The position numbers and the translations under genes were made by a program. Below, in pieces: positions 1 to 64,000 of a DNA stretch of 64,000 nucleotides; position 1 is the stretch's first letter, and each line of letters starts with the position of its first letter. The DNA comes from Bacillota bacterium (GTDB lineage Bacteria > Bacillota > Clostridia > Lachnospirales > Lachnospiraceae). Below the pieces are notes generated by a model. The model saw only the letters and a list, made by a program, of their open reading frames with translations. It made no database searches and was not told the origin of the DNA. Location of the stretch: assembly GCA_902363515.1 (NCBI GenBank), contig CABJAN010000005.1, positions 116,751 through 180,750 of the forward strand. The letters run 5' to 3'.

Positions 1-1
1 A

Positions 2-442
2 TTCATGGCTATGCATCATCCATTTACTATGCCGATGGAAGAGGATTTACAGTATTTAGATACAGATCCGGGGCGTGTACGCGCAAAAGCTTATGATATT
101 GTTTTAAACGGAAACGAAATCGGCGGTGGTTCTGTGAGAATCTTCCAGGATGATATTCAGAGCAAAATGTTTGAAGTTATTGGATTTACACCAGAAGAAG
201 CACAGAAACAGTTTGGCTTCCTTTTGGATGCGTTTAAATACGGAGTTCCCCCTCATGCCGGACTGGCATATGGACTGGATCGTCTGGTTATGCTTATGGC
301 AAAAGTGGATTCCATCCGGGAAGTCATTGCATTTCCAAAGGTAAAAGACGCTTCCTGTCTTATGTCAGAAGCGCCGGATGTGGTAGATGAGAAACAGTTA
401 GAAGAACTGGGTATTGCGATTAGAGAAACAACAGAAGAATAA
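2..442 (+). CDS. aspS: Aspartyl-tRNA synthetase, C-terminal part (truncated by window edge)
   Basis: Class II aminoacyl-tRNA synthetase that charges tRNA-Asp in the cytoplasm. Only about the last 146 residues are inside the window; the reading frame is open to the left edge, so the gene starts upstream. Visible hallmarks are MHHPFTMP, the [15 protein letters not shown] strand-turn typical of bacterial AspRS, and class II motif 3 ([12 protein letters not shown]) with its ATP-binding Arg. It ends at TAA 440-442 and is followed at once by a strong intrinsic terminator, so it is the last gene of its transcript. The Met at position 5 is internal, not a start. Identification is firm from motif 3 and the flanking sequence. 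Confidence 0.95.
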
Positions 443-450
443 AAGAAAAA

Positions 451-485
451 CCAGGGAGTTTATTATTTGCTCTCTGGTTTTTTCT
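451..485 (+). terminator. Intrinsic terminator of aspS
   Basis: An 8-bp stem (CCAGGGAG pairing with CTCTCTGG, one G-T wobble) is followed directly by six T. It lies 9 nt after the aspS stop codon. The convergent lipoprotein gene ends just beyond it. Confidence 0.9.
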
Positions 486-496
486 TTGTAGTGAAA

Positions 497-1591
497 TTAT
501 GCTACATCCCCGGAAATAGCCGCAACAGCATTTTTTGCATCTCCAAAGATGGCGTTTGAAATTTCGCTATCCATTTGTATTTTCCAGTTTACCCCGTCAT
601 TTACTAAATGGATATCCAGTTTTTGAGAAAAAGTTTTTTTGTTTTTTTCAATACAGGAAATGAGAATTTCCCGTTCTTTTTCCCTGCGTCCCTGGGTTCC
701 TGCTGACAGAGCCTCAGAGGTTTTCAGCCACTTGGAAACCTTCTTTTTGTAGGAATTGATAATGCTGTGGAAATCCACGCTGGTAATGGATACCTGTACT
801 ACAGCCTGGGTGCTGTCTGAGGTTTCTTCTAATATTTTGTAACTGAAATGTTTGCTGATTTGTTTTGCAAGAGCTTCCCCCATAGAATTCTGGTACTGCC
901 GGTCAGTATCCAGAATAGAGTCCAGGTGTAAATAAGCACATAACTCCTGGGGGCTAAAACTTTTCATCGCGTCAAAATGTACTTTGACAATTTCTTTCGG
1001 GCTTAAAAGCTTGGCGTCTGTGGCGTATTTCAGAAAATTTCCGGTCAGTGTACTGTCAAGTTCCTGAGTGGGAACGATTTCCCAGCGTTCCTGATTTTTT
1101 TGAAGCTGTATATCCGTGGTAAGGGACACAGTTTCATATTCACCTGATTCCATTAAATCCTTTAAAAGAACACAGGACTCTTCCAAAGAGAAGGCATCTG
1201 AGGAGGATACGCTGGTTTTAATCCGTTCTTTTAAAGCAGCTTTTGAAAAATCCTTTGCCAGAGCCTTAGCATCCAGGGTTTTGATTTTTGCCGTTACATG
1301 CGCCTGATTTTCTTCCACAGAAACTTCTTTGATACGGTAGGAAAAATCCTGGTAAAAAAGAGAAAAGATATCAGCCAGTTCCTGGGAAAGTGTCTCATCC
1401 TGTAATTCCTCAGGAAGCAATTCTTCTGTAGAAATACAGTCCTGCACAACAGCAGAATCAAAATCCTTTAATTGTTCTAATTGAGCCTTTACTGTTTTTT
1501 TCACAGTCCGTTCTTCCTTTCCGGAACATCCGGCAAGAGAAAGAAGACAGAGAAACAGAAACAGGCTTAGAAAATAAGATTTCTTTTTCAT
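497..1591 (-). CDS. Putative lipoprotein of unknown function
   Basis: 364 aa. The N-terminus is a lipoprotein signal: MKKK, a hydrophobic stretch, then the lipobox LAGC with the lipidated Cys at residue 22, so the protein should be anchored on the outer face of the membrane. The rest is Lys/Glu-rich and predicted soluble. Two segments look related to each other (each has an 'Asp-Ser-Ile/Val...Leu...' helix and an FSYKI/FSYRI strand), suggesting a duplicated NTF2-like or DUF5105-like fold, but I cannot assign a family with confidence. It is monocistronic, convergent with aspS, and has a good sigma-A promoter upstream (1629-1657). Function unknown. Confidence 0.8.
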   Translation of the reverse strand: MKKKSYFLSLFLFLCLLSLAGCSGKEERTVKKTVKAQLEQLKDFDSAVVQDCISTEELLPEELQDETLSQELADIFSLFYQDFSYRIKEVSVEENQAHVTAKIKTLDAKALAKDFSKAALKERIKTSVSSSDAFSLEESCVLLKDLMESGEYETVSLTTDIQLQKNQERWEIVPTQELDSTLTGNFLKYATDAKLLSPKEIVKVHFDAMKSFSPQELCAYLHLDSILDTDRQYQNSMGEALAKQISKHFSYKILEETSDSTQAVVQVSITSVDFHSIINSYKKKVSKWLKTSEALSAGTQGRREKEREILISCIEKNKKTFSQKLDIHLVNDGVNWKIQMDSEISNAIFGDAKNAVAAISGDVA

Positions 1592-1628
1592 ATCTGCAGT
1601 TCTCCAACATAGTTATGATATTTTTAAC

Positions 1629-1657
1629 ATTTTATCAAAAAATCAGGGGATATGCAA
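1629..1657 (-). promoter_or_regulatory. Sigma-A promoter of the lipoprotein gene
   Basis: On the minus strand TTGCAT (1652-1657), a 17-nt spacer, then TAAAAT (1629-1634), about 38 nt before the start codon. Both hexamers and the spacing match sigma-A. Confidence 0.7.
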
Positions 1658-1732
1658 CACAATGCTGTAACACTCAGAGATAATATTGAAAGAAAATTGT
1701 AAAAACTTTTGTAAATGTTAAAGAAAATTTCA

Positions 1733-1761
1733 AAGACATTCCCTGGATTTTTTGATATACT
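1733..1761 (+). promoter_or_regulatory. Extended -10 promoter of the adaptor/permease operon
   Basis: TATACT (1756-1761) is preceded by TGA, making an extended -10, with a weak -35 AAGACA (1733-1738) 17 nt upstream. It lies 65 nt before the first adaptor start. Confidence 0.55.
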
Positions 1762-1826
1762 TAATATACAAATGGACAGAATTGCTACAACAGTAAGAAG
1801 TATAAAATTGGGAAAAGAGGTAGTTT

Positions 1827-3164
1827 ATGAAGAAAAAACAGGCATTGATTGCAGCAGCTTGCGCAGTAGTATGTGTAGGCGGACTGGCAGCAGGAATCTT
1901 TTTCGCTCAGAAGAAAAAAAACGCAGGTGGAGATGAAATGGCTTATGTGATGAGTGTTTCCTCTATGAATCAGATGGCAGGTATCCAGAGACTGGCAGGT
2001 GTGGTGGAATCGCAGAAAACTCTGGACATTCAGAAGGACGGAGAGCGGGAAGTAAAAGAAATCATGGTAAAAGCAGGAGATGAGGTGGATGTTGGAACAC
2101 CCTTGTTTACATATGATACCGCTACTACAGAGACGGAGCTTCAGCAGGCACAACTGGATTTGGAGAGGGCTTCCGGAAATATGGAAAATTTAAAAGCTCA
2201 GATAGCCCAGCTTCAAAAAGAAAAGAAGAATGCGTCTTCAGATGAACAGCTTTCTTATACCACGCAGATTCAGACAGCAGAAATGGATTTGAAGAAAAGC
2301 GAATATGAGCGCAAGGCAAAAGAAGTGGAAATGAATCAGTTAAAAAGTAAAATAGAAAATGCTACAGTTACCAGTGAAATGAAAGGTGTTGTGAAGGCTG
2401 TAAACAACGGACAAAATTCACAGGATATGTACAGTGGCTCAAGCCAGGCGTTTATTACCATTCTGGCAACCGGAGAGTACCGGGTAAAAGGAAAAGTAAA
2501 TGAACAGAATGCTTCACAGGTAGTGGAGGGAGCCAGAGCAATTATCCGCTCAAGAGTGGATGAAAATCTTGTCTGGCATGGTACTTACACGGCTGTAGAT
2601 ACAAAAAATCCGAATAACAGCAACAATAATATGATGTACGGAATGTCTTCAGAGGATGCTTCTCAGACCACATCAACCTCTTATCCGTTTTATGTAGAGC
2701 TGGATGCTTCCGACGGACTTTTGCTTGGCCAGCATGTTTATATTGAACAGGATAACGGAATGGAAGAACGGGAAGAAGGCATCTGGCTGGATGAGGCATT
2801 TCTGTCAGATCTGGAAAAAAATCCTTATGTCTGGGCAGAGACGGAAAAAGGAACGTTGGAAAAACGCGTGGTTGTTCTGGGAACTTACGATGAAAATATG
2901 ATGCAGTATAAGATTGAAAACGGACTGGAAGAATCCGATTATGTAGCATATCCCCAGGATTTCCTGAAAGAAGGGATGAAAACCACCCATGACCCGGCAG
3001 AAGGAATGACAGAGGAAATATCACCGGAAGCATTACCTGAGGATGGAGAAAGTCTTCCAGAGGATTCGGAAGCATTGCCGGAAGACGCAGAAGTGCTGCC
3101 AGAAGGAGATGTCCTTCCAGAAGAAGGAGCAGTGCCGGAAGAAGGCGGAGAAACCGGAGTATAG
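1827..3164 (+). CDS. HlyD/MacA-type efflux adaptor (membrane fusion protein) 1
   Basis: 445 aa. Residues about 6-26 form one N-terminal membrane anchor; the rest is extracytoplasmic. A biotinyl-lipoyl-like half (VKAGDEVDVGTPLFTYD) precedes a coiled-coil hairpin (about residues 95-170, rich in Leu/Gln/Lys/Glu), then the returning lipoyl half (MKGVVKAVNNGQ) and beta-barrel domains. This is the order seen in MacA-like adaptors that work with MacB-type ABC permeases. The last 45 residues are an unusual acidic tail of repeated LPED/LPEE units, perhaps a flexible spacer to the cell wall. Start chosen at ATG 1827 after GAGGTAGTTT. It is the first gene of an operon with a second adaptor and a permease. 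Confidence 0.85.
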   Translation: MKKKQALIAAACAVVCVGGLAAGIFFAQKKKNAGGDEMAYVMSVSSMNQMAGIQRLAGVVESQKTLDIQKDGEREVKEIMVKAGDEVDVGTPLFTYDTATTETELQQAQLDLERASGNMENLKAQIAQLQKEKKNASSDEQLSYTTQIQTAEMDLKKSEYERKAKEVEMNQLKSKIENATVTSEMKGVVKAVNNGQNSQDMYSGSSQAFITILATGEYRVKGKVNEQNASQVVEGARAIIRSRVDENLVWHGTYTAVDTKNPNNSNNNMMYGMSSEDASQTTSTSYPFYVELDASDGLLLGQHVYIEQDNGMEEREEGIWLDEAFLSDLEKNPYVWAETEKGTLEKRVVVLGTYDENMMQYKIENGLEESDYVAYPQDFLKEGMKTTHDPAEGMTEEISPEALPEDGESLPEDSEALPEDAEVLPEGDVLPEEGAVPEEGGETGV

Positions 3165-3180
3165 AAGAAAGGGTGAGGAT

Positions 3181-5070
3181 ATGAAGAAAAAAATAAAAAT
3201 CGCAGTACTAAGCGGTGGTGCAGTTCTGGTTCTGGGAGCAGGCATCTGGTTTGGAGTAAGCCGGTTTCAGAAAGGAACAGTTCCTGTTTATTCTATGGAA
3301 GAATTGGCTCAGCAGGTCTGGAGTGACACGACCAGTCTGGAAGGTTCTGTATCCTCCAATGCATCCCAGCAGGTAAGACTGCTGGATAAACAGATTGTGT
3401 CCCAGGTGCATGTAACAGAGGGGCAGGAGGTAAAAGAAGGTGATCCGCTTCTGACATATGATATGACTCTGGTAAACATTGATCTGGAGATGGAAAAACT
3501 GAACAAGCAGCAACTGGAAGTAAAGAAAAAAGGACTGGAACAGGAATTAAAGGACTTAAAAAACGGGAAAATGAGTTCCGTGGCAGCAAACCGGGACTAT
3601 AAGACCGAATTTCTGGGAGACAGTGATAAACAGTGGCGGCTTGTGGAAACAACGGCCACACAGCCAGGTGAGGAGCAGCCGGAGGCTCCAGAAACTCCAG
3701 ACGATGGAGAAACCCCAGAAACACCGGAAAACCCCAATGGGGGAGAAAACCAGGAGACTCCAGAAAATCCCAATGGAGGAGAGACTCCACAGCAGCCGGA
3801 GAATCCGGAAAATCCAGACGGAGAAGAAACCCCGCAGACTCCACAGCAGCCGGAAAATCCGGAAGAACCAGAGGCACCAGAAGAAGAATCCACTGCTTAC
3901 AGCCGTCTTTACTGGGACACCAGTCTTACAGACCCCATTCCGCCAAATGCAGAGGACAACGTGATTGTAGAAACTGCAAAACCATACAAGCAGGAAGGTG
4001 CAGTATTGTATTTCCTCTGTAAAAAAGATGTATGGGTACAGGGAGCCTTTTTAAATCACATTGCCGGTTTCCGTGGCGGTGAAGAAAAGGAGGAAGCGCC
4101 TCTTACCTGTGTTCTGGAACAGCGTACAGAAGATAAAAAAGATGGAACTTTACTGGCGCAGATTACCATTTACGGTGAAAAAATTGAAAAACAATTTAAT
4201 CCGTCTACCTGGTATCGTGCAAAATTAGGACTTGCGGAATGGGAGGAGGTTCCGGTTCCCAATGATCCGGGTCTGGAGGATCTGGACAACGGTATTTTTG
4301 TTCCAACACCAGGAGGAGATATTATTGGAGGATATTCTCCGGAAGAAATGAAGAAAGCCATCCGTGAGAAGGAACAGGAAATCGCTACAGCGGGTCTGGA
4401 TATCCGGGAAGCTGATATTAAAATTAAAAAGGTAGAACAGCAGCTTCAGGATGAAACCGTCCGCAGCACCTTAAATGGTGTGGTGAAGAAGGTTGGAGAC
4501 CCGGCAAAGGGTGAAATTGACGGGGAACCTTTTATTGTAGTAGAAAGTACAGGAGGGGTTTACATTAAAGGGTATGTAGGAGAGGACATGTTAAAGGTGG
4601 TAGAGCCTGGACAGATGCTCTCCGGTATGGCTTATGAGTCCATGATGCCTTTTGAAGCGGAAATAAAGGAGGTTTCTCCTTACCCTGCAGATGATTATAT
4701 GATGTACAGCAACCGGGAAATTACTTATTATCCTTTTACTGCGTTTATCCAGGACAGTACGGGGCTGAAGGACAATGAAATGGTAACTATGGATTTGCCC
4801 CAGGAAAATGGAGAAATTACGGGCATTTTCCTGAGTAAAGAATATGTCCGCAGTAAAGATGGAGAGGATTATGTTCTGAAAGCCGGGAAAAATGGAAAGC
4901 TGGTGAAACAGGTGGTTCACACAGGCCGCACCTTTTATGGTTCGCTGATTGAGATTAAGGATGGGATTACAACGGAAGACTATGTAGCTTTTCCATATGG
5001 GAAAAAGGTAAAAGAAGGTGCAAAAGTGAAAAAAGCGAAGCTGGCAGATGAGTATAATGGTTATTTTTAA
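3181..5070 (+). CDS. HlyD/MacA-type efflux adaptor 2 with Pro/Glu-rich insert
   Basis: 629 aa from ATG 3181 (good RBS, GGGTGAGGAT); an in-frame Met at 3043 lies inside the preceding gene and is unlikely. An N-terminal membrane anchor (residues about 4-24) is followed by a lipoyl-like half (VHVTEGQEVKEGDPLLTYD), a coiled-coil arm, then a roughly 75-residue Pro/Glu/Asn/Gly-rich repeat (residues 164-237). A further domain follows, then the second coiled-coil arm (EEMKKAIREKEQEIATAGLD), the returning lipoyl half (LNGVVKKVGDPAKGEIDGE) and C-terminal beta domains. The hairpin of a normal adaptor is therefore split by about 270 residues. It follows adaptor 1 by 16 nt and precedes the permease by 18 nt, so all three probably form one complex. 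Confidence 0.82.
   Translation: MKKKIKIAVLSGGAVLVLGAGIWFGVSRFQKGTVPVYSMEELAQQVWSDTTSLEGSVSSNASQQVRLLDKQIVSQVHVTEGQEVKEGDPLLTYDMTLVNIDLEMEKLNKQQLEVKKKGLEQELKDLKNGKMSSVAANRDYKTEFLGDSDKQWRLVETTATQPGEEQPEAPETPDDGETPETPENPNGGENQETPENPNGGETPQQPENPENPDGEETPQTPQQPENPEEPEAPEEESTAYSRLYWDTSLTDPIPPNAEDNVIVETAKPYKQEGAVLYFLCKKDVWVQGAFLNHIAGFRGGEEKEEAPLTCVLEQRTEDKKDGTLLAQITIYGEKIEKQFNPSTWYRAKLGLAEWEEVPVPNDPGLEDLDNGIFVPTPGGDIIGGYSPEEMKKAIREKEQEIATAGLDIREADIKIKKVEQQLQDETVRSTLNGVVKKVGDPAKGEIDGEPFIVVESTGGVYIKGYVGEDMLKVVEPGQMLSGMAYESMMPFEAEIKEVSPYPADDYMMYSNREITYYPFTAFIQDSTGLKDNEMVTMDLPQENGEITGIFLSKEYVRSKDGEDYVLKAGKNGKLVKQVVHTGRTFYGSLIEIKDGITTEDYVAFPYGKKVKEGAKVKKAKLADEYNGYF
3670..3891 (+). repeat. Degenerate tandem repeat coding for Pro/Glu/Asn-rich linker
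   Basis: In-frame degenerate repeats encode units such as ETPENPNGGE, QQPENPENPDGE and QTPQQPENPEEP in adaptor 2. The DNA units share CCAGAAA/CCGGAAAA/CCCAATGG words, so slippage could change the linker length without a frameshift if whole units are gained or lost. Confidence 0.8.
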
Positions 5071-5088
5071 GGAAAGGAAGGCAGATAG

Positions 5089-6342
5089 ATGATTGAAAAT
5101 ATTAGATTATCCTTTCAGGGAATCTGGGCACATAAAATGCGTTCCTTTCTGACCATGCTGGGAATTATCATTGGAATTGCATCTTTGATTTCTATTGTAT
5201 CTACCATTAAAGGGACCAACGAACAGATTAAGAAAAATCTCATAGGAGAGGGAGATAATGTCGTTGAGGTGTTCCTAAGTGAAAATGGCGGAGAGTATCA
5301 GATGGAATATCAGGGAATTCCGGCAGGGGTACCGGTCATTACCAAGGAACAAAAGGATGCCCTTCTGGATTTGAAAGAGGTAGAGGAGGTTACACTTTAT
5401 CAGTCCAGACTCTATGCAGATGGAATTTTTTATCAGAATAAAAGCATGGAGGGAGGCAATGTGCTGGGGATTGACCAGGATTATCTGGACGTATGCGGGT
5501 ATCAGATTATCCGGGGACGCGGATTTTCCAGAGAGGATTATGAGAATTATCGGAAAGTGGTTCTGATTGATGAAACAGCCTCCGGCAGTTTTTTTGAAAA
5601 GGGGCAGGAAATCGGAAAAACCATAGAAATTAAAGGAGAGCCTTTTACGGTTGTAGGGGTAGTGAAAAAAGCAGAAGAATATGAACCGGTTATTAACAGC
5701 AAGGAAGAGTATTATACCTATTACAGCAACAGCAGCGGCATGGTGTTTATGCCAGACGCATCTTGGCCCATTGTTTATCAGTATGATGAGCCGCAGCAGG
5801 TTTCTGTGAAAGCGCCATCTCCAGAGGAAATGAGCGCAGCCGGCAAAAAAACAGCAGAAATATTAAATGCTTCCATTACTTCCACCACAGGAACCATTGA
5901 ATATAAGGCAAAGGATATGATGGAAAAGGCAAAGGGGCTGCAGCAGATTAGTGAGAGCACCAACCGTCAGCTTTTATGGATTGCCAGTATTTCTCTGTTG
6001 GTAGGAGGAATCGGGGTTATGAATATAATGCTGGTATCTGTTACAGAAAGAACAGGAGAAATTGGATTGAAAAAAGCCATTGGCGCGAATAAGAGAAGAA
6101 TTTTAGGACAGTTTCTTACGGAGGCATCTGTACTTACCAGCATTGGCGGAATCCTGGGCGTGTTTGGAGGAATTGCTCTGGCAGCGATTATTGCCAAGAT
6201 GTCGGGAACGCCAATGGTAATTAGTGTTCCGGCGGCAGTGGGGGCAGTGATTTTCTCTACTGTTATTGGAATTGTGTTTGGACTGCTGCCATCTATTAAG
6301 GCGGCAAACCTAAGTCCTATTGAAGCATTGCGGAGAATGTAA
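5089..6342 (+). CDS. MacB/FtsX-type ABC transporter permease
   Basis: 417 aa. Topology is that of MacB permeases without the ATPase domain: TM1 near residues 20-40 (MLGIIIGIASLISIVS), a large extracellular MacB_PCD domain (about 41-285), then three TM helices (about 290-410) of the FtsX core, with the conserved ERTGEIGLKKAIGA and LTEASVLTSIGG segments. Such permeases form mechanotransmission machines with a separate MacB-like ATPase and a HlyD adaptor, exporting peptides or lipids or remodelling the envelope. The two adaptors sit directly upstream, but no ATPase gene is present between them or downstream. It must borrow an ATPase from elsewhere, or this one was lost. Confidence 0.88.
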   Translation: MIENIRLSFQGIWAHKMRSFLTMLGIIIGIASLISIVSTIKGTNEQIKKNLIGEGDNVVEVFLSENGGEYQMEYQGIPAGVPVITKEQKDALLDLKEVEEVTLYQSRLYADGIFYQNKSMEGGNVLGIDQDYLDVCGYQIIRGRGFSREDYENYRKVVLIDETASGSFFEKGQEIGKTIEIKGEPFTVVGVVKKAEEYEPVINSKEEYYTYYSNSSGMVFMPDASWPIVYQYDEPQQVSVKAPSPEEMSAAGKKTAEILNASITSTTGTIEYKAKDMMEKAKGLQQISESTNRQLLWIASISLLVGGIGVMNIMLVSVTERTGEIGLKKAIGANKRRILGQFLTEASVLTSIGGILGVFGGIALAAIIAKMSGTPMVISVPAAVGAVIFSTVIGIVFGLLPSIKAANLSPIEALRRM

Positions 6343-6362
6343 AAAAGAAGGAATGATTGTTA

Positions 6363-6388
6363 CAGTTCCGGCAAATTTGCCAGAACTG
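6363..6388. repeat. 26-bp imperfect palindrome between convergent genes
   Basis: A 13 + 13 bp inverted repeat with a single mismatch (half-site CAGTTCCGGCAAA) between the permease and the convergent LUD gene. No T-run follows on either strand, so it is not a classical terminator; it could still act as a 3' mRNA-stabilising hairpin for one of the genes. Confidence 0.5.
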
Positions 6389-6431
6389 CAGCAATATTCC
6401 AGATGGAGATTTCATAGGATAATTTCTTTAT

Positions 6432-7067
6432 CTAAAATCCGTATTCTTCGCCTATAAGGATGACGCTGATGCGGCCTTTGTGGCGGGAATAGCGGGTGAT
6501 GACTGTGTGACAGCAGATGCAGTCTGGACTTTGGCAGTCATTACACAGGCCGGTTTTCGTACAGGGGGTCTGCGCACCTACACGGATGGCATTTGGCGGG
6601 GCAGCGATATTGCGAACCCGGCGGATGCCATCTTCTTGCGTTGGAACAACTTTATTCATGCCGGCAATGACCAGAACATGAGAAGGCCCTTGGATAAGGC
6701 AGGCAACACGGTTTCCATTTCCGTCTACATTAATGAGTTCTCCATCCAGAGTGATAGCGTTGGCGCTGGTGAGAAAATAGTCGGCAGTGACGATTTTTCC
6801 ATAGAGCATACGGGATTCTTCAGGAGTTTTGGCTGCTTTGCGGTCAATAAATTGATAGTCCGGGGACTGGATAAGCTCCATGATTTCGGTTTCTTCCAGG
6901 GTTTCAGAACCACCGTTTGTGACCGTTGCCTGTGCAGGGATAAGCTGTTTTACCAGTTCTCTGGCCTCTTTGGCTGTCTCACAATAATATCCGGACATAT
7001 TGCGTTTTTCCAGATTTTTTATGACAGATACAGCAGTATTTGCGTAAGATTGGGTTTTGTATGACAT
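6432..7067 (-). CDS. LUD-domain protein (LutC/YkgG, DUF162 family)
   Basis: 211 aa, covering the short single-domain LUD family. Family features visible are the VTNGGSETLEE loop, the 'TADYFLTSANAITLDGELINVDGNGNRVA' region (conserved Ser-Asn-Ala and DGxGNR), and GMNKVVP near the centre. LUD proteins related to LutC act in lactate oxidation with the FeS proteins LutA/LutB, but stand-alone copies such as this one, common in Clostridia, have no proven role. The C-terminal part contains a Cys-rich segment (CTKTGLCNDCQSPDCICC) that could bind metal or an FeS cluster. RBS AAAGGAGGAAG is ideal. It is monocistronic and divergent from degV. Confidence 0.85.
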   Translation of the reverse strand: MSYKTQSYANTAVSVIKNLEKRNMSGYYCETAKEARELVKQLIPAQATVTNGGSETLEETEIMELIQSPDYQFIDRKAAKTPEESRMLYGKIVTADYFLTSANAITLDGELINVDGNGNRVACLIQGPSHVLVIAGMNKVVPTQEDGIRRVRNIAAPPNAIRVGAQTPCTKTGLCNDCQSPDCICCHTVITRYSRHKGRISVILIGEEYGF

Positions 7068-7131
7068 AAGACTTCCTCCTTTGTTTTTTTCTATTTTATC
7101 ACGAATGTGAAGAAAGAGAAAGAAAAAGAGA

Positions 7132-7160
7132 TTGTATTCCCGGATGCTCTATGGTATGAT
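7132..7160 (+). promoter_or_regulatory. Sigma-A promoter of degV-argS
   Basis: TTGTAT (7132-7137), a 17-nt spacer and TATGAT (7155-7160). Transcription would begin near 7167, downstream of the in-frame ATG at 7107; this is the main reason for choosing the GTG start at 7200 for degV. Confidence 0.8.
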
Positions 7161-7199
7161 TTTCATAATGACTTGAAAAAGAAAGGGAGCCACAAATCA

Positions 7200-8075
7200 G
7201 TGAAGAATAAAGTTGCGATTGTAACAGACAGTAATAGTGGGATTACACAGTCACAGGCAAACGAGCTTGGGATTTTTGTACTTCCCATGCCTTTTTATAT
7301 TAATGAAGAATTGTTTTATGAAGATATTACCCTGTCGCAGAAAGAATTTTATGAGAAATTAGCAGAGGATGCAAATATTTCTACTTCCCAGCCTACTCCG
7401 GTGGATGTGATGGAATTATGGGAAAAGCTGCTTTTAGAGGCAGAAGAGATTGTGCATATTCCTATGTCCAGCGGGCTTAGCAATTCCTGTGAGACAGCTA
7501 TGGTGCTTGCAAGAGAGTATCCGGGCAGGGTTCATGTGGTGGATAACCAGAGAATTTCTGTTACTCAAAGACAGTCTGTTTTGGACGCCATTGCCTTAGC
7601 AAAAGCAGGCAAAAACGGTGCAGAAATTAAAGAAGTTCTGGAAAAAGAAAAACAGGAATCCAGCATTTATATTACTTTGGAAACCTTGAAATATTTAAAG
7701 AAAGGCGGCAGAATCACTCCGGCGGCGGCAGCTCTTGGAACTGTACTGAATCTGAAACCAGTGCTTCAGATTCAGGGAGATAAGCTGGATGCTTTTTCTA
7801 AGGCAAGAGGAAAAAAGAAAGCCAAGAGCATTATGGTTCAGGCCATGAGAGAAGATTTAGAAGGCAGATTTCAGGAGTATGTAAAACAGGGGCGCATGGC
7901 ACTTCAGGCTGCTTATACCGGAAACGAAGAAGAGGCTATGGAGTGGAAAAAGGAATTGCAGGAGCAGTTCCCGGGATATGAAATTTATATGGCGCCATTG
8001 TCTTTGAGTGTTTCCTGTCATATCGGACCAGGAGCTTTGGCTGTGGCAGCCACAAAAATTGCAGATACGGAGTGA
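7200..8075 (+). CDS. DegV family fatty-acid-binding protein
   Basis: 291 aa. DegV (FakB-like) proteins bind a fatty acid and, in Gram-positives, present it to the kinase FakA for phosphorylation and entry into phospholipid synthesis. Seen here: N-terminal VAIVTDSNSGI (the canonical DegV opening), FYINEELFYEDI, the ISTSQPTPVDV segment with its conserved Thr-Ser-Gln-Pro, the PMSSGLSNSC loop, the LKKGGRI motif, and a C-terminal HIGPGALAV matching the family's conserved His-x-Gly-Pro-Gly. Start is GTG 7200, 10 nt after GGGAG; the longer ATG 7107 reading begins upstream of the promoter. Only 7 nt separate it from argS, so the two are cotranscribed. The lipid ligand cannot be told from sequence. 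Confidence 0.9.
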   Translation: MKNKVAIVTDSNSGITQSQANELGIFVLPMPFYINEELFYEDITLSQKEFYEKLAEDANISTSQPTPVDVMELWEKLLLEAEEIVHIPMSSGLSNSCETAMVLAREYPGRVHVVDNQRISVTQRQSVLDAIALAKAGKNGAEIKEVLEKEKQESSIYITLETLKYLKKGGRITPAAAALGTVLNLKPVLQIQGDKLDAFSKARGKKKAKSIMVQAMREDLEGRFQEYVKQGRMALQAAYTGNEEEAMEWKKELQEQFPGYEIYMAPLSLSVSCHIGPGALAVAATKIADTE

Positions 8076-8082
8076 GAAGTTT

Positions 8083-9849
8083 ATGAAGAAATTAGCAGTA
8101 TATATTGAAGAAGTCTTAAAAGAAGCTTTTAAAGCCTGTGAGTATGATGAAAATTTTGCAAAGGTAACGGTTTCTAACCGTCCGGACCTTTGTGAATACC
8201 AGTGTAATGGAGCTATGGCGGCAGCAAAGACCTATCGCAAGGCTCCAATTATGATTGCAGGAAATGTAGTAGAGAAATTACAGGAAAATCCTGTGTTTGA
8301 AAGTGTAGAAGCAGTGAATCCTGGTTTTATTAATCTGAAAGTAAATAAAACATTTCTGGCTGATTATCTGAACCGGATGCTGGCAGACTCCAGACTTTCT
8401 GTGGAAGAAGCCAAGAATCCGAAAACCATTGTCATTGATTACGGTGGACCAAATGTTGCAAAACCTCTTCATGTAGGACATCTGCGTTCTGCAATTATCG
8501 GAGAAAGTATTAAGCGAATGGGACGTTTCCTGGGACATAAGGTGATTGGTGACGTACATCTGGGAGACTGGGGTCTTCAGATGGGATTGATTATTACAGA
8601 ACTGTCTAAGAGAAAACCAGAGCTGGTATACTTTGATGAAAGCTATGAAGGGGAATATCCAAAAGAAGCGCCTTTCACAGTCAGTGAACTGGAAGAAATT
8701 TATCCTACAGCCAGCGGCAAATCCAAAACAGATGAGGCGTACAAAAACGAAGCGCTGGAAGCAACCTTACAGTTGCAGCAGGGCAGAAGAGGTTATCGGG
8801 CTTTGTGGAAACACATTATGGAAGTTTCTGTCAATGACCTGAAGAAAAACTATGCCAAGCTGAAAGTAGATTTTGATTTGTGGATGGGAGAATCTGACGC
8901 AGACGCCTATATACCGGATATGGTAAAATATTTAAAAGATGAGGGATATGCATATGTGGATCAGGGCGCTTTAGTTGTGGATGTAAAAGAAGAATCTGAC
9001 ACCAAGGAAATCCCTCCGTGCATGATTTTGAAATCAGACGGGGCATCCCTTTATAATACTACAGATTTGGCTACCATTGTACAGCGTATGGAAGATTTCC
9101 ATCCGGATGAAATCATTTATGTGGTAGACAAGCGTCAGGAATTGCATTTTATCCAGGTGTTCCGCTGTGCGAAAAAAGCTAATATGGTAGATGAAAATAC
9201 AAAACTTACCTTTGTGGGATTTGGAACCATGAATGGTAAAGATGGCAAGCCTTTTAAAACAAGAGAAGGCGGCGTTATGCGTCTGGAACGTCTCATTGGA
9301 GAAATCAATGAAGAGATGTTCAAGAAAATCGTGGATAACCGCAGTGTAAAAGACGAAAATGCAGAGAAAACCGCACAGATGGTAGGCCTGTCTGCCATTA
9401 AATACGGAGACCTGTCAAACCAGGCATCCAAGGATTATATTTTTGATATTGACCGTTTCACCTCTTTTGAAGGAAATACAGGACCGTATATTCTGTACAC
9501 TATTGTAAGAATTAAGTCTATTTTAAGTCGGTATGTGGAAGATGGAAACAGCCTGGAAGAAGGTGCTATTTACGAAGCAGTCAACAGCAGTGAAAAGAAT
9601 CTGATGCTGGAGCTGGCAAGATTCAATGCTGTGATTGAACCGGCCTTTGAAGAAAAAGCGCCTCACAGAATCTGTTCTTATATTTATGATCTGGCAAATG
9701 CATTTAACAGCTTTTATCATGAAACCAGAATCCTGGGAGAAGAAGATGAAGAAAAGAAAAAATCCTGGATTCGTCTTTTAACCTTAACAAAAGAAGTATT
9801 AGAAACCTGCATTGACCTTCTGGGCTTTGATGCGCCGGAAAGAATGTAA
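8083..9849 (+). CDS. argS: Arginyl-tRNA synthetase
   Basis: 588 aa, normal for the family. Class I synthetase charging tRNA-Arg. It begins with the Arg_tRNA_synt_N (Add-1) domain, has the HIGH signature as HVGHLRSAIIGE in the catalytic domain (after PNVAKPL), the conserved GDVHLGDWGLQ, and an all-alpha DALR anticodon-binding domain at the C-terminus. A canonical KMSKS is absent, as in many ArgRS; the corresponding region reads GKPFKTREGGVMRL. Start ATG 8083 follows GAGTGAGAAG and begins MKKLAVYIEE; the upstream in-frame start at 8008 lies within degV and is rejected. Second gene of the degV-argS operon, with a hairpin terminator behind it. Confidence 0.96.
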   Translation: MKKLAVYIEEVLKEAFKACEYDENFAKVTVSNRPDLCEYQCNGAMAAAKTYRKAPIMIAGNVVEKLQENPVFESVEAVNPGFINLKVNKTFLADYLNRMLADSRLSVEEAKNPKTIVIDYGGPNVAKPLHVGHLRSAIIGESIKRMGRFLGHKVIGDVHLGDWGLQMGLIITELSKRKPELVYFDESYEGEYPKEAPFTVSELEEIYPTASGKSKTDEAYKNEALEATLQLQQGRRGYRALWKHIMEVSVNDLKKNYAKLKVDFDLWMGESDADAYIPDMVKYLKDEGYAYVDQGALVVDVKEESDTKEIPPCMILKSDGASLYNTTDLATIVQRMEDFHPDEIIYVVDKRQELHFIQVFRCAKKANMVDENTKLTFVGFGTMNGKDGKPFKTREGGVMRLERLIGEINEEMFKKIVDNRSVKDENAEKTAQMVGLSAIKYGDLSNQASKDYIFDIDRFTSFEGNTGPYILYTIVRIKSILSRYVEDGNSLEEGAIYEAVNSSEKNLMLELARFNAVIEPAFEEKAPHRICSYIYDLANAFNSFYHETRILGEEDEEKKKSWIRLLTLTKEVLETCIDLLGFDAPERM

Positions 9850-9855
9850 AGAATG

Positions 9856-9877
9856 GGCTGCTGAAAGGCGGCCTTTT
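9856..9877 (+). terminator. Short terminator after argS
   Basis: Stem GGCTGC/GCGGCC (one wobble) with a TGAAAG loop, followed by only four T, 7 nt after the argS stop. Probably a weak terminator; the fbp promoter starts directly after it. Confidence 0.55.
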
Positions 9878-9880
9878 CCA

Positions 9881-9910
9881 TTGTAAAATACAACGTGGAC
9901 ATGGTATGAT
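9881..9910 (+). promoter_or_regulatory. Sigma-A promoter of fbp
   Basis: TTGTAA (9881-9886), an 18-nt spacer and TATGAT (9905-9910), 27 nt before the fbp start codon. Confidence 0.75.
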
Positions 9911-9937
9911 AAGAGAAAAGGTATCGGGGGAACAAAG

Positions 9938-11890
9938 ATGGAAGCTATGAAAGCGAAGTATCTGGAAAAGATGTCAGAGCTGTATCCCACAATTGCCAAA
10001 GCATCCACAGAAATCATTAATCTTCAGGCAATTTTAAATCTGCCCAAGGGCACAGAACATTATATCAGTGATATTCATGGGGAATATGAGGCTTTTTCTC
10101 ATGTGCTGAAAAACGGTTCCGGCTCTGTGCGGAGAAAAATCGATCAGGTTTTTGGACATACCATGAGCCAGCAAGATAAAAAAAGTCTGGCAACCTTGAT
10201 TTATTATCCAAAAGAAAAAATGGCTCTGGTGAAAAAACAGGAAAAGGATATGGAGGAGTGGTATAAAATCAGCCTGTACCGGCTGATTGAGGTGTGTAAG
10301 AAAACTGCCTCTAAATACACTCGTTCCAAGGTGCGCAAGGCATTGCCGGAGGATTTTGCTTATGTCATTGAGGAATTAATGACAGAGCGGGGAGATATTA
10401 CGGATAAGGAGTCTTACTATGAGCAAATTATTCATACGATTATTAGCATTGGCCGGGCAGAAGAATGCATTATTGCTCTTAGCGAACTGATTCAAAGACT
10501 GGTTGTGGATCATCTTCATATTTTGGGAGATATCTATGACAGAGGACCGGGACCGCATCAGATTATGGATAAGCTGGAGGGTTATCATTCTCTGGATATT
10601 CAGTGGGGAAATCATGATATCCTCTGGATGGGTGCAGCGGCAGGGCAGTCCAGTTGTGTGGCTACGGTAGTGAGGATTTGCGCCAGATATGGAAATTTGG
10701 ATATTTTAGAAGAGGGCTATGGCATTAATCTGTTGCCTCTGGCTACTTTTGCCATGACTTATTATAAGGATGATCCTTGCGCCTGTTTTAAAATGAAAGG
10801 GCATCAGGAACCAAATCCTGCGGAGCAGGAAATGAACCAGAAAATGCACAAAGCTATTACAGTGATTCAGTTTAAGCTGGAAGGAAAGCTTCTCATGCGT
10901 CGAAAAGAATTTGGTATGGCGGATCGGGCGCTTCTTGATGAAATTGATTACACAGAAGGGACTGTGCGGCTGGGATATCAGACTTACCCTATGTTGGACT
11001 GCTTTTTCCCTACCATTGACCCGGAGAATCCCTATGAGCTTACCAGAGAGGAGCAGGAGGTTGTGGATCGTCTGGTTTTTGCTTTTGTAAACTGCGAAAA
11101 ACTCCAGAGACATATGCAGCTTTTATTAAAAAAGGGAAGTCTGTATAAAATATACAATCATAATCTGCTGTATCACGGTTGCATTCCGCTAAATGAGGAT
11201 GGCAGTTTTAAGGAAATCCAGGTGTATGGAAAATCTTACAAAGGAAAAGCCCTCTATGATGTGCTGGATTCTTATGTGCGGAAAGCTTTTGTGGCAGTAA
11301 ACGAAGAAGAACGGGAGAAGGGCAGGGATATTCTGTGGTTTATCTGGAGCAGTCCTAACTCACCTTTATTTGGAAAAAATAAAATGGCTACCTTTGAGCG
11401 GTATTTTCTGGAGGCAAAAGAAACTCACGAAGAAAAGAAAAATCCGTATTATTATTTTCTGGAAAAGGAAGAGACAGCAAATAGAATCCTGGAGGAATTT
11501 CAGGTTACAGGAGACTGCCGGCATATTGTGAATGGTCATGTTCCGGTTCATCATACCGAAGGAGAGAGTCCGATTAAATGCGGAGGGAAAATTCTGGTGA
11601 TTGACGGCGGATTTTCCAGGGCTTATCAAAAAGAAACCGGGATTGCAGGGTATACTTTGATTTATAATTCCTGGGGGATGATTCTGGCCGCTCACGAACC
11701 TTTTACTTCTACCAGCGATGCCATAAGTAAAGAAAGCGACATTTTGTCTGACAGTATTTTAGTGAGACGTGTCATACAGCGAAAAACCGTAGGGGAAACA
11801 GATACAGGAGTAAAATTAAAAGAAAGGATTGCAGACCTGCAGGAACTTTTAGAAGCTTACAGAAATGGTCTGCTGATGGAAAGACTATGA
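9938..11890 (+). CDS. fbp: Fructose-1,6-bisphosphatase, class III
   Basis: 650 aa, close to the roughly 640-670 aa typical of class III FBPases. It hydrolyses fructose-1,6-bisphosphate to fructose-6-phosphate in gluconeogenesis. It belongs to the calcineurin-like phosphoesterase superfamily: metal ligands are visible in YISDIHGEYEAF, HILGDIYDRGPGP, WGNHDILWMG and, near the C-terminus, HIVNGHVPVHHTEGESP. Start ATG 9938 follows GGGGGAAC. A 4-bp overlap (ATGA) couples it to the downstream esterase. Own promoter upstream. No frameshift or truncation seen. Confidence 0.95.
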   Translation: MEAMKAKYLEKMSELYPTIAKASTEIINLQAILNLPKGTEHYISDIHGEYEAFSHVLKNGSGSVRRKIDQVFGHTMSQQDKKSLATLIYYPKEKMALVKKQEKDMEEWYKISLYRLIEVCKKTASKYTRSKVRKALPEDFAYVIEELMTERGDITDKESYYEQIIHTIISIGRAEECIIALSELIQRLVVDHLHILGDIYDRGPGPHQIMDKLEGYHSLDIQWGNHDILWMGAAAGQSSCVATVVRICARYGNLDILEEGYGINLLPLATFAMTYYKDDPCACFKMKGHQEPNPAEQEMNQKMHKAITVIQFKLEGKLLMRRKEFGMADRALLDEIDYTEGTVRLGYQTYPMLDCFFPTIDPENPYELTREEQEVVDRLVFAFVNCEKLQRHMQLLLKKGSLYKIYNHNLLYHGCIPLNEDGSFKEIQVYGKSYKGKALYDVLDSYVRKAFVAVNEEEREKGRDILWFIWSSPNSPLFGKNKMATFERYFLEAKETHEEKKNPYYYFLEKEETANRILEEFQVTGDCRHIVNGHVPVHHTEGESPIKCGGKILVIDGGFSRAYQKETGIAGYTLIYNSWGMILAAHEPFTSTSDAISKESDILSDSILVRRVIQRKTVGETDTGVKLKERIADLQELLEAYRNGLLMERL

Positions 11891-12711
11891 TTCAGGAACG
11901 TATTAAAATTCAAGTGCAGGGGTCTGAGGACTATGCACATCTGGACACTTATATTTTAGGAAACTATCTGGATGATGAACCAAATCCCAGAAAACCACTG
12001 GTTTTAATCTGTCCGGGAGGAGCTTACAGGATGACCTCCAACCGGGAAGCAGAACCCATTGCCCTGCAGTTTAACAGCATAGGCTATCATGCAGCAGTGC
12101 TGCGTTATTCCTGCAAACCGGCAGTGTACCCCACAGCTTTGCTGGAAGTGGCAAAAAGTGTGCAGCTTATAAGAGAAAAGGGAGAAGAGTGGGGAATTGA
12201 TACAGAAAAAATCCTGGTTATGGGATTTTCGGCAGGAGGTCATCTGGCTGCCAGCTACGGTGTGTTCTGGAAAGAACTGGAGGAGAACCTCAATGAGGAA
12301 GTGCGTGGCATATCCCTGCAGCCGAATGGGCTGATTCTCTGTTATCCGGTTATCAGCAGTCAGGATGCCATTGCACATACAGATAGTATTCAAAATCTGC
12401 TGGGAAGTCAGTATGAGGAAAAAAGAGAAAAGTTATCTTTGGAAAATCAGGTGGGTGACTGGGTTCCAAAGACGTTTATATGGCATACTTTTGATGATGA
12501 TACGGTACCATTCTGGAATTCCATGGTTTTTGTGGAAGCTCTGGGAAAAGCCAATGTTCCGGTAGAATTCCATTTATATCCTAAAGGAGCCCACGGTCTG
12601 TCTCTGGCAACCAAGAGCATACAGCGGACAGATGGCAGCGGAGTGGAGCCCGGCTGTCAAAGCTGGATGCCGCTTTTGCTTCAGTGGATTCAGAGAAACT
12701 TTGGATTTTAG
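11887..12711 (+). CDS. Alpha/beta hydrolase, acetyl-esterase-like (BD-FAE/Axe family)
   Basis: 274 aa. Intracellular carbohydrate-esterase-like hydrolase: oxyanion region CPGGAYRMTSNREAEP, nucleophile elbow GFSAGGHLAASY, acid in WHTFDDDTVP and catalytic His in PKGAHGLSL form the full Ser-Asp-His triad. Relatives include acetyl-xylan and acetyl-oligosaccharide esterases and 'endo-1,4-beta-xylanase B-like' esterases that deacetylate imported oligosaccharides. There is no signal peptide, so it acts in the cytoplasm. The start codon overlaps the fbp stop by 4 bp, so it is translationally coupled to gluconeogenesis, an unusual pairing whose purpose is unclear. Confidence 0.88.
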   Translation: MIQERIKIQVQGSEDYAHLDTYILGNYLDDEPNPRKPLVLICPGGAYRMTSNREAEPIALQFNSIGYHAAVLRYSCKPAVYPTALLEVAKSVQLIREKGEEWGIDTEKILVMGFSAGGHLAASYGVFWKELEENLNEEVRGISLQPNGLILCYPVISSQDAIAHTDSIQNLLGSQYEEKREKLSLENQVGDWVPKTFIWHTFDDDTVPFWNSMVFVEALGKANVPVEFHLYPKGAHGLSLATKSIQRTDGSGVEPGCQSWMPLLLQWIQRNFGF

Positions 12712-12731
12712 GGGATTTTAGAAAAAAGTCC

Positions 12732-12761
12732 TTGCAATAAGAGAAAAATATGTGGTATAAT
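12732..12761 (+). promoter_or_regulatory. Sigma-A promoter of rpsB
   Basis: TTGCAA (12732-12737), 18-nt spacer, perfect TATAAT (12756-12761). It leaves a 5' UTR of about 113 nt before rpsB. Confidence 0.85.
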
Positions 12762-12767
12762 ACTCAC

Positions 12768-12880
12768 GTTGCGAGTGTAACAAAATAACCACGCCTGTGA
12801 ATTCCAATGGACGGTGCTAGAAAACAGAGTCCCGGCGGTGTAGAAGCAGGTGGAAGTGTAAACCAAAAGGAGAGAAAAAA
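12768..12880 (+). promoter_or_regulatory. Structured 5' leader of rpsB (candidate autoregulatory RNA)
   Basis: About 113 nt of transcribed leader lies between promoter and start codon. A small hairpin could form at the very 5' end (CTC...GAG, 12763-12775). A larger element is closed by CCAC-GC-CTG (12789-12797) pairing with CAGGTGG (12847-12853), enclosing GACGGTGCTAG and CCGGCGGTG. The RBS AAAGGAGAG follows directly. Position and size fit a ribosomal-protein leader bound by S2, but I cannot match it to a named RNA family. Confidence 0.5.
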
Positions 12881-13624
12881 ATGAGCGTTATTTCAATGAA
12901 ACAGTTACTGGAAGCAGGTGTTCATTTCGGACATCAGACAAGAAGATGGAACCCTAAAATGGCTCCGTACATCTACACAGAAAGAAATGGTATCTATATC
13001 ATCGACTTACAGAAATCTGTAGGTATGGTTGATGATGCTTACAAAGCAATCGCTGATATCGCTGCTGACGGTGGTACAATTCTGTTCGTAGGAACCAAAA
13101 AACAGGCTCAGGATGCAATCCAGACAGAAGCTGAAAGATGCGGAATGTACTATGTAAACGAAAGATGGTTAGGCGGTATGCTGACAAACTTCAAGACCAT
13201 CCAGAGCAGAATTGCAAGATTAAAAGAAATCGAAGCTATGGAAAGTGACGGAACATTCGATGTTCTGCCTAAGAAAGAAGTTATCCAGTTAAAGAAAGAA
13301 ATGGACAAACTTCAGAAAAACCTTGGCGGAATCAAAGAAATGAAGAAACTTCCAGATGCAATCTTCATCGTAGATCCAAAGAAAGAAAGAATCTGTGTAC
13401 AGGAAGCTCATACATTAGGTATTCCGTTAATCGGTATTGCTGATACAAACTGTGACCCAGAAGAATTAGATTACGTTATCCCAGGTAACGATGATGCTAT
13501 CAGAGCAGTAAAATTAATCGTTTCCAAAATGGCAGATGCTGTTATCGAAGCAAACCAGGGTGAAGCTGCTGACGCTGAAGAAATCTTCACAGAAGAAACA
13601 GAAGAAGCTGCAGTAGAAGAGTAA
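12881..13624 (+). CDS. rpsB: 30S ribosomal protein S2
   Basis: 247 aa. S2 is a late-assembling protein at the head-body junction of the small subunit. The family signatures [14 protein letters not shown] (start) and [14 protein letters not shown] (middle), plus [25 protein letters not shown], are present. The C-terminus carries an acidic extension rich in Glu and Ala. Codon use is strongly biased (AAA, GAA, GTA, ATC), as expected for a highly expressed gene. It forms an operon with tsf behind a structured leader. Confidence 0.98.
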
Positions 13625-13638
13625 GATTTGAATAACGG

Positions 13639-13670
13639 TTGGGAGCACAGCGTTTAAGCAGTGTTCCCAA
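13639..13670 (+). other. Hairpin in the rpsB-tsf intergenic region
   Basis: A 10-bp stem (TTGGGAGCAC pairing with GTGTTCCCAA, one wobble) with a 12-nt loop, 42 nt before tsf and without a T-run. Likely an mRNA-processing or attenuation hairpin adjusting the tsf to rpsB ratio rather than a full terminator. Confidence 0.6.
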
Positions 13671-13711
13671 TATCCTGAAACAATAGAAAAATAAACAGGA
13701 GGAACCATAAC

Positions 13712-14650
13712 ATGGCTATCACAGCAAGCAAAGTAAAAGAATTAAGAGAAATGACAGGCGCTGGTATGATGGACTGTAAGAAAGCTCTTACAGCTACAGA
13801 CGGCGATATGGATAAAGCAGTTGAGTTTTTAAGAGAAAAAGGTCTGGCTACAGCTCAGAAAAAAGCTGGACGTATTGCAGCAGAAGGTCTTTGCAAAACT
13901 TTAGTTTCCGCTGACGAAAAGAGCGCAGTTGTTGTAGAAGTAAATGCAGAAACAGACTTTGTTGCTAAGAACGAAAAATTCCAGGACTATGTAGCTCAGG
14001 TTGCAGAAGCTGCTATGGAAACAGAAGCAGCTACAACAGAAGACTTCATGGCTTCTGCATGGAAATTCGACGCTGAAAAAACTGTACAGGAAGCATTATC
14101 TGCTCAGATTGCAGTTATCGGCGAAAACATGAACATCAGAAGATTCCAGAAAGTAACAGAAGAAAACGGATTTGTTGCTTCTTATACACATATGGGCGGA
14201 AAAATCGGCGTATTAGTAGACGTAGAGACAGATGTTGTAAATGATGCAGTAAAAGAAATGGCCAGAAACGTAGCTATGCAGATTGCAGCTTTAAAACCAG
14301 AGTACACAAACAGTTCTGAAGTAAGCGCAGACTACATTGCACATGAAAAAGAAATCTTGCTGGCTCAGATTATGAACGATCCAAAAGAATCCCAGAAACC
14401 AGAAAAAGTTATTCAGGGTATGATTAACGGACGTATCAACAAAGAACTGAAAGAAATCTGCCTCTTAGACCAGACATACGTAAAAGCAGAAGACGGAAAA
14501 CAGTCTGTTGCTAAATACGTAGAAGAAGTTGCTAAGGCAAATGGCGCTAACGTAACAATCAAAGGATTTGTTCGTTTTGAAACAGGTGAAGGTCTGGAGA
14601 AAAAGAACGAAGACTTTGCTGCAGAAGTTGCTGCACAGATGGGAAACTAA
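13712..14650 (+). CDS. tsf: Translation elongation factor Ts
   Basis: 312 aa. EF-Ts is the nucleotide exchange factor for EF-Tu. The N-terminal UBA-like domain (VKELREMTGAGMMDCKKAL) and signature 2 region (VVVEVNAETDFVAKNEKF with the TDFV motif contacting EF-Tu) are intact, as is the dimerisation/coiled-coil part. Highly biased codon use. RBS AGGAGGAACCATAAC. A strong terminator follows, so pyrH and frr, which often follow tsf in Firmicutes, are not in this operon. Confidence 0.98.
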   Translation: MAITASKVKELREMTGAGMMDCKKALTATDGDMDKAVEFLREKGLATAQKKAGRIAAEGLCKTLVSADEKSAVVVEVNAETDFVAKNEKFQDYVAQVAEAAMETEAATTEDFMASAWKFDAEKTVQEALSAQIAVIGENMNIRRFQKVTEENGFVASYTHMGGKIGVLVDVETDVVNDAVKEMARNVAMQIAALKPEYTNSSEVSADYIAHEKEILLAQIMNDPKESQKPEKVIQGMINGRINKELKEICLLDQTYVKAEDGKQSVAKYVEEVAKANGANVTIKGFVRFETGEGLEKKNEDFAAEVAAQMGN

Positions 14651-14697
14651 TTCCTGATTCTAACAAGTTATCATAACTTAATAAAGCTTATTAAAAT

Positions 14698-14727
14698 CCC
14701 AGAAAACCTAGTGTTTCTGGGGTTTTT
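14698..14727 (+). terminator. Intrinsic terminator of rpsB-tsf
   Basis: Perfect 8-bp stem CCCAGAAA/TTTCTGGG, 8-nt loop, then G and five T, 47 nt after the tsf stop. Confidence 0.9.
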
Positions 14728-14761
14728 CACGTCTAAGGCACTTCTTGTAAATGCCAAAGAC

Positions 14762-14803
14762 AAGAAAAAGAAAAACGCCATAATCCCAAAGTGATTACAG
14801 CGT
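14762..14803 (-). terminator. Intrinsic terminator of the HxlR regulator gene
   Basis: Read on the minus strand: ACGC-TG-TAATC pairs with GATTA-TG-GCGT (symmetric internal loop), followed by a long T-rich tail (TTTTTCTTTTTC). It sits 36 nt after the regulator's stop. Confidence 0.8.
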
Positions 14804-14839
14804 ATTCGACCATATAAATTCAATTTTTATTTAAGGATT

Positions 14840-15166
14840 TTAATTCAGATTATTTTCTCCCCATTGTTTCATAAATTCTAAGACAGGCATAAAACTTTTG
14901 CCAAGTTCGGTCAATGAATATTCTACTCGGGGTGGGACTTCCTTGTAGTCAAAACGGGAAATAAAACCGTCTGCTTCCAGTTCACGCAACTGCTTTGTCA
15001 GAGAGGATTCTGTTATATCTCCGATGTGTCGGCGTAGTTCTCCAAACCGTTGTATATTTTGAAATCCAATATAATAAAGTATTTCAATTTTCCATTTTCC
15101 GCCTAAGATTTTTTGAATTGTAGAAACAGTGGCACAGCGCTCAATCGACATTTGGCTTTTCTTCAT
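14840..15166 (-). CDS. HxlR-family transcriptional regulator
   Basis: 108 aa winged-helix protein of the HxlR/YodB type. Seen: the N-terminal Cys (IERCATVSTIQ, residue 11) at the place of the redox-sensing Cys in HypR and YodB, the family signature ILGGKWKIEILYYI, FGELRRHIGDITESSLTKQLRELEADGFI (recognition helix) and PPRVEYSLTELG (wing). HxlR regulators typically respond to electrophiles or oxidants and repress a neighbouring gene. This one is divergent from two tandem radical-SAM genes, with a GTAC-type palindrome between them, so it likely controls them and itself. Confidence 0.9.
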   Translation of the reverse strand: MKKSQMSIERCATVSTIQKILGGKWKIEILYYIGFQNIQRFGELRRHIGDITESSLTKQLRELEADGFISRFDYKEVPPRVEYSLTELGKSFMPVLEFMKQWGENNLN

Positions 15167-15189
15167 GTATTACCCCTCCAATCAATTAC

Positions 15190-15218
15190 AATATATCATT
15201 CCTACAATCAAAAATCAA
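15190..15218 (-). promoter_or_regulatory. Promoter of the HxlR gene
   Basis: Minus strand TTGATT (15213-15218), 17-nt spacer, TATATT (15190-15195), 24 nt before the start codon. Confidence 0.65.
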
Positions 15219-15228
15219 TGTACTATAA

Positions 15229-15269
15229 AAAAGTACAGTACTTTTCAAACAAGTGTACGGTGATATAAT
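15229..15269 (+). promoter_or_regulatory. Radical-SAM operon promoter with candidate HxlR operator
   Basis: A perfect palindrome AAAAGTAC-A-GTACTTTT (15229-15245) overlaps the -35 position of a promoter with extended -10 TGATATAAT (TATAAT 15264-15269). Further GTAC half-sites flank it (15220-15223 and 15255-15258). GTAC-containing palindromes are typical targets of HxlR-type repressors, so repression by the divergent regulator is likely. Confidence 0.7.
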
Positions 15270-15300
15270 GAGGATAGCAAGGGAGAAAGGAGAGATTTTC

Positions 15301-16200
15301 ATGCACTATACAGGAACGATTTGGCGACCGCCTTATGAAGCGTCCTCACTGCTTTTGGAAGTAACGGCAGGCTGTACACATCATCAATGTAAATTCTGCA
15401 CTTTATATGACGATTTACCGTTTAAGTTCAGAATGACACCTATGGAGGATATTGAAGCCGATTTAAAGGAAGCTAAAGGACAATTTCGCATATGGATTGG
15501 TCATAAAATATCCCGTACTTTTTTAACAGGGGCAAATCCCTTTGTCTTAAAGGCTTCCCGTTTAATTGAAATTTCAGACCTGATACGGCGGTATTTTCCA
15601 ACGAATCAATCAATCGGGTGCTTTTCAAGAATTACAGATATTACATTAAAAACAGACGAGGAACTTTTGCAGTTAAAAAATACAGGATATGATGGCTTGA
15701 CCATTGGAATCGAAACGGGTGATGACGAAGCCTTAACTTTTATGCACAAGGGATACACTTCAAATGATATTGTCCTCCAATGTCAGCGTTTGGATAGAGC
15801 AGGTATCAGCTATAACTTTTTTTATCTTACAGGAGTATCCGGTGCAGGAAAAGGAGAGGCAGGAGCAAAAAAAACAGCGGAGGTATGCAATCAACTGCAC
15901 CCTCAAATCATAGGCGCAAATATGCTTACCATCTATCAAAACTCTGAATTATATGAGGAAATTCAAAAAGGAAACTGGAAAGAAGAACAGGAAATCGAGA
16001 AATACAGGGAATTGAAAACTTTAGTCGAACATTTGAATATTCCTGTCTGGTTTGCCGCCGGAGGTGCTTCAAATGCTATTCCCATTCAAGGTACACTGCC
16101 AAGAGATACCAGGAAAGTTATTTCTGTCTTGGAACGAATTATTAGCAGTGTTGATGAAAATGAATTGCGAGATTATAGAAAAAATCTCCGGCATTTATAA
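15301..16200 (+). CDS. Radical SAM protein (paralog 1)
   Basis: 299 aa from ATG 15301 after AAAGGAGAG; an upstream in-frame ATG at 15253 lies within the promoter. The 4Fe-4S/SAM-binding cysteines are in AGCTHHQCKFCTLY, spaced CX4CX2C instead of the canonical CX3CX2C; the same spacing occurs in other COG1032-like radical SAM proteins. Later features fit the partial TIM barrel: FLTGANPF, GLTIGIETGDDEAL (SAM-contact Gly-Glu strand), FFYLTGVSGAGKGEAG. The substrate is unknown. It forms a two-gene operon with a close paralog sharing the WRPPYEASS opening, so the products may form a heterodimer or act in sequence. Confidence 0.88.
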   Translation: MHYTGTIWRPPYEASSLLLEVTAGCTHHQCKFCTLYDDLPFKFRMTPMEDIEADLKEAKGQFRIWIGHKISRTFLTGANPFVLKASRLIEISDLIRRYFPTNQSIGCFSRITDITLKTDEELLQLKNTGYDGLTIGIETGDDEALTFMHKGYTSNDIVLQCQRLDRAGISYNFFYLTGVSGAGKGEAGAKKTAEVCNQLHPQIIGANMLTIYQNSELYEEIQKGNWKEEQEIEKYRELKTLVEHLNIPVWFAAGGASNAIPIQGTLPRDTRKVISVLERIISSVDENELRDYRKNLRHL

Positions 16201-16215
16201 AGGAGGAATCCAATA

Positions 16216-17097
16216 TTGCACTTTACAGGAAGAACATGGCGACCACCTTATGAAGCAAGTTCCTTTATTGTACAAGTAACGTCTGGTTGTACACATAACA
16301 AATGCAGTTTTTGCAGCCTGTATAAAAATGAGTGCTTCCGTATGTCGCCATTAGAAGAATTTAAAGAGGACTTAGCAGAGCTGGCAAGTTATCAGCCTAC
16401 TGCAAGACGTATTTTTTTAACAGGTGCAAATCCTTTTGTGATGAGTTATGAAAATTTAGCAGAACGGGCATTGCTTATTCATGACTATTTTGTAGAATGT
16501 CAGACGATTGCTATGTTTTCCAGTATTCGTGATATAAAAAATAAAAAGGTATGGCAGTTAAGAAGGCTTCGGAGCTTAGGCATTAACGGAATCAGTATTG
16601 GTACGGAATCGGGCGATAACAGCACTTTGCTTTTAGCAAATAAGGGCTACACTGCAAAGGACTTGATTGAACAATGCAGAAAATTAGACGAGGCAGGAAT
16701 TGAATACTATTTTGTATATATGACAGGACTTGCCGGAAAAGGAAACAGTTATCGAAATGCTGTCAATAGTGCGAAAGTATTCAGTAAAGTAAATCCGCGT
16801 TTTATTTCTGTAGATTCATTAACACTATTCCCCGATACAGAATTGTATCGAATGGCACAGGAAAGGAAATTTATTCCTGCGGGAGAAAAAGAGCGGTTAG
16901 AAGAATTACAGACATTTATTAAGCACTTGCAGATACGAACCCATTTATTTGCAAACTCTGTTTCTAATTTTTATCCAACCACTGCTTTTCTCCCAAAAGA
17001 ACGTGATAGAATCATAAGTGAACTGCAATATATTATAGATACAGTCAGCGAAGAAGAAATGCAGGAATACAGAAGAAATCTTCATAGGCTGGGATAA
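16216..17097 (+). CDS. Radical SAM protein (paralog 2)
   Basis: 293 aa, starting at TTG 16216, 7 nt after AAAGGAGGAA; no ATG is nearby and the opening HFTGRTWRPPYEASS aligns with paralog 1's HYTGTIWRPPYEASS, which fixes the start. Cluster cysteines are SGCTHNKCSFCSLYK (CX4CX2C). FLTGANPF, GISIGTESGDNST and FVYMTGLAGKGNSYRNA align with paralog 1 through the whole length, so the pair arose by tandem duplication and diverged. Placed 15 nt after paralog 1 and cotranscribed. Function unknown; regulation by HxlR suggests a stress-linked role. Confidence 0.88.
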   Translation: MHFTGRTWRPPYEASSFIVQVTSGCTHNKCSFCSLYKNECFRMSPLEEFKEDLAELASYQPTARRIFLTGANPFVMSYENLAERALLIHDYFVECQTIAMFSSIRDIKNKKVWQLRRLRSLGINGISIGTESGDNSTLLLANKGYTAKDLIEQCRKLDEAGIEYYFVYMTGLAGKGNSYRNAVNSAKVFSKVNPRFISVDSLTLFPDTELYRMAQERKFIPAGEKERLEELQTFIKHLQIRTHLFANSVSNFYPTTAFLPKERDRIISELQYIIDTVSEEEMQEYRRNLHRLG

Positions 17098-17179
17098 GGT
17101 TAATATGCCGTCCAGCGGTAATAAAAAACTGTTATTGCTACAGCAGAGTTTTCATGCGCTCAATTAAGATATGGATTGC

Positions 17180-17217
17180 CAAACGCCTATGCGGTTTTAC
17201 GCCTGCATGGGCGTTTG
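17180..17217 (+). other. Strong leader-type hairpin upstream of acetyltransferase remnant
   Basis: A 13-bp stem (CAAACGCCTATGC with GCATGGGCGTTTG, one T-G wobble) and a 12-nt loop. It lies just upstream of the decayed acetyltransferase and resembles attenuator hairpins ahead of antibiotic-resistance genes. No T-run follows. Confidence 0.5.
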
Positions 17218-17250
17218 CTGTAATAGCCCTCTACTGGGAAGAAAGGGGAA

Positions 17251-17579
17251 GAATTTTTTGAGGAATGGAATCTTGAAAAGGAAAAAGTGACAGAGGCATG
17301 GGACAATAGAGGAGATATTGTAATTGGAAATGATGTCTGGATTGGCTATGAAGCTGTCATATTATCAGGAGTCACCATTGGAGATGGAGCAATTATAGGA
17401 ACAAGAGCAGTTGTTACAAAAGATGTGCCGCCATATACGATTGTGGAGGGGTTCCGGCAAAGCCAATACGAAAACGATTTGATGAAATGGTGATCAAAGA
17501 ATTGTTAAAGATAAAGTGGTGGGATTGGACGAAAGAGAAGGTTGAAATAATTCATAAGAACATGATCTATAAAACTTGA
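17251..17579 (+). pseudogene. Remnant of Vat/CatB-type xenobiotic acetyltransferase
   Basis: Only the C-terminal part of a left-handed beta-helix (hexapeptide-repeat) acetyltransferase remains. Starting in frame near 17251 it reads [19 protein letters not shown] then [19 protein letters not shown] and [17 protein letters not shown], all diagnostic of streptogramin/chloramphenicol acetyltransferases. At about 17448 one base is missing: the expected GG(V/I)PAKPIRKRF continues in the +1 frame and runs to TGA 17577, with KWWDWTKEK. The upstream frame is closed by a stop at 17224. So the gene lost its N-terminal half, including the catalytic loop, and then frameshifted; a small GTG-initiated ORF (17287-17493) is not a functional gene. 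Its degraded state suggests an acquired resistance gene in decay. Confidence 0.85.
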
Positions 17580-17618
17580 CGGTGTAAAGATTGAAAGGTA
17601 TACTGTTTACAGTGTAAA
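17576..17618 (+). promoter_or_regulatory. TetR-gene promoter with autoregulatory operator
   Basis: TTGACG (17576-17581), 17-nt spacer, TATACT (17599-17604): close to consensus. The palindrome TTTACA-G-TGTAAA (17606-17618) sits just after the -10, and another TGTAAA half-site is in the spacer (17583-17588). The arrangement suggests autorepression by the TetR protein encoded downstream. Confidence 0.75.
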
Positions 17619-17633
17619 GTTTGGAGGTGGAAA

Positions 17634-18239
17634 ATGAAACAAACAACCTATCATCATAAAAATTTGAGAAATGAATTGATTGAGAAAGGGATTGAATTAG
17701 TAGAAGAATATGGTATGCAGCAACTTTCTTTGCGAAAGGTAGCGCAGGCATGTAATGTGAGCCATGCTGCGCCATACAGTCATTTTAAGAACAAAGACGA
17801 TTTGATTTTGGCAATGCAGAGTTATATAACAGATCAGTTTACGGAACGATTGCAGGATGTGATTGCGAAGCATTCCGGAAAACCTGAGTTTTTACTGAAA
17901 TTTGGAAAGGCATACGTTTTATTTTTTCTTCAGAATCCCCACTATTTTTCCTTTTTATTTACCAAAGGTAAAATGCAGATCAATTTAGATATTCAAGGGG
18001 AAAGTGAAGAAGACTATCAGCCATTTTCGATATATAGAAAACAGGTAATGAAACTGCTTGCTCCATTGGAACTTTCAGAAGAAAAGAAACAAGACTATAT
18101 CATTGCATTATTCGCTTATATTCATGGACTTACCTCTTTGGCAACGCTTCAAAATGTAAAATATGCCTCAGAATGGGAAGAGAAAATAGAAGATTTGATT
18201 TGCACATTTTCGGTGGGAAATGAGGTGACACCGTGTTAG
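17634..18239 (+). CDS. TetR/AcrR-family transcriptional regulator
   Basis: 201 aa. N-terminal HTH: LRNELIEKGIELVEEYGMQQLSLRKVAQACNVSHAAPYSHFKNKDDL contains the whole TetR three-helix DNA-binding motif (residues about 10-56). The C-terminal half, with PHYFSFLF and IHGLTSLA, resembles the WHG-type TetR_C domain. Start ATG 17634 after TTTGGAGGTGG. It overlaps the flavodoxin/ferredoxin gene by 7 bp, so both are made together and the redox protein is the likely main target, along with the regulator's own promoter. Inducer unknown. Confidence 0.9.
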   Translation: MKQTTYHHKNLRNELIEKGIELVEEYGMQQLSLRKVAQACNVSHAAPYSHFKNKDDLILAMQSYITDQFTERLQDVIAKHSGKPEFLLKFGKAYVLFFLQNPHYFSFLFTKGKMQINLDIQGESEEDYQPFSIYRKQVMKLLAPLELSEEKKQDYIIALFAYIHGLTSLATLQNVKYASEWEEKIEDLICTFSVGNEVTPC

Positions 18240-18988
18240 GAATTTATTTTAGTGGAACCGGAAATACAGAATATTGTGTGAAATTGTTATCTTCATTTTT
18301 GGAAGAAATGGAAACAGTTCCTTTAGAAAATCCATGGGCGGCTAAAAAGTTGGAAGAGAATGATACGATTATATTTGGTTATCCGGTACAATTTTCCAAT
18401 ATACCGTATTTCGTTCGGACATTTATAGAGGAGAATGGTGAAATCTGGAAAGGGAAAAAGGTTCTTTGCTTAGCTACAATGGGAGCTTTTAGTGGAGATG
18501 GCGCTGGATGTGCTGCAAGGTTACTGGAAAAGAAAGGGGCAGTGATCTTAGGCGGAGTACATGTGAAAATGCCTGATTCTGTATGCGACAGTCCATTGTT
18601 GAAAAAATCATTTGAGGAGAATCAACAGCTTGTGGAAAAAGCTACTGAAAAGATTGAAAAAGTCGCTTCAGATATAAAAAGGCAGATATATCCGAAAGAG
18701 GGGCTGTCTTTTTTGGCACATGTGATTGGATTGTTTGGACAAAGGCTTTGGTTCTATCATAAAACAAGAGCATCTACTAAAAATCTGAATATTCATGAGA
18801 ACTGTAATGGTTGTGGGATATGTGCTCAAAACTGTCCGACACAGAATCTTTCGCTGCTTGACGGAAAGGCAGTTGCAGGGAATCAGTGTACGATGTGCTA
18901 CCGGTGTATTAGTAAATGCCCGCAAAAGGCAATCACACTTTTAGGGAAGACAGTGGTTGAGCAGCACATTATAACAAAGTATGTATAG
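18233..18988 (+). CDS. EFR1-type flavodoxin-ferredoxin fusion protein
   Basis: 251 aa from GTG 18233, overlapping the tetR stop. Residues 1-155 are flavodoxin-like: GIYFSGTGNTEYC is the FMN phosphate loop, followed by GYPVQFSNIPYFV and LATMGAFSGDGAG. Residues about 185-240 hold two [4Fe-4S] motifs, CNGCGICAQNCP and CTMCYRCISKCP, as in bacterial ferredoxins. Such EFR1-family proteins move electrons between flavin and FeS partners in anaerobes, but specific partners are unknown. The coupling to TetR suggests induction by a small molecule. No membrane segment beyond a short hydrophobic stretch near LAHVIGLFG. Confidence 0.85.
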   Translation: MLGIYFSGTGNTEYCVKLLSSFLEEMETVPLENPWAAKKLEENDTIIFGYPVQFSNIPYFVRTFIEENGEIWKGKKVLCLATMGAFSGDGAGCAARLLEKKGAVILGGVHVKMPDSVCDSPLLKKSFEENQQLVEKATEKIEKVASDIKRQIYPKEGLSFLAHVIGLFGQRLWFYHKTRASTKNLNIHENCNGCGICAQNCPTQNLSLLDGKAVAGNQCTMCYRCISKCPQKAITLLGKTVVEQHIITKYV

Positions 18989-19007
18989 ACAGACTTGAAA
19001 TGCAGAA

Positions 19008-19052
19008 AGAGCAATAGTCAGTCCAAATGAATTTTCGGCTGATTATTGCTCT
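19008..19052. terminator. Hairpin between convergent ferredoxin and lipase genes
   Basis: A stem of about 15 bp (AGAGCAATAGTCAGTCC with GGCTGATTATTGCTCT, one wobble and one bulge). On the minus strand TTTCTGCATTTC follows, so it may serve as terminator for the lipase gene; on the plus strand there is no T-run. Confidence 0.5.
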
Positions 19053-19102
19053 GAATCCGAATTGCGTTTGCGGAGCAGTTTCCAGGATATAATGGGTGAC
19101 TT

Positions 19103-20026
19103 TTATAAATTTTCATCCATAAAAGCAATAATCCCGGCTTCTACTTCATCTTTGATAGCTGCATAATTATGGATTTCATGACGGTAGCCAGAGTACAGTT
19201 TGGTTCTTACCTTATGTCCTGTAGCCCGCAGCCAGTTGGATACCTGGTATACACCCTCACCATATTCTCCAACAGGATCCATATCTCCTGCAATGTTATA
19301 GATGGGAAGTGAGGTGGGGACTTTTTCTGCCCATTGGGTTCCAAGGATAACAGACATCATCTGGGTGAAATCATACATGGACTGATTGTTTACAGGTTTT
19401 GTAAAAGCATCAAAGGGATCGGCTGCATGGTCCTGCTGTACATAAGGGTCAGCGCAGATCCACTCATTTCCAATTTTCACTTCTCCACAATATTCGCACA
19501 TCCATCCCATAAGTGAACCTGTGATGTTGGGGTCGGCTTCTTTTCCTTTTCCTTCATCAATGAGTTTTTTCAGAGTGGCAGCGCCTTCTTCAGCATGGCG
19601 GAATACACCACAGGTTCCACAGAGGGTAACACCATTTAATTCATTACCGTATTTTGCTATATAGTCTCTGGCAATCATAGAGCCCATGCTGTGACCGAAC
19701 AGGAAATAAGGAAGATTTGGATATTTTTCTTTTACAAGATTTGTGAGGGTATGTTCATCTTCCATCATGGTATGCACACCTTTGTCACCCCAGTCGCCCC
19801 AGGTATTGTTTTTCAATGCAGTTTTTCCATGACCCACATGGTCATCAGCAGCAACAATGTAACCTGCATCTATAAATTTCACAATCATATGCAGATATCT
19901 CCTGGAATGTTCTCCGAATCCATGGATAATTTGTACGATACCTTTTGGTTTTGCCGCTGGAACATAAATCCATCCGTATACAGTATCTCTTTCATTAAAA
20001 GACTTAAAATTCACTTCGTGTAACAT
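19103..20026 (-). CDS. Alpha/beta hydrolase (serine aminopeptidase S33 / monoacylglycerol-lipase-like)
   Basis: 307 aa from ATG 20026, 6 nt after GGGAGGT. A longer reading from 20116 runs through a near-consensus promoter and is rejected. Domain features: IVQIIHGFGEHSRRY (oxyanion HG), DHVGHGKT, nucleophile elbow FGHSMGSMIARDY, an alpha-helical cap, Asp in AGDMDPVG and catalytic His in YSGYRHEIHNY. This is the lysophospholipase/monoacylglycerol lipase branch; no signal peptide, so cytoplasmic. Substrate not predictable. Confidence 0.87.
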   Translation of the reverse strand: MLHEVNFKSFNERDTVYGWIYVPAAKPKGIVQIIHGFGEHSRRYLHMIVKFIDAGYIVAADDHVGHGKTALKNNTWGDWGDKGVHTMMEDEHTLTNLVKEKYPNLPYFLFGHSMGSMIARDYIAKYGNELNGVTLCGTCGVFRHAEEGAATLKKLIDEGKGKEADPNITGSLMGWMCEYCGEVKIGNEWICADPYVQQDHAADPFDAFTKPVNNQSMYDFTQMMSVILGTQWAEKVPTSLPIYNIAGDMDPVGEYGEGVYQVSNWLRATGHKVRTKLYSGYRHEIHNYAAIKDEVEAGIIAFMDENL

Positions 20027-20057
20027 GAAAGCACCTCCCATACATTTTGATAATTTC

Positions 20058-20086
20058 ATTGTAGAAGTATCTGTTTTCAAAGTCAA
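20058..20086 (-). promoter_or_regulatory. Promoter of the alpha/beta hydrolase gene
   Basis: Minus strand TTGACT (20081-20086), 17-nt spacer, TACAAT (20058-20063), 31 nt before ATG 20026. Confidence 0.8.
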
Positions 20087-20109
20087 GAAAAAGAAAGCAG
20101 ATTTCAGGA

Positions 20110-20138
20110 TAGACAAGAAATGAAAAATGGAGTATGAT
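20110..20138 (+). promoter_or_regulatory. Promoter of the GNAT pair
   Basis: TAGACA (20110-20115), 17-nt spacer, TATGAT (20133-20138). Transcription would begin near 20145, after the alternative GTG at 20141, supporting the ATG at 20183. Confidence 0.7.
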
Positions 20139-20182
20139 AAGTGTATAAAATTTCGGATTCAAAGGAAAGGAACATACAGCAT

Positions 20183-20686
20183 ATGGAGAGGACAGAGCAT
20201 TTGGACAGCATCCGTTTGATTACAGAAAAGGATGACGTACAGCTTGCAGATATTATCAGAAAAAATCTGGAAAAATTTCACCTGGATATTCCGGGAACCG
20301 TATATTTTGATTCTCAGCTAGACCATTTAAGCAGTTCTTACACTGCAAATCCAGAGAAAAGGGCGTATTTTGTTGTGGAAGATCCTACAGGAAAGGTTCT
20401 TGGAGGTATTGGCATAGATGAATTTCCGGGATTTGCAAGGTGTGCTGAAATACAGAAGTTGTATCTGTCAGATGAAGCAAAGGGAAAAGGACTTGGAAAA
20501 GCATTGATGGAAGCCGCAGAAGGGTATGCGGTTCAGGCTGGCTATGAGAGACTGTATTTAGAAACACATACAAATCTGGAGGCTGCAATACATTTGTATG
20601 AAAAATCAGGATTTCATAAGATTCAAAAGCCAGGAGAAGTGCAACACAGCACCATGAATTTGTTTTTTATGAAGGAGCTAACATGA
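20183..20686 (+). CDS. GNAT-family N-acetyltransferase
   Basis: 167 aa. Acetyl-CoA-dependent N-acetyltransferase. Motif A (acetyl-CoA pyrophosphate loop) is seen as IQKLYLSDEAKGKGLGKALM (Q/RxxGxG/A form), and motif B as RLYLETHTNLEAAIHLYEKSGFHKI. Start ATG 20183 lies downstream of AAAGGAAAGGAAC. Overlaps the next acetyltransferase by 4 bp (ATGA), so the two are coupled. The amine substrate is unknown; the overall look is like small PhnO/YjhB-type GNATs. Confidence 0.85.
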   Translation: MERTEHLDSIRLITEKDDVQLADIIRKNLEKFHLDIPGTVYFDSQLDHLSSSYTANPEKRAYFVVEDPTGKVLGGIGIDEFPGFARCAEIQKLYLSDEAKGKGLGKALMEAAEGYAVQAGYERLYLETHTNLEAAIHLYEKSGFHKIQKPGEVQHSTMNLFFMKELT

Positions 20687-21210
20687 TTGAAACAAAGAAT
20701 CTTATTTTAGATAAAGCAAAATTTTCAGACTGGAAAGAGATGTATGAGAATGTCTGGTCAAGACCAGAAAGCGCAAGATATATGGCATGGAAGGTTACAA
20801 CAACGCAAGAGGATGCAAAGCTGAGAATTATGCGAACCATAGAATTTCAAAATAACCATGATGTCTATATAGTTTATGAAAAGAAAAGTGGCAAAGCGAT
20901 TGGATTCGCAGGAGTAGAAAAGATAAAACCTTTTGTGTACCAGGAGACAGGAATCTGTTTGGGACCGGATTATGTGGGAAAAGGATTTGGAACCCAGATT
21001 TTGGAAGCGTTGATTCAATATTGCAAACAAGAATTTGACGCAAAAAAATTCTTTTATTCCACAAGAAAAGAAAATGAAGCATCTAACAGACTGGCAAAGA
21101 AGTTTGGATTCACCTTGGTTTCTTCGGAAAAGAAAATAGATAACAGGAATGGACAGGTTTATGAATTATTGAAATATAATCTGGACTATTCTTTTCCTTC
21201 TATGAGATAA
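20683..21210 (+). CDS. GNAT-family N-acetyltransferase, RimJ/RimL-like
   Basis: 175 aa. It begins MIETKNLILDKAKFSDW, the usual opening of RimJ/RimL-type GNATs, and has the acetyl-CoA loop GICLGPDYVGKGFGTQIL and the later FYSTRKENEASNRLAKKFGF (motif B). These enzymes acetylate protein N-termini, aminoglycosides or small amines; no basis to choose. Its 3' end overlaps the convergent XRE regulator by 25 bp. Confidence 0.87.
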   Translation: MIETKNLILDKAKFSDWKEMYENVWSRPESARYMAWKVTTTQEDAKLRIMRTIEFQNNHDVYIVYEKKSGKAIGFAGVEKIKPFVYQETGICLGPDYVGKGFGTQILEALIQYCKQEFDAKKFFYSTRKENEASNRLAKKFGFTLVSSEKKIDNRNGQVYELLKYNLDYSFPSMR

Positions 21211-21434
21211 TCATAAGAAACCTGAAAAATCTCAGTCAGAGCTTTCAATTCGATATCTGTAACATAACGCTTATTTGTTTCGATTCTGGTAATTACATTT
21301 TTATCCATATCATATCCATTCAGTTGAAGCTGGTAGGCCAAGAGCCGCTGTGACATATGATGTTGGCGGCGGAGTTCTATGAGCCTTTGACCTATCAGAT
21401 TTTTTTCGCCGGTAGCTGTTTTTGGTTTTGGCAT
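21186..21434 (-). CDS. XRE-family helix-turn-helix regulator
   Basis: 82 aa from ATG 21434 after AGGAGGGATAAAAGAT; the longer reading to 21581 has no RBS and crosses the repeat element. HTH: LIGQRLIELRRQHHMSQRLLAYQLQLNGYDMDKNVITRIE (residues about 13-52), then a C-terminal helix pair (YVTDIELKALTEIFQVSYDYLI) as in small XRE/Cro repressors. Its upstream region is the 65-bp repeat with terminal inverted repeats, beyond which lie the VbhA-Fic genes on the other strand. It could regulate that pair, itself, or the second repeat copy at 33.6 kb. Confidence 0.85.
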   Translation of the reverse strand: MPKPKTATGEKNLIGQRLIELRRQHHMSQRLLAYQLQLNGYDMDKNVITRIETNKRYVTDIELKALTEIFQVSYDYLIEGKE

Positions 21435-21471
21435 ATCTTTTATCCCTCCTGAAAATAGTATGAACAAAACA

Positions 21472-21536
21472 GTCTCATTTTTTGCACTGTTTATTTTACA
21501 TGGGATTGAGCATTTGAAAGGTTGTAAAAATGAGAC
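21472..21536. repeat. 65-bp element with terminal inverted repeats, copy A
   Basis: Ends are 11-bp inverted repeats GTCTCATTTTT / AAAAATGAGAC. The left 24 nt (GTCTCATTTTTTGCACTGTT...) and the right 20 nt (GTTGTAAAAATGAGACAAAA) recur at 33648-33716 with only a few differences, while the centre differs. It lies between the divergent XRE and VbhA-Fic genes. Confidence 0.7.
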
Positions 21537-21619
21537 AAAATAAAGTTGTAGTGAATTGTGTGGATATTGCTTTCGAAACATGGTACAATAATAAAAATAG
21601 TAGAAAGGGGAACGGTATT

Positions 21620-21790
21620 ATGCTGGTAAGTGCAGACAAAAAATGGGATTATGCTCTTGGAATCATTAAAGTGGATGGATTAGAACCGTCTCCAGAGTTT
21701 AAAAATTTGATTGCAAAAGAAAAACGCGGTGAGATGACTACAGATGATATGAGAAAAGTTTTAGATAAAAAATATAAAATGAAGAAGTAG
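21620..21790 (+). CDS. VbhA-family antitoxin
   Basis: 56 aa from ATG 21620 after AAAGGGGAAC; a longer in-frame reading from 21530 overlaps the repeat. The segment VDGLEPSPEFKNLIAKEKRG and the following EMTTDDMRKVLDKKY are the hallmark of VbhA-type antitoxins that insert an inhibitory helix next to the Fic active site. The inhibitory motif normally read as (S/T)xxxE(G/N) is degenerate here (IIKVDG, with Asp for Glu). It lies 10 nt before the fic gene, in the classical antitoxin-first order. Confidence 0.8.
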   Translation: MLVSADKKWDYALGIIKVDGLEPSPEFKNLIAKEKRGEMTTDDMRKVLDKKYKMKK

Positions 21791-21800
21791 GTGGGGGTTA

Positions 21801-22502
21801 ATGAGAGATCCATATGTGTATCCACATACAAACATTTTAAAAAATTTAGCCAATATACAAGATGAAGAAGAATTATCTTGTATGGAGGCTGAATATACCA
21901 GTTTACGACTTGCGGAACTTGTGACAAAAGAATCTGCAAGTCATTTTAATTTCCTGTCACTTTGTGATATGCATCGTTATATTTTTCAAGATGTTTACGA
22001 ATGGGCAGGGGAGATCAGGGTTATTGATATTGAAAAGGATGTTACCAATATTTTAGATGATATGAATAAGTTTTTATGGAAGGCATTGTCTGTTGCAGAA
22101 GCTTCCAGAATATTTTCAGAGTATTTAGCAAAACTTTGGCGTGTACATCCATATCGAGAAGGAAATACACGTACAATCATAACATTTTGCAGTCAATTTA
22201 TTGAAAGTAAGGGATTCTATGTGGACAGTGATTTGTTTAAAGATAATGCACAATATATGAGGACTGCGTTGGTGGCAGCAAATGCAATCTTTTCAGATTT
22301 AGGAGATAAAAGAAAGCCGGAATACTTGAATAGAATCGTGTTGGACGCTTTGGAACGTGGGCAGAAAATGAAAGATAGAGTTGCTGATGTAATTAAAATG
22401 GCTGGCTTTGATGCCACAGAGAAGGAGATACGGAAAATTATCTATTGGAACAGGCAGAAACATTGTGAAAGCAGCATACAAGAAGTAAAAATGTATTTGT
22501 AA
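21801..22502 (+). CDS. Fic-domain toxin (putative AMPylase)
   Basis: 233 aa. Fic enzymes transfer AMP (or other nucleotide parts) to protein hydroxyls; class I toxins are held by VbhA-type antitoxins. The active-site loop is HPYREGNTRT with catalytic His116, Glu120, Asn122 and Arg124; Tyr replaces the usual Phe and Thr123 replaces Gly, and the second Arg of the canonical GNGRxxR is missing (Ile/Thr). FQDVYEWAGEIR is the usual conserved upstream motif. About 45 C-terminal residues extend beyond the Fic core. Target unknown (gyrase/topo IV for VbhT-like toxins). Confidence 0.9.
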   Translation: MRDPYVYPHTNILKNLANIQDEEELSCMEAEYTSLRLAELVTKESASHFNFLSLCDMHRYIFQDVYEWAGEIRVIDIEKDVTNILDDMNKFLWKALSVAEASRIFSEYLAKLWRVHPYREGNTRTIITFCSQFIESKGFYVDSDLFKDNAQYMRTALVAANAIFSDLGDKRKPEYLNRIVLDALERGQKMKDRVADVIKMAGFDATEKEIRKIIYWNRQKHCESSIQEVKMYL

Positions 22503-22515
22503 AGGAATTTATAAC

Positions 22516-23190
22516 ATGAACGACAAACGATTACTAATCATAGAAGATGACACTGATTTAAGAGAAGGCCTGTCCTTTTCTTTTTCTTCTGATGGATATA
22601 GAGTGACAGAGGCGCCAACAAAAGCAGAGGGACTTAGGGAAATCAGGAAGAATGTTTATGATATGGTGCTTCTGGACTGCAATCTGCCGGATGGAACCGG
22701 ATTTGAATTATGCAGGGAGGTGCGTAGCTACAGCAGCATACCAATGGTGATGTTGACCGCCAGGGATACAGAACTGGATGAAATTCAGGCATTGGAACTG
22801 GGAGTTAATGACTATTTGTCCAAGCCTTTTTCTTTGGGAGTATTAAAAGCCAGGGTAAAGCGGATTCTTCAGGAAAAAGCAGAGACCTCCAGGATTGTCA
22901 CAGGTTCTTTAACCATTGATCAGAACACCTGCAAAGTGTGGAAACAGGGGGAGAAAATTCAGCTAAGTAAATTAGAATATCGTCTGCTTCTGTATTTCAT
23001 TGAAAATAAAAATCACATTCTTTCCAAGGAACAGATTTTAGAAAAAATATGGGACAGTGATGGAAAGTACGTGGATAACAATACGGTCTCTGTGAATATC
23101 AGCAGACTGCGGACAAAAATTGAAGAGGATGCATCCAGGCCTGCCAGAATTAAAACGGTACATGGAATTGGATATATCTGGAAGGAATAA
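22516..23190 (+). CDS. OmpR/PhoB-family response regulator
   Basis: 224 aa. Receiver domain (residues 1-120): acidic pocket IIEDD at 8-12, phosphoacceptor Asp54 in MVLLDCNLPDG, Thr in MLTARD and Lys in YLSKPFS. Winged-helix DNA-binding domain (about 130-222): LSKLEYRLLLYFIENKNHILSKEQI and VSVNISRLRTKIE with the wing KTVHGIGYIW. First gene of an RR-HK-ABC cluster, with only 5 nt to the kinase gene. It is expected to bind the Bce-like box at 24080-24095. Confidence 0.93.
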   Translation: MNDKRLLIIEDDTDLREGLSFSFSSDGYRVTEAPTKAEGLREIRKNVYDMVLLDCNLPDGTGFELCREVRSYSSIPMVMLTARDTELDEIQALELGVNDYLSKPFSLGVLKARVKRILQEKAETSRIVTGSLTIDQNTCKVWKQGEKIQLSKLEYRLLLYFIENKNHILSKEQILEKIWDSDGKYVDNNTVSVNISRLRTKIEEDASRPARIKTVHGIGYIWKE

Positions 23191-23195
23191 AAATT

Positions 23196-24101
23196 ATGTG
23201 GAGTTCGATTATTTTATTGATTCTTTTGTTTTTCGTTGTCTGGTGGAGTATCAGGGAAAAGAGGAAAACTTACCGCCGCATAGATGAATTACTGGATCGT
23301 GTCTTAAATCAGGAAATTATTTTAGATTCTGATGTAAAGGAAGGTGAGTATTCGGCACTTGTGAGCAAGATAAAACAGATACAGGAGGTGCTGGAGAATC
23401 ATGCCAGAAGTGCAGAGACCGAAAAGGAACAGGTGAAAAGTCTGGTGTCCAATATGTCACACCAACTGAAAACACCCCTGGCAAACCTTTCTCTCTACGC
23501 AGAGATTCTGGGAAAAAGTGAGCTTTCAAAAGAACGAAAAAATGAATTTTTTTCTAAAATGCAAAGGCAGATTGAGAAGTTAAACTGGATGGTGGAATCC
23601 CTTTCTAAAATGGTGAAGCTGGAACAAAATCTGGATGATTTTGAAATAAAAAATACGAAGATACGCCAGACGATTTTGGATGCTGTGGATACCGTTTATG
23701 AGAAACTAGAGAAAAAAGATATCCAGCTAGACATGGAGTCTTTTGAGGATCGATTCTTATATCATAATCGAAAGTGGACTGTAGAGGTGTTTGTCAATCT
23801 TCTGGAAAATGCAATCAAATATACAGAAAAGGGCGGCTTTATTTCTATTCGTGTGAAATCTTATGAACTTTATACAGAAATTCAGATTTCCGATAATGGG
23901 AGGGGAATCCGGCAAGAAGAATTAACGGATATTTTTAAGCGTTTTTACAGAAGTCCTGAGGTGGAAAATATGGAAGGCTCTGGCATTGGACTGTATTTGT
24001 GTAATCTGATTCTGGAAAAGGAAAAAGGATATATCACAGCCATTTCAGAGTATGGAAAAGGCAGTTGTTTCTCCGTATTCTTACAAAACTGTAAGAACTA
24101 A
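23196..24101 (+). CDS. Sensor histidine kinase, short N-terminus
   Basis: 301 aa. One N-terminal TM helix (residues 3-18, WSSIILLILLFFVVWW) and no extracellular sensor domain. DHp H-box MSHQLKTPLANL with phospho-His89; N-box NLLENAIKY; G1 DNGRGI; F/G2 IFKRFYRS and GSGIGLYL. Kinases with no sensor of their own usually read the state of a partner ABC transporter (BceS-type intramembrane-sensing logic), which fits the ATPase and permease genes immediately downstream. The last codons (FLQNCK) carry the operator of the transporter genes. Confidence 0.92.
   Translation: MWSSIILLILLFFVVWWSIREKRKTYRRIDELLDRVLNQEIILDSDVKEGEYSALVSKIKQIQEVLENHARSAETEKEQVKSLVSNMSHQLKTPLANLSLYAEILGKSELSKERKNEFFSKMQRQIEKLNWMVESLSKMVKLEQNLDDFEIKNTKIRQTILDAVDTVYEKLEKKDIQLDMESFEDRFLYHNRKWTVEVFVNLLENAIKYTEKGGFISIRVKSYELYTEIQISDNGRGIRQEELTDIFKRFYRSPEVENMEGSGIGLYLCNLILEKEKGYITAISEYGKGSCFSVFLQNCKN
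24080..24095 (+). promoter_or_regulatory. BceR-like operator inside the kinase 3' end
   Basis: Perfect inverted repeat CTTACA-AAAC-TGTAAG. It fits the TNACA-N4-TGTAA box recognised by BceR-type response regulators. It lies 42 nt before a TATACT -10 (24138-24143) that has no good -35, as expected for an activated promoter, and 77 nt before the ABC ATPase start. Confidence 0.7.
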
Positions 24102-24172
24102 TGCTCTCTTTGTAAAGAAATTGCAAGATATAACAGGTATACTAAACGTATCAAAAAAAGGAGACATAAAGG

Positions 24173-24880
24173 ATGAGTATACTAGAATTGCAAAATGTGA
24201 GAAAAATATATGGGGAAAAAGAAAACCAGGTCAAAGCCCTGCAAAATGTAAACATGCAGGTAGAAGAAGGGGAATTTGTTGCCATTGTAGGTACTTCCGG
24301 CAGCGGCAAGTCCACACTTTTAAATTTAATTGGCGGTCTGGACAACCCCACGCAGGGAAAAATCTTTATAAAAAACAGGGAGATTGGTTCTTTATCCAGA
24401 AAGGAACTGACCATTTTCAGAAGAAGAAATATTGGCTTTGTGTTTCAAAATTACAGCTTGATGCCAGTGTTGAATGTCTATGATAATGTGGCATTGCCCA
24501 TTACCTTTGACAGAGGAAAACATATCAACCATAAATATATCGAAGAATTGCTACGGGAGCTTGGTCTTTGGGAAAAGCGGAAGAAATATCCCAATGAATT
24601 ATCCGGAGGTCAGCAGCAAAGAGTCGCCATTGCCAGAGCCCTGGTAAATAAGCCTGCCATTTTACTTTGTGATGAACCTACGGGAAATCTGGATTCTGCC
24701 ACAACCATTGAGGTTATGGGGTTATTAAAATCCAGCTGTAGAAAATATAAGCAGACCATTCTTATGGTGACACATAATGAAGCCATTGCGCAGACCTGTG
24801 ACAGGGTGATTCATATTGAGGACGGAGAGATTCTTACAGGGAAAAGAAGCTTTCAGGCAAAAGGTGGTGAGCAGTCATGA
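24173..24880 (+). CDS. ABC transporter ATP-binding protein (MacB/BceA type)
   Basis: 235 aa. Walker A GTSGSGKST (residues 40-48), Q-loop FVFQNYSLMP, signature LSGGQQQRVA, Walker B ILLCDEPTGNLD with D-loop, and H-loop MVTHNEA. The DEPTGNLD signature marks the LolD/MacB/BceA subfamily that drives export or antibiotic-removal machines. The start ATG 24173 follows AAAGGAGACATAAAGG. Overlaps the permease gene by 4 bp. Own putative regulated promoter lies upstream. Confidence 0.93.
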   Translation: MSILELQNVRKIYGEKENQVKALQNVNMQVEEGEFVAIVGTSGSGKSTLLNLIGGLDNPTQGKIFIKNREIGSLSRKELTIFRRRNIGFVFQNYSLMPVLNVYDNVALPITFDRGKHINHKYIEELLRELGLWEKRKKYPNELSGGQQQRVAIARALVNKPAILLCDEPTGNLDSATTIEVMGLLKSSCRKYKQTILMVTHNEAIAQTCDRVIHIEDGEILTGKRSFQAKGGEQS

Positions 24881-27573
24881 AAGGCGTGTTGAAATTATCT
24901 TTTGCATATCTTCGTTATTATAAAAAGCAGACGTTCTCTTTGTTTCTCGGAGTTCTTCTTTCCGCAGCACTTCTTAGTGGAGTAGGTTCTCTTCTCTATA
25001 GCGGGAAGCAGCAGAACATAGAAAAAGTCAGGCAGGAGTATGGGGATTGGCATTATTACTTCCAGAGTGATGCCAAGGAGGCACAGCGTCTTCTGGAAAA
25101 AAAGAACGGAAACGGATATGAAATAGAGGCGTCCGGTACCATTACCATTCGGAAAGTTATGGAAGAGCCTTACAAAATTATGTTAGCTTATGGGGATGAA
25201 TCTTATCAGCATATGATGAACCGCACACTCTTAAAGGGCAGTTATCCAAAAGCTGCAAATGAAGTTGCCATGGACACTTATGTATTGCGAAATCTTGGAA
25301 TTCCGGAGAAAATCGGAAGTGAAGTGGTTCTGGATGGAGAACGATTTCTGCTAAGTGGTATCTTGAGTGAGTCTGTGGAAGGCACAGAGGACTACATGCA
25401 AGTATTTGTCCATGAAAGTATAGATTATGGGCAAAACGGTGTGTTTTTTTACTTCAAATTTATGGAAAACCGTCCGCTTTATAAACAGTTGGCTGCTTTT
25501 TGCAAAGAGTTTGATGTAGAAAAGGAAAGCATCCGTAGAAACAGTGAACTTGATGGATATTTCAAAGGAACAGCGCCTTCTGCCTATTGGGAAGTTTTAA
25601 AAGTAAGTTTTACGGAAGAAGGAACCGGTATTCCCTATCTTTATGCTTATTACAATGAAGGCGGACAGTTGACAAATAAAGTAATACTCATAGCTCTTGG
25701 TGTGTTTGGCGTTTTTATTCTCTACAGTCTTTTTCAAGTGTCTGTGCGAAAGCGTATGTCACAGTACAGTATTATGCAGACCCTTGGAATGGCAGAGGGA
25801 TATACTTTTGGAAGTCTGTTGGGAGAACTTTTGTTGATTTTTGCAGCAGGATTTCCGCTGGGCTGTCTGTTGGGAAATAGTGTTGCTGCCTTGCTGTATG
25901 GAAAAATCGGTCAGATTTTTGTAGGTGTACAGAACAAGGGATTACGACATATTGGGGGGAAGCAGGAGCTAGCCGGAATTTCAGCGGCAAATATCGGAGA
26001 GGCAGGCAGGTTTTACATAGATGAAAAGCTGATTTGGTGCAGCCTGATTTTCTTTGTGGTGGTTTTAGCTGTGATGAGCTTTTATTTGGTGCGAAAAATG
26101 CGGAGCTATTCCTGGGGACAGATGATACGAAAGGAATCTGGAAAAAGAAAGAAAAACCGGAAAATTTATTGCCTTCACAGGGAAAATCTCTCTGATATTC
26201 TTACAAAGAAGTTTATGTTTGGAAAAATAAGTAGCTTTTTCGGCATTTTGTTTTCCCTTTCTATTGGTGGTATTATTTTTTTGGGAGCCACTTATGTGAC
26301 TGAGAATACAAAAATTCATAATGAACTGACTTTTAAAGCAGATGATGGGCTTGGCTCTGATATTCAGGTATTCGAGGACTCAGATGATTTAGGCCATATG
26401 ATTCCAGCGTATATAGCTGAGGAAATCCGAAAGCTTCCTGATGTTGAGTCTGTGAATACCATGAATTACATGTTGGGGGAAATTCCTCTTTATGATGGGA
26501 AGCTGATTTGGACTTCTTATTTTGCAGAAACAGACCCTTCGGACGACCTGGAACCGGATCCGGTGTTAATGGAAAAGTATCATGGTATGGCAACCATTGA
26601 GGGCGATGACGATTATAAATTGAAGGTCAATGTCTATGGATATGATGATGAGATGCTTTTGGAGCTTTCAGACTATTTACTGGAAGGAAGTATTGATCCA
26701 GATACCATGCGCAAGGAAGATACGGTTATTTTTAAAACTATTATGGGCGGTCAGGGAACGTATGATGGTATTGACATGAAAACAGGTGATTTCGTCACAT
26801 TGAAAACTCCCAAAAGTACAGAAGTACCGGCAGAGGTGCTGAAATTTCAGGAAGAGGATTCCTTCTATACAGAGCAGAAACTTGAGGTAGCAGCCCTTGC
26901 ATCCAGACCACTTGCCAAAACAGATGCTTTTATTGGGGACGAGGAATCGTCTACGGTGGACATTATTATGACAGAAGAGCAGATGGAAAAATATTTTGGT
27001 GTGACCGGATATCATAATATGGGGATTACGCTGAAGGAAGGCGCAGATGGGGCAGCTGTTTCCAGCGAAATAAGACAACTCACCAAAAGTGCGTCAAAAT
27101 GTATGGTAAAGGATTATACCCAGGCGATTAAAACTGAAAATGCTTTTATAGAACAAAAGATGCTCTTTTTTTATGGTGTTGCTTTTGTCCTGCTTGGTAT
27201 TAGTATTCTGCATATTATCAATAGTATGCAATATCTGGTGGCGGCACGAAAACATGAATTTGGTATTTTGCGCGCTATGGGTATTACAGATGGAGGCTTT
27301 CGCCGAATGCTGTTCAAAGAAGGAATTCGGTACGGTATTTATGCCAATCTGCTGATGCTTGCGCTGTATTTTCCGGTGCAGAAGATTCTCTATTATGTAA
27401 TGGTTCATGTTTACCTCTACCTGCATCCAAAAGCAGGGGTATCGGTAATACCAGTGATTGGAATGCTGTTCCTTAATATTATCATTTGTATTCTTGCCAT
27501 GGAATGGGCGGGGAGAAATATTCTGGAAGATGATATTATAGAAGAGCTTAATGGAGGAGACAGGATATCATAA
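24877..27573 (+). CDS. FtsX-family ABC permease of the peptide-antibiotic type
   Basis: 898 aa. TM1 at about 18-38, then a large extracellular domain (to about 270), three TM helices (about 270-295, 310-345, 390-410), a short cytoplasmic segment, another TM (about 455-475) with a second extracellular domain (to about 765), and three final TM helices with the FtsX motif ARKHEFGILRAMGITDGGFRRM. The duplicated FtsX core in one chain matches permeases that pair with MacB/BceA-type ATPases and two-component systems. Role probably in sensing and resisting cell-envelope-acting peptides. It ends at a very stable terminator. Confidence 0.88.
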   Translation: MKGVLKLSFAYLRYYKKQTFSLFLGVLLSAALLSGVGSLLYSGKQQNIEKVRQEYGDWHYYFQSDAKEAQRLLEKKNGNGYEIEASGTITIRKVMEEPYKIMLAYGDESYQHMMNRTLLKGSYPKAANEVAMDTYVLRNLGIPEKIGSEVVLDGERFLLSGILSESVEGTEDYMQVFVHESIDYGQNGVFFYFKFMENRPLYKQLAAFCKEFDVEKESIRRNSELDGYFKGTAPSAYWEVLKVSFTEEGTGIPYLYAYYNEGGQLTNKVILIALGVFGVFILYSLFQVSVRKRMSQYSIMQTLGMAEGYTFGSLLGELLLIFAAGFPLGCLLGNSVAALLYGKIGQIFVGVQNKGLRHIGGKQELAGISAANIGEAGRFYIDEKLIWCSLIFFVVVLAVMSFYLVRKMRSYSWGQMIRKESGKRKKNRKIYCLHRENLSDILTKKFMFGKISSFFGILFSLSIGGIIFLGATYVTENTKIHNELTFKADDGLGSDIQVFEDSDDLGHMIPAYIAEEIRKLPDVESVNTMNYMLGEIPLYDGKLIWTSYFAETDPSDDLEPDPVLMEKYHGMATIEGDDDYKLKVNVYGYDDEMLLELSDYLLEGSIDPDTMRKEDTVIFKTIMGGQGTYDGIDMKTGDFVTLKTPKSTEVPAEVLKFQEEDSFYTEQKLEVAALASRPLAKTDAFIGDEESSTVDIIMTEEQMEKYFGVTGYHNMGITLKEGADGAAVSSEIRQLTKSASKCMVKDYTQAIKTENAFIEQKMLFFYGVAFVLLGISILHIINSMQYLVAARKHEFGILRAMGITDGGFRRMLFKEGIRYGIYANLLMLALYFPVQKILYYVMVHVYLYLHPKAGVSVIPVIGMLFLNIIICILAMEWAGRNILEDDIIEELNGGDRIS

Positions 27574-27577
27574 AAAT

Positions 27578-27629
27578 AAAATATTAGGATGTCACAGAAA
27601 AGGGAGTTTGTGTGACATCCTGATATTTT
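27578..27629. terminator. Bidirectional terminator
   Basis: A 19-bp nearly perfect stem (AAAATATTAGGATGTCACA with TGTGACATCCTGATATTTT, one mismatch) with a 14-nt loop and T/A-rich tails on both sides. It separates the convergent ABC permease and DUF2871 genes. Confidence 0.9.
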
Positions 27630-27634
27630 ATTTT

Positions 27635-28054
27635 TCATTTACTACAAAAGTTTTTTTTCAGAGCAAGCAAATACATTACCATAGAAATTGTTATGAGAAT
27701 ATGTGCGATGCCTGCAAAACCGGAAATCATGGCATTGGCTGCGCTTGTAAGCTGGGCTTCTAAAACCTGTAAAACGCCTCTTACCAGCATCATGATTACC
27801 ATAAAAGGAAGGGCAATGTTATGTAAAACAAAGAATCTCTGGAAGAGTTTATTATGTAAAAGTTCCGGTTTCTGGTTGGCAAACAGGATAGTCAGAAGAA
27901 AGAGGAACATGCCAAGCACCAGAAGGTGGGTATGAACATATGCCAGTGTTGTTCTTCCCGTGTAACCATGAAATTTGCTGAATTCCCGGTAAAAAACACC
28001 GCCTGCCAAGGCAAGAATCAGGTAAATCATTGAAGTGTTCCATAATTTTTTCAT
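27635..28054 (-). CDS. DUF2871-like membrane protein
   Basis: 139 aa with four TM helices (about 7-25, 38-60, 75-95, 108-130). The segment FHGYTGRTTLAYVHTHLLVLGM with its conserved His residues is typical of DUF2871 proteins, which are small integral membrane proteins of unknown function in Firmicutes. The His pattern in TM2 resembles heme- or metal-binding membrane proteins, but this is speculation. Its start overlaps the upstream membrane-protein gene by 4 bp, and a TetR gene lies before that; all three form one operon. Confidence 0.78.
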   Translation of the reverse strand: MKKLWNTSMIYLILALAGGVFYREFSKFHGYTGRTTLAYVHTHLLVLGMFLFLLTILFANQKPELLHNKLFQRFFVLHNIALPFMVIMMLVRGVLQVLEAQLTSAANAMISGFAGIAHILITISMVMYLLALKKNFCSK

Positions 28055-28725
28055 TTTTTAAGCTCCTTTCTCATTGCCTGGAATCCAATGCATACGGTCC
28101 AGACATAAGCGCAGGTTTTTGGTATCATTAACATGCCAATCATAGGAAGGGTATCTGCCCACAAGACAACAGGAATATAAAAACCAAAACTAAGTACAAT
28201 GGTAAGCCACATGAACCGGAAGTCATGGTCCTGGTGTTTTTTGGCGCTTTGGAAAAACAGTATAATGACCAGAAGTCCTAAGAGGGCAAATGGAATGTTG
28301 CGGTAAATTCCCCAGGAAAGAGGAGAGTGGCTGCTGAGCCATTGATTTTGCGGGAACAGGCATAGGCCAATTCGAAGTCCTGCCAGTAAATATACCAAAG
28401 TGGTAAGTGATTTCTGACCATCAATATGATAGCGGGTTCTCCATACATAATACAGAAGAATATAAAAGATGGTCATAGTAATGGAAGTAATAAATTTTCC
28501 CATGCCTAAGGTAGTTGCAAAGTGCTCAAGTCCTGTAGTACAAAGTGCGTAAGCTCTGGGAATGAGATGAAAAGCATCTCCAAATCCAAGAACCACTGCC
28601 ATAATACCAAACAGACGGTATTGTTTCTCTCCCTGGCATTTCTGAATCATGAGAATTCCGATGGTAATAACCGATACCAGGTAAACAGCATCAAAAAGTG
28701 TTTCCATAATAGCCTGCATAATCAT
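28051..28725 (-). CDS. Multi-spanning membrane protein of unknown function
   Basis: 224 aa with about seven hydrophobic segments, no signal peptide and few charged residues outside loops. Notable is LGFGDAFHLIPRAYAL with an Asp and a His within or near a membrane helix. I do not recognise a named family. It is coupled to the DUF2871 gene by a 4-bp overlap and follows the TetR gene by 5 nt, so its expression is probably under the TetR protein. The two membrane proteins may form a complex. Confidence 0.75.
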   Translation of the reverse strand: MIMQAIMETLFDAVYLVSVITIGILMIQKCQGEKQYRLFGIMAVVLGFGDAFHLIPRAYALCTTGLEHFATTLGMGKFITSITMTIFYILLYYVWRTRYHIDGQKSLTTLVYLLAGLRIGLCLFPQNQWLSSHSPLSWGIYRNIPFALLGLLVIILFFQSAKKHQDHDFRFMWLTIVLSFGFYIPVVLWADTLPMIGMLMIPKTCAYVWTVCIGFQAMRKELKK

Positions 28726-28730
28726 GCCTC

Positions 28731-29291
28731 CTAATGATAAAGTGTTCTGCGAATCATTCCAAGGATTCCTGTGCAGTCATAGGAATGCCGAAGAAGAGCA
28801 GATAAGATTAAAGAAAAAATAATTTCAACAAAAGCTTCCGGGGTAAAAGATTCGTCAAACACGTCAGGCTGTACCTTCTTATCTTGCTTTAAAACCTGAC
28901 AAAGACCTTCCCGGATATGCTGCCAGGACTGCGCCATGCGCTGTTGACCATCTGCTTTTTCCTTTCCCACAAAACTCATGGAATGCAGGGTGAAAAACTC
29001 AGGATAAGTTTCTTCTCCCTTTTTCATGCTATCAAATGCCCACTGGATACAGGCTTCAAAGCTATCGAAGTCTGACGGGCTTTTATCAGTATGAAAAATA
29101 TCACACCACACACTTTCCACCGTTGCTTTCATTAAATCAGATTTTGAAGGAAAATAGTTGTAGATAGAGCCTACCGAAATTCCACAGGCAGAAGCAACGG
29201 TGCGGATATTCACTGCGCCCCATCCCTGTGTCTGCACCAGATTCCGGCTGGCTTTTAAAATTGCTTCTTTTGAAGTTACAACAGTATTCAA
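28731..29291 (-). CDS. TetR-family transcriptional regulator
   Basis: 186 aa from a TTG start at 29291, 7 nt after AAAGGAGG; the Met further upstream (29318) lies in the operator. HTH: KEAILKASRNLVQTQGWGAVNIRTVASACGISVGSIYNYFPSKSDLMKA (residues about 8-56), the standard TetR motif. The C-terminal ligand domain has no close known match that I can name. It heads an operon with two membrane proteins and has a perfect palindromic operator at its own promoter, so autoregulation is very likely. Confidence 0.9.
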   Translation of the reverse strand: MNTVVTSKEAILKASRNLVQTQGWGAVNIRTVASACGISVGSIYNYFPSKSDLMKATVESVWCDIFHTDKSPSDFDSFEACIQWAFDSMKKGEETYPEFFTLHSMSFVGKEKADGQQRMAQSWQHIREGLCQVLKQDKKVQPDVFDESFTPEAFVEIIFSLILSALLRHSYDCTGILGMIRRTLYH

Positions 29292-29309
29292 AACAAAACC
29301 TCCTTTGAA

Positions 29310-29352
29310 AATGAACAATGTTCATTATAGGGGCTTGGCTGTTGTATGTCAA
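29310..29352 (-). promoter_or_regulatory. Consensus promoter with TetR operator
   Basis: On the minus strand: TTGACA (29347-29352), 17-nt spacer, TATAAT (29324-29329), both perfect consensus. A perfect palindrome AATGAACA-A-TGTTCATT (29310-29326) overlaps the end of the -10 and the transcription start, so a bound TetR dimer would block this very strong promoter. Confidence 0.9.
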
Positions 29353-29488
29353 GGGGGAATTTAAAAAAAACATCCGATAAGTGCTAATACTATCCATTTA
29401 AGTGCAACCCTTTTTTGCGAAAATGCGTTAAAATAATAATATCAAAACAGAGTTCATTGACTATTTTAAGAAAAGGATGGTATTTGCA

Positions 29489-31480
29489 ATGAAGATTTAT
29501 GTAAATGTGAATGCAGGACATGACGGAAACGGAACCAAAGAAATGCCATTTCGCCATATTAATGATGCGGCAAAAATCGCGCAGCCGGGAGATGAGGTTC
29601 TGGTAGCGCCAGGAGTTTACCGGGAATATGTCAATCCGGTTCACGCAGGAACAGAAGATGCGCGTATTACTTACCGCAGTACAGAGCCTTTACAGGCAGT
29701 GATTACCGGAGCCGAGCCTGTGAAAAACTGGGAATTATACGAAGGAAATGTATGGGTGAGCAGGATTCCAAACAGTCTTTTTGGCAATTATAATCCATAC
29801 ACTACTTTTGTATATGGAGACTGGTATTTTGCCAAAGCAGACAAACATACAGGCTGTGTTTATCTCAATGACAAAGCCCTTTATGAGACAGCAACCCTGG
29901 AAGATTGTATCAAAGGTGAGGTTTACGAATGTAGCTGGGTGCCGGAAGAATCTGTATATAAATGGTATGCGGTACAGGATACAGAAAAGGATGAAACCGT
30001 TCTTTATGCTAATTTCCAGGGCAAGAATCCTAATGAGGAAAATGTAGAAATCAATGTAAGAAGAGAGTGTTTCATGCCTTCTGAAACAGGCAGAAACTAT
30101 ATTACTGTAAGTGGATTTACCATTTGCAGGGCGGCAACTACCTGGGCGCCTCCGGCAGCTTTTCAGGACGGTATGATTGGTCCTCACTGGAGCAAGGGCT
30201 GGATTATTGAGGACTGTGATATTTCAAACAGCAAATGTGCGGGAATTTCCGTAGGAAAATATCTGGACCCGGATAATGACCATTATTTCACCTATAAATA
30301 TGTCAAGAGCCCAACACAGATGGAACGTGATGCTGTATGTAAAGGCCAGTACCATGGCTGGCTAAAGGAAAATGTGGGAAGCCATATTATCCGCAGAAAT
30401 AATATCCATCATTGTGAACAGGGCGGTATCATTGGACGTATGGGCGGAGTATTCAGTATCATTGAAGATAACCATATTCACCATATTAATAATATGATGG
30501 AGCAGGGCGGCGCAGAAATTGCCGGTATCAAAATGCATGCTGCCATTGACGTTACCATGCGCAGAAACCATATCCATCACTGTACTATGGGTATCTGGTG
30601 TGATTGGGAGGCACAGGGTACAAGACTTTCCCAGAATCTGCTTCATGACAACCAGAAACCGGCATTTGCAAAAACTTTAAAAGGCGGTATGATGTCCCAG
30701 GACATTTTCGTGGAAGTAAGCCATGGACCAACTTTAATTGATAACAATATTATGTTGTCTGAGGCAAGCTTGCGTTTTGCCACTCAGGGCCTTGCTATGG
30801 TACATAACCTGATTTGTGGTTCTCTTACCTGTGTGGGAGAAGGCACTGGCTGGAGATATACTCCTTACCACATTCCGCATCGCACAGAAGTTATGGGATT
30901 TATGACGTTCCTTCATGGAGACGACAGATTCTACAACAATATTTTCGTACAGAAATGGCCTTCTGAGGACGTTATCATTCCTCATGATTCTGATGATGGA
31001 TTTGACACAGAAAACAGAAAAGCCGGAACCTGGATGTTTGATGAATATCCTACCTATGAGGAGTGGAGCGCGCAGTTTGATTTCAGCAAACCGGCAGATA
31101 TGAAACAACTGGAGCCGGCTCATTTCGGACACCTGCCTGTATGGACAGAAGGAAACGCTTATTTTAGCGGTGCAAAAGCATGTAAGAATGAGGTGAACGG
31201 TTTTGTCTCCGGTGATGAAGTGAAAGTGGAACTGGTAGAAAAAGATGGAACCTATTATCTGGATACAAATGTATATGAATTGCTGAAAGATTTCACAGGC
31301 AGAATGATTCACACAGACATTCTGGGACAGGCATTTGAGCCGGAACAGAAGTTTGAAAATCCAGATGGAACTGCCATTCAGTTTGATTCAGACTATTTTG
31401 GCGGACACAGAGGAGTCCAGGTGGTTCCGGGACCATTTGCAAGTGCAGAAGATGCTAAGAAACCATTGTTGAGAAAATAG
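29489..31480 (+). CDS. Right-handed parallel beta-helix protein, probable glycan-active enzyme
   Basis: 663 aa from ATG 29489; the ATG at 29477 lies inside the RBS (AAAAGGATGG). It opens with IYVNVNAGHDGNGTKEMPFRHINDA, the DUF1565/pectate-lyase-like cap, then PGDEVLVAPGVYREYV. Residues about 200-480 contain beta-helix rungs rich in Asn/His (NNIHHCEQGGIIG, DNHIHHINNMM, RNHIHHCTMGIWCD). No signal peptide, so cytoplasmic, unlike secreted pectate lyases. Relatives include uncharacterised glycoside hydrolases/lyases of beta-helix fold (GH141-like is possible). Followed by a strong terminator. I see no convincing promoter in the 197-nt upstream gap apart from TTGCGA-17-AATATC near 29418. Confidence 0.75.
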   Translation: MKIYVNVNAGHDGNGTKEMPFRHINDAAKIAQPGDEVLVAPGVYREYVNPVHAGTEDARITYRSTEPLQAVITGAEPVKNWELYEGNVWVSRIPNSLFGNYNPYTTFVYGDWYFAKADKHTGCVYLNDKALYETATLEDCIKGEVYECSWVPEESVYKWYAVQDTEKDETVLYANFQGKNPNEENVEINVRRECFMPSETGRNYITVSGFTICRAATTWAPPAAFQDGMIGPHWSKGWIIEDCDISNSKCAGISVGKYLDPDNDHYFTYKYVKSPTQMERDAVCKGQYHGWLKENVGSHIIRRNNIHHCEQGGIIGRMGGVFSIIEDNHIHHINNMMEQGGAEIAGIKMHAAIDVTMRRNHIHHCTMGIWCDWEAQGTRLSQNLLHDNQKPAFAKTLKGGMMSQDIFVEVSHGPTLIDNNIMLSEASLRFATQGLAMVHNLICGSLTCVGEGTGWRYTPYHIPHRTEVMGFMTFLHGDDRFYNNIFVQKWPSEDVIIPHDSDDGFDTENRKAGTWMFDEYPTYEEWSAQFDFSKPADMKQLEPAHFGHLPVWTEGNAYFSGAKACKNEVNGFVSGDEVKVELVEKDGTYYLDTNVYELLKDFTGRMIHTDILGQAFEPEQKFENPDGTAIQFDSDYFGGHRGVQVVPGPFASAEDAKKPLLRK

Positions 31481-31496
31481 ATATAGAGGATTGCGT

Positions 31497-31540
31497 AAAA
31501 AGAGCTGTTACACGAAATTTCGTGTATCAGTTCTTTTTTT
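31497..31540 (+). terminator. Intrinsic terminator of the beta-helix gene
   Basis: Stem of 9 bp TACACGAAA/TTTCGTGTA extended by AGAGCTG/CAGTTCT (one T-T mismatch, one wobble), then seven T. Confidence 0.9.
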
Positions 31541-31628
31541 AAATTTAAAGATATGCAAAACATCAATAATAGGATAGAATAGGAACTAACAAGAAGTGAA
31601 AAAATGAACACAGAAAGGATACATGCTT

Positions 31629-32009
31629 ATGGAATTAAACAGAGTACACCATATTGCTATCATTGGCAGTGATTATGAAATATCAAAACATTTTTACGTG
31701 GATCTTCTGGGATTTCAGGTGATTCGGGAACATTACAGGGAAGATCGCGAGGACTATAAAATTGATCTGCAGTTAGGGGACATGGAATTAGAATTGTTTA
31801 TCAGAAAGGATTGCCCCAAAAGACCCAGCTATCCCGAAGCCTATGGTCTCAGGCATCTGGCTTTTCATGTGAAATCAGTGGAAGAGACCGTAAAAGAATT
31901 AAATACACTTGGAATTGAGACAGAACCGATTCGGATAGATTTCTTTACCGGGAAAAAGATGACCTTTTTCCAGGATCCGGATGGGCTGCCATTGGAGTTG
32001 CATGAATAA
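31629..32009 (+). CDS. VOC-family protein (glyoxalase-like, YaeR/GloA2 type)
   Basis: 126 aa. One VOC module pair: the metal-ligand strand LNRVHHIAIIGSDYEISKHFY (His), LQLGDMELELFI (Glu), LRHLAFHVKSVEETV (His) and FFQDPDGLPLELHE (Glu), as in the lactoylglutathione-lyase-like YaeR group. These are often of unknown substrate in anaerobes that lack glutathione. Two starts are possible: ATG 31623, only 4 nt after AAAGG, or ATG 31629, 10 nt after; the latter is chosen. Followed by the amidohydrolase gene after 27 nt. Confidence 0.85.
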   Translation: MELNRVHHIAIIGSDYEISKHFYVDLLGFQVIREHYREDREDYKIDLQLGDMELELFIRKDCPKRPSYPEAYGLRHLAFHVKSVEETVKELNTLGIETEPIRIDFFTGKKMTFFQDPDGLPLELHE

Positions 32010-32036
32010 AAAATATCAGGAAAAGAGGTTGGACAC

Positions 32037-33641
32037 ATGAATTATGCATTTATAAATGGAACGATTCTCACTATGGATGAGTCTTGCCCAAAGGCAGAGG
32101 CTGTGCTTACAGAAAAGGGAAGAATTGTAAAATGTGGAACACAGGAGGAGATTCTTTCCTGTAAAAAAGAGGATACTGTCTTAGTAGATTTGCAGGGAAA
32201 AACCATGCTTCCGGGCTTTATTGACGGTCATAGCCATTTCTCCGGACTGGCATCCGCATTGTCTCAGTGCGATTTGTCTAAGGCAGGGAATTTTCAGGAT
32301 ATTGTAACCTCTATGAAGCAGTTTATTGAGAAAAGAAATATTCCCAAAGGACAATGGGTGGTGGGGACGAATTATGACCACAATTTTCTTCAGGAGAAAT
32401 GGCATCCCAATAAAAATGTGCTGGATGAGATTTCCAAAGAGCATCCCATTGTGGTGGTACATGCTTCTTCTCATATGGGCGTATGCAATTCTCTTGCCCT
32501 TGCAGTCCAGGGTCTGACAGAAGAGACGAAAGACCCGGAGGGCGGACGATACGGACGGATAGAGGGCAGCAGGGAACTAAACGGATATCTGGAAGAAAAT
32601 GCTTTTGTTGCATGCAGAAATCAGATGCCTATGCCAGGAATAGAAGAGATGATGAAAAATTTTAAGCAGGCTCAGGAGATTTATGCATCTTATGGCATTA
32701 CTACCATACAAGAGGGTATGGTGACAGAGCAGTTGTTTGGGCTCTTGGAGTATGCAGGGAATCGTCAGGAGTTGTATTTAGACCTGGTGGGCTATCTGGA
32801 TTTAGAGCATTGTAAAACCTTGCTGGTACAGCACCCGGAACTGGAAGAATATAACCATCACTTCCGTATCGGAGGATATAAGGTGTTTCTGGATGGTTCA
32901 CCACAGGGAAGAACCGCATGGATGAAAGAGGCTTATGAAGAGGCAGAGGATGGATACTGTGGATATCCTATACACAGCGATGAGAAGCTGGAAGCTATGG
33001 TTTTAGAAGCATTAAAGGATGGACAGCAGCTTTTGGCACACTGCAACGGAGATGCAGCGGCAGAACAATATGTGCGGGTTTTTGAAAAAGTGTCAGAAGA
33101 ACATCCAGAATATCCCTTAAACCGTCCGGTTATGATTCATGCCCAGCTTGTTCAGGAGGAACAGCTAAAGCGTATGAAAAAACTGTCTATGATGCCCAGT
33201 TTTTTTGTTGCTCATGTATACTATTGGGGAGACATTCACATCCAGAACTTTGGTATGACACGTGCCAAAAGAATTTCTCCGGCAGGAACAGCCATGAAAC
33301 TTCAGCTTCCGTTTACGTTTCATCAGGACAGTCCTGTTTTAATGCCAAATGTATTTGAGACTATCTGGTGTGCGGCAAATCGTAAGACAAAAGCAGGAGT
33401 CCAGTTGGAGGAACAGGAAAAAATCAGTGTTTATGACGGGCTAAAGGCCATGACTGTTCATGGGGCATATCAGTACGGAGAAGAAAACAGTAAGGGCAGG
33501 ATAAAAGAAGGATACCTTGCAGACCTGATAATTCTGGATCGGAATCCCCTGGAAATTCCGGTGGAGGAAGTAAAAGATGTTCAGGTTCTGGAAACCATAA
33601 AAGAAGGCAAGATTATTTATCAGCGACAAGAAGGAAAGTAA
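32037..33641 (+). CDS. YtcJ-family metal-dependent amidohydrolase
   Basis: 534 aa. Zn/metal-dependent TIM-barrel hydrolase: N-terminal YAFINGTILTMDE beta-sandwich, metal-binding HxH in GKTMLPGFIDGHSHFSG, then AHCNGDAA and MIHAQLVQEEQLKRMK, FHQDSPVL, and the C-terminal return IKEGYLADLIILDRNPL. The YtcJ/NfdA branch hydrolyses N-formyl or N-acyl amines and related amides; true substrate unknown. Probably cotranscribed with the VOC gene. It is followed by the second copy of the inverted-repeat element. Confidence 0.9.
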   Translation: MNYAFINGTILTMDESCPKAEAVLTEKGRIVKCGTQEEILSCKKEDTVLVDLQGKTMLPGFIDGHSHFSGLASALSQCDLSKAGNFQDIVTSMKQFIEKRNIPKGQWVVGTNYDHNFLQEKWHPNKNVLDEISKEHPIVVVHASSHMGVCNSLALAVQGLTEETKDPEGGRYGRIEGSRELNGYLEENAFVACRNQMPMPGIEEMMKNFKQAQEIYASYGITTIQEGMVTEQLFGLLEYAGNRQELYLDLVGYLDLEHCKTLLVQHPELEEYNHHFRIGGYKVFLDGSPQGRTAWMKEAYEEAEDGYCGYPIHSDEKLEAMVLEALKDGQQLLAHCNGDAAAEQYVRVFEKVSEEHPEYPLNRPVMIHAQLVQEEQLKRMKKLSMMPSFFVAHVYYWGDIHIQNFGMTRAKRISPAGTAMKLQLPFTFHQDSPVLMPNVFETIWCAANRKTKAGVQLEEQEKISVYDGLKAMTVHGAYQYGEENSKGRIKEGYLADLIILDRNPLEIPVEEVKDVQVLETIKEGKIIYQRQEGK

Positions 33642-33647
33642 GGACTG

Positions 33648-33716
33648 TCTCATTTTCTGCACTTTTTATTGCTTTTCCTTTTGAATCAGTATAAAATTAG
33701 TTGTAAAAGTGAGACA
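33648..33716. repeat. 69-bp element with terminal inverted repeats, copy B
   Basis: Terminal inverted repeats GTCTCATTTT / AAAAGTGAGAC. Left end GTCTCATTTTCTGCACTTTT and right end GTTGTAAAAGTGAGACAAAA match copy A (21472-21536) at most positions; the central 25 nt differ. It starts 6 nt after the amidohydrolase stop and ends 13 nt before the next gene. Confidence 0.7.
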
Positions 33717-33729
33717 AAAGGAGGAGCAT

Positions 33730-34062
33730 ATGGAAGAAAAAGACAGGGAGCGTTTTGCCTTTTTATACTTATGTAAGGAAGAAGACAGAGAACTGCTGCT
33801 GGGACGCAGAAAAATGGAATTTTCTGATTTTGACCGACTGACTTACCTTGCAGATTTTTTCGGATTTGAAGCCTATGCCCTGGAAATCTGGAATCAGTTT
33901 GCCGGAAATTTTGAAAAAGAATTTCAGCAGATGGAAGAGGAATTGGAACAAGAGGAAAAAGTTTCTTGTCTGGAACAGAGAAAGCTTCAGGACAGATGGA
34001 TTTCAGACTTTTCCAAAGAAGTGGCAAATGAAGCCCTCAGGAAGAGTTTACAGAAAGAATAG
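33730..34062 (+). CDS. Small Glu-rich protein of unknown function
   Basis: 110 aa from ATG 33730 after AAAAGGAGGAG. Highly charged and helical: MEEKDRERFAFLYLCKEEDREL, KMEFSDFDRLTYLADFFGF, then a coiled-coil-like Glu/Gln stretch (EFQQMEEELEQEEK). No known motif, signal or TM segment. It stands alone between the repeat element (copy B) and a terminator. The good RBS and composition argue that it is real. Confidence 0.7.
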   Translation: MEEKDRERFAFLYLCKEEDRELLLGRRKMEFSDFDRLTYLADFFGFEAYALEIWNQFAGNFEKEFQQMEEELEQEEKVSCLEQRKLQDRWISDFSKEVANEALRKSLQKE

Positions 34063-34070
34063 TAACGAAG

Positions 34071-34116
34071 AAAGGGAATGCTATTTCGGAACTTTACCGG
34101 AATGACATTCCCTTTT
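34071..34116. terminator. Bidirectional terminator
   Basis: 10-bp stem AAAGGGAATG/CATTCCCTTT with an inner small hairpin in the loop and a short T-run (TTTT) on the plus strand. It sits between the small Glu-rich gene and the convergent GH31 gene. Confidence 0.7.
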
Positions 34117-34142
34117 GTAAACATAAAGCAGGATTTTCTTTT

Positions 34143-36590
34143 TTAAGCAGTTAAAATTTCACACAATGCTCCAAACAAAGCTTCATTTAAGGAAAGGGCA
34201 GCAAGGCTGGCAATGGCGTTTCTTCCCTGCTCTTGCACCAGACCGTAGATTCTGGATTTCAGGTCATAGCCTATCTGAGCTGGTTCTAACAGTTCATAAC
34301 AGCGCTCTGTCAGATTATTTTCTGCCAGGGTCAGGCCTTCCGGGAACAGGACAGAAATTTCTTTTTCTATGGCTGTTTCAGGCAATTCTACAGTCAGCCT
34401 GGAAGTTGCTCTATCATAAGAAACCTTTGCCTGCAAAGGTGCCTGGTCTGCAGTTACCACTACCCCGGTAGGATTTACTGCAGCAAAGACCAGCTTCCAG
34501 GACCTGGATTTTGGAAGAACTGCCAGATTTCCACTGGCTTTTCCAATCTGGAACCGGGTTGTGATTTCTCTGGTAAAGGTAAATTCTGTAAATGCCCAGT
34601 TTGCATCTGCATCTTCTGGCGTGTCCCCGTCATCTTCCCAAAGAGTAAAGGATCCGTCTTTTGCAGGGAACACATGGACTTCCATGGCAGATGGATTGGC
34701 CACACTGTTGCTGAAGGTTTCCATATTTTGCATAGGAACAATGGCGCCGGCTTTCATGAGAACCGGGATGTGCTCCACATTTCTAAATAGGTTCATCATA
34801 CGTCCCCCATGGTAGATCAGACCAGTGAAGAAATCCACCCAAAGTCCTTTGGGAAGCCAGGTTTTTGCTTTTCCCACTCTGGCTGTGGCATCCTGTTTTT
34901 CCGTAATCGGAGATACCAGCAGCTCTGAGCCAAAATAATATTCATTTTTTACTTCGTAAGATTCTCCCTGTTCCGGCTCCAGATAATACATAGGCTGTAT
35001 CAGAGGAAGGCTTTCCCGGCTGGCTCTGCGGTTCATAGTATAAAGATAAGGAATCAGACCGTGCCGCAGTCTTAAATATTCTTCCATGACATGGCTGGTT
35101 GTGCGGTCAAATTTCCAGGGCTCCTTTCCGTTAAAAGGATTGTCTGTGCTGTGGAGTCGGTTAATAGGTGAGAATACGCCATACTGCACCCAGCGGGCCA
35201 TCAGTTCATCATCCCGGACGCCCATCATGTGTCCGCCAATATCATGACTCCACCATCCATAGCCAATGTTGCTGGCAGTGCTGGTGAAATAGGGCTGAAA
35301 GTCCAGACTCTCCCAGGAAATTACCGTATCGCCGGAAAAACCAATGGGGTAACGATGGCTGCCGACTCCGGCGTAACGGGAGAAGGTCATAGGGCGATTT
35401 CCCTTCCAACTGCTGTCCAGAAAATGATAATGGTTTAACATCCAAAGAGGATCCAGACCGGGGATTTTGGTAATGCCGCCCTGCTGCCAGTCCAGCCACC
35501 AGAAATCAACGCCTTCTTCTTCCAGAGGGTGATGCAGTTCTTTTAGATAAACTTCCATAAAATCTGGATCCGCAGGATCAAATAAAACAGCCTGTTCACT
35601 TTTGGGGTCTATACCCATTTTTTCTGCTACACGCGGATAAAGTTCTTCATAAGCCCGGATTCCGTCTGCCGGATGCACATTTAAAGTTACTTTCATGTGA
35701 TGCTCATGAAGCCAGCTCATAAATTCCTTTGGATCTGGGAAGAACTTTTTATTCCAGGTATAACCGGTCCATCCACTTCCGTATCTGGGCTCCACATCAT
35801 CCACCAGATGCCAGTCCATATCAATGACTGCAACAGAAAATGGCAGTTCTTCTTTTTCAAAACGTTCCATTAATTCTTTATACTCAACCTCTGTATAGCG
35901 GTGATACCGGCTCCACCAGTTTCCAAGAGCGTATCTGGGCAGAAGCGGTGTTTGGCCACAGAGATGGTAAAAATCTTTGAGGCAGTCTAAATACCGGTGT
36001 CCATATCCAAAGAAATACAGGTCAATGACATCCTCATCTCTTGGAGCAATCCAGCCATCTTCGGTAAGTACCATGGAATGGCTGTCATCAATGACGGAAA
36101 ATCCATTTCTGGAAATTACCCCATGTTCCATAGGAACCTTTCCAATGACAGATTCTTTGGTAGGAGCCAGAGTATCACTGTAAGCTCCGTTTTGCAGAAC
36201 CTTTGCTCCATCGCACATATCCAGTGTTCTGGCTGTTCCCAGAAGGTCATCGGGAACTTCGCTATAACGCCAGGTCCGTCCCCAGCCTCCGCCTCCAGTG
36301 GCTTTAATCATAAGACCGTGCTGGGAAAAAGGCTTTTCATCGTAATGCAATTCTAATTCTTCGGTGTATAGAATCAGTTCACCGTTTTTCTTCTGAACCT
36401 GAAAATCCGGTACAGGAAAATCTCTGTTTAGGACAGCCTGTGTAGCACGATCCTCAAATTTTCCCAGAGGGTGATATTCCAGTCTCAACAGGGCAGGTGT
36501 CAGAACGGTAATGCGATAGGTATCCCCTTGTACCACAGCAGCCTGGCTGCAAAGGGGCTGGGATTTTAGTATATATTCATTCATTCCCAT
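34143..36590 (-). CDS. Glycoside hydrolase family 31 (alpha-glucosidase/alpha-xylosidase type)
   Basis: 815 aa, full length. N-terminal beta-sandwich (to about residue 215), (beta/alpha)8 barrel with catalytic nucleophile Asp367 in WWLDWQQ and acid/base Asp421 in GFSGDTVISWESL, then GWWSHDIGGH, and C-terminal beta domains. No signal peptide, so it acts on imported oligosaccharides. GH31 members release terminal alpha-linked glucose or xylose; the exact linkage cannot be told. Start ATG 36590 follows GAGGAGGATTGATTT. Single gene, divergent from the FGGY kinase. Confidence 0.93.
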   Translation of the reverse strand: MGMNEYILKSQPLCSQAAVVQGDTYRITVLTPALLRLEYHPLGKFEDRATQAVLNRDFPVPDFQVQKKNGELILYTEELELHYDEKPFSQHGLMIKATGGGGWGRTWRYSEVPDDLLGTARTLDMCDGAKVLQNGAYSDTLAPTKESVIGKVPMEHGVISRNGFSVIDDSHSMVLTEDGWIAPRDEDVIDLYFFGYGHRYLDCLKDFYHLCGQTPLLPRYALGNWWSRYHRYTEVEYKELMERFEKEELPFSVAVIDMDWHLVDDVEPRYGSGWTGYTWNKKFFPDPKEFMSWLHEHHMKVTLNVHPADGIRAYEELYPRVAEKMGIDPKSEQAVLFDPADPDFMEVYLKELHHPLEEEGVDFWWLDWQQGGITKIPGLDPLWMLNHYHFLDSSWKGNRPMTFSRYAGVGSHRYPIGFSGDTVISWESLDFQPYFTSTASNIGYGWWSHDIGGHMMGVRDDELMARWVQYGVFSPINRLHSTDNPFNGKEPWKFDRTTSHVMEEYLRLRHGLIPYLYTMNRRASRESLPLIQPMYYLEPEQGESYEVKNEYYFGSELLVSPITEKQDATARVGKAKTWLPKGLWVDFFTGLIYHGGRMMNLFRNVEHIPVLMKAGAIVPMQNMETFSNSVANPSAMEVHVFPAKDGSFTLWEDDGDTPEDADANWAFTEFTFTREITTRFQIGKASGNLAVLPKSRSWKLVFAAVNPTGVVVTADQAPLQAKVSYDRATSRLTVELPETAIEKEISVLFPEGLTLAENNLTERCYELLEPAQIGYDLKSRIYGLVQEQGRNAIASLAALSLNEALFGALCEILTA

Positions 36591-36785
36591 AAATCAATCC
36601 TCCTCAATACTTACATGATTTTTCTGATGTCATTATAGTATAAAAAAATGAAAAATTCTCCTAATAATCTTAGAAAAAACTATAGTATTTTGACTTTTTT
36701 CCAAGCTGTGAGGACCTTCTGGCAGAGGATGAAGTTTTATGATAAAATGGGTGTCAAAGGATGTATGGGAAAAGGGGAGAAATTT

Positions 36786-38114
36786 ATGAAAACACTGGGA
36801 ATTGATATAGGAACAACAACCATCAGCGCAGTGGTGGCAGACAGCAAAAACCAGGAGGTAATACAGGCATATACGGTGGAGAACCAGAGCTTTTTAAAGA
36901 CAGAAAGGGTCTGGGAGAAGGTGCAGAATCCACAGTCTATCCTTGAGAAAACCAGCGCACTTCTGGAGAATATTTTAAAGGAATATTCAGATATCAAAGC
37001 CATTGGACTGACAGGGCAGATGCATGGAATCCTTTATGTGGATGCACAGGGAAAAGCAGTAAGTCCTCTGTATACCTGGCAGGATGGAAGAGGGAATCAG
37101 CCGCTTCTTAGAGGGAAAAGTCTTTGCCAGATTTTACAGGAGGATTATGGGAAAAAGGCATATACAGGCTATGGTCTGATTACTCATTTGTATCAGTTTA
37201 TGACACAGAAAATCCCAAGAGAGGCAGTGAGCTTTTGTACTATTATGGACTATCTGGGTATGGCGCTTACAGGACAAAGGGAAGCTCTGGTACATGCCAG
37301 CAATGCGGCAGGTTTCGGGCTGTTTGATGTACAAAAGGGCTGTTTTTATGAGGAGATTCTGGAACAAATGGGAGTTGGAAACGCTATGCTGCCAAGGGTT
37401 ACAGGAGAGCTTTCCATACTGGGAACCTATAAAGAAATTCCGGTTTGTACAGCCATTGGAGATAACCAGGCCAGCTTCTTAGGTTCTGTGAAAAATCCGG
37501 AAAATAGTATTTTACTGAATATGGGAACCGGAGGACAGGTATCGGTATGCTCCGAAGATTTTTATGAGGCCGGAGAAATTGAGGCAAGACCTTATTTGGG
37601 AAACAAATATCTTCTGGTTGGTTCTTCCCTGTGCGGAGGAAGAGCGTATGCTTTACTGGAAGGCTTTTTCCGTCAGTATGCAGAAGCCCTGGGCGTTTCA
37701 GGGGTGAATCATTATGCAGTGATGGAACATCTGCTTCGTACAAAAAAAGTGGAAGAAGAAGGTCTGCATATAGATACCAGATTTTCCGGCACCAGAGAAC
37801 ATCCTGATAAAAGGGGCAGTATTCAGAATATCGGAATTGATAATTTTACTCCGGCTTCTTTTGTTTTGGGAACACTGGAGGGCATGACAGAAGAACTGTA
37901 TGAGATGTATGTGGAAATGAAGAAGGGATTGAAATGTCCAAGAACCCAGATTGTTGGTTCCGGGAATGGAATTCGCAGAAATTCCTGTTTACAGCAGCTT
38001 ATGAAACAGAGATTTTCCATGGAGTTTTATCTGGCAGAGCACACAGAGGAGGCGGCTCTTGGGGCAGCCATGGCAGGGGCAATGGCTGTGAACCAGAGGG
38101 GGATTTTCAGATGA
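36786..38114 (+). CDS. FGGY-family carbohydrate kinase (sedoheptulokinase-like)
   Basis: 442 aa from ATG 36786 after AAAGGGGAGAAATTT; a longer in-frame reading from 36648 crosses the intergenic region with no RBS. ASKHA fold: phosphate-1 loop LGIDIGTTTISAVV, the sugar-contact segment LTGQMHGILYVD, CTIMDYLGMALTG, adenosine-side CTAIGDNQASFLGSV and GTGGQVSV, and GSGNGIRRN near the end. The GQMHG motif and length fit sedoheptulokinase/xylulokinase-like members; the sugar remains open. The last base pairs overlap the aminotransferase-like gene (ATGA), so both are translated together. Confidence 0.88.
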   Translation: MKTLGIDIGTTTISAVVADSKNQEVIQAYTVENQSFLKTERVWEKVQNPQSILEKTSALLENILKEYSDIKAIGLTGQMHGILYVDAQGKAVSPLYTWQDGRGNQPLLRGKSLCQILQEDYGKKAYTGYGLITHLYQFMTQKIPREAVSFCTIMDYLGMALTGQREALVHASNAAGFGLFDVQKGCFYEEILEQMGVGNAMLPRVTGELSILGTYKEIPVCTAIGDNQASFLGSVKNPENSILLNMGTGGQVSVCSEDFYEAGEIEARPYLGNKYLLVGSSLCGGRAYALLEGFFRQYAEALGVSGVNHYAVMEHLLRTKKVEEEGLHIDTRFSGTREHPDKRGSIQNIGIDNFTPASFVLGTLEGMTEELYEMYVEMKKGLKCPRTQIVGSGNGIRRNSCLQQLMKQRFSMEFYLAEHTEEAALGAAMAGAMAVNQRGIFR

Positions 38115-39244
38115 TTTATTTTGATAATGCAGCCACCACCATGGAAAAGCCAGGGGAAGTAGTGGAGGCGGTAACCAGGGCCTTGACATCCATGGGAAAT
38201 GCAGGAAGAGGGGCCCATGCGTCTTCTCTGGATGCTTCCAGAATGATCTTTGATACCAGGCGGAAACTGGCAGAATTGTTTCATGGGGAGGACCCGTCTC
38301 AGGTGGTTTTTACTGCTAATGCCACAGAGAGCCTGAATATGGCAATTAAGGGACTTTTTACGTCCAAAGATCATATCATTACTACCCAGTTGGAACATAA
38401 TTCTGTGCTAAGACCGCTTTATGAACTGGAAGAACAGGGAGCAGAGCTTACTATTTTGCAAAGTGATGCAAAGGGGCGTATCAGGTATGAAGAATTTGAA
38501 AAAGAGATTAAAGAAAATACCAGAGCTATTGTCTGTACGCATGGTTCTAATGTCACAGGAAATCTGGTAGATATCAAAAAAGCAGGAGAAATTGCAAAAA
38601 AACATAACCTGCTGTTTGTGGTAGATGCCTCCCAGACAGCCGGTGTTTTTCCCATAGATGTACAGGAAATGAACGTTGATGTGCTGTGTTTTACAGGTCA
38701 TAAGGGTCTTTTAGGACCACAGGGGACAGGAGGCATGTATGTAAGAAAAGGACTGGCAATCCGTCCCCTGAAATCAGGTGGAAGCGGGATTCAGACCTAT
38801 AGTCATAGCCATCCGGACAAGATGCCCGTAGCCCTGGAAGCAGGAACCTTAAATGGCCATGGACTGGCAGGTCTAAACGCTGCGCTGGACTATTTAAAGG
38901 AAACCGGGATTCGTCTTATCAGGGAAAAAGAACAGGCGCTTATGTGGGATTTTTACCAAAAAGTGGCAGAAATTCCGAGAATAATCTTGTATGGAGATTT
39001 TGAAAATCGAAAGCGCTGTCCTATAGTTTCCCTGAATGTGGAGGGGTATGATTCTGCAGAAGTCAGCGACTTTCTGGCAGTAGAGTATGGGATTGCCACA
39101 CGTCCGGGGGCGCACTGCGCGCCCTTGATGCACCAGGCCCTTGGAACTGTGAAGCAAGGGGCTGTAAGATTCAGTTTTTCTCATTATAATACCAGGGAAG
39201 AGGTAGAACTGGCAGTAGCAGCTTTGAAAGATTTACTTGGATAA
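38111..39244 (+). CDS. Class V aminotransferase, cysteine-desulfurase family (SufS/CsdA-like)
   Basis: 377 aa from ATG 38111, overlapping the kinase stop by 4 bp. PLP enzyme: IYFDNAATTMEKP opening, ANATESLNMAI, VDASQTAG, PLP Lys in CFTGHKGLLGPQGTGG, Arg in GIATRPGAHCAP with the catalytic Cys placed as in desulfurases. These remove sulfur from cysteine for FeS clusters or thiolation; annotated often as a SufS-like 'aminotransferase class V'. No scaffold (iscU) or sufBCD genes are nearby, so it may be a stand-alone sulfur donor or selenocysteine lyase. Confidence 0.88.
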   Translation: MIYFDNAATTMEKPGEVVEAVTRALTSMGNAGRGAHASSLDASRMIFDTRRKLAELFHGEDPSQVVFTANATESLNMAIKGLFTSKDHIITTQLEHNSVLRPLYELEEQGAELTILQSDAKGRIRYEEFEKEIKENTRAIVCTHGSNVTGNLVDIKKAGEIAKKHNLLFVVDASQTAGVFPIDVQEMNVDVLCFTGHKGLLGPQGTGGMYVRKGLAIRPLKSGGSGIQTYSHSHPDKMPVALEAGTLNGHGLAGLNAALDYLKETGIRLIREKEQALMWDFYQKVAEIPRIILYGDFENRKRCPIVSLNVEGYDSAEVSDFLAVEYGIATRPGAHCAPLMHQALGTVKQGAVRFSFSHYNTREEVELAVAALKDLLG

Positions 39245-39265
39245 TCCAGGCTCTTATGATACAAT
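39237..39265 (+). promoter_or_regulatory. Promoter of the aspartokinase gene
   Basis: TTGGAT (39237-39242), 17-nt spacer, TACAAT (39260-39265). It overlaps the last codons of the upstream gene, and an in-frame TTG at 39237 is part of it, so the aspartokinase start must lie further down (39318). Confidence 0.75.
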
Positions 39266-39317
39266 GGGCAAAGAGTGCGAATGCACGAAATCAACAGAAA
39301 GGGACACAAAAGAACAT

Positions 39318-40529
39318 ATGCTTGCAGTTATGAAATTTGGCGGAAGTTCTGTAGCAGATCTGGATAAAATCAGGAATGTGGCAGAACAGTGTATTAAAAA
39401 ATGGAAAGAAGGCAACCAGGTGGTTGTGGTACTTTCCGCAATGGGAAAGACAACAGATAAACTTCTTAGTCAGGCAGCGCAGATTAGCGACATGCCTTCC
39501 AGAAGAGAGATGGATATGCTTCTGGCAACAGGGGAACAGGTGTCTGTTTCACTGATGGCAATGACCATGATTCAGATGGGAGTCACTGCAATTTCCCTCA
39601 ATGCATGGCAGGTGCCCATGTATACTTCTTCAGCATATCAGAATGCGAAATTAAAACGGATTGACACAGAACGTATTCAAAAAGAGCTGGATTCTAATAA
39701 AATTGTAGTAGTTACGGGATTCCAGGGCGTGAATAAATATGAGGATGTTACAACGCTTGGAAGAGGCGGTTCAGACACTACAGCAGTGGCTCTTGCGGCG
39801 GCTCTTCATGCAGACGTCTGTGAGATTTATACAGATGTGGATGGCGTTTATACAGCAGATCCGCGAATCGTGCCAAATGCCAGAAAAAAACAGGAAGTAA
39901 CCTACGAAGAAATGCTGGAGCTGGCATCCCTGGGGGCCAAGGTTTTACACAACCGCTGTGTGGAAATGGCCAGACGATATAATGTAAAGCTGGTAGTAAA
40001 ATCCAGTATGATGCCAGGAGAAGGAACAGTTGTAAAGGAGTGCACAAAAATGGAAAAAATGTTAATCAGCGGTGTAGCAACCGACAAAAATATTGCCAAA
40101 ATTTCTGTGTCAGGAATGAAAAATGACCCGGAAAGTACCTTCAAATTATTGAATCTTATGGCTGGAAACAATCTGAATATTGATGTTATGATTCAGTCCC
40201 TGGATCATGACGGAACTAAGACACTGACCTTTACCGTTGCCAGAGCTGACATGCTGGTAGCCGTAAAATTACTGGAAGAAAACAGCGGTATGTTAGGAAA
40301 TGTAGAAGTAAGCTGCCAGGAAGAGGTGGCAAAAGTTTCCGTTGTAGGAGCAGGGGTCAGCGCTAATGCCGGAGTAGCTGCCAAGATGTTTGAAGCCCTC
40401 TCAGGAGCAGGAATTAATACAGACATGATTACCACTTCTGAAATCCGTATTACAGCAGTGGTAAGAGAAGATGAAGCGGAAACTGCTATGCGGGCAGTAC
40501 ATGACCGGTTTGCAGAAGAGTGGATGTAA
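39318..40529 (+). CDS. lysC: Aspartate kinase
   Basis: 403 aa. First step of the aspartate pathway to Lys, Thr, Met. Catalytic opening MKFGGSSVADLDKI, VVVLSAMGKTTDKLL, then GRGGSDTTAVALAAAL and EIYTDVDGVYTADPRI (ATP/Asp site), followed by two ACT domains (about 265-403) that sense amino-acid inhibitors. Start ATG 39318 chosen because the promoter precludes the 39237 start; an AAAGGGA sits 14 nt upstream, an unusually long spacing, and ATG 39330 (MKFGGSS) is an alternative. Single-gene unit; adjacent MATE gene after 10 nt may be cotranscribed. The isoform (lysC versus a Thr-sensitive type) is not certain. Confidence 0.93.
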   Translation: MLAVMKFGGSSVADLDKIRNVAEQCIKKWKEGNQVVVVLSAMGKTTDKLLSQAAQISDMPSRREMDMLLATGEQVSVSLMAMTMIQMGVTAISLNAWQVPMYTSSAYQNAKLKRIDTERIQKELDSNKIVVVTGFQGVNKYEDVTTLGRGGSDTTAVALAAALHADVCEIYTDVDGVYTADPRIVPNARKKQEVTYEEMLELASLGAKVLHNRCVEMARRYNVKLVVKSSMMPGEGTVVKECTKMEKMLISGVATDKNIAKISVSGMKNDPESTFKLLNLMAGNNLNIDVMIQSLDHDGTKTLTFTVARADMLVAVKLLEENSGMLGNVEVSCQEEVAKVSVVGAGVSANAGVAAKMFEALSGAGINTDMITTSEIRITAVVREDEAETAMRAVHDRFAEEWM

Positions 40530-40539
40530 CGAGGTTTTT

Positions 40540-41868
40540 ATGGAAACAAAAGAGTTTATGGAAAAGCCGGTGAAAAGCTTATTTTTCCGGTATTTAATTC
40601 CTTCCATTATGGGAACCATGGTAACATCCATTTATGTTCTGGCAGACACCATTATTATTGGAAAAGGTCTGGGAAGTGTGGCAATGGCAGCCTTAAATAT
40701 TGCCCTTCCCATCTATAATATTTATTTTGGCCTGGGGCTTTTATTTGGTGTGGGCGGCTCAGTCCTTATGTCTATTTATCGGGGAAGAGGAGAAAAAGAA
40801 AAGGCAGATGCCTACTTTACCGCCGCTTTTCTCATGAATACAGTGGTATGGCTGCTTTTGCTTGCTGCCAGTATCTTTTTTATGGAGGATTTGGCCTGGC
40901 TGCTTGGCGGAACAGAAGAAACCATGCCTTATATTATGGATTATATTCCTTACATTATTGGTGGTATGGGAGCATTTTTCTTCTCCTCTTTTTTGCAGAC
41001 CTTTGTGCGAAACGATGGAGCGCCTAATCTGGCTATGAATGCGGTGATTGCAGGTGGTGTTACCAATATTATTCTGGACTATGTGTTTGTATTTCCCATG
41101 CAGATGGGCATGGCAGGGGCAGCCATTGCTACAGTTATGGGTTCCTGTCTTACGGTTGCAATTTTGCTGGTTCATTTCTTTACCAAAAAGAACCAGTTAA
41201 AGTGGAACTGGAAGGGCATCAAAGGAAGCTATCTGAAAGAAATTGTGGTGAATGGAACAGCCAGCTTTTTCATTGAGATTGCATCAGGAATTACGATTTT
41301 TGCCTTTAATCTGCAGTTGTTAAAATATGTGGGAAATACAGGGATGACAGTATTTGGAATTATCTGCAACACAGCTATTGTAGTTACCTGTTTAAGCAAA
41401 GGTGTGAATCAGGCAGCCCAGCCCATTCTTTCTATTAATTACGGGGCAGGGCAGATGAAACGAACCAATGAGGTGCGGCGGCTGACCATGATTGTGTCTC
41501 TGATTATTTGTGCGGTGATTGTGGCAGTTGGCGTTTTGGCGCCGGATTTCTTTACCTATATTTTCTTAAATCCAGATGCAGAAATCCTGTCCATGTCAGC
41601 AGATGCAGTGCGGACTTATTTCATTGGTTTCCTGTTTATGGCAGCCAATATGGTGTATATTTGTTATTTTCAGGCTATTGTGAAAAATGGATATGCGCTG
41701 TTTCTCTGTTTGCTAAGAGGCTGTATTCTGGTACTGATTTTCGTGTATATTCTGCCTCTGTTTTTAGGGGTATGGGGAATTTGGCTGGCCTTTGTGGCAG
41801 CAGAATTTTTTACATTATTAATAGGAATTGTATGTACAAAAAAGGGAGACCGTTCCAGGAAAGTTTGA
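40540..41868 (+). CDS. MATE-family multidrug exporter 1
   Basis: 442 aa, about 12 TM helices. It starts METKEFMEKPVKSLFFRYLIPSIMG after GAGG, 10 nt behind aspartokinase. Family marks: VTSIYVLADTIIIGKGLG (TM1), VFVFPMQMGMAGAAIATVMG, CLSKGVNQAAQPILSINYGAGQ in the second half. MATE exporters extrude cationic drugs using Na+ or H+. The 3' end of the gene forms part of its own terminator stem. Substrate unknown. Confidence 0.92.
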   Translation: METKEFMEKPVKSLFFRYLIPSIMGTMVTSIYVLADTIIIGKGLGSVAMAALNIALPIYNIYFGLGLLFGVGGSVLMSIYRGRGEKEKADAYFTAAFLMNTVVWLLLLAASIFFMEDLAWLLGGTEETMPYIMDYIPYIIGGMGAFFFSSFLQTFVRNDGAPNLAMNAVIAGGVTNIILDYVFVFPMQMGMAGAAIATVMGSCLTVAILLVHFFTKKNQLKWNWKGIKGSYLKEIVVNGTASFFIEIASGITIFAFNLQLLKYVGNTGMTVFGIICNTAIVVTCLSKGVNQAAQPILSINYGAGQMKRTNEVRRLTMIVSLIICAVIVAVGVLAPDFFTYIFLNPDAEILSMSADAVRTYFIGFLFMAANMVYICYFQAIVKNGYALFLCLLRGCILVLIFVYILPLFLGVWGIWLAFVAAEFFTLLIGIVCTKKGDRSRKV

Positions 41869-41914
41869 GAATTTTTTAAAATCCAAGCTTTCCTGGAGGG
41901 TCTCCTCCTTTTTG
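41844..41914. terminator. Long hairpin terminator that includes the end of the MATE gene
   Basis: GGGAGACC and TTCCAGGAAAG (41844-41862) pair with CTTTCCTGGA and GGTCTCC (41888-41906) in a stem of about 18 bp with a small internal loop, then TCC and five T. The left arm is inside the MATE coding sequence, before its stop at 41868. It also ends the convergent hydF transcript. Confidence 0.8.
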
Positions 41915-41916
41915 TT

Positions 41917-43131
41917 TTAGGATTGTTTGAATGGTGCCAGGCTTCGGGCAAGGATTCCCTTCATATGGGCAATGGCAATGCCATAATTGGTCATGGGAAT
42001 ATTCTGGGTCTTTGCACAGGCTTGCCGGTACTTCATTTCCCGTTCATTCAGCATACATCCGCCACAGTGGATAATCAGACCATAGGGAGATAAATCTGAG
42101 GGGAATTCCGTACCGCTGGTAAAAGCAAACCTCAGGTTTTTACCTGTATAGGCCTGGAGCATTTTTGGCAATTTCTGGGTTCCAATATCCCCGCATTGAC
42201 GGTGGTGTGTACAACCCTCAGAAATTAAAACCAGGTCGTCATGTTCTAATGTATCTATAACAGAAGCTCCTGCTGCTGTAGTTTCTAAGTTCCCTTTATA
42301 TCTTGCAAACAAAATAGAAAAAGATGTCAGAGGAATGTTTTCTGGAACCATGGCAGCTACCTGTGGAAAAATCTGGCTGTCTGTAATAACAAGAGCCGGA
42401 GGTGTGCCGGCTGTTTCCAGACGGTTTAAGGCTGTTTGAAGTTCTTTGTCCCGCACCAGAATGGGAATTCCACCCTTGTCCAGAATGTCTCGAATGGTCT
42501 GCTGCTGGGGAAGAATTAAGCGGCCTTTTGGCGCTGCCTTATCAATGGGAATGACCAGGAGGATATAGTCTTCCGGTTCTATTAAATCAGACACCAAGGG
42601 GAAGGTTTTTGCACTGGCTTTTATTTGAGTTCCCATAAGCTCCTTTAATTCCTGAATATGAATTCCTTTTAAAGCACTGACAAAAATCACCTGCTCCTTC
42701 GACCATTCCTCTGGAAAGGAAACGGAAGAAGAAGGCAGCAAGTCGCACTTGTTTACAGCTATAATGCAGGGAATTTCTTTGTCTTTTATGAGCCTGAAAA
42801 TCTTCCAATCTTCTTCGGATGCGCCTGTTGTTCCATCCACAACCAGAAGCGCCAGATCGGTTTTCTGTAACATCTGTGTGGCCTTCTGGATGCGGAGCTT
42901 TCCAAGCTCTCCCAAATCATCCAGACCTGGGGTGTCAATGAGTACCACAGGCCCAAGGGGCAGCAGCTCCATGGATTTTTGCACAGGGTCTGTGGTGGTG
43001 CCCTTTACATCTGAAACGATGGAGAGCTTCTGTCCGGTAATGGCGTTAATCAGGCTGGATTTCCCTGCGTTTCTTCTGCCGAAAATACCAATATGGATAC
43101 GTTCGCCGGAGGGTACTGCGTTTAAACTCAT
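41917..43131 (-). CDS. hydF: [FeFe]-hydrogenase maturation GTPase HydF
   Basis: 404 aa from ATG 43131 after AGGAGGTTTCCCCT; the reading to 43182 lacks an RBS. N-terminal Era-like GTPase: G1 GRRNAGKSSL, G2 GTTTDPV, G3 DTPGLDD, G4 NKCD, G5 SALKG. The C-terminal [4Fe-4S] domain carries CTHHRQCGD and HCGGCMLNEREM (the HxnHCxxC set that holds the cluster). HydF is the scaffold that receives the 2Fe subcluster made by HydE and HydG and inserts it into HydA. Last gene of hydE-hydG-hydF. Confidence 0.95.
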   Translation of the reverse strand: MSLNAVPSGERIHIGIFGRRNAGKSSLINAITGQKLSIVSDVKGTTTDPVQKSMELLPLGPVVLIDTPGLDDLGELGKLRIQKATQMLQKTDLALLVVDGTTGASEEDWKIFRLIKDKEIPCIIAVNKCDLLPSSSVSFPEEWSKEQVIFVSALKGIHIQELKELMGTQIKASAKTFPLVSDLIEPEDYILLVIPIDKAAPKGRLILPQQQTIRDILDKGGIPILVRDKELQTALNRLETAGTPPALVITDSQIFPQVAAMVPENIPLTSFSILFARYKGNLETTAAGASVIDTLEHDDLVLISEGCTHHRQCGDIGTQKLPKMLQAYTGKNLRFAFTSGTEFPSDLSPYGLIIHCGGCMLNEREMKYRQACAKTQNIPMTNYGIAIAHMKGILARSLAPFKQS

Positions 43132-43147
43132 AGGGGAAACCTCCTGC

Positions 43148-44569
43148 TTAGAACCTGAAATCTCTGCGGTTATCCTGTTCAATGAGACGAAGATTTTTTA
43201 ATACCACAGCTCTGGCTTTTTCGTTTGGAACATTGAGAACTTCGCGTTCAATAAGCTGGTCTCCCAGAGCTTTGGTAGCAGGAGAAGCATAGTCCATTAA
43301 ATATTCTTTCAGGGTCATTAAGGCGTTGGGATGGCAGCAGTTTTGAATCTGTCCGCTTTTACAAAGGGACATAAAGCGGTCTCCTGTGCGGCCTTCCCGG
43401 TAGCAGGCAGTGCAGAAGCTTGGGATATAGCCCAGTTCCATGAGCCAGTGTACAACTTCATCCAAGGTACGACGGTCACTGATATCAAACTGTTCCGATT
43501 TTGCATCTTCCGGCTCCGGTTCGCAGTAGCCTCCCACGCTGGTGCGGGAACCCCCGCTAATCTGGGAAATACCAAGATGCAACACACGTTCTCTGCATGC
43601 CTGGCTTTCCCTGGTGGAAATAATCATGCCTGTGTATGGTACAGCAATACGGATGCAGGCAACAATTTTTGCAAAGGTATCGTCATCAATTCCATTGTCA
43701 AAAGCATCTGCATCAATATCATCTGCATGGCGCAGACGTGGTACGCTGATGGTATGAGGACCAACGCCGAAAGCCGCCTCCAGGTGTTCTGCATGCATGA
43801 GAAGTCCTGCAAATTCATAGCGGTATTTGTCCAGTCCAAAGAGTACGCCAATCCCCACATCATCAATACCGCCTTCCATAGCCCGGTCCATGGCTTCTGT
43901 GTGATAGTCATAATTATGTTTCGGTCCCGTTGGATGAAGCTGCAGATAGCTTTCTTTGTGATAGGTTTCCTGGAAGAGAATATAAGTACCGATGCCTGCT
44001 TCTTTTAACAGACGGTAATTGTCTACTGTAGTGGCTGCAATGTTAATATTTACTCTTCGGATAGCACCGTTTTTATGTTTAATGCTGTAAATGGTTTTAA
44101 TACTTTCCAGATAATATTCCATGGTGTTGCGCACCGGATCTTCCCCTGCTTCCAGAGCCAGACGTTTGTGTCCCATATCCTGCAGGGCAATCACTTCTCT
44201 TCGGATTTCCTCCTGGGAGAGCTGCTTTCTGGCAATATGTTTGTTCTTCATGTGATAAGGGCAATAAGTACAGCCATTGACACAATAATTCGAAAGATAA
44301 AGAGGGGCAAACATCACAATACGGTTACCGTAAAAATCTTTTTTTATCTGTTCTGCCAGCCGGTAGATTTCCTGATTTTTTTCTTCATTGGAACAGGCCA
44401 GAAGCACAGAGGCTTCCCGGTGATTCAGCCCTTTTCTTTTCTTTGCTTTTTCAATAATGGAGTCAATCAGGGGAAGATTATCTTTATTTTCCTCTGCATA
44501 GGCCAGGGTTTCCAGTATTTCTTCATGGTTAATAAATTCTTCAGCGTGTTTGGATGCTACATCATACAT
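43148..44569 (-). CDS. hydG: [FeFe]-hydrogenase maturase HydG (radical SAM tyrosine lyase)
   Basis: 473 aa. Splits tyrosine to give CO and CN- ligands for the H-cluster. Radical SAM cluster CVNGCTYCPY (CX3CX2C), and the C-terminal extra cluster cysteines CTACYREGRTGDRFMSLCKSG (CX2CX22C type), needed for making the Fe(CO)2CN synthon. ThiH-like family; both clusters and the full length distinguish HydG from ThiH. Overlaps hydE by 8 bp and precedes hydF by 16 nt. Confidence 0.96.
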   Translation of the reverse strand: MYDVASKHAEEFINHEEILETLAYAEENKDNLPLIDSIIEKAKKRKGLNHREASVLLACSNEEKNQEIYRLAEQIKKDFYGNRIVMFAPLYLSNYCVNGCTYCPYHMKNKHIARKQLSQEEIRREVIALQDMGHKRLALEAGEDPVRNTMEYYLESIKTIYSIKHKNGAIRRVNINIAATTVDNYRLLKEAGIGTYILFQETYHKESYLQLHPTGPKHNYDYHTEAMDRAMEGGIDDVGIGVLFGLDKYRYEFAGLLMHAEHLEAAFGVGPHTISVPRLRHADDIDADAFDNGIDDDTFAKIVACIRIAVPYTGMIISTRESQACRERVLHLGISQISGGSRTSVGGYCEPEPEDAKSEQFDISDRRTLDEVVHWLMELGYIPSFCTACYREGRTGDRFMSLCKSGQIQNCCHPNALMTLKEYLMDYASPATKALGDQLIEREVLNVPNEKARAVVLKNLRLIEQDNRRDFRF

Positions 44570-45647
44570 AACGATTGTTCCTTTCCCTTTCCTGATTTGT
44601 ATTTAAAGAATCACCTCTGTGAGTAACCACCTGATAGCCAATGGCGCGCATTCTGTTTTCCAGGTCTTCTCTGCACTCTGCGGCTTCGCTTCCCGTACAG
44701 ATTTTATTGTCATATAACAGATAATCTTTCCGCACATTGACTGGAGAAAGATTGGGCATTACCACATTGGCTCCTGCTAAAATGCCAAGCTCCCGCCCTT
44801 TTGGATCAATGGTTCCAAGGGCAGTGGTAGCAGGCAGCAGAACCTTTGGAAGCAACAGACGGATAAGGCCTAGCAGGTATAAAGTGAGCTCCAGAGTACC
44901 TGCCGGATGGTCCTTCAAAGGTGTGTTGCAGTGTGGAATAAAGGGGCCGATTCCCACCATCTGGGGATTCAGTTTTTCCAGAAATAACATGTCATCTGCC
45001 AGGTTTTCCGGAGTCTGCCAGGGAGAACCCACCATATAGCCGGTACCTACCTGATAGCCAATCTCCTTTAAATTCCAGAGACATTGCTGACGGTCAGAAG
45101 CCGAAAGATGCGGTGGATGAAGACGACTATAATGTTCTGCATCCCAGGTTTCATGGCGCAGCAGATACCGGTCTGCACCTGCTTCAAACAAGGCCTTATA
45201 ACTGTCATAAGAGCGCTCCCCAATAGACAGGGTAATAGCACAATCCGGAAACTCCTGGCGGATTGTTTTTACAAGATCTACCATGCGTTCATCCGTAAAA
45301 TAACCGTCTTCTCCGCCCTGGAGAACAAAGGTACGAAATCCCAGTTCGTATCCGTCTGTGCAGCAGTTTAGAATCTGCTCTTTGGAAAGCCGGTAGCGGT
45401 GTGCTTTTGCATTACTGCGGCGGATACCACAGTAATAACAGTCATTTTTGCAGTAGTTGGTAAATTCAATGAGCCCCCGGATATAAACATCTTTTCCATA
45501 AAAACGCTGGCGGACAGCCCGCGCTTTTTGAAAAACATAATCGGAAAGCAGGGGTGTCCGCCAACGAATTAAAGAGATCCATTCGTCCCGCAAAAGGGTA
45601 TGCCTGGTCTCCAGTTTATCCACCAGAGCCTTTAAGTTTTTTTCCAT
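44562..45647 (-). CDS. hydE: [FeFe]-hydrogenase maturase HydE (radical SAM)
   Basis: 361 aa. Radical SAM enzyme acting on the HydG-made Fe synthon. Cluster motif TNYCKNDCYYCGIRR (CX3CX2C), VLQGGEDGYFTDERMVDLVK, RYLLRHETWD and GYMVGSPWQTPE are HydE/BioB-family landmarks; GTIDPKGRELGILAGANVVMPNLSP is highly typical of HydE. First gene of the three-gene maturation operon, with its own promoter. No hydrogenase structural gene (hydA) is in the window. Confidence 0.95.
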   Translation of the reverse strand: MEKNLKALVDKLETRHTLLRDEWISLIRWRTPLLSDYVFQKARAVRQRFYGKDVYIRGLIEFTNYCKNDCYYCGIRRSNAKAHRYRLSKEQILNCCTDGYELGFRTFVLQGGEDGYFTDERMVDLVKTIRQEFPDCAITLSIGERSYDSYKALFEAGADRYLLRHETWDAEHYSRLHPPHLSASDRQQCLWNLKEIGYQVGTGYMVGSPWQTPENLADDMLFLEKLNPQMVGIGPFIPHCNTPLKDHPAGTLELTLYLLGLIRLLLPKVLLPATTALGTIDPKGRELGILAGANVVMPNLSPVNVRKDYLLYDNKICTGSEAAECREDLENRMRAIGYQVVTHRGDSLNTNQERERNNRYV

Positions 45648-45681
45648 AAGGTGTACCTCAGATTTCAGATTTCATAACTAT

Positions 45682-45710
45682 AGTGTAGCATGAGACTAAG
45701 GTAAATACAA
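45682..45710 (-). promoter_or_regulatory. Promoter of hydE-hydG-hydF
   Basis: Minus strand TTGTAT (45705-45710), 17-nt spacer, TACACT (45682-45687), 34 nt before the hydE start. It begins right behind the end of the IbrB-like gene. Confidence 0.7.
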
Positions 45711-45716
45711 GAAATT

Positions 45717-46274
45717 TTACGCGCCCCAGGGAGTAGGAAAGGCCGGTTCTTCCTCATCCTCTTCCTCCACAGGCTGCCATGCCTGTCCAAAGTTTACATC
45801 TTTAAACAGGGCTGCAAGACCGGTAATCTGTTTCAGTCGGAGAATCTCATCTTTATCCATACCAAGATGGCGGGAAATCCAGGCGTCAGAGCGTCCCAGC
45901 TCGTGAAGCTCTTTTACAATATTGCTCATTAAATCCACATCATGATTTCCCCTTGCCCGGTTATGCCGGATGGTGCTTGCCATACGCTGATCCAGAGATT
46001 TGTTGATGACAGATACAGGCAGCATTCCCTGCTCCCGGTCATAAATATCCTGATTTTCCAGCATAATACGGTAGCGGTGGAACCCGTCTACAATGATATA
46101 AACATCCTCGTCCTTGTCATAATAACAGACAATGGGCATGGTATAACCGTCTGCCTTAATACTGTCATAGAGCAGCTTCATTTCCGGCGGAGCCACAGCA
46201 TTTGGGTTATAGGTGTTTGGCTTGATTTTTTCAATTGGTACAGGAATTACATGATAAACAGGGCTTTTAAACAT
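45717..46274 (-). CDS. ParB-fold protein, IbrB-like
   Basis: 185 aa from ATG 46274 (RBS GAGGAG); a TTG further upstream (46292) is possible. ParB/sulfiredoxin N-domain: VPIEKIKPNTYNPN, KADGYTMPIVCYY, DVYIIVDGFHRYRIM and the ParB-like STIRHNRARG, followed by an HTH-like part (HELGRSDAWISRHLGMDKDEILRLKQ). ParB-N domains bind CTP or act as nucleases. IbrB was described in E. coli with IbrA as a regulator of eib immunoglobulin-binding genes. It overlaps the ibrA-like gene by 8 bp. DNA-binding or nucleotide-dependent enzyme; role in this organism unknown. Confidence 0.8.
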   Translation of the reverse strand: MFKSPVYHVIPVPIEKIKPNTYNPNAVAPPEMKLLYDSIKADGYTMPIVCYYDKDEDVYIIVDGFHRYRIMLENQDIYDREQGMLPVSVINKSLDQRMASTIRHNRARGNHDVDLMSNIVKELHELGRSDAWISRHLGMDKDEILRLKQITGLAALFKDVNFGQAWQPVEEEDEEEPAFPTPWGA

Positions 46275-47598
46275 CGTAGTCCATCTCCTCAATACTTTTA
46301 TATTTATCCCGGATTAAATCAATACGGTGCTGCTGTTCCCGGGTAATACCAAATCCCATAAAGCGACAGGTGTGGTCATTTTTCAGGATACAGTAGCACA
46401 TCCGTTTCCAACTGGGGATATCCTTGGTAGACTTAATATCGTCTGTGTCATCCGGGATTTTTCCAATGAAAACAACCCGGGATTTTTTATTTCTGGTGTA
46501 GTTGGAGACACCATTTCGTCTTACCGAATAGCCCTTCATTTGCAGTTCATGAATGGCTTCATCATCCAGTCCGCCTCCGGTTTCATGCCAGAACTGGATG
46601 GAGGTGCTGAATTTTTTTTCATAATTATTTCGCAGTCTGGGTGGAAGGGTACTGAGAAGAAACTGGGTAAATTCTTTCCAGGTATATCCTTCCGGGAGGG
46701 TTACATTTCGGTATCCCATAGCTTTTGTCCGTCCGTAAATACAGGCGAAATTTGCTCCCTGTACCCGTCCTACCAGCTTGGTCCAGATGGCGGGGTCAAT
46801 AACCCGGTACATGTTCAGGGAGTCTTTGGAATAATCGTTAAAAGGGGATGCCACACGCATCTGGGAGACCTTCAGGCCGGCTTTGTAATACAAATCATAC
46901 AGATGGTTGTAATCATACTGAAAAATATAATTTGCATGCCACACATCCTTGGTGCTCCAGTCATAAAGCGGAGATGCGCACCAGACATCTTTAAACTGTC
47001 TGGTAATCCAGCACTCGCCCTTGTAGCCTTTCTTCTTGTTTAGAAATCCACTGTATCTTTGCAGGGATTCATCGGCCCGGATACCCAAAAGACAGACTGT
47101 TTTTTTCATATCGTGGGAAATCCGGTACCATCTGCCAAACTGTTTTGCCAGGTCCTCCTGGTGCATACGGTAGTGGTAGGTGGTCATGGGGTTGTTTTCC
47201 AGATTGATGACATAATCCATATCCGGCATTTCCCGAACCCAGCTTTCTTTTTTCTTGTCATCCCAGGGATACCAGTACATTTCATAGCTGCTTAAAGCAG
47301 TTCTGGTAGCCATGGGAAGGCAGACCCAGTAAGGCTCTACCTGGTCCTTAATACGCTGAAAGGTACGGGTTATGTATTCAGTTGTGACGGTATACTGGGC
47401 TTCAAAATCCTGGTGAAAGACACCGATTTTTTTAGAAGGATAGTATTTTTGCTGGAAATCCAGAACCAGATTTAACAGCAGACCGCTGTCTTTTCCTCCG
47501 GAAAAGGAGAGATAAATGTTATCAAATTCCTCAAAAATAAATTTTAGATGATCCTGGAGGGCATCGTAGACATTTTGTTGGGAATATTCTCGTTTCAT
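46267..47598 (-). CDS. PAPS-reductase-fold protein, IbrA-like (DUF3440)
   Basis: 443 aa from ATG 47598, 8 nt behind GAGGT; a TTG at 47613 is in frame. PP-loop ATP pyrophosphatase motif LSFSGGKDSGLLLNL near residue 32; then DFEAQYT, GIRADESLQRYSG and SPLYDWSTKDVW, as in the PAPS reductase/DndC-like superfamily. The C-terminal half (DUF3440) is specific to IbrA proteins. With the ParB-fold partner it likely forms a two-protein module; adenylating or sulfur chemistry on nucleic acid or another substrate is plausible but unproven. Confidence 0.83.
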   Translation of the reverse strand: MKREYSQQNVYDALQDHLKFIFEEFDNIYLSFSGGKDSGLLLNLVLDFQQKYYPSKKIGVFHQDFEAQYTVTTEYITRTFQRIKDQVEPYWVCLPMATRTALSSYEMYWYPWDDKKKESWVREMPDMDYVINLENNPMTTYHYRMHQEDLAKQFGRWYRISHDMKKTVCLLGIRADESLQRYSGFLNKKKGYKGECWITRQFKDVWCASPLYDWSTKDVWHANYIFQYDYNHLYDLYYKAGLKVSQMRVASPFNDYSKDSLNMYRVIDPAIWTKLVGRVQGANFACIYGRTKAMGYRNVTLPEGYTWKEFTQFLLSTLPPRLRNNYEKKFSTSIQFWHETGGGLDDEAIHELQMKGYSVRRNGVSNYTRNKKSRVVFIGKIPDDTDDIKSTKDIPSWKRMCYCILKNDHTCRFMGFGITREQQHRIDLIRDKYKSIEEMDYDV

Positions 47599-47641
47599 AA
47601 GTTCATACCTCAAAAATTGACAAAATTTTCCAATTATCTAT

Positions 47642-47670
47642 AATCTAGCACAAATAAAAGAAGAGTGCAA
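47642..47670 (-). promoter_or_regulatory. Promoter of the ibrA-ibrB-like pair
   Basis: Minus strand TTGCAC (47665-47670), 17-nt spacer, TAGATT (47642-47647), 43 nt before ATG 47598. Confidence 0.6.
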
Positions 47671-47690
47671 ATAAAAAAACAAAATAATCC

Positions 47691-47719
47691 TTGAAAGAAA
47701 CAATATATTGTGCTAATAT
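47691..47719 (+). promoter_or_regulatory. Promoter of nrdJ
   Basis: TTGAAA (47691-47696), 17-nt spacer, TAATAT (47714-47719), 35 nt before the nrdJ start. It is back to back with the ibrA promoter. Confidence 0.75.
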
Positions 47720-47754
47720 CATAACTGTTCACTAAATATTGAGGAGGAAATACT

Positions 47755-50031
47755 ATGACAGTTGAAGAATGGCTTGGCCGGGGAAATCAGCTTGGAACAG
47801 ATATATGGACGAAAAAATATTGTAATGAAGGTGAAGATTTTGAGACCTGGGTGCAGAGAATAAGCGGCGGAAATGAAGAAATCGGGAAGTATATAAAAGA
47901 GAAAAAGTTTTTATTCGGAGGCAGGATTCTGTCTAATCGCGGATTGAACAGACAGGGAAGAAAGGTGACTTATTCCAACTGTTATGTTATTGCGCCGCCG
48001 GAAGATGAAATTGAAGATATTTTTGAATGTGCAAAAAAACTGGCACGTACTTACAGCTATGGAGGAGGCTGTGGAATTGATATTTCCAAGCTTAGTCCAA
48101 GAGGAGCGAAAATTAACAATGCAGCCAAGGAAACCAGCGGGGCAGTGTCCTTTATGGAGCTGTATTCCCTGGTAACCGCCTTAATCGGACAGAATGGAAG
48201 ACGTGGAGCCCTTATGATTTCTATTGACTGTTCTCACCCGGATGTGGCAGAATTTATTGAGTTAAAAACAGACCTGGAGAAAGTGACAAAGGCCAATATT
48301 TCCATCCGCATTCATGAAGATTTCATGGAAGCGGTGAAGAAAAATGAAGATTACCTGCTTCACTACACCAGAGAAACCACAGGAGAGGTGATTGAGAAAA
48401 AGGTAAATGCTAGAGACCTGTTTCGCAGAATTACAGAAACCAACTGGGACTATGCAGAGCCCGGCGCGCTGTTCTGGGATCGTGTGGAAAGCTGGAATCT
48501 TTTGAGCAATACCAAAGAATTTTCCTATGCAGGTGTGAATCCCTGTGCAGAGGAACCTCTTCCGGCAGGAGGAAGCTGTCTTCTTGGAAGCATGAACCTT
48601 TCCGCTTTTGTAAAGAATCCCTTTACAGACGAAGCATATTTTGATTTTGATGAATTTAAACAATGCGTACAGGCTTCTGTAAAAGCCTTAAATGAGGTGC
48701 TGGAAGAAGGTCTGCCTTTGCATCCGCTTCCGGAACAGAGGGAAAGCGTAGAGCAGTGGAGACAGATTGGTCTTGGCATTATGGGACTTGCAGATGCGCT
48801 GTTGAAATTGGGATTAACCTATGGAGAAGAAGACGCAGTTCAGATGTGTGACAAGATTGGATTTGCCATGGCAGATACCGCTATTGCCGCATCTGCAAAG
48901 CTGGCAAAGCAGTTAGGAGCCTTCCCCAAATGCAATACAGAAGAGATTATGAGCACCCCGTATTTCCTGGCAAATACCACAGAAATGACAAGGGAATTAG
49001 TAAGAAAATATGGTCTTAGAAACTCACAGCTTCTTACTATTGCGCCTACAGGAACCCTGTCTACCATGCTGGGAATTTCAGGAGGAATTGAGCCTGTTTA
49101 TGCGAATTATTATGAGCGCAAAACAGAATCTCTTCATGGAACCGATGTGTATTATAAAGTATATACAAAAATCGTAGAAGACTATATGAAGCAGTTTTCT
49201 CTTACCAGTGACAAAGACCTTCCAGACTATTTTGTCACAGCTATGACCCTGGATTACCGTCAGAGAATTGATATGCAGGCAATCTGGCAGAACCATATTG
49301 ACGCTTCTATCAGTTCTACGGTAAACGTGCCAAACAGCTTTACTGTAGAGGAAACAGAAAGCCTGTATACCTATGCGTTTGAGCAGGGATTAAAAGGGAT
49401 TACCATTTTCAGAGACGGATGTAAACGTGTGGGAATTTTGAATACAAAAGAGACAAAAACCGTAACTGCAGGTGACGGACTTGGCAGGGGCGATATCCTT
49501 CTGGTAACGGATGATGTCGTTGGCAAGAAGCGGAAACTCATGACAGGATGCGGAAGTCTTCACTGTATTGCCCTGTTTGATCCCCATACAGGAGCTTTGC
49601 TGGAAACCTATTTAAGCAAAGGCTCTACAGGAGGATGCAACAACTTCATGGTGGGGCTTTCCAGAATGATTTCCATTAGCGCAAGAGGCGGAATTTCCAT
49701 TGAAACCATTGTAGATCAGTTAAATTCCAGCGGTTCCTGCCCTTCCTATACAGCCAGAAAAGTCACAAGAAAGGACACCAGCAAAGGGGCATGCTGTCCT
49801 ATGGCGGTAGGAAATGCACTAATGGATATGTATAAGGAAATGCAGGAAGAATTAAGCCAGAAGCATCAAAAAGAAGAGGTTGTAAATGTGAAAAAAGCTC
49901 CAAAACCAAAGGCAGTACCAGCGAAAGAGAGCTCTGAAAACAAGACCTATTGTCCAGAATGCGGAGAACCCTTAAACTTTGAAGAAGGATGCAATATCTG
50001 CAAAAACTGCGGATGGAGCAAGTGCCACTAA
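47755..50031 (+). CDS. nrdJ: Ribonucleotide reductase, class II (adenosylcobalamin-dependent)
   Basis: 758 aa. Reduces ribonucleotides to deoxyribonucleotides using B12. Features: VTYSNCYVIAPPEDE (redox Cys), GGGCGIDISKLSPRGA, the active-site region VNPCAEEPLPAGGSCLLGSMNL (catalytic thiyl Cys and Glu), LLTIAPTGTLSTMLGISGG, and the glycyl-independent C-terminal redox part with CPECGEPLNFEEGCNICKNCG, a zinc-finger-like/dithiol tail. The N-terminal ATP cone is missing, as in the NrdJ subgroup. RBS AGGAGGAAATACT. Own terminator follows. Confidence 0.93.
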   Translation: MTVEEWLGRGNQLGTDIWTKKYCNEGEDFETWVQRISGGNEEIGKYIKEKKFLFGGRILSNRGLNRQGRKVTYSNCYVIAPPEDEIEDIFECAKKLARTYSYGGGCGIDISKLSPRGAKINNAAKETSGAVSFMELYSLVTALIGQNGRRGALMISIDCSHPDVAEFIELKTDLEKVTKANISIRIHEDFMEAVKKNEDYLLHYTRETTGEVIEKKVNARDLFRRITETNWDYAEPGALFWDRVESWNLLSNTKEFSYAGVNPCAEEPLPAGGSCLLGSMNLSAFVKNPFTDEAYFDFDEFKQCVQASVKALNEVLEEGLPLHPLPEQRESVEQWRQIGLGIMGLADALLKLGLTYGEEDAVQMCDKIGFAMADTAIAASAKLAKQLGAFPKCNTEEIMSTPYFLANTTEMTRELVRKYGLRNSQLLTIAPTGTLSTMLGISGGIEPVYANYYERKTESLHGTDVYYKVYTKIVEDYMKQFSLTSDKDLPDYFVTAMTLDYRQRIDMQAIWQNHIDASISSTVNVPNSFTVEETESLYTYAFEQGLKGITIFRDGCKRVGILNTKETKTVTAGDGLGRGDILLVTDDVVGKKRKLMTGCGSLHCIALFDPHTGALLETYLSKGSTGGCNNFMVGLSRMISISARGGISIETIVDQLNSSGSCPSYTARKVTRKDTSKGACCPMAVGNALMDMYKEMQEELSQKHQKEEVVNVKKAPKPKAVPAKESSENKTYCPECGEPLNFEEGCNICKNCGWSKCH

Positions 50032-50046
50032 GTTTAATATAGCCAC

Positions 50047-50095
50047 AGGATGTTGCATGAAACAGGAAATGTCTTTCATGTAACATCCTTTTTTT
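50047..50095 (+). terminator. Intrinsic terminator of nrdJ
   Basis: 16-bp stem AGGATGTTGCATGAAA/TTTCATGTAACATCCT with one mismatch, 11-nt loop, then seven T. Confidence 0.95.
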
Positions 50096-50096
50096 G

Positions 50097-50125
50097 TTCC
50101 CTTAAAAGAGCTTGTGTGATACAAT
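50097..50125 (+). promoter_or_regulatory. Extended -10 promoter of the LURP-like gene
   Basis: TGATACAAT extended -10 (TACAAT 50120-50125) with a weak -35 TTCCCT (50097-50102), directly behind the nrdJ terminator. Confidence 0.5.
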
Positions 50126-50157
50126 AAAGAGCAGAAAATGTACAAGGGGGAAAGAGG

Positions 50158-50628
50158 ATGAAATTAATTTTTAAACAGAGATTATTTTCCTGGCTGGACA
50201 GTTATGATATTTATGACGAACAGGGAAATGTGGTCTTTACCGTAAAAGGAGAACTGAGCTTTGGACACTGCCTGCACATTTTGGACAGAACAGGCCAACA
50301 TGTAGGGACAGTGAAGGAGAAGATACTTACTTTTATGCCCAAATTTGAATTGTATGAAGGGGATGCTTACCGCGGATGTATACAAAAAGAGCTTACTTTT
50401 TTAAGACCCAAATACAGAATTGACTTTAATGGCTGGAATGTATCTGGAAATATGCTGGAATGGGATTATGAGATTCAGGACCAAAATGGACTGACCGTTG
50501 CCATTGTAAGCAAAGAGGTACTGCGTATGACAGATACCTATGTTTTGGATATTGGACTGCCGGAGGATATGCTCTATGTCGTGATGATGGTGCTTGCTAT
50601 TGATGCAGAAAAGTGTTCCAGAAATTAG
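50158..50628 (+). CDS. LURP-one-related (YxjI/tubby-like) protein
   Basis: 156 aa. It opens MKLIFKQRLFSWLDSYDIYDEQGNVVFTVKGELSFGHCLHILD, the classical LURP-one-related beta-barrel start, with later FNGWNVSGNMLEWDYEIQDQNG and VLDIGLPEDMLYVVMMVLAID, the central helix of the tubby-like fold. Members (B. subtilis YxjI) have no proven function; membrane or phospholipid binding has been suggested for the fold. RBS GGGGGAAAGAGG. It is followed by small genes in an apparent operon. Confidence 0.85.
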   Translation: MKLIFKQRLFSWLDSYDIYDEQGNVVFTVKGELSFGHCLHILDRTGQHVGTVKEKILTFMPKFELYEGDAYRGCIQKELTFLRPKYRIDFNGWNVSGNMLEWDYEIQDQNGLTVAIVSKEVLRMTDTYVLDIGLPEDMLYVVMMVLAIDAEKCSRN

Positions 50629-50654
50629 AAAAACAAAGGACAGGAGGGATAAAA

Positions 50655-50894
50655 TTGCGTTTGCAGAGATTGCAGAAGGTTTTAAAAGACAAGGGGTTTC
50701 CCTATACTTATGTGGAAGAGGATGGCTGTGGAAGCGTAAATTTTGAGTATCGTGGAGTGGTTTACCATGTGTGGGAATTCTGCGAGGACGGAGTCTGGGG
50801 AGCGGAAACCAATGTAAGAAATATTGGCAGACATGAAGACCTTTGCGGGGATTATGAAGAGAAAATCCTGGAGTTAATCGACCAATGGAAGTAA
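50655..50894 (+). CDS. Small conserved protein of unknown function
   Basis: 79 aa starting at TTG 50655, 6 nt behind AGGAGGGAT; no ATG is available in this frame near the RBS. Sequence begins RLQRLQKVLKDKGFPYTYVEED, then NFEYRGVVYHVWEFCEDGVWGAETNVRN and a C-terminal helix. It looks like a compact alpha/beta domain and overlaps the next gene by 10 bp. I recognise no named family, though similar short proteins accompany DUF3786 genes in Lachnospiraceae. Confidence 0.65.
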   Translation: MRLQRLQKVLKDKGFPYTYVEEDGCGSVNFEYRGVVYHVWEFCEDGVWGAETNVRNIGRHEDLCGDYEEKILELIDQWK

Positions 50895-51529
50895 ACAAAA
50901 AGAGATCAAATTATGATTTGCAGGTGGATATAGCAAGGAAAATTTTTATGGAGTATGATCAGGAATTACTGATTCGCAAATTTCAACTGCAGGCAGATGA
51001 ACAATGGATTTTTCTTCAATATTTGAATACGCCCTGTCGAATCAGCCGCAGGGATGGAAGAGTAGAGGAAGAACTCCATGGCTGCGGATTTTCAGAGTGT
51101 CGTTCCTATGATACGGTTATGACCATCTATGATTTATTGTGCTATTCCAGGGGAGAAGCCATGCCTGTTCTATTTCAGAAATGGCATACTATTAACAGCC
51201 TTTCCGTAGGGAGAAGTCCGGAGGCAGGAGGCTTTACAAAAACCTATGCGCAAGTATTTCAAAAACACAAAAAAGAGTTAAAAGCAGCCTGCGAAAGCCT
51301 GGGAGGTGTGGTGCAGACACCTATGGCAAGAGCGGATCTTACCTGTCTGATTCCGGTGACTTCCTTCTTTCCGGTAATGCTTCAGTTTTGGGAAGGGGAT
51401 GATGAATTTGAACCCCAACTGGTGCTTTTGTGGGATGAAAATTATAGTAGCTTTCTGCACTTTGAGACTACTTTTTATTTACAGGGAGATTTGTTGGAAC
51501 GACTGAAAAAGAGATTGGAAAGACGATGA
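50885..51529 (+). CDS. DUF3786 protein
   Basis: 214 aa. The end of the protein, MLQFWEGDDEFEPQLVLLWDENYSSFLHFETTFYLQGDLLERLKKR, is the conserved core of DUF3786, where the Asp/Glu and His residues are strongly kept; YDLLCYSRG in the middle is also typical. In corrinoid-using anaerobes DUF3786 proteins sit near B12-dependent enzymes; here nrdJ lies 0.9 kb upstream, which may be meaningful. Cytoplasmic. ATG 50885 overlaps the preceding gene; the stop overlaps the MATE start (ATGA). Confidence 0.8.
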   Translation: MEVNKKRSNYDLQVDIARKIFMEYDQELLIRKFQLQADEQWIFLQYLNTPCRISRRDGRVEEELHGCGFSECRSYDTVMTIYDLLCYSRGEAMPVLFQKWHTINSLSVGRSPEAGGFTKTYAQVFQKHKKELKAACESLGGVVQTPMARADLTCLIPVTSFFPVMLQFWEGDDEFEPQLVLLWDENYSSFLHFETTFYLQGDLLERLKKRLERR

Positions 51530-52869
51530 TGAAACAAAAAACAAGAGATATGACACAGGGAAAACCGGCGGGGATTATTGTTTCTTTTGCCATTCCCCTG
51601 ATGCTTGGAAATGTATTTCAACAGATGTATACGGTGATGGACAGTGTGATTGTGGGAAGAGGCGTAGGGGTCGAAGCCCTGGCAGCTTTGGGAACGTCAG
51701 ACTGGCTCAGTTTTACTGCCATGGGAGGTATTACAGGAATAGCCCAGGGGTTTTCCGTATTGATTGCTCAGTATTTTGGAGCAAAGGATGAGAAAGGAAT
51801 GAAGAAGGCCATTGCTATGTCTGTGTGGACCGGTGCAGGCGTTACATTTCTTTTAATGGCTTTATTTTTAGGAAATCTGACCAGATTACTGCAGCTTCTG
51901 CGCGTGCCGGATAACATCTGGGAAGATGCCTATCACTATTTATTTATCTTATTAGCAGGACTTGTGGCTACTGCTTTTTACAACATTTCTTCTGGAATTT
52001 TGCGGGCAATGGGAGATAGTCAGACGCCCCTTCGCGCCATGGTGATTGCTTCTGTTACGAATATAGTTCTGGACTTATGGTTTGTTATGGGCTTTCACTG
52101 GGGTGTGGAAGGCGCGGCCATTGCAACGGTGACAGCGCAGTTTTGTTCCGGCGCAATCTGTACCTGGCAGTTGGGAAGATATGGTGTTTGGAACATAGAA
52201 AAACAAGACTGGAAATGGGACTGGGAGCTGGTGAAACGACTTCTGGGACTGGGACTTCCGGTGGCATTTCAGAATGTGATTATTGGCTTTGGAGGCATTG
52301 TAATCCAGTATGTGATCAATGGCTTTGGTTTCCTTTATGTAGCGGGCTTTACTGCTACCAACAAACTTTATGGTTTGTTTGAACTGGCTGCAGTATCCTT
52401 TGGATACGCCACATCTTCTTTTGTAGGGCAGAACCTGGGAGCAAAAAAATACGGAAGAATCAAAGAGGGAGTAAAAACTTCTGCTAAAATTTCAGTGGTG
52501 ATTTCCATTCTTGTAGGCGGAATTCTTTTGGTTTTCGGAAGGTCTATTTTGCAGATTTTTATTGCAAAAGATGCAGCTAACGCGGGAGAAGTTCTAAATA
52601 TTGCATATGAATATCTGGCAGTTATGGGGGCAACGCTGGTGATTCTGTATTTGCTGCATATTTATCGCTCCGCCTTACAGGGAATGGGAGATACGGTGAT
52701 TCCCATGTTTTCCGGAATTGCAGAGCTTGTGATGCGTATTACCATTGCCTTGACTCTTCCAGTGCTTATTGGAAAACAGGGTATTTATTATGCAGAAACA
52801 GGAGCCTGGCTGGGTGCCGCTATCCTTTTGGTAGCTGCCTATTACTGGCGCATTCGTAAACTTGTATAA
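51526..52869 (+). CDS. MATE-family multidrug exporter 2
   Basis: 447 aa, about 12 TM helices. QGKPAGIIVSFAIPLMLGNVFQQMYTVMDSVIVGRGVG is the classical N-half MATE opening; GILRAMGDSQTPLRAMVIASVTNIVLDLWFV and the C-half SFVGQNLGAKKYGRI and YRSALQGMGDTVIPM follow. Only distant from the other MATE in the window (different subgroup: NorM/DinF-like versus the 40.5 kb gene). It overlaps the DUF3786 gene by 4 bp, so they are coupled. Substrate unknown. Confidence 0.92.
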   Translation: MMKQKTRDMTQGKPAGIIVSFAIPLMLGNVFQQMYTVMDSVIVGRGVGVEALAALGTSDWLSFTAMGGITGIAQGFSVLIAQYFGAKDEKGMKKAIAMSVWTGAGVTFLLMALFLGNLTRLLQLLRVPDNIWEDAYHYLFILLAGLVATAFYNISSGILRAMGDSQTPLRAMVIASVTNIVLDLWFVMGFHWGVEGAAIATVTAQFCSGAICTWQLGRYGVWNIEKQDWKWDWELVKRLLGLGLPVAFQNVIIGFGGIVIQYVINGFGFLYVAGFTATNKLYGLFELAAVSFGYATSSFVGQNLGAKKYGRIKEGVKTSAKISVVISILVGGILLVFGRSILQIFIAKDAANAGEVLNIAYEYLAVMGATLVILYLLHIYRSALQGMGDTVIPMFSGIAELVMRITIALTLPVLIGKQGIYYAETGAWLGAAILLVAAYYWRIRKLV

Positions 52870-52886
52870 AAGTAAAGGAAAAAACC

Positions 52887-53378
52887 ATGGAAATAAAGAT
52901 TAGAAATGCCTTCATGGAGGAGGCAGAGAGATTAGCCGAAATAGAGGCAGAATGTTTTCCAAAAGCAGAAGCCGCGTCTTTGGAGGAGATAAGAGAAAGA
53001 ATGGAGGCCTTTTTAGAGCGCTTTTTTGTAGCAGAAGCGGAAGGGAAAGTGGTAGGATTTATCAACGGAGGAGTTACAGATAAGCCGGAGCTTCCAGATG
53101 AATTTTATCATAATACCGGTCTTCATAAGCCAGAAGGAGAATATCAGACTGTCTTTGGACTGGATGTTCTGCCTGCATACAGACATCAGAAAATTGCAGG
53201 GAAGCTGCTGGATTTTATGGTTGCTATAGCAAGAGAACAAGGGAAGAAAGGCGTGATTCTTACCTGTAAAGAACACTTGATTCACTTCTATGAAAGGCAT
53301 GGATTTGTAAATTATGGAGTATCTGCTTCTGAACATGGAGGGGCTGTATGGTATGATATGAGGAATTTATTTTCGTGA
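52887..53378 (+). CDS. GNAT-family N-acetyltransferase, AANAT-like
   Basis: 163 aa. MEIKIRNAFMEEAERLAEIEAECFPKAEAAS is the opening of arylalkylamine-N-acetyltransferase-like GNATs; acetyl-CoA loop LDVLPAYRHQKIAGKLLDFM (QxxxG/A form), LTCKEHLIHFYERHGFVNYG for motif B. Likely acetylates a small amine or polyamine. It follows the MATE gene by 17 nt and precedes a terminator. Confidence 0.87.
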   Translation: MEIKIRNAFMEEAERLAEIEAECFPKAEAASLEEIRERMEAFLERFFVAEAEGKVVGFINGGVTDKPELPDEFYHNTGLHKPEGEYQTVFGLDVLPAYRHQKIAGKLLDFMVAIAREQGKKGVILTCKEHLIHFYERHGFVNYGVSASEHGGAVWYDMRNLFS

Positions 53379-53416
53379 GTTATTAGACAGAAAGCTACAT
53401 ATAGAGATTGAACTGT

Positions 53417-53460
53417 AAAAGAGTTGCCTTATTTGAGCTGTATAGGGCAACTCTTTTATT
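53417..53460. terminator. Bidirectional terminator
   Basis: 12-bp perfect stem AAAAGAGTTGCC/GGCAACTCTTTT with a 17-nt loop, ending in TTTTATTT. Serves the GNAT gene and the convergent LacI-kinase gene. Confidence 0.88.
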
Positions 53461-55361
53461 TAAAGAACAAGTAGTTCTGGTTCCACAAGACGAATATGAT
53501 TTTCCAGAGAAATACGATCAACCAGAGCTGGTACTACACCAGTTCTGGAAATGCAAAAGCCAGCCGCATAAGATGCGATTTTTATAGCTTTTATTAAAGG
53601 ATATCCTTCTGTAAGGTAGGAGGCCAGTGCCGCGATAAAAGCATCTGCGCCGCCGGTTGAATCAATAGAAGGAAAGTCAGCCGCCGGAAAATAGCAATTG
53701 TGTGTGGCAGATTTTAAATAGCATCCATTATGTCCAAGTGTAATAATTACAACAGGACACCCGCTTTCATAAAAGAAATCAGCCTGTTTCTCTATGGTGG
53801 TTTCTTCTGGACATAAAAGTGCGGCTTCATTTTTGTTTGGAACGAAAATATCCGTATGACAGAGTAAGGCATCAGGAAGATGTTTCAGTGCGGCAGGTTT
53901 TACAATGGTTTTTGCATGATGCTTTTGAGCAATGCGGGCAGCCTGGATACAAGTTTCTTCTGGAATTTCTGTTGAAATCAGACAATATCCGCAGCCCTCC
54001 ATTAAATGCTCTTTAGAAAGAACATCTTCTGGCGTTAAATTTTGGTTTGCGCCAGGAAGAAGGGTGATGCAGCTCTCTGCATTTTTTTCTACAAAGATGT
54101 ATGCTTTTCCGGTAATTGCATTAGAATCCCTACGCAGTCCTTGCGAAACCACCTGCTCTTTTTTTAAAGTATCGTAAATCATAGCAGAATCATAATCATT
54201 TCCGATTTTTCCGATAATAAAAACTTCTCTGCCTAATTTTGCAGCGCCTATGGCCTGGTTTGCACCTTTTCCGCCTAAAGCAATGGAAGAGGCATTGGTT
54301 ACGGTTGTGCTTCCGGGGGAGGGGAATTCATCTACATTTAATGTGATATCTGTATTAATACTTCCAACAGATACAATTTTTTTATAGCGGCATGCCGGTG
54401 GTTTGTCTAAACTTTCCTCATGGTCTAATAACAAATCTTCTGGTGTAAAAAGAGAAAACTGTTCTGCTTCCCGAAACTCGCATAAAGAAATTAAGTTTTC
54501 GCAAACCTTAGAGCCAAAACGCTCATAAGGAATGCGCAGAGAAGAAATTCTGGGAAAACAAATAGCTTCCCGGGCATCTTCTCTAAGGCTTACCAGAGAA
54601 ATATCAGAAGGAATGTTGCGGTGAAACCGGTCAGCTTTCTCATAAAAATCTAAAGCCGATTCAAAATGTGTACTAAGAATTCCGGTGAATCTTCCGAAAG
54701 TTATTTTTTGGTGAAGTTCTGGATCAGAAATAAAAAGCTTCATATCTTCCGAATAGGGGATTTCATGGTCAAATAAACATTTTCGAAAACCATCAAATAC
54801 CATAGAAGAGCGCAGACTATCCGGCTTCATCAGGCAGGCAATATGTGTATGTTGATAGTCCAGAAGCTTTTGAGTGGCAGTATAGCCCATCTGTACAAAA
54901 TCCAGACAATGGGAGCGGGCAGAGGAGCTGTTTATATAAGATACAAAAATCTCCTGCTCCTTAAAATAATGCTCATATTCACTGCTGCGTTCTGATACTG
55001 GTTCCCAGATAACACCGTCAATTTTATGCTTACAAAGCGTTGTAATATTTTTTAACTCTTTCTCAGGGCTATCCATACTATTGCAGATTACAATGGTATA
55101 GCCATGTTTTTGCGCTGTTGCCATAATGCCATTTAACAAAAGATTATCCTGGGAAGTATGTTTTAAAAGCACACCTATAAGAAAAGTTTTTGCTGTAGAC
55201 GCATTTTTAGCAGTTCCATAGGGAGTATAGTTATATTCTTTTACAATTTTCAGAACACGATTTCTTGTCTCAACATTTATATTTTCAGCTTTATTATTCA
55301 CAATCTTCGAAACAGTTGATATAGAAACACCAGCCAGATTTGCTATTTCTTTAATAGTCAC
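53460..55361 (-). CDS. LacI-family repressor fused to a ribokinase (PfkB) domain
   Basis: 633 aa from GTG 55361, 8 nt behind GTGAGG; another GTG at 55370 overlaps the RBS. N-terminal LacI HTH: VTIKEIANLAGVSISTVSKIVNN and hinge. A periplasmic-binding-protein-like sensor domain follows to about residue 320. Residues about 326-630 are a whole ribokinase: KKIVSVGSINTDITLN opening, GGKGANQAIGAAKLG (sugar/ATP Gly-Gly motif), STGGADAFIAAL (catalytic Asp kept, Gly-Ala order changed), and VRISRTG-type end. One chain thus combines DNA binding, a ligand pocket and a kinase. It is divergent from a ribokinase/ABC/ADP-ribosylglycohydrolase operon and most likely represses it. Whether the kinase is active or only senses is not known. 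Confidence 0.9.
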   Translation of the reverse strand: MTIKEIANLAGVSISTVSKIVNNKAENINVETRNRVLKIVKEYNYTPYGTAKNASTAKTFLIGVLLKHTSQDNLLLNGIMATAQKHGYTIVICNSMDSPEKELKNITTLCKHKIDGVIWEPVSERSSEYEHYFKEQEIFVSYINSSSARSHCLDFVQMGYTATQKLLDYQHTHIACLMKPDSLRSSMVFDGFRKCLFDHEIPYSEDMKLFISDPELHQKITFGRFTGILSTHFESALDFYEKADRFHRNIPSDISLVSLREDAREAICFPRISSLRIPYERFGSKVCENLISLCEFREAEQFSLFTPEDLLLDHEESLDKPPACRYKKIVSVGSINTDITLNVDEFPSPGSTTVTNASSIALGGKGANQAIGAAKLGREVFIIGKIGNDYDSAMIYDTLKKEQVVSQGLRRDSNAITGKAYIFVEKNAESCITLLPGANQNLTPEDVLSKEHLMEGCGYCLISTEIPEETCIQAARIAQKHHAKTIVKPAALKHLPDALLCHTDIFVPNKNEAALLCPEETTIEKQADFFYESGCPVVIITLGHNGCYLKSATHNCYFPAADFPSIDSTGGADAFIAALASYLTEGYPLIKAIKIASYAAGFCISRTGVVPALVDRISLENHIRLVEPELLVL

Positions 55362-55397
55362 AAGGAACACCTCACTTTGTTTGTGGTTTTATCAATA

Positions 55398-55425
55398 TTA
55401 TTAACTATCTTAAAGGGTTTGTCAA
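55398..55425 (-). promoter_or_regulatory. Promoter of the LacI-ribokinase gene
   Basis: Minus strand TTGACA (55420-55425), 16-nt spacer, TAATAA (55398-55403), 36 nt before GTG 55361. Confidence 0.65.
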
Positions 55426-55476
55426 TATAAATGGAAACTTAATGAAATTGTGCAAAACTAACAAGAAATGATTTTA

Positions 55477-55488
55477 AAAAATGTTTTC
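55477..55488 (+). promoter_or_regulatory. Candidate LacI-type operator O1
   Basis: AAAAATGTTTTC, near-palindromic LacI-family half-sites, reverse-complement match (11 of 12) to the second site at 55565-55576. It lies 25 nt upstream of the operon's -35. Confidence 0.55.
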
Positions 55489-55512
55489 TTTTGACAAAGA
55501 TTAAATGTAGTA

Positions 55513-55541
55513 TTGACAATCTGATAGAGCAGAGATAAAAT
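55513..55541 (+). promoter_or_regulatory. Promoter of the ribokinase/ADP-ribosylglycohydrolase operon
   Basis: TTGACA (55513-55518), 17-nt spacer, TAAAAT (55536-55541): a near-perfect sigma-A promoter flanked by the two operator-like sites. Confidence 0.85.
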
Positions 55542-55564
55542 AACTGCATAAGAAAAAAGTTTAG

Positions 55565-55576
55565 GAAAACATTTTC
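55565..55576 (+). promoter_or_regulatory. Candidate LacI-type operator O2
   Basis: GAAAACATTTTC just after the predicted transcription start (near 55549), 88 bp from O1 centre to centre, about eight helical turns, which suits repression by looping. Confidence 0.6.
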
Positions 55577-55603
55577 TTTACTATCAGCAAGGAGGGACTG
55601 AAT

Positions 55604-56527
55604 GTGGGAAAAGGGATTCTGATTGTAGGAAGCCTGAATATGGATATTGTTGTAGAAATGACCAAGATGCCAGAATTAGGAGAGACCGTTATGGGAAAAC
55701 ATCTTTCCTATATACCAGGAGGAAAGGGGGCGAATCAGGCATGTGCTGCTGGAAAATTAGGTGGGCATGTGACCATGTTGGGGTGTGTTGGTAATGATAA
55801 TTTTGGTACAAGGCAGATACAACTTTTAAAGGAATCTCATGTATGTATGGAGTATGTAGATGTGAGACAGGAGGAACCTACGGGAACTGCCGTTATTTAT
55901 GTGGATGGAACAGGAGCAAACAGTATTGTCGTGATTCCAGGAGCAAATGCATGTTGCGATATTCAGTATTTGAAAGAACACGATGAATTGTTTCAAAACT
56001 GTAGTTATGCCATGTTTCAAATGGAGATACCCAAAGAGGCTGTCTATTATGGTATTGCCAGAGCAAAAGAATTAGGTAAAACCACAATTTTGAATCCGGC
56101 ACCCGCGCCGGAAGCATTACCGGAAGAAATCTGGGAGAAAATTGATTTTTTTACACCTAATGAGACAGAGCTGGCAAAATTAGCCGGATTAAAAGAAATG
56201 GATGAAAGAAGCATAAGGAGGGGAGCAAGAAAAATTTTGGCAAAGGGAGTGAAACAGGTTCTTGTAACTATGGGTTCCAAAGGCGTACTTTGGGTAAATG
56301 ATAAAACAGAACAGATCTTTCCGGCCAGAAAGGTGGAAGCTGTTGATACAACAGCAGCAGGAGACTGTTTTAACGGAGCCTTTGTGACAGCTTTACAACA
56401 GGGATATTCCATAGAGGATGCCATTACTTTTGCGAATTTGGCTTCTTCGATAGCGGTAACCAGAAAAGGGGCGCAAAGCTCCATTCCAGAAAGAGATGAG
56501 ATTTATTCTATTTGTGGGGCAAATTGA
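55604..56527 (+). CDS. rbsK: Ribokinase
   Basis: 307 aa from GTG 55604, 7 nt after GGAGGG (the ATG at 55602 is out of frame). Ribokinase landmarks: ILIVGSLNMDIVVEM, IPGGKGANQACAAGKLGG, NPAPAPEALPEEIW, TPNETELAKLAG, and catalytic AVDTTAAGDCFNGAF with the Asp base. It phosphorylates ribose to ribose-5-phosphate. First gene of the operon; unlike most rbsK genes it is not linked to rbsD or an rbsACB importer. The main difference from the kinase at 61970 is that this one keeps the full ribokinase signature. Confidence 0.93.
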   Translation: MGKGILIVGSLNMDIVVEMTKMPELGETVMGKHLSYIPGGKGANQACAAGKLGGHVTMLGCVGNDNFGTRQIQLLKESHVCMEYVDVRQEEPTGTAVIYVDGTGANSIVVIPGANACCDIQYLKEHDELFQNCSYAMFQMEIPKEAVYYGIARAKELGKTTILNPAPAPEALPEEIWEKIDFFTPNETELAKLAGLKEMDERSIRRGARKILAKGVKQVLVTMGSKGVLWVNDKTEQIFPARKVEAVDTTAAGDCFNGAFVTALQQGYSIEDAITFANLASSIAVTRKGAQSSIPERDEIYSICGAN

Positions 56528-56561
56528 GTAATAAAAATGTATAAGTAGAGGAGGAAGAAAC

Positions 56562-57929
56562 ATGAAAAATATGAAAAAAATTATGGCGCTTTGCCTGGCC
56601 GGAGCAATGACATGTACAGCAGTTGCATGTGGGAATAGTAATGAAAAAGAAAGTTCAAAAGAACAAAAAGAAAGTGAAAATGCTTCTGAAAAACAAAAAG
56701 ATGGAGAAAAAGAAAAACTGGTAATTTCCTGTTATCTTGCAGATGACAGTCAAGTTGCAGTAAGAGAAAAATATATAGATGAACCTTTAAAAGAGGCATT
56801 TCCTGATGTAGATATTGAGATTAAAATGTATAATGACAGGCAGAGTCTTCAGGTGGAAGTCACTGGAGGTGGTGGACCAGATATTTTGGATTTAGATGGA
56901 CCAACAGATGTTGCAGAATTTGCAAAAGCAGAACGTGTTTTAGATCTTGGGCCATATGCAGAAAAATATGGATGGCAGGATATGTTTTATGATTGGGCTT
57001 ACAATAGCTGCTTTTATAATGAAAAATTGTACTCTTTGCCAACAGCTTTTGAGGGTATGGTGATGTACTATAATATGGATGTGTTTGAAGAAAATAACTG
57101 GGAGATTCCAACTACAAAAGAGGAATTAGAAGCGCTGATGCCAAAGATTAAAGAAGCTGGAATTATTCCGATTTCTTTTGGAAATTCTAATTATCAGGGA
57201 GCTGTGGACTGGCTATATTCTACATTTACAAGTTGCTACGGAGGCCCAGAAGCTGTAAAGGCAGCTATGGAAGGTACAGGTAAATTTACAGATGATGCTA
57301 TTAAAGATTCTCTGCAGGTGATGGTTGACTGGTGGGAGAAAGGATGGCTTGGAGATAATGCTTCACAGTCTATTACAAATGAGGATATGATGGCATTTTT
57401 TGCAGAAGGAAGAGCAGCCATGATGATTAATGGAACCTGGGCTTCTAATCAGCTTTTAGCTACATATCCCGATTGCAATTGGGACTCTGAGATGCTTCCC
57501 GCAGATGCAGAACATGGACCTATTCTTCCCTTTGCAACAGGTGGAGGATACGCTATTAACGCAAATTCAAAAAATGCAGACTTGGCAGCAGAAGTATTAA
57601 ATTATTTATTTACTTCATTGGATAGGCATTATCAATCCATTAATGAAGCAGGATACCAGCCATATCCATTAAAAGAATTTGATCTTAGCCGATTAGAAGG
57701 AATGGACGAAAAATTATTAGATCAGTATACATTGCTGATGGATGCACAGACAAATAACCAGATTGGGTATTGTTCCTGGACATTCTATCCTTCAGAAATG
57801 AGAGTTTATATGAATGAAAATACGGATGCGCTGTTTTTAGGACAACTTAGTTTAGATGATTATCTAAAAGAAGCCCAGTCCTATATTGATGCAGCAAGAG
57901 AAGAAGGAGCTATTCCAGTTCTTCCATAA
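56562..57929 (+). CDS. ABC importer solute-binding lipoprotein (family 1)
   Basis: 455 aa. Signal with lipobox TAVACGN (lipid Cys23), then a Glu/Lys/Ser-rich linker to about residue 50, and the bilobed type I binding domain: VISCYLADDSQVAVREKYI, GGGGPDILDLDGP, SLPTAFEGMVMYYNMDVFEENN, FFAEGRAAMMINGTWASNQL, and FATGGGYAINANSKN typical of CUT1 sugar-binding proteins (MsmE/UgpB type). It hands the substrate to the two permeases downstream. The ligand may be a ribosylated or sugar compound, judged only from the neighbours. Confidence 0.9.
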   Translation: MKNMKKIMALCLAGAMTCTAVACGNSNEKESSKEQKESENASEKQKDGEKEKLVISCYLADDSQVAVREKYIDEPLKEAFPDVDIEIKMYNDRQSLQVEVTGGGGPDILDLDGPTDVAEFAKAERVLDLGPYAEKYGWQDMFYDWAYNSCFYNEKLYSLPTAFEGMVMYYNMDVFEENNWEIPTTKEELEALMPKIKEAGIIPISFGNSNYQGAVDWLYSTFTSCYGGPEAVKAAMEGTGKFTDDAIKDSLQVMVDWWEKGWLGDNASQSITNEDMMAFFAEGRAAMMINGTWASNQLLATYPDCNWDSEMLPADAEHGPILPFATGGGYAINANSKNADLAAEVLNYLFTSLDRHYQSINEAGYQPYPLKEFDLSRLEGMDEKLLDQYTLLMDAQTNNQIGYCSWTFYPSEMRVYMNENTDALFLGQLSLDDYLKEAQSYIDAAREEGAIPVLP

Positions 57930-57942
57930 CAAAGAAGAAAGG

Positions 57943-57968
57943 TGGAGCTGTTCTTTGACAGCTCCACT
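57943..57968 (+). other. Intergenic stem-loop between binding protein and permease
   Basis: Perfect 9-bp stem GTGGAGCTG/CAGCTCCAC with an 8-nt loop and no T-run. Such hairpins often protect the upstream message so that more binding protein than permease is made. Confidence 0.75.
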
Positions 57969-57992
57969 GAAAAGATAGGGGGCAGAAAAACT

Positions 57993-58880
57993 ATGAATGC
58001 AGCAAAAAAAAGACATATTGTTCCATACTTATTTGTCCTTCCAGCATTTATCATTCATTTATGTGTTGTAACAGGACCAGCACTTAGTACGTTAGTTATG
58101 TCGTTATTTGACTGGAATGGTATGGGAAATGCAACTTTCATTGGGCTTGATAATTTTAAAGAAATTTTTAAAGATCCCATTGTAAAATTGTCTGTGATAC
58201 ATAATATAGAATGGCTTTTGATTTTTATTACTGTGCCTTTAATTTTGGGATTTATTGTAGCGATTTTGGTAAGTCAGTTAAGGCTGAGTCAGATGTTTTT
58301 TCGGACAATTTATTTTATTCCTTATGTAATTTCAGCAGCTGTAGCAGGGAAAATATGGACTGCTTATATGAATCCATATTACGGATTAAATACAGTATTT
58401 GATAAATTAGGATTAGATAAATTAGCAGATGTTTTATGGCTTGGAAATCCTAAAATTGCATTGTTTTCTGTAGCTTTTGTAGACAACTGGCATTGGTGGG
58501 GATTTATTATGGTTTTATTTTTAGGAGCTTTACAACAGGTAGATCCTACACTTTATGAAGCTGCCAGAGTAGATGGTGCGAATCGTTTTCAGGAGTTAAT
58601 TCATGTGTCTATTCCAGGAATTCGTCAGACCATTGCTTTTGTGTTAATTATGACAATTATGTGGTCATTTTTGACTTTTGATTATGTATATATTATGACT
58701 AATGGAGGACCGGCAAATGCAACGGAAATTATGTCAACATATATCTATAAGAATGCATTTGTAAAATATCGCGCTGGCTATGCCAATGCACTTTGTGTTA
58801 TTCAAAGTGGTATTTGTATTATCTTATATTTTATTCAGAAATATGCAAGTAAAAAAGGAGGAATGGAAGATGAATCATAG
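57993..58880 (+). CDS. CUT1 ABC importer permease 1 (MalF/MsmF-like)
   Basis: 295 aa from ATG 57993 after AGGGGGCAG; the longer reading to 57942 runs through the stem-loop and is rejected. Six TM helices. The EAA loop YEAARVDGANRFQELIHVSIPGI near residue 190, which docks the ATPase, is intact; FDWNGMGNATFIGLDNFKEIF near the start is usual for sugar permeases. It overlaps permease 2 by 11 bp. No ATPase gene in the operon, so a shared MsmX/MsmK-type ATPase must power it. Confidence 0.92.
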   Translation: MNAAKKRHIVPYLFVLPAFIIHLCVVTGPALSTLVMSLFDWNGMGNATFIGLDNFKEIFKDPIVKLSVIHNIEWLLIFITVPLILGFIVAILVSQLRLSQMFFRTIYFIPYVISAAVAGKIWTAYMNPYYGLNTVFDKLGLDKLADVLWLGNPKIALFSVAFVDNWHWWGFIMVLFLGALQQVDPTLYEAARVDGANRFQELIHVSIPGIRQTIAFVLIMTIMWSFLTFDYVYIMTNGGPANATEIMSTYIYKNAFVKYRAGYANALCVIQSGICIILYFIQKYASKKGGMEDES

Positions 58881-59718
58881 TGTTAAAAAAGGACCAAAGA
58901 CTTATATCATGAAAACAATTTCTATGACTTTTCTTATACTTATGGCTTTATTTGCTTCGGTTCCTCTTATTCAAGTGCTGTTAAATTCTTTTCGCACAGA
59001 TAGAGAAGTAAAATCTATGCCACTTGGATTGCCAAAGGAATGGGTATTTAATAACTTTTCAGAAACCTGGAAAATTGGCGGTTATGCAACTGCCTATTTT
59101 AATAGTTTATTAACAGCGTTTGTAGTCATTGTTGTTGTATTGGTAGTAGTCGGATTGGGCGCTTATGCTATTTGCAAATTAAATTTTAAATTGCGAGGTT
59201 TTTTTACAGCATACTTTTTTGTGGCTATTTCACTTCCTAATTTTTTGTATATTGTTCCAGACTATTTTGTAATGAATAAACTGGGGCTGATAGATACCAG
59301 ATGGAGTTTAATGATTGTATATACAGCAATGCAGATTCCTTTTAATATGTTGCTGCTTAGAACTTTTTTGACAGGGATTCCAAGGGAATTAGAGGAAGCA
59401 GCTAAAATTGACGGATGCAATGAACTACAGAGTTTTCTTAGAATTACATTACCTATTGCCAAGCCTATGTTTTTGACCATTGCGATTCTTGTTTTTGTAA
59501 ACGTATGGAATGAATTTTTGTGGTCGAATACATTTATTACATCAGAACCACTGAAATTAGTAGCTACCAGATTTGTAAAATTTACAGGTGAGTATGGTTC
59601 TAATATGGCAAGAATTTATACAGCAAGTGTAATTACTATTGCGCCGGTTGTCATTTTATATCTGTTTTTTAGCAGAAAATTTATTGAAGGAATGACGAGT
59701 GGAAGTGTAAAAGGATAA
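58870..59718 (+). CDS. CUT1 ABC importer permease 2 (MalG/MsmG-like)
   Basis: 282 aa from ATG 58870 (RBS AAAGGAGGAATGG); the reading from 58780 is an overlap artefact. Six TM helices. VPLIQVLLNSFRTDREV opening, EAA loop EEAAKIDGCNELQSFLRITLPIAKP, and C-terminal RKFIEGMTSGSVKG (the usual end of CUT1 permeases). Partner of permease 1. Followed by the large ADP-ribosylglycohydrolase gene after 13 nt. Confidence 0.92.
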   Translation: MNHSVKKGPKTYIMKTISMTFLILMALFASVPLIQVLLNSFRTDREVKSMPLGLPKEWVFNNFSETWKIGGYATAYFNSLLTAFVVIVVVLVVVGLGAYAICKLNFKLRGFFTAYFFVAISLPNFLYIVPDYFVMNKLGLIDTRWSLMIVYTAMQIPFNMLLLRTFLTGIPRELEEAAKIDGCNELQSFLRITLPIAKPMFLTIAILVFVNVWNEFLWSNTFITSEPLKLVATRFVKFTGEYGSNMARIYTASVITIAPVVILYLFFSRKFIEGMTSGSVKG

Positions 59719-59731
59719 TGGGAGGAATGTT

Positions 59732-61870
59732 ATGAAAGCAGAATATATTGAGGGGATTTATGCAGGATGGCTGGCTAAAATTATCGGTATTCGTTTAGGT
59801 GCACCTGTTGAGGGGTGGACTTATGAGAAAATCAAAAATATTTATGGAGAATTAACAGATTATCCTGTTGATTACCAGGAATTTGCAGCAGATGATGACA
59901 GCAATGGTCCTCTTTTTTTCCTAAAAGCTTTGGAAGATGGACGTCATGGATTTGATTTGCAAGCGCAAGATGTGGCAGAAGCATTGTTAAACTACGCCCC
60001 CTTTGAACATGGATTTTTCTGGTGGGGAGGATATGGGATTTCAACAGAACATACTGCATATCTGAATTTAAGAAATGGAATCCCTGCGCCTAGAAGCGGA
60101 AGTATTAAACAAAATGGAAGTACTACAGCAGAACAAATTGGTGGACAGATTTTTATTGATACCTGGGGGCTTGTGACACCTGGAAATCCTGATTTGGCAG
60201 CAAAATTTGCGAAAGAGGCGGCCAGTGTAACGCATGATGGAAATGGGGTCTATGGAGGTGTTTTCGTAGCAACTTGCATTAGTTTTGCCTTTGTGGAAAA
60301 AAATATAGAAAAAATTATAGAAAAAGGTCTTTCTTATATTCCGGAAGATTGCGAATATGCGAGAGTGGTAAAGGCAGTGACTGCGTTTTATTATGAGCAT
60401 AAAGGGGAAGACTGGCGGAAAGGATTTCAATATATTTCTGAGCATTTTGGATATGATAAATATCCAGGAAACTGCCATATTATTCCCAATATTGCAGTGA
60501 TGATCTTAGCGCTGCTGTATGGAGAAGGAGATTTTTCCAATACATTGAATATTTGTAATATGTGTGGTTGGGACACAGATTGTAATGTGGGAAATGTTGC
60601 CACGATTATGGGAGTTCGCAATGGCCTGGAGGGAATTGATGATAATAAATGGAGAAAACCAATTCATGATTTTCTTGCATGCTCCAGTGTAGTTGGCTCT
60701 CTTAATATTATGGACATTCCTTTTGGCGCTTTGTATATTGCAAAATTGGCATATGAAGTGGCAGGGGAAGAGATGCCGGAACCATGGAAAACATTAGCAC
60801 AGAAACAGATAGATAGCTGTCATTTTGAATATCCTGGTTCCACACATGCCATTCGGATTCGTGTGGAAGGGCTGGATGAGCGTGCTGTAGCCATAAGAGA
60901 GTGTGAAGTTCTTAATACAGAAGAAACAGCTGCATCGGGAAACAGAAGTTTGAAATTTGTAGCAAAACCAGTAGAGCCAGGGGAAAATATTTACGTGTAT
61001 AAAAAGACGTATTATACTCCTGATGATTTTCATGATAGCCGTTATGACCCTAGTTTTTCTCCTTTAGTGTATCCTGGACAAAGAATTCATGGCAGCGCAT
61101 TTTTGCCTGTATATGGACAGCAGGCACAGGTAAGCCTTTATGCAAGGGAGGCACATACTGGGAAGAAGTATTATAGCGAAAAAAGAAAGCTGGAAAAAGG
61201 AAAATGGGAAGATTTGGTTTATGAGATTCCAGCTTTGGAGGCAGGATGTATAGATGAAATCGGTTTTTGTTTTCATGTAGAGGGGACACATACGCAAGTA
61301 TTTGATTTTGTAGGTATGATTGATGATCTATATGCGGAGGGTAAGGCAGATTATACAATAGAATTTCGGAAGGAAAAGGAAGAAGTGTGGACCGGATTAC
61401 ACAGAGAAATTAGCCAATGCACAAAGCTAAAAGGCTTGTCTTATCTGGAAGAAGGATATTTACATTTATCTTGTTCTGATTTTGGAGAAATGTATACAGG
61501 ACGGCATGACTGGGAGGACTACAAAGCAGAGTTTTTTATAACGCCTCTTACCGGAGAACATCATTTTGTAAATGCCAGAGTCCAGGGGGCAATTCGTTCT
61601 TATGCAGCTGGTTTATTGCCAAACGGACAGTTTGGAATTTTGAAAAATGACAATGGGTATGAGACTCTAAAAGCTGTGGACTATCCATGGAAGCCAGGAG
61701 AAGAATACCGAATTCAGATTCAGGTTTTGGGGAATAAAATAGAAGCAGAAATAAATGGAGAAAAGAAAGTATCAGTAGAAGACCAGGAGCATATTTACTG
61801 GAAAGGAAGTATTGGCATTTCAGCAGCTAAAGGAAGTCATATGAAATGCCGCAAAATTATAGTGTCATAA
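59732..61870 (+). CDS. ADP-ribosylglycohydrolase-family enzyme with large C-terminal extension
   Basis: 712 aa. Residues 1-345 are an ADP-ribosylglycohydrolase (DraG/ARH) fold: YIEGIYAGWLAKIIGIRLGAPVEGW, metal-binding DDDSNGP (Asp54-56) and CGWDTDCNVGN (Asp281, Asp283), and GNCHIIPNIAVMILALLYGEGDF. Residues about 370-535 are a beta-rich domain, and about 540-712 look like a concanavalin/DUF1080-type sandwich (GLLPNGQFGILKNDNGY, VLGNKIEAEINGEKKV). There is no signal peptide. The family cleaves N- or O-glycosidic bonds to ribose (ADP-ribosyl protein, or nucleosides for the YegU-like group). The C-terminal extension may bind the rest of the substrate. Sits between the importer and a PfkB kinase. 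Confidence 0.88.
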   Translation: MKAEYIEGIYAGWLAKIIGIRLGAPVEGWTYEKIKNIYGELTDYPVDYQEFAADDDSNGPLFFLKALEDGRHGFDLQAQDVAEALLNYAPFEHGFFWWGGYGISTEHTAYLNLRNGIPAPRSGSIKQNGSTTAEQIGGQIFIDTWGLVTPGNPDLAAKFAKEAASVTHDGNGVYGGVFVATCISFAFVEKNIEKIIEKGLSYIPEDCEYARVVKAVTAFYYEHKGEDWRKGFQYISEHFGYDKYPGNCHIIPNIAVMILALLYGEGDFSNTLNICNMCGWDTDCNVGNVATIMGVRNGLEGIDDNKWRKPIHDFLACSSVVGSLNIMDIPFGALYIAKLAYEVAGEEMPEPWKTLAQKQIDSCHFEYPGSTHAIRIRVEGLDERAVAIRECEVLNTEETAASGNRSLKFVAKPVEPGENIYVYKKTYYTPDDFHDSRYDPSFSPLVYPGQRIHGSAFLPVYGQQAQVSLYAREAHTGKKYYSEKRKLEKGKWEDLVYEIPALEAGCIDEIGFCFHVEGTHTQVFDFVGMIDDLYAEGKADYTIEFRKEKEEVWTGLHREISQCTKLKGLSYLEEGYLHLSCSDFGEMYTGRHDWEDYKAEFFITPLTGEHHFVNARVQGAIRSYAAGLLPNGQFGILKNDNGYETLKAVDYPWKPGEEYRIQIQVLGNKIEAEINGEKKVSVEDQEHIYWKGSIGISAAKGSHMKCRKIIVS

Positions 61871-61881
61871 AGTAAGATAGC

Positions 61882-61940
61882 ATTCTCTTGCAGAGAATTG
61901 CGCAATGGGGAAAGGGAATGCCAAGGAGGTGTTCCCTTTT
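61882..61940 (+). other. Two intergenic hairpins before the PfkB kinase gene
   Basis: ATTCTC-TTGCA-GAGAAT (61882-61898) and AAAGGGAA...TTCCCTTT (61911-61939) with a T4 end. The second is terminator-like and may limit expression of the last two genes of the operon; it shares its stem words with the terminator at 34071. Confidence 0.6.
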
Positions 61941-61969
61941 GTACGCGTAGCAGAAAGGAGAAAAATATT

Positions 61970-62896
61970 ATGGAAAAACAGGTTTGGGGAATTGGGACGC
62001 TGGCAATGGATGTACTTATGAAAGTAGATGCTTTGCCAAAGGAAGATGGTTTTTGTATGGTAGAGAGTACGGAACATCAACCAGGAGGAAGTGGTACCAA
62101 TGTTATAGTACAAATGGCCAGATTGGGAGCAGTCTGTGGTTATACAGGTGCTGTAGGTGATGATAAATTAGGACAATGTGTGCTGGAAAGTCTCAGACGG
62201 GAAAAGATTGATATAGAGCATATGAAAGTGAAACAAGGTAGAAGCACCCTGCATACAGAAATTGTTGTGGATAGAACTGGTGCAAAATTTATTATGCTGA
62301 ATATGGGAGATGCATTTGGTGCGTTAAAGCAAGAAGAAATTCCGCAGGAGGAAATTAAAAATTGTGAAGTTTATTACACAGATTTGCTTCCAAAAGGGCC
62401 AGCTCTTGCTGGACTTATAGTTGCAAAAAAGGCTGGTGTTACAACTGCTTTTAACATGCAGGTTGGATTGGGAACCATGGAAGGATTGGGATTTTCAAAA
62501 CAGGAAATTCTAAATGCGCTTACTTATGTAGATATTTTTGCCCCATGTTCAGAGGGATTGCATGCACTGACAGGAACACAGGATTTGGAAGCATGTGTTA
62601 AGATATTGAGACATTATTGTAAAGGGATTTTTTTATTTACGCAGGGTAGCAAAGGTTCTGTTGCATTTGATAGAAATAATAGAAAAATTGTAATTCCCAG
62701 CAAAAAAATACAGGTAGTTGATACTACCGGAGCAGGGGATTCTTATATAGGAAGTTTTTTGTTTAGTTATTGTTTGAAAAAGAAAAACTTGAAAAAATCT
62801 ATGGAATTTGCTACAGCTTGTGCAGCTTACACCTGTACAGGTATAGGAGCCAGATTTTCGCCGACTTGGAAGGAGGTAGAACATGAACTTGATTGA
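61970..62896 (+). CDS. PfkB-family sugar/nucleoside kinase
   Basis: 308 aa from ATG 61970 after AGAAAGGAG. QVWGIGTLAMDVLMKVDALPKEDGF opening, HQPGGSGTNVIVQMARLG (in place of GGKGxN), TGAVGDDKLGQCVLESL, FTQGSKGSV, and catalytic VVDTTGAGDSYIGSFLF with the Asp base. The N-terminal Gly motif differs from ribokinase, so it likely acts on another alcohol: perhaps a nucleoside, an aglycone-bearing sugar, or a second hydrolysis product. YegV in E. coli is a kinase of the same family beside an ADP-ribosylglycohydrolase. Overlaps the next gene by 14 bp. Confidence 0.88.
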   Translation: MEKQVWGIGTLAMDVLMKVDALPKEDGFCMVESTEHQPGGSGTNVIVQMARLGAVCGYTGAVGDDKLGQCVLESLRREKIDIEHMKVKQGRSTLHTEIVVDRTGAKFIMLNMGDAFGALKQEEIPQEEIKNCEVYYTDLLPKGPALAGLIVAKKAGVTTAFNMQVGLGTMEGLGFSKQEILNALTYVDIFAPCSEGLHALTGTQDLEACVKILRHYCKGIFLFTQGSKGSVAFDRNNRKIVIPSKKIQVVDTTGAGDSYIGSFLFSYCLKKKNLKKSMEFATACAAYTCTGIGARFSPTWKEVEHELD

Positions 62897-63890
62897 TCGG
62901 AAAAGAATGAAAGGTGCCTTGATTGGAGCAGCTTATGGTGACGCTTTTGGAATGCCTGCAGAGATGTGGACACCAGAAAAGATTAAGCGTGTATATGGAC
63001 ATGTGGAGGAATTTTTACCAGGTCATCCGGAACATGAAATTTCCAGGGGGTTTGCGGCTGGTGAGGTGACAGATGATACGGAAAATATGATTTTGGTAAT
63101 AGAAATGCTAGAAGAGAATGGTGGCAAAGTAGATCCTTGGGTTTGGGTAAAAAAATTGCAGAAGTGGGTACAAGCGGAAACAAAAAGTAAACAAGTTATA
63201 GGTCCCAGTACAGCATCAGCTTTTCAGCTCTTGAAAGAAGGAGTTCCTATAGAGATAACCGGAAAAAAAGGTGGTACAAATGGAGGGGCAATGAAAATCC
63301 TTCCAGTGGGGCTTGTATATGCGGGAAAATCTAAGGAAGAACTGGTAGAACAGGTAGAGCAGCTGTGCATGCCTACTCATAATACGAACTGTGCTATTGC
63401 AGGAGCAGCGGCTGTTGCGGCAGCAGTTTCAAAGGCTGCAGAAGGAGAAGAAAATTTGGAGACAATACTTCGTTATAGCATAGATGCAGCGAGACTGGGA
63501 GAAAAACAAGGATATGAAATTTGCTCTGCATCCGTTCCAAGACGGATAGAAATGGCGATTGAAATAGCAAAAGAGCCGAAAGAACCGGAGATGATTTTAC
63601 AAAGAATTTATGATTCTATTGGAACTGGCTTGGCTGCATCTGAGAGTATTCCAAGTGCGTTGGCACTGGTACAGTTGTCTAAAGGAGAGCCTAATCTATG
63701 TGCCAGATATGCTGCAAATATAGGCGGAGATACAGACACCATCGGAGCTATGGCTTGCGGAATTTGTGGTGCTTATAGAGGAGAAATGGTATTTGACAAA
63801 AAAGAAGTACAGTTATTAGAAAAGGTAAACCATGTTTCTTTTGAAAAACTTACAAATTCCATAGAGAAAGCGATTGCCCAAATTGTCTAA
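62883..63890 (+). CDS. ADP-ribosylglycohydrolase-family enzyme, single domain
   Basis: 335 aa. Compact ARH/DraG fold with the classical motifs: RMKGALIGAAYGDAFGMPAEMW, metal ligands in EVTDDTENM (Thr63-Asp65), GGAMKILPVGLVY, and ANIGGDTDTIGAMACGICGAYRG near residue 285 (dinuclear metal site). The length fits YegU/DraG-type hydrolases of about 330 aa. It overlaps the PfkB gene by 14 bp and ends the operon. Two different members of this family in one operon imply two related bonds or two steps. Confidence 0.92.
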   Translation: MNLIDRKRMKGALIGAAYGDAFGMPAEMWTPEKIKRVYGHVEEFLPGHPEHEISRGFAAGEVTDDTENMILVIEMLEENGGKVDPWVWVKKLQKWVQAETKSKQVIGPSTASAFQLLKEGVPIEITGKKGGTNGGAMKILPVGLVYAGKSKEELVEQVEQLCMPTHNTNCAIAGAAAVAAAVSKAAEGEENLETILRYSIDAARLGEKQGYEICSASVPRRIEMAIEIAKEPKEPEMILQRIYDSIGTGLAASESIPSALALVQLSKGEPNLCARYAANIGGDTDTIGAMACGICGAYRGEMVFDKKEVQLLEKVNHVSFEKLTNSIEKAIAQIV

Positions 63891-63925
63891 TACCCTGACT
63901 TTTGCAGATAAAGCAGATTAAAAAT

Positions 63926-63980
63926 GGCCGCAACCCAAGTATTTATGCTGGATTACGGCCTTATTGTTTTGTCATTTTTT
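63926..63980 (+). terminator. Terminator of the riboside operon
   Basis: GGCCG-C-AA-C-CCA pairs with TGG-A-TT-A-CGGCC (imperfect 10-bp stem), followed by a T-rich stretch (TTATTGTTTTGTC...). Confidence 0.7.
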
Positions 63981-64000
63981 CATGGTGTTTTTTTATTTTT

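Follow-up and report, generated by a model that had tools for sequence, protein, structure and literature searches.

ADP-ribosylglycohydrolase (ARH)-fold proteins are usually annotated as ADP-ribosylglycohydrolases. What, then, do two such proteins do in an operon with an importer, a ribokinase and a LacI-type repressor that is itself fused to a ribokinase-like domain? This arrangement lies in the window analysed here, a stretch of 64,000 nucleotides from a Lachnospiraceae bacterium, in which the first-pass annotation had placed a divergent eight-gene locus at 53460-63890.

Organization of the locus

All eight open reading frames (ORFs) are present at that place, and their matches to the Pfam families named here exceed the cut-offs. 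The features are:

53460..55370, minus strand: LacI-ribokinase fusion, a LacI-type repressor (DNA-binding and sugar-binding domain) with a ribokinase-like PfkB domain (Pfam)
55397..55541, no strand: divergent promoter region (TTGACA hexamers, 17-nt spacers)
55478..55487, no strand: operator-like AAAATGTTTT, immediately 5' of the forward promoter
55565..55576, no strand: operator-like GAAAACATTTTC, between the forward promoter and the ribokinase start
55604..56527, plus strand: ribokinase RbsK (PfkB; TIGR02152)
56562..57929, plus strand: CUT1-type substrate-binding protein (SBP_bac_1), probably a lipoprotein judging from its N-terminus
57941..57968, plus strand: 12-bp hairpin in the gap between binding protein and permease genes (folding energy against shuffles)
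57993..58880, plus strand: CUT1 permease 1 (BPD_transp_1), ATG at 57993; the listed ORF starts with GTG at 57942
58870..59718, plus strand: CUT1 permease 2 (BPD_transp_1), ATG at 58870, 282 aa; the listed ORF starts at 58780
59732..61870, plus strand: ARH1, 712 aa, ADP-ribosylglycohydrolase fold (ADP_ribosyl_GH, 201 bits)
61970..62896, plus strand: PfkB-family kinase 2 (PfkB2), not a ribokinase equivalog (PfkB, 155.6 bits)
62883..63890, plus strand: ARH2, 335 aa, YegU-type ADP-ribosylglycohydrolase-fold protein (ADP_ribosyl_GH, 220 bits)

The permease starts (about 57993 and 58870) and the PfkB2 start (61970) were set from the lengths of relatives and local start codons: permease 2 has the same 282 aa in L002, L004, L005 and L006, and PfkB2 from 61970 has 308 aa, as do many of the relatives listed. 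With these revised starts, the intergenic gaps from RbsK to ARH2 are 34, 63, -11, 13, 99 and -14 nt.

The divergent region contains four promoter-like sites, compared to 1.1 in shuffles, with a forward site TTGACA-17-TAAAAT at 55513-55541 (plus strand) and a reverse site TTGACA-17-AATAAT at 55425-55397 (minus strand). The near-palindrome AAAACATTTT/AAAATGTTTT is present in two copies, one on each side of the forward promoter. Among 34 fusion genes (those of L122-L127 were left out), 13 have the operator-like 10-mer on either strand within 330 bp upstream, while 300 shuffling rounds gave a mean of 0.39 and a maximum of 3; it is missing upstream of the other 21. The hairpin at 57941..57968 (-20.7 kcal/mol over 66 nt, z -4.2; none of 200 shuffles as good) perhaps has a role in transcript processing or attenuation. 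No Rfam match at gathering score was found in the window, and known RNA regulators were accordingly rejected.

Kinases, importer and ARH-fold proteins

RbsK, 41% identical to E. coli RbsK, scores 364.7 bits against the ribokinase model TIGR02152 (cut-off 299.65) and falls below the cut-off of a second model, NF008353 (PRK11142; 313.9 bits, cut-off 341). The fusion comprises LacI (residues 5-50), Peripla_BP (78-301) and PfkB (330-613) domains; its kinase part, at 250.6 bits under the TIGR02152 equivalog cut-off, contains GGKGANQA and GGAD motifs, which we take to be catalytic. PfkB2 reaches 139 bits against the same model and its match to E. coli YegV covers mainly 82 aa, and we rejected it both as a ribokinase and as a YegV orthologue.

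The importer proposed in the first-pass annotation is borne out by a binding protein and two permeases, with the correction that it is of the CUT1 type and has no ATPase gene in the operon. Specifically, an SBP_bac_1 protein (100 bits), whose best match among solved chains, a chitin-oligosaccharide binding protein, scores 104 bits, is followed by two BPD_transp_1 permeases of the MalFG/UgpAE type, i.e. the oligosaccharide class; these matches led us to reject CUT2/RbsB-type ribose import. No dedicated importer ATPase is found among the operon ORFs, and shared ATPases are known for CUT1-type importers.

Both the ARH fold and the Pfam match (PF03747) of ARH1 were confirmed. In the model, the ARH fold (residues 1-344) is followed by a beta-strand-rich region (about 375-540) and a C-terminal domain (542-712) with a predicted CBM66-like fold; CBM66 binds fructofuranose. 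The middle part (349-536) is barely covered in the VIA-align list and gives no evidence of a new fold. ARH3, DraG and MJ1187 are the nearest solved folds to both the ARH1 and ARH2 models; ARH1 differs from them in its C-terminal beta domains and its sugar-operon context. Across 52 aligned ARH1 sequences, E27, D55, D56, D281 and D283 are invariant. The part of the human ARH3 study consulted gives D77/D78 as the vicinal metal-binding aspartates (PMC6501648). These vicinal aspartates are kept in ARH1 as D55-D56 in all 52 sequences. In ARH/DraG proteins, the threonine in each of two motifs, T-D-D and D-x-D-T, is also a metal ligand. ARH1 lacks both, with D54 and C284 in 52 of 52 sequences, and thus has DDD and DTDC, whereas ARH2 and YegU have TDD and DTDT; ARH2 and 39 relatives keep both threonines (40/40). 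A recent duplication giving rise to ARH1 from ARH2 was rejected (30% identity in a gap-rich pairwise alignment; a 279-column profile match at 23%).

Conservation of the locus and of its regulator

The search for ARH1 relatives gave 5,689 proteins at E <= 0.001, perhaps not all of one clade, and the best 120 of the 5,689 were inspected. The expectation that the same gene set would be found in other genomes held: six of 80 ARH1 loci (L001, L002, L003, L017, L018, L024) have the full eight-gene set, more than by chance, and four (L004, L005, L006, L020) lack only PfkB2-ARH2. Blautia parvula (L002) and Anaerocolumna sedimenticola (L018) are among the carriers of all eight genes. The locus counts, like those that follow, are not independent, as loci and genomes are related to one another, and they rest on greedy longest-ORF calling, which gave no ARH1 call in 4/80 loci (L051, L054, L062, L075). 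The fusion is present in 19 ARH1 loci, a small ARH alongside the large one in 10, a nucleoside hydrolase in 10, a Bmp nucleoside-importer protein in six, and an adenosine deaminase, always directly before ARH1, in five (L059, L064, L065, L073, L079); L059, L064, L065 and L079 have ARH1 and a nucleoside hydrolase in the same locus. In total, 47/80 ARH1 loci have at least one ribose or nucleoside gene compared to 1/20 random regions, and the sole random match, L156, starts within the L103 fusion gene and is probably a fragment of it. The remaining 33 loci, some on contigs as short as 3.5 kb, have none of six riboside-related gene types. At some ARH1 loci the neighbours are instead GH65, HAD, Gfo/Idh, Zn-ADH or GH38 genes, with GH65-HAD genes in L031 (by Pfam) and L014, L019 and L029 (by cluster), and a GH38-containing run in L042 (by Pfam) and L037 and L043 (by cluster). 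A connection to the alpha-ribazole of cobamides was dropped, as CobU/CobD lie upstream of the adenosine deaminase-ARH1 pair in a single locus, L065.

The fusion itself (match E <= 1e-90) occurs in 22 of 299 genomes of one family. In 15 of the 22, a PF01156 nucleoside hydrolase lies within 10 kb of it; 0.29 were expected, and none of 200,000 simulations gave as many, a value obtained with rounded genome sizes and inflated, like the Fisher values, by kinship among genomes and loci. Two of the other seven genomes have ARH1 beside the fusion, and five have neither nearby (in G188 and G233, the contig ends within 400 bp of the fusion start). Conversely, of nine survey genomes with ARH1 (E <= 1e-100), two have it beside the fusion, two have both far apart and five have no fusion. 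BLAST found no nucleoside hydrolase in the 19 fusion-bearing ARH1 loci, and Pfam found no PF01156 protein among the eight of the window operon. Nevertheless, a strict either/or rule for ARH1 and nucleoside hydrolase is broken by L007, L036 and L118, where IUNH2 and ARH1 occur together with no fusion seen, and by L106, where an IUNH gene adjoins two ARH-like genes.

The 15 fusion loci with PF01156 (L103-L110, L113-L115, L123, L125-L127) share with the window the fusion type, a further ribokinase-like ORF (14/15) and, in most, ABC importer genes; they differ in having a nucleoside hydrolase at the place of ARH1 and no visible PfkB2-ARH2 pair. L103 and L105 are closest, with a CUT1 importer and the layout of the window (fusion, then divergently IUNH2, binding protein and two permeases), the IUNH replacing ARH1; L103 has RbsK too. 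A quick tree built from 40 fusions has at least six switches between the ARH1 and IUNH states and places the fusions of L001 (ARH1) and L103 (IUNH) as sisters (support 100, 78% identical). Of 11 fusion loci with a nucleoside hydrolase above 100 bits, eight have a Bmp importer protein and two more ABCt/BPD2-type genes; CUT1 genes are present in three of four fusion loci with a weak-scoring IUNH2 and in 16 of the 19 fusion-bearing ARH1 loci.

Discussion

The computation shows the gene set, its conservation, the domain and fold assignments and a regulator type common with nucleoside-hydrolase loci. Based on these data, we suggest, at a probability of roughly 0.7, that the locus is an inducible riboside-scavenging operon. 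In this model, the CUT1 importer, driven by an ATPase encoded elsewhere, would take up a ribose-containing conjugate. Cytoplasmic ARH1, acting as a metal-dependent enzyme with carbohydrate-binding-type modules, would hydrolyse its N- or O-ribosidic bond to ribose and an aglycone, joined by ARH2 in this version of the operon; in the sister operons, this step would be the job of the nucleoside hydrolase. RbsK would convert ribose to ribose 5-phosphate, while PfkB2 may phosphorylate the second hydrolysis product or a different sugar. In the absence of ribose or a ribose product, the fusion would keep both promoters repressed via AAAACATTTT-type sites; it may also be able to bind ribose itself, or to phosphorylate it.

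The placing in riboside/nucleoside catabolism is supported because the same regulator type lies beside nucleoside hydrolases elsewhere. Also in favour are the recurrent eight-gene set, the switching between ARH1 and IUNH beside the fusion, the ribose or nucleoside genes at 47/80 ARH1 loci, the invariant acidic residues of ARH1 and the TIGR02152 score of RbsK. The catabolic placing given in the first-pass reading stands, as does the conserved co-occurrence of the genes. The operon is not a pathway of a wholly new kind: L103 and L105 have nearly the same layout, and it would be a new version of nucleoside/ribose scavenging. None of the titles and abstract openings listed in the literature searches describes the full set, which is weak evidence of absence as one listing covered 20 of 1,466 papers and subscription papers were mostly outside the search. 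The earlier comparison to E. coli yegTUV holds for ARH2, which is similar to YegU over its full length (35% over 324 aa), and holds poorly for ARH1 (24%) and for the kinase with its local match. Both systems have an ARH gene adjoining a PfkB kinase gene and a transporter nearby; however, in the stretch examined, yegTUV has the MFS transporter YegT, the GntR-type YegW/GgaR, no ARH1 and no ribokinase, whereas the window has an ABC importer. In the part of the source consulted, the function of yegTUV is given as unknown (PMC10819704).

A ribose-scavenging locus of Bacteroides thetaiotaomicron was reportedly described by Glowacki et al. in 2020. A gene list for this locus, as far as the part consulted goes, comprises a ribokinase and a nucleoside hydrolase with uptake genes (PMC10434189). 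The system looks close to that of the window but differs in its TonB/SusCD outer-membrane uptake. ARH genes may be present in ribose loci of this type.

A narrower form of the riboside reading, possible but doubtful, is ordinary beta-ribonucleoside feeding, with ARH1 and ARH2 as drop-in nucleoside hydrolases without a special substrate. It fits the adenosine deaminase neighbours and the way ARH1 and nucleoside hydrolases replace each other next to this regulator type, but the importers differ (mostly Bmp or ABCt/BPD2 with strong nucleoside hydrolases, mostly CUT1 with IUNH2 or ARH1), and in L059, L064, L065 and L079 the nucleoside hydrolase could already do the job. It is quite unlikely that the operon serves to break down a furanoside other than a riboside, or a mixed oligosaccharide, ARH1 having turned into a general glycosidase of the cytoplasm and the ribokinase-like proteins acting on another sugar: the RbsK score over TIGR02152, the 15/22 genomes with nucleoside hydrolases near the same regulator type and the adenosine deaminase immediately before ARH1 in 5/80 loci all argue otherwise, against the CUT1 importer, the CBM66-like domain, the GH65-HAD and GH38 neighbours and the 33/80 loci without riboside genes. 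That ARH1 and ARH2 act on ADP-ribose, either processing it or taking it off proteins or nucleic acids, their sugar-operon placement being incidental, is very improbable. Their nearest solved folds point that way, but the operon with importer and ribokinase is conserved, no ADP-ribosyltransferase or NUDIX family is found among the eight window and 40 neighbour proteins scanned, and ARH1 has a carbohydrate-binding-type domain and an altered metal-site motif.

Several observations count against the riboside reading itself: the 33 ARH1 loci without riboside genes, the absence of an adjacent fusion in 7/9 ARH1 survey genomes, the other neighbours (GH65, GH38 and the like) at some ARH1 loci, the non-strict exchange seen in L007, L036, L118 and L106, the oligosaccharide-class importer, the lack of the metal-site threonines in ARH1 and the missing 10-mer at 21/34 fusions.

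We also consider, as a rather unlikely extension of riboside scavenging, that ARH1 is the founding member of a class of ribosidases with a catabolic role, which evolved from ADP-ribosylhydrolases, have a remodelled metal site together with a module of furanose-binding type, and act on ribosides that ordinary nucleoside hydrolases cannot split. Equally speculatively, the substrates may have two ribosyl bonds or alpha linkages, e.g. alpha-ribosides, or the 2'-O-ribosyl-adenosine that poly(ADP-ribose) leaves behind. Where a large ARH is accompanied by a small one (10/80) or by IUNH2 (L007, L036, L118), each bond would then have its own enzyme.

The presence of ARH-fold enzymes where related, similarly regulated operons have a nucleoside hydrolase suggests a little-studied route of ribose harvesting. 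Operon and regulator link the relatives of ARH1 to the scavenging of ribose and narrow the candidate substrates to a short list that can be tested. If this is true, some "ADP-ribosylglycohydrolases" of gut-type bacteria would be nutrient-harvesting ribosidases.

Results

All eight genes that the first-pass annotation had claimed for the operon were present and lay where it had placed them: a LacI-ribokinase fusion on the reverse strand and, on the forward strand, RbsK, a CUT1 binding protein, permeases 1 and 2, ARH1 (712-aa ADP-ribosylglycohydrolase-fold protein with a CBM66-like C-terminal domain), PfkB2 and ARH2 (335-aa YegU-type relative). Three start codons were revised from the lengths of relatives and the local sequence:

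57993, + strand, revised start of permease 1
58870, + strand, revised start of permease 2
61970, + strand, revised start of PfkB2

The seven forward genes overlap or are separated by at most 99 nt and are preceded by a promoter-like TTGACA-17-TAAAAT, while the fusion gene has a separate promoter-like site on the opposite strand. The near-palindrome AAAACATTTT/AAAATGTTTT occurs in two copies (55566, 55478), on either side of the forward promoter. Its presence upstream of 13 of 34 LacI-ribokinase fusions (shuffled mean, 0.39), i.e. seven of the 20 with ARH1 (window counted) and six of the 14 others, makes it a candidate operator that the fusion regulator may bind; the exact form is absent upstream of the other 21. 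A 12-bp hairpin separates the binding protein and permease genes, and a weak candidate (z -1.4) 3' of ARH2 is possibly a terminator.

RbsK scores above the TIGR02152 ribokinase cut-off and below that of the ribokinase model PRK11142. Against TIGR02152, both other kinases fall short of the cut-off, the fused domain with 250.6 bits and PfkB2 with 139 bits. When aligned to E. coli RbsK, the fused domain retains GGKGANQA, and its catalytic position is still occupied by aspartate (GGAD in place of AAGD); PfkB2 has GGSGTN and GAGD. These motifs have a catalytic role in such kinases. The importer is CUT1-like, and the operon contains no ATPase gene. Elsewhere in the window, GH120-type, amidohydrolase, GH31 and FGGY kinase genes (29477-38114) suggest further carbohydrate use close by, and 47755-50031 encodes a ribonucleotide reductase large chain with a TSCPD domain.

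A scan of genome contigs gave 306 ARH1 relatives, of which the best 80 were retained as loci. The gene set recurs, as the first-pass annotation had asked to be checked: it is complete in six of these 80 (Pelethocola, Blautia parvula, a Lachnospiraceae MAG, two Anaerocolumna and Lachnoclostridium sp. Marseille-P6806), lacks only the final two genes in four, and in four (L045, L067, L069, L071) has the single-strand order fusion-binding protein-permease 1-permease 2-ARH1-RbsK. By BLAST within at most 22 kb per locus, we found the fusion in 19, ribokinase in 34, nucleoside hydrolase in 10, adenosine deaminase in five, Bmp importer protein in six and PNP in three of the 80. At least one of these six gene types was present in 47/80 loci vs 1/20 random 20-kb regions from five related genomes (Fisher p 8e-6, a significance inflated by kinship), the sole positive region probably holding a piece of a fusion gene.

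Two observations count against a riboside link. None of the six types was found by BLAST in 33/80 loci, and a GH65-HAD pair precedes ARH1 in L014, L019, L029 and L031 (Pfam scan in L031, cluster assignment in the others), where a different, disaccharide-type substrate is possible. Three of these four loci also carry, by the same assignments, CUT1, Zn-ADH, xylose-isomerase-like and Gfo/Idh genes.

Other neighborhoods vary. In L065, adenosine deaminase and ARH1 genes overlap by 4 nt; CobU, CobD and aminotransferase genes lead straight into this pair (6494-10004); this arrangement, found in one locus only, would be consistent with salvage of alpha-ribazole. Downstream of ARH1 in Treponema L041 come, in this order, a gene that clusters with the nucleoside hydrolase of L036, IMPDH, and a gene for a protein carrying a GMP synthase C-terminal domain. 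In the Treponema MAGs L026 and L041, ARH1 relatives lie beside genes of purine interconversion (adenylosuccinate lyase-type, IMPDH, GMP synthase C-terminal domain) and, in L026, also beside a DeoC-type aldolase gene. In three Clostridia genomes (L060, L063, L074), a DUF4130 protein (Pfam in L063, by cluster in the others) and a 434-437-aa protein, without Pfam match in L063, lie directly upstream of ARH1.

In a separate search for the fusion alone across 299 genomes of the L002 genome's family, drawn evenly from a larger group, 22 had a match at E <= 1e-90. A PF01156 nucleoside hydrolase was located in 19 of these, within 10 kb of the fusion in 15 (0.29 at random placement) and within 5 kb in eight (0.14), counts never reached in 200,000 simulations. 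Among the remaining seven genomes, ARH1 adjoins the fusion in two (G001, G269), contigs end near the fusion in two (G188, G233), and three (G068, G090, G150) have neither hydrolase near it; G090 has CUT2-like importer genes there. Viewed from the ARH1 side, the link is weaker: of the nine genomes among these 299 with ARH1 (E <= 1e-100), G001 and G269 have it beside the fusion, G003 and G255 have both genes but far apart, and five lack the fusion.

BLAST found nucleoside hydrolase in 0/19 fusion-bearing ARH1 loci. On a quick tree of 40 fusions, the ARH1 and nucleoside hydrolase (IUNH) states require six changes, and well-supported branches force four for the ARH1 label. The fusions of L001 (ARH1) and L103 (IUNH2, the weak-scoring hydrolase type) are sisters (support 100; 78% identity over 636 residues). 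L103 and L105 are laid out like the window, fusion | IUNH2-binding protein-permease 1-permease 2 (L103 ending with RbsK), but with a different hydrolase and binding proteins only 24% identical to the window's. Exceptions are L007, L036 and L118, which combine CUT1 genes, IUNH2 and ARH1 with no fusion seen, and L106, with IUNH and two ARH-like proteins of 475-477 aa. The adjacent L106 pair (475 and 477 aa; 11196-14019), with NDD replacing DDD, adjoins a LacI-ribokinase fusion and nucleoside hydrolases.

Importers differ as well. Of 15 fusion loci with nucleoside hydrolase, 11 score >100 bits to PF01156 (eight with Bmp, two more with ABCt/BPD2 genes, one with neither) and four are weak IUNH2-type, three of them with CUT1 genes; CUT1 genes adjoin ARH1 in 16/19 fusion-bearing ARH1 loci.

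Discussion

Among the papers listed by a literature search of partial coverage, there was no publication describing this gene set. According to PMC10819704, yegT, yegU and yegV are without clear function and are repressed by GgaR/YegW, with ADP-glucose as proposed effector; PMC6501648 gives substrates and vicinal aspartates of the ARH family. Ribokinase is grouped with SusCD-type proteins and a nucleoside hydrolase in B. thetaiotaomicron (BT2804; PMC10434189), and a B. longum rbsK cluster includes a nucleoside hydrolase (PMC13011590).

Because of the regulator and kinase, genomic context suggests that ribose is a product of the pathway, and the exchange of ARH1 and nucleoside hydrolase suggests that ARH1 does the job of the latter, as a predicted activity. 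The co-occurrence of a small ARH with ARH1 in 10/80 loci would be consistent with the presence of two bonds, or of two anomers. Because of the importer and the CBM66-like domain, the context also suggests a substrate that is more sugar-like than a plain nucleoside.
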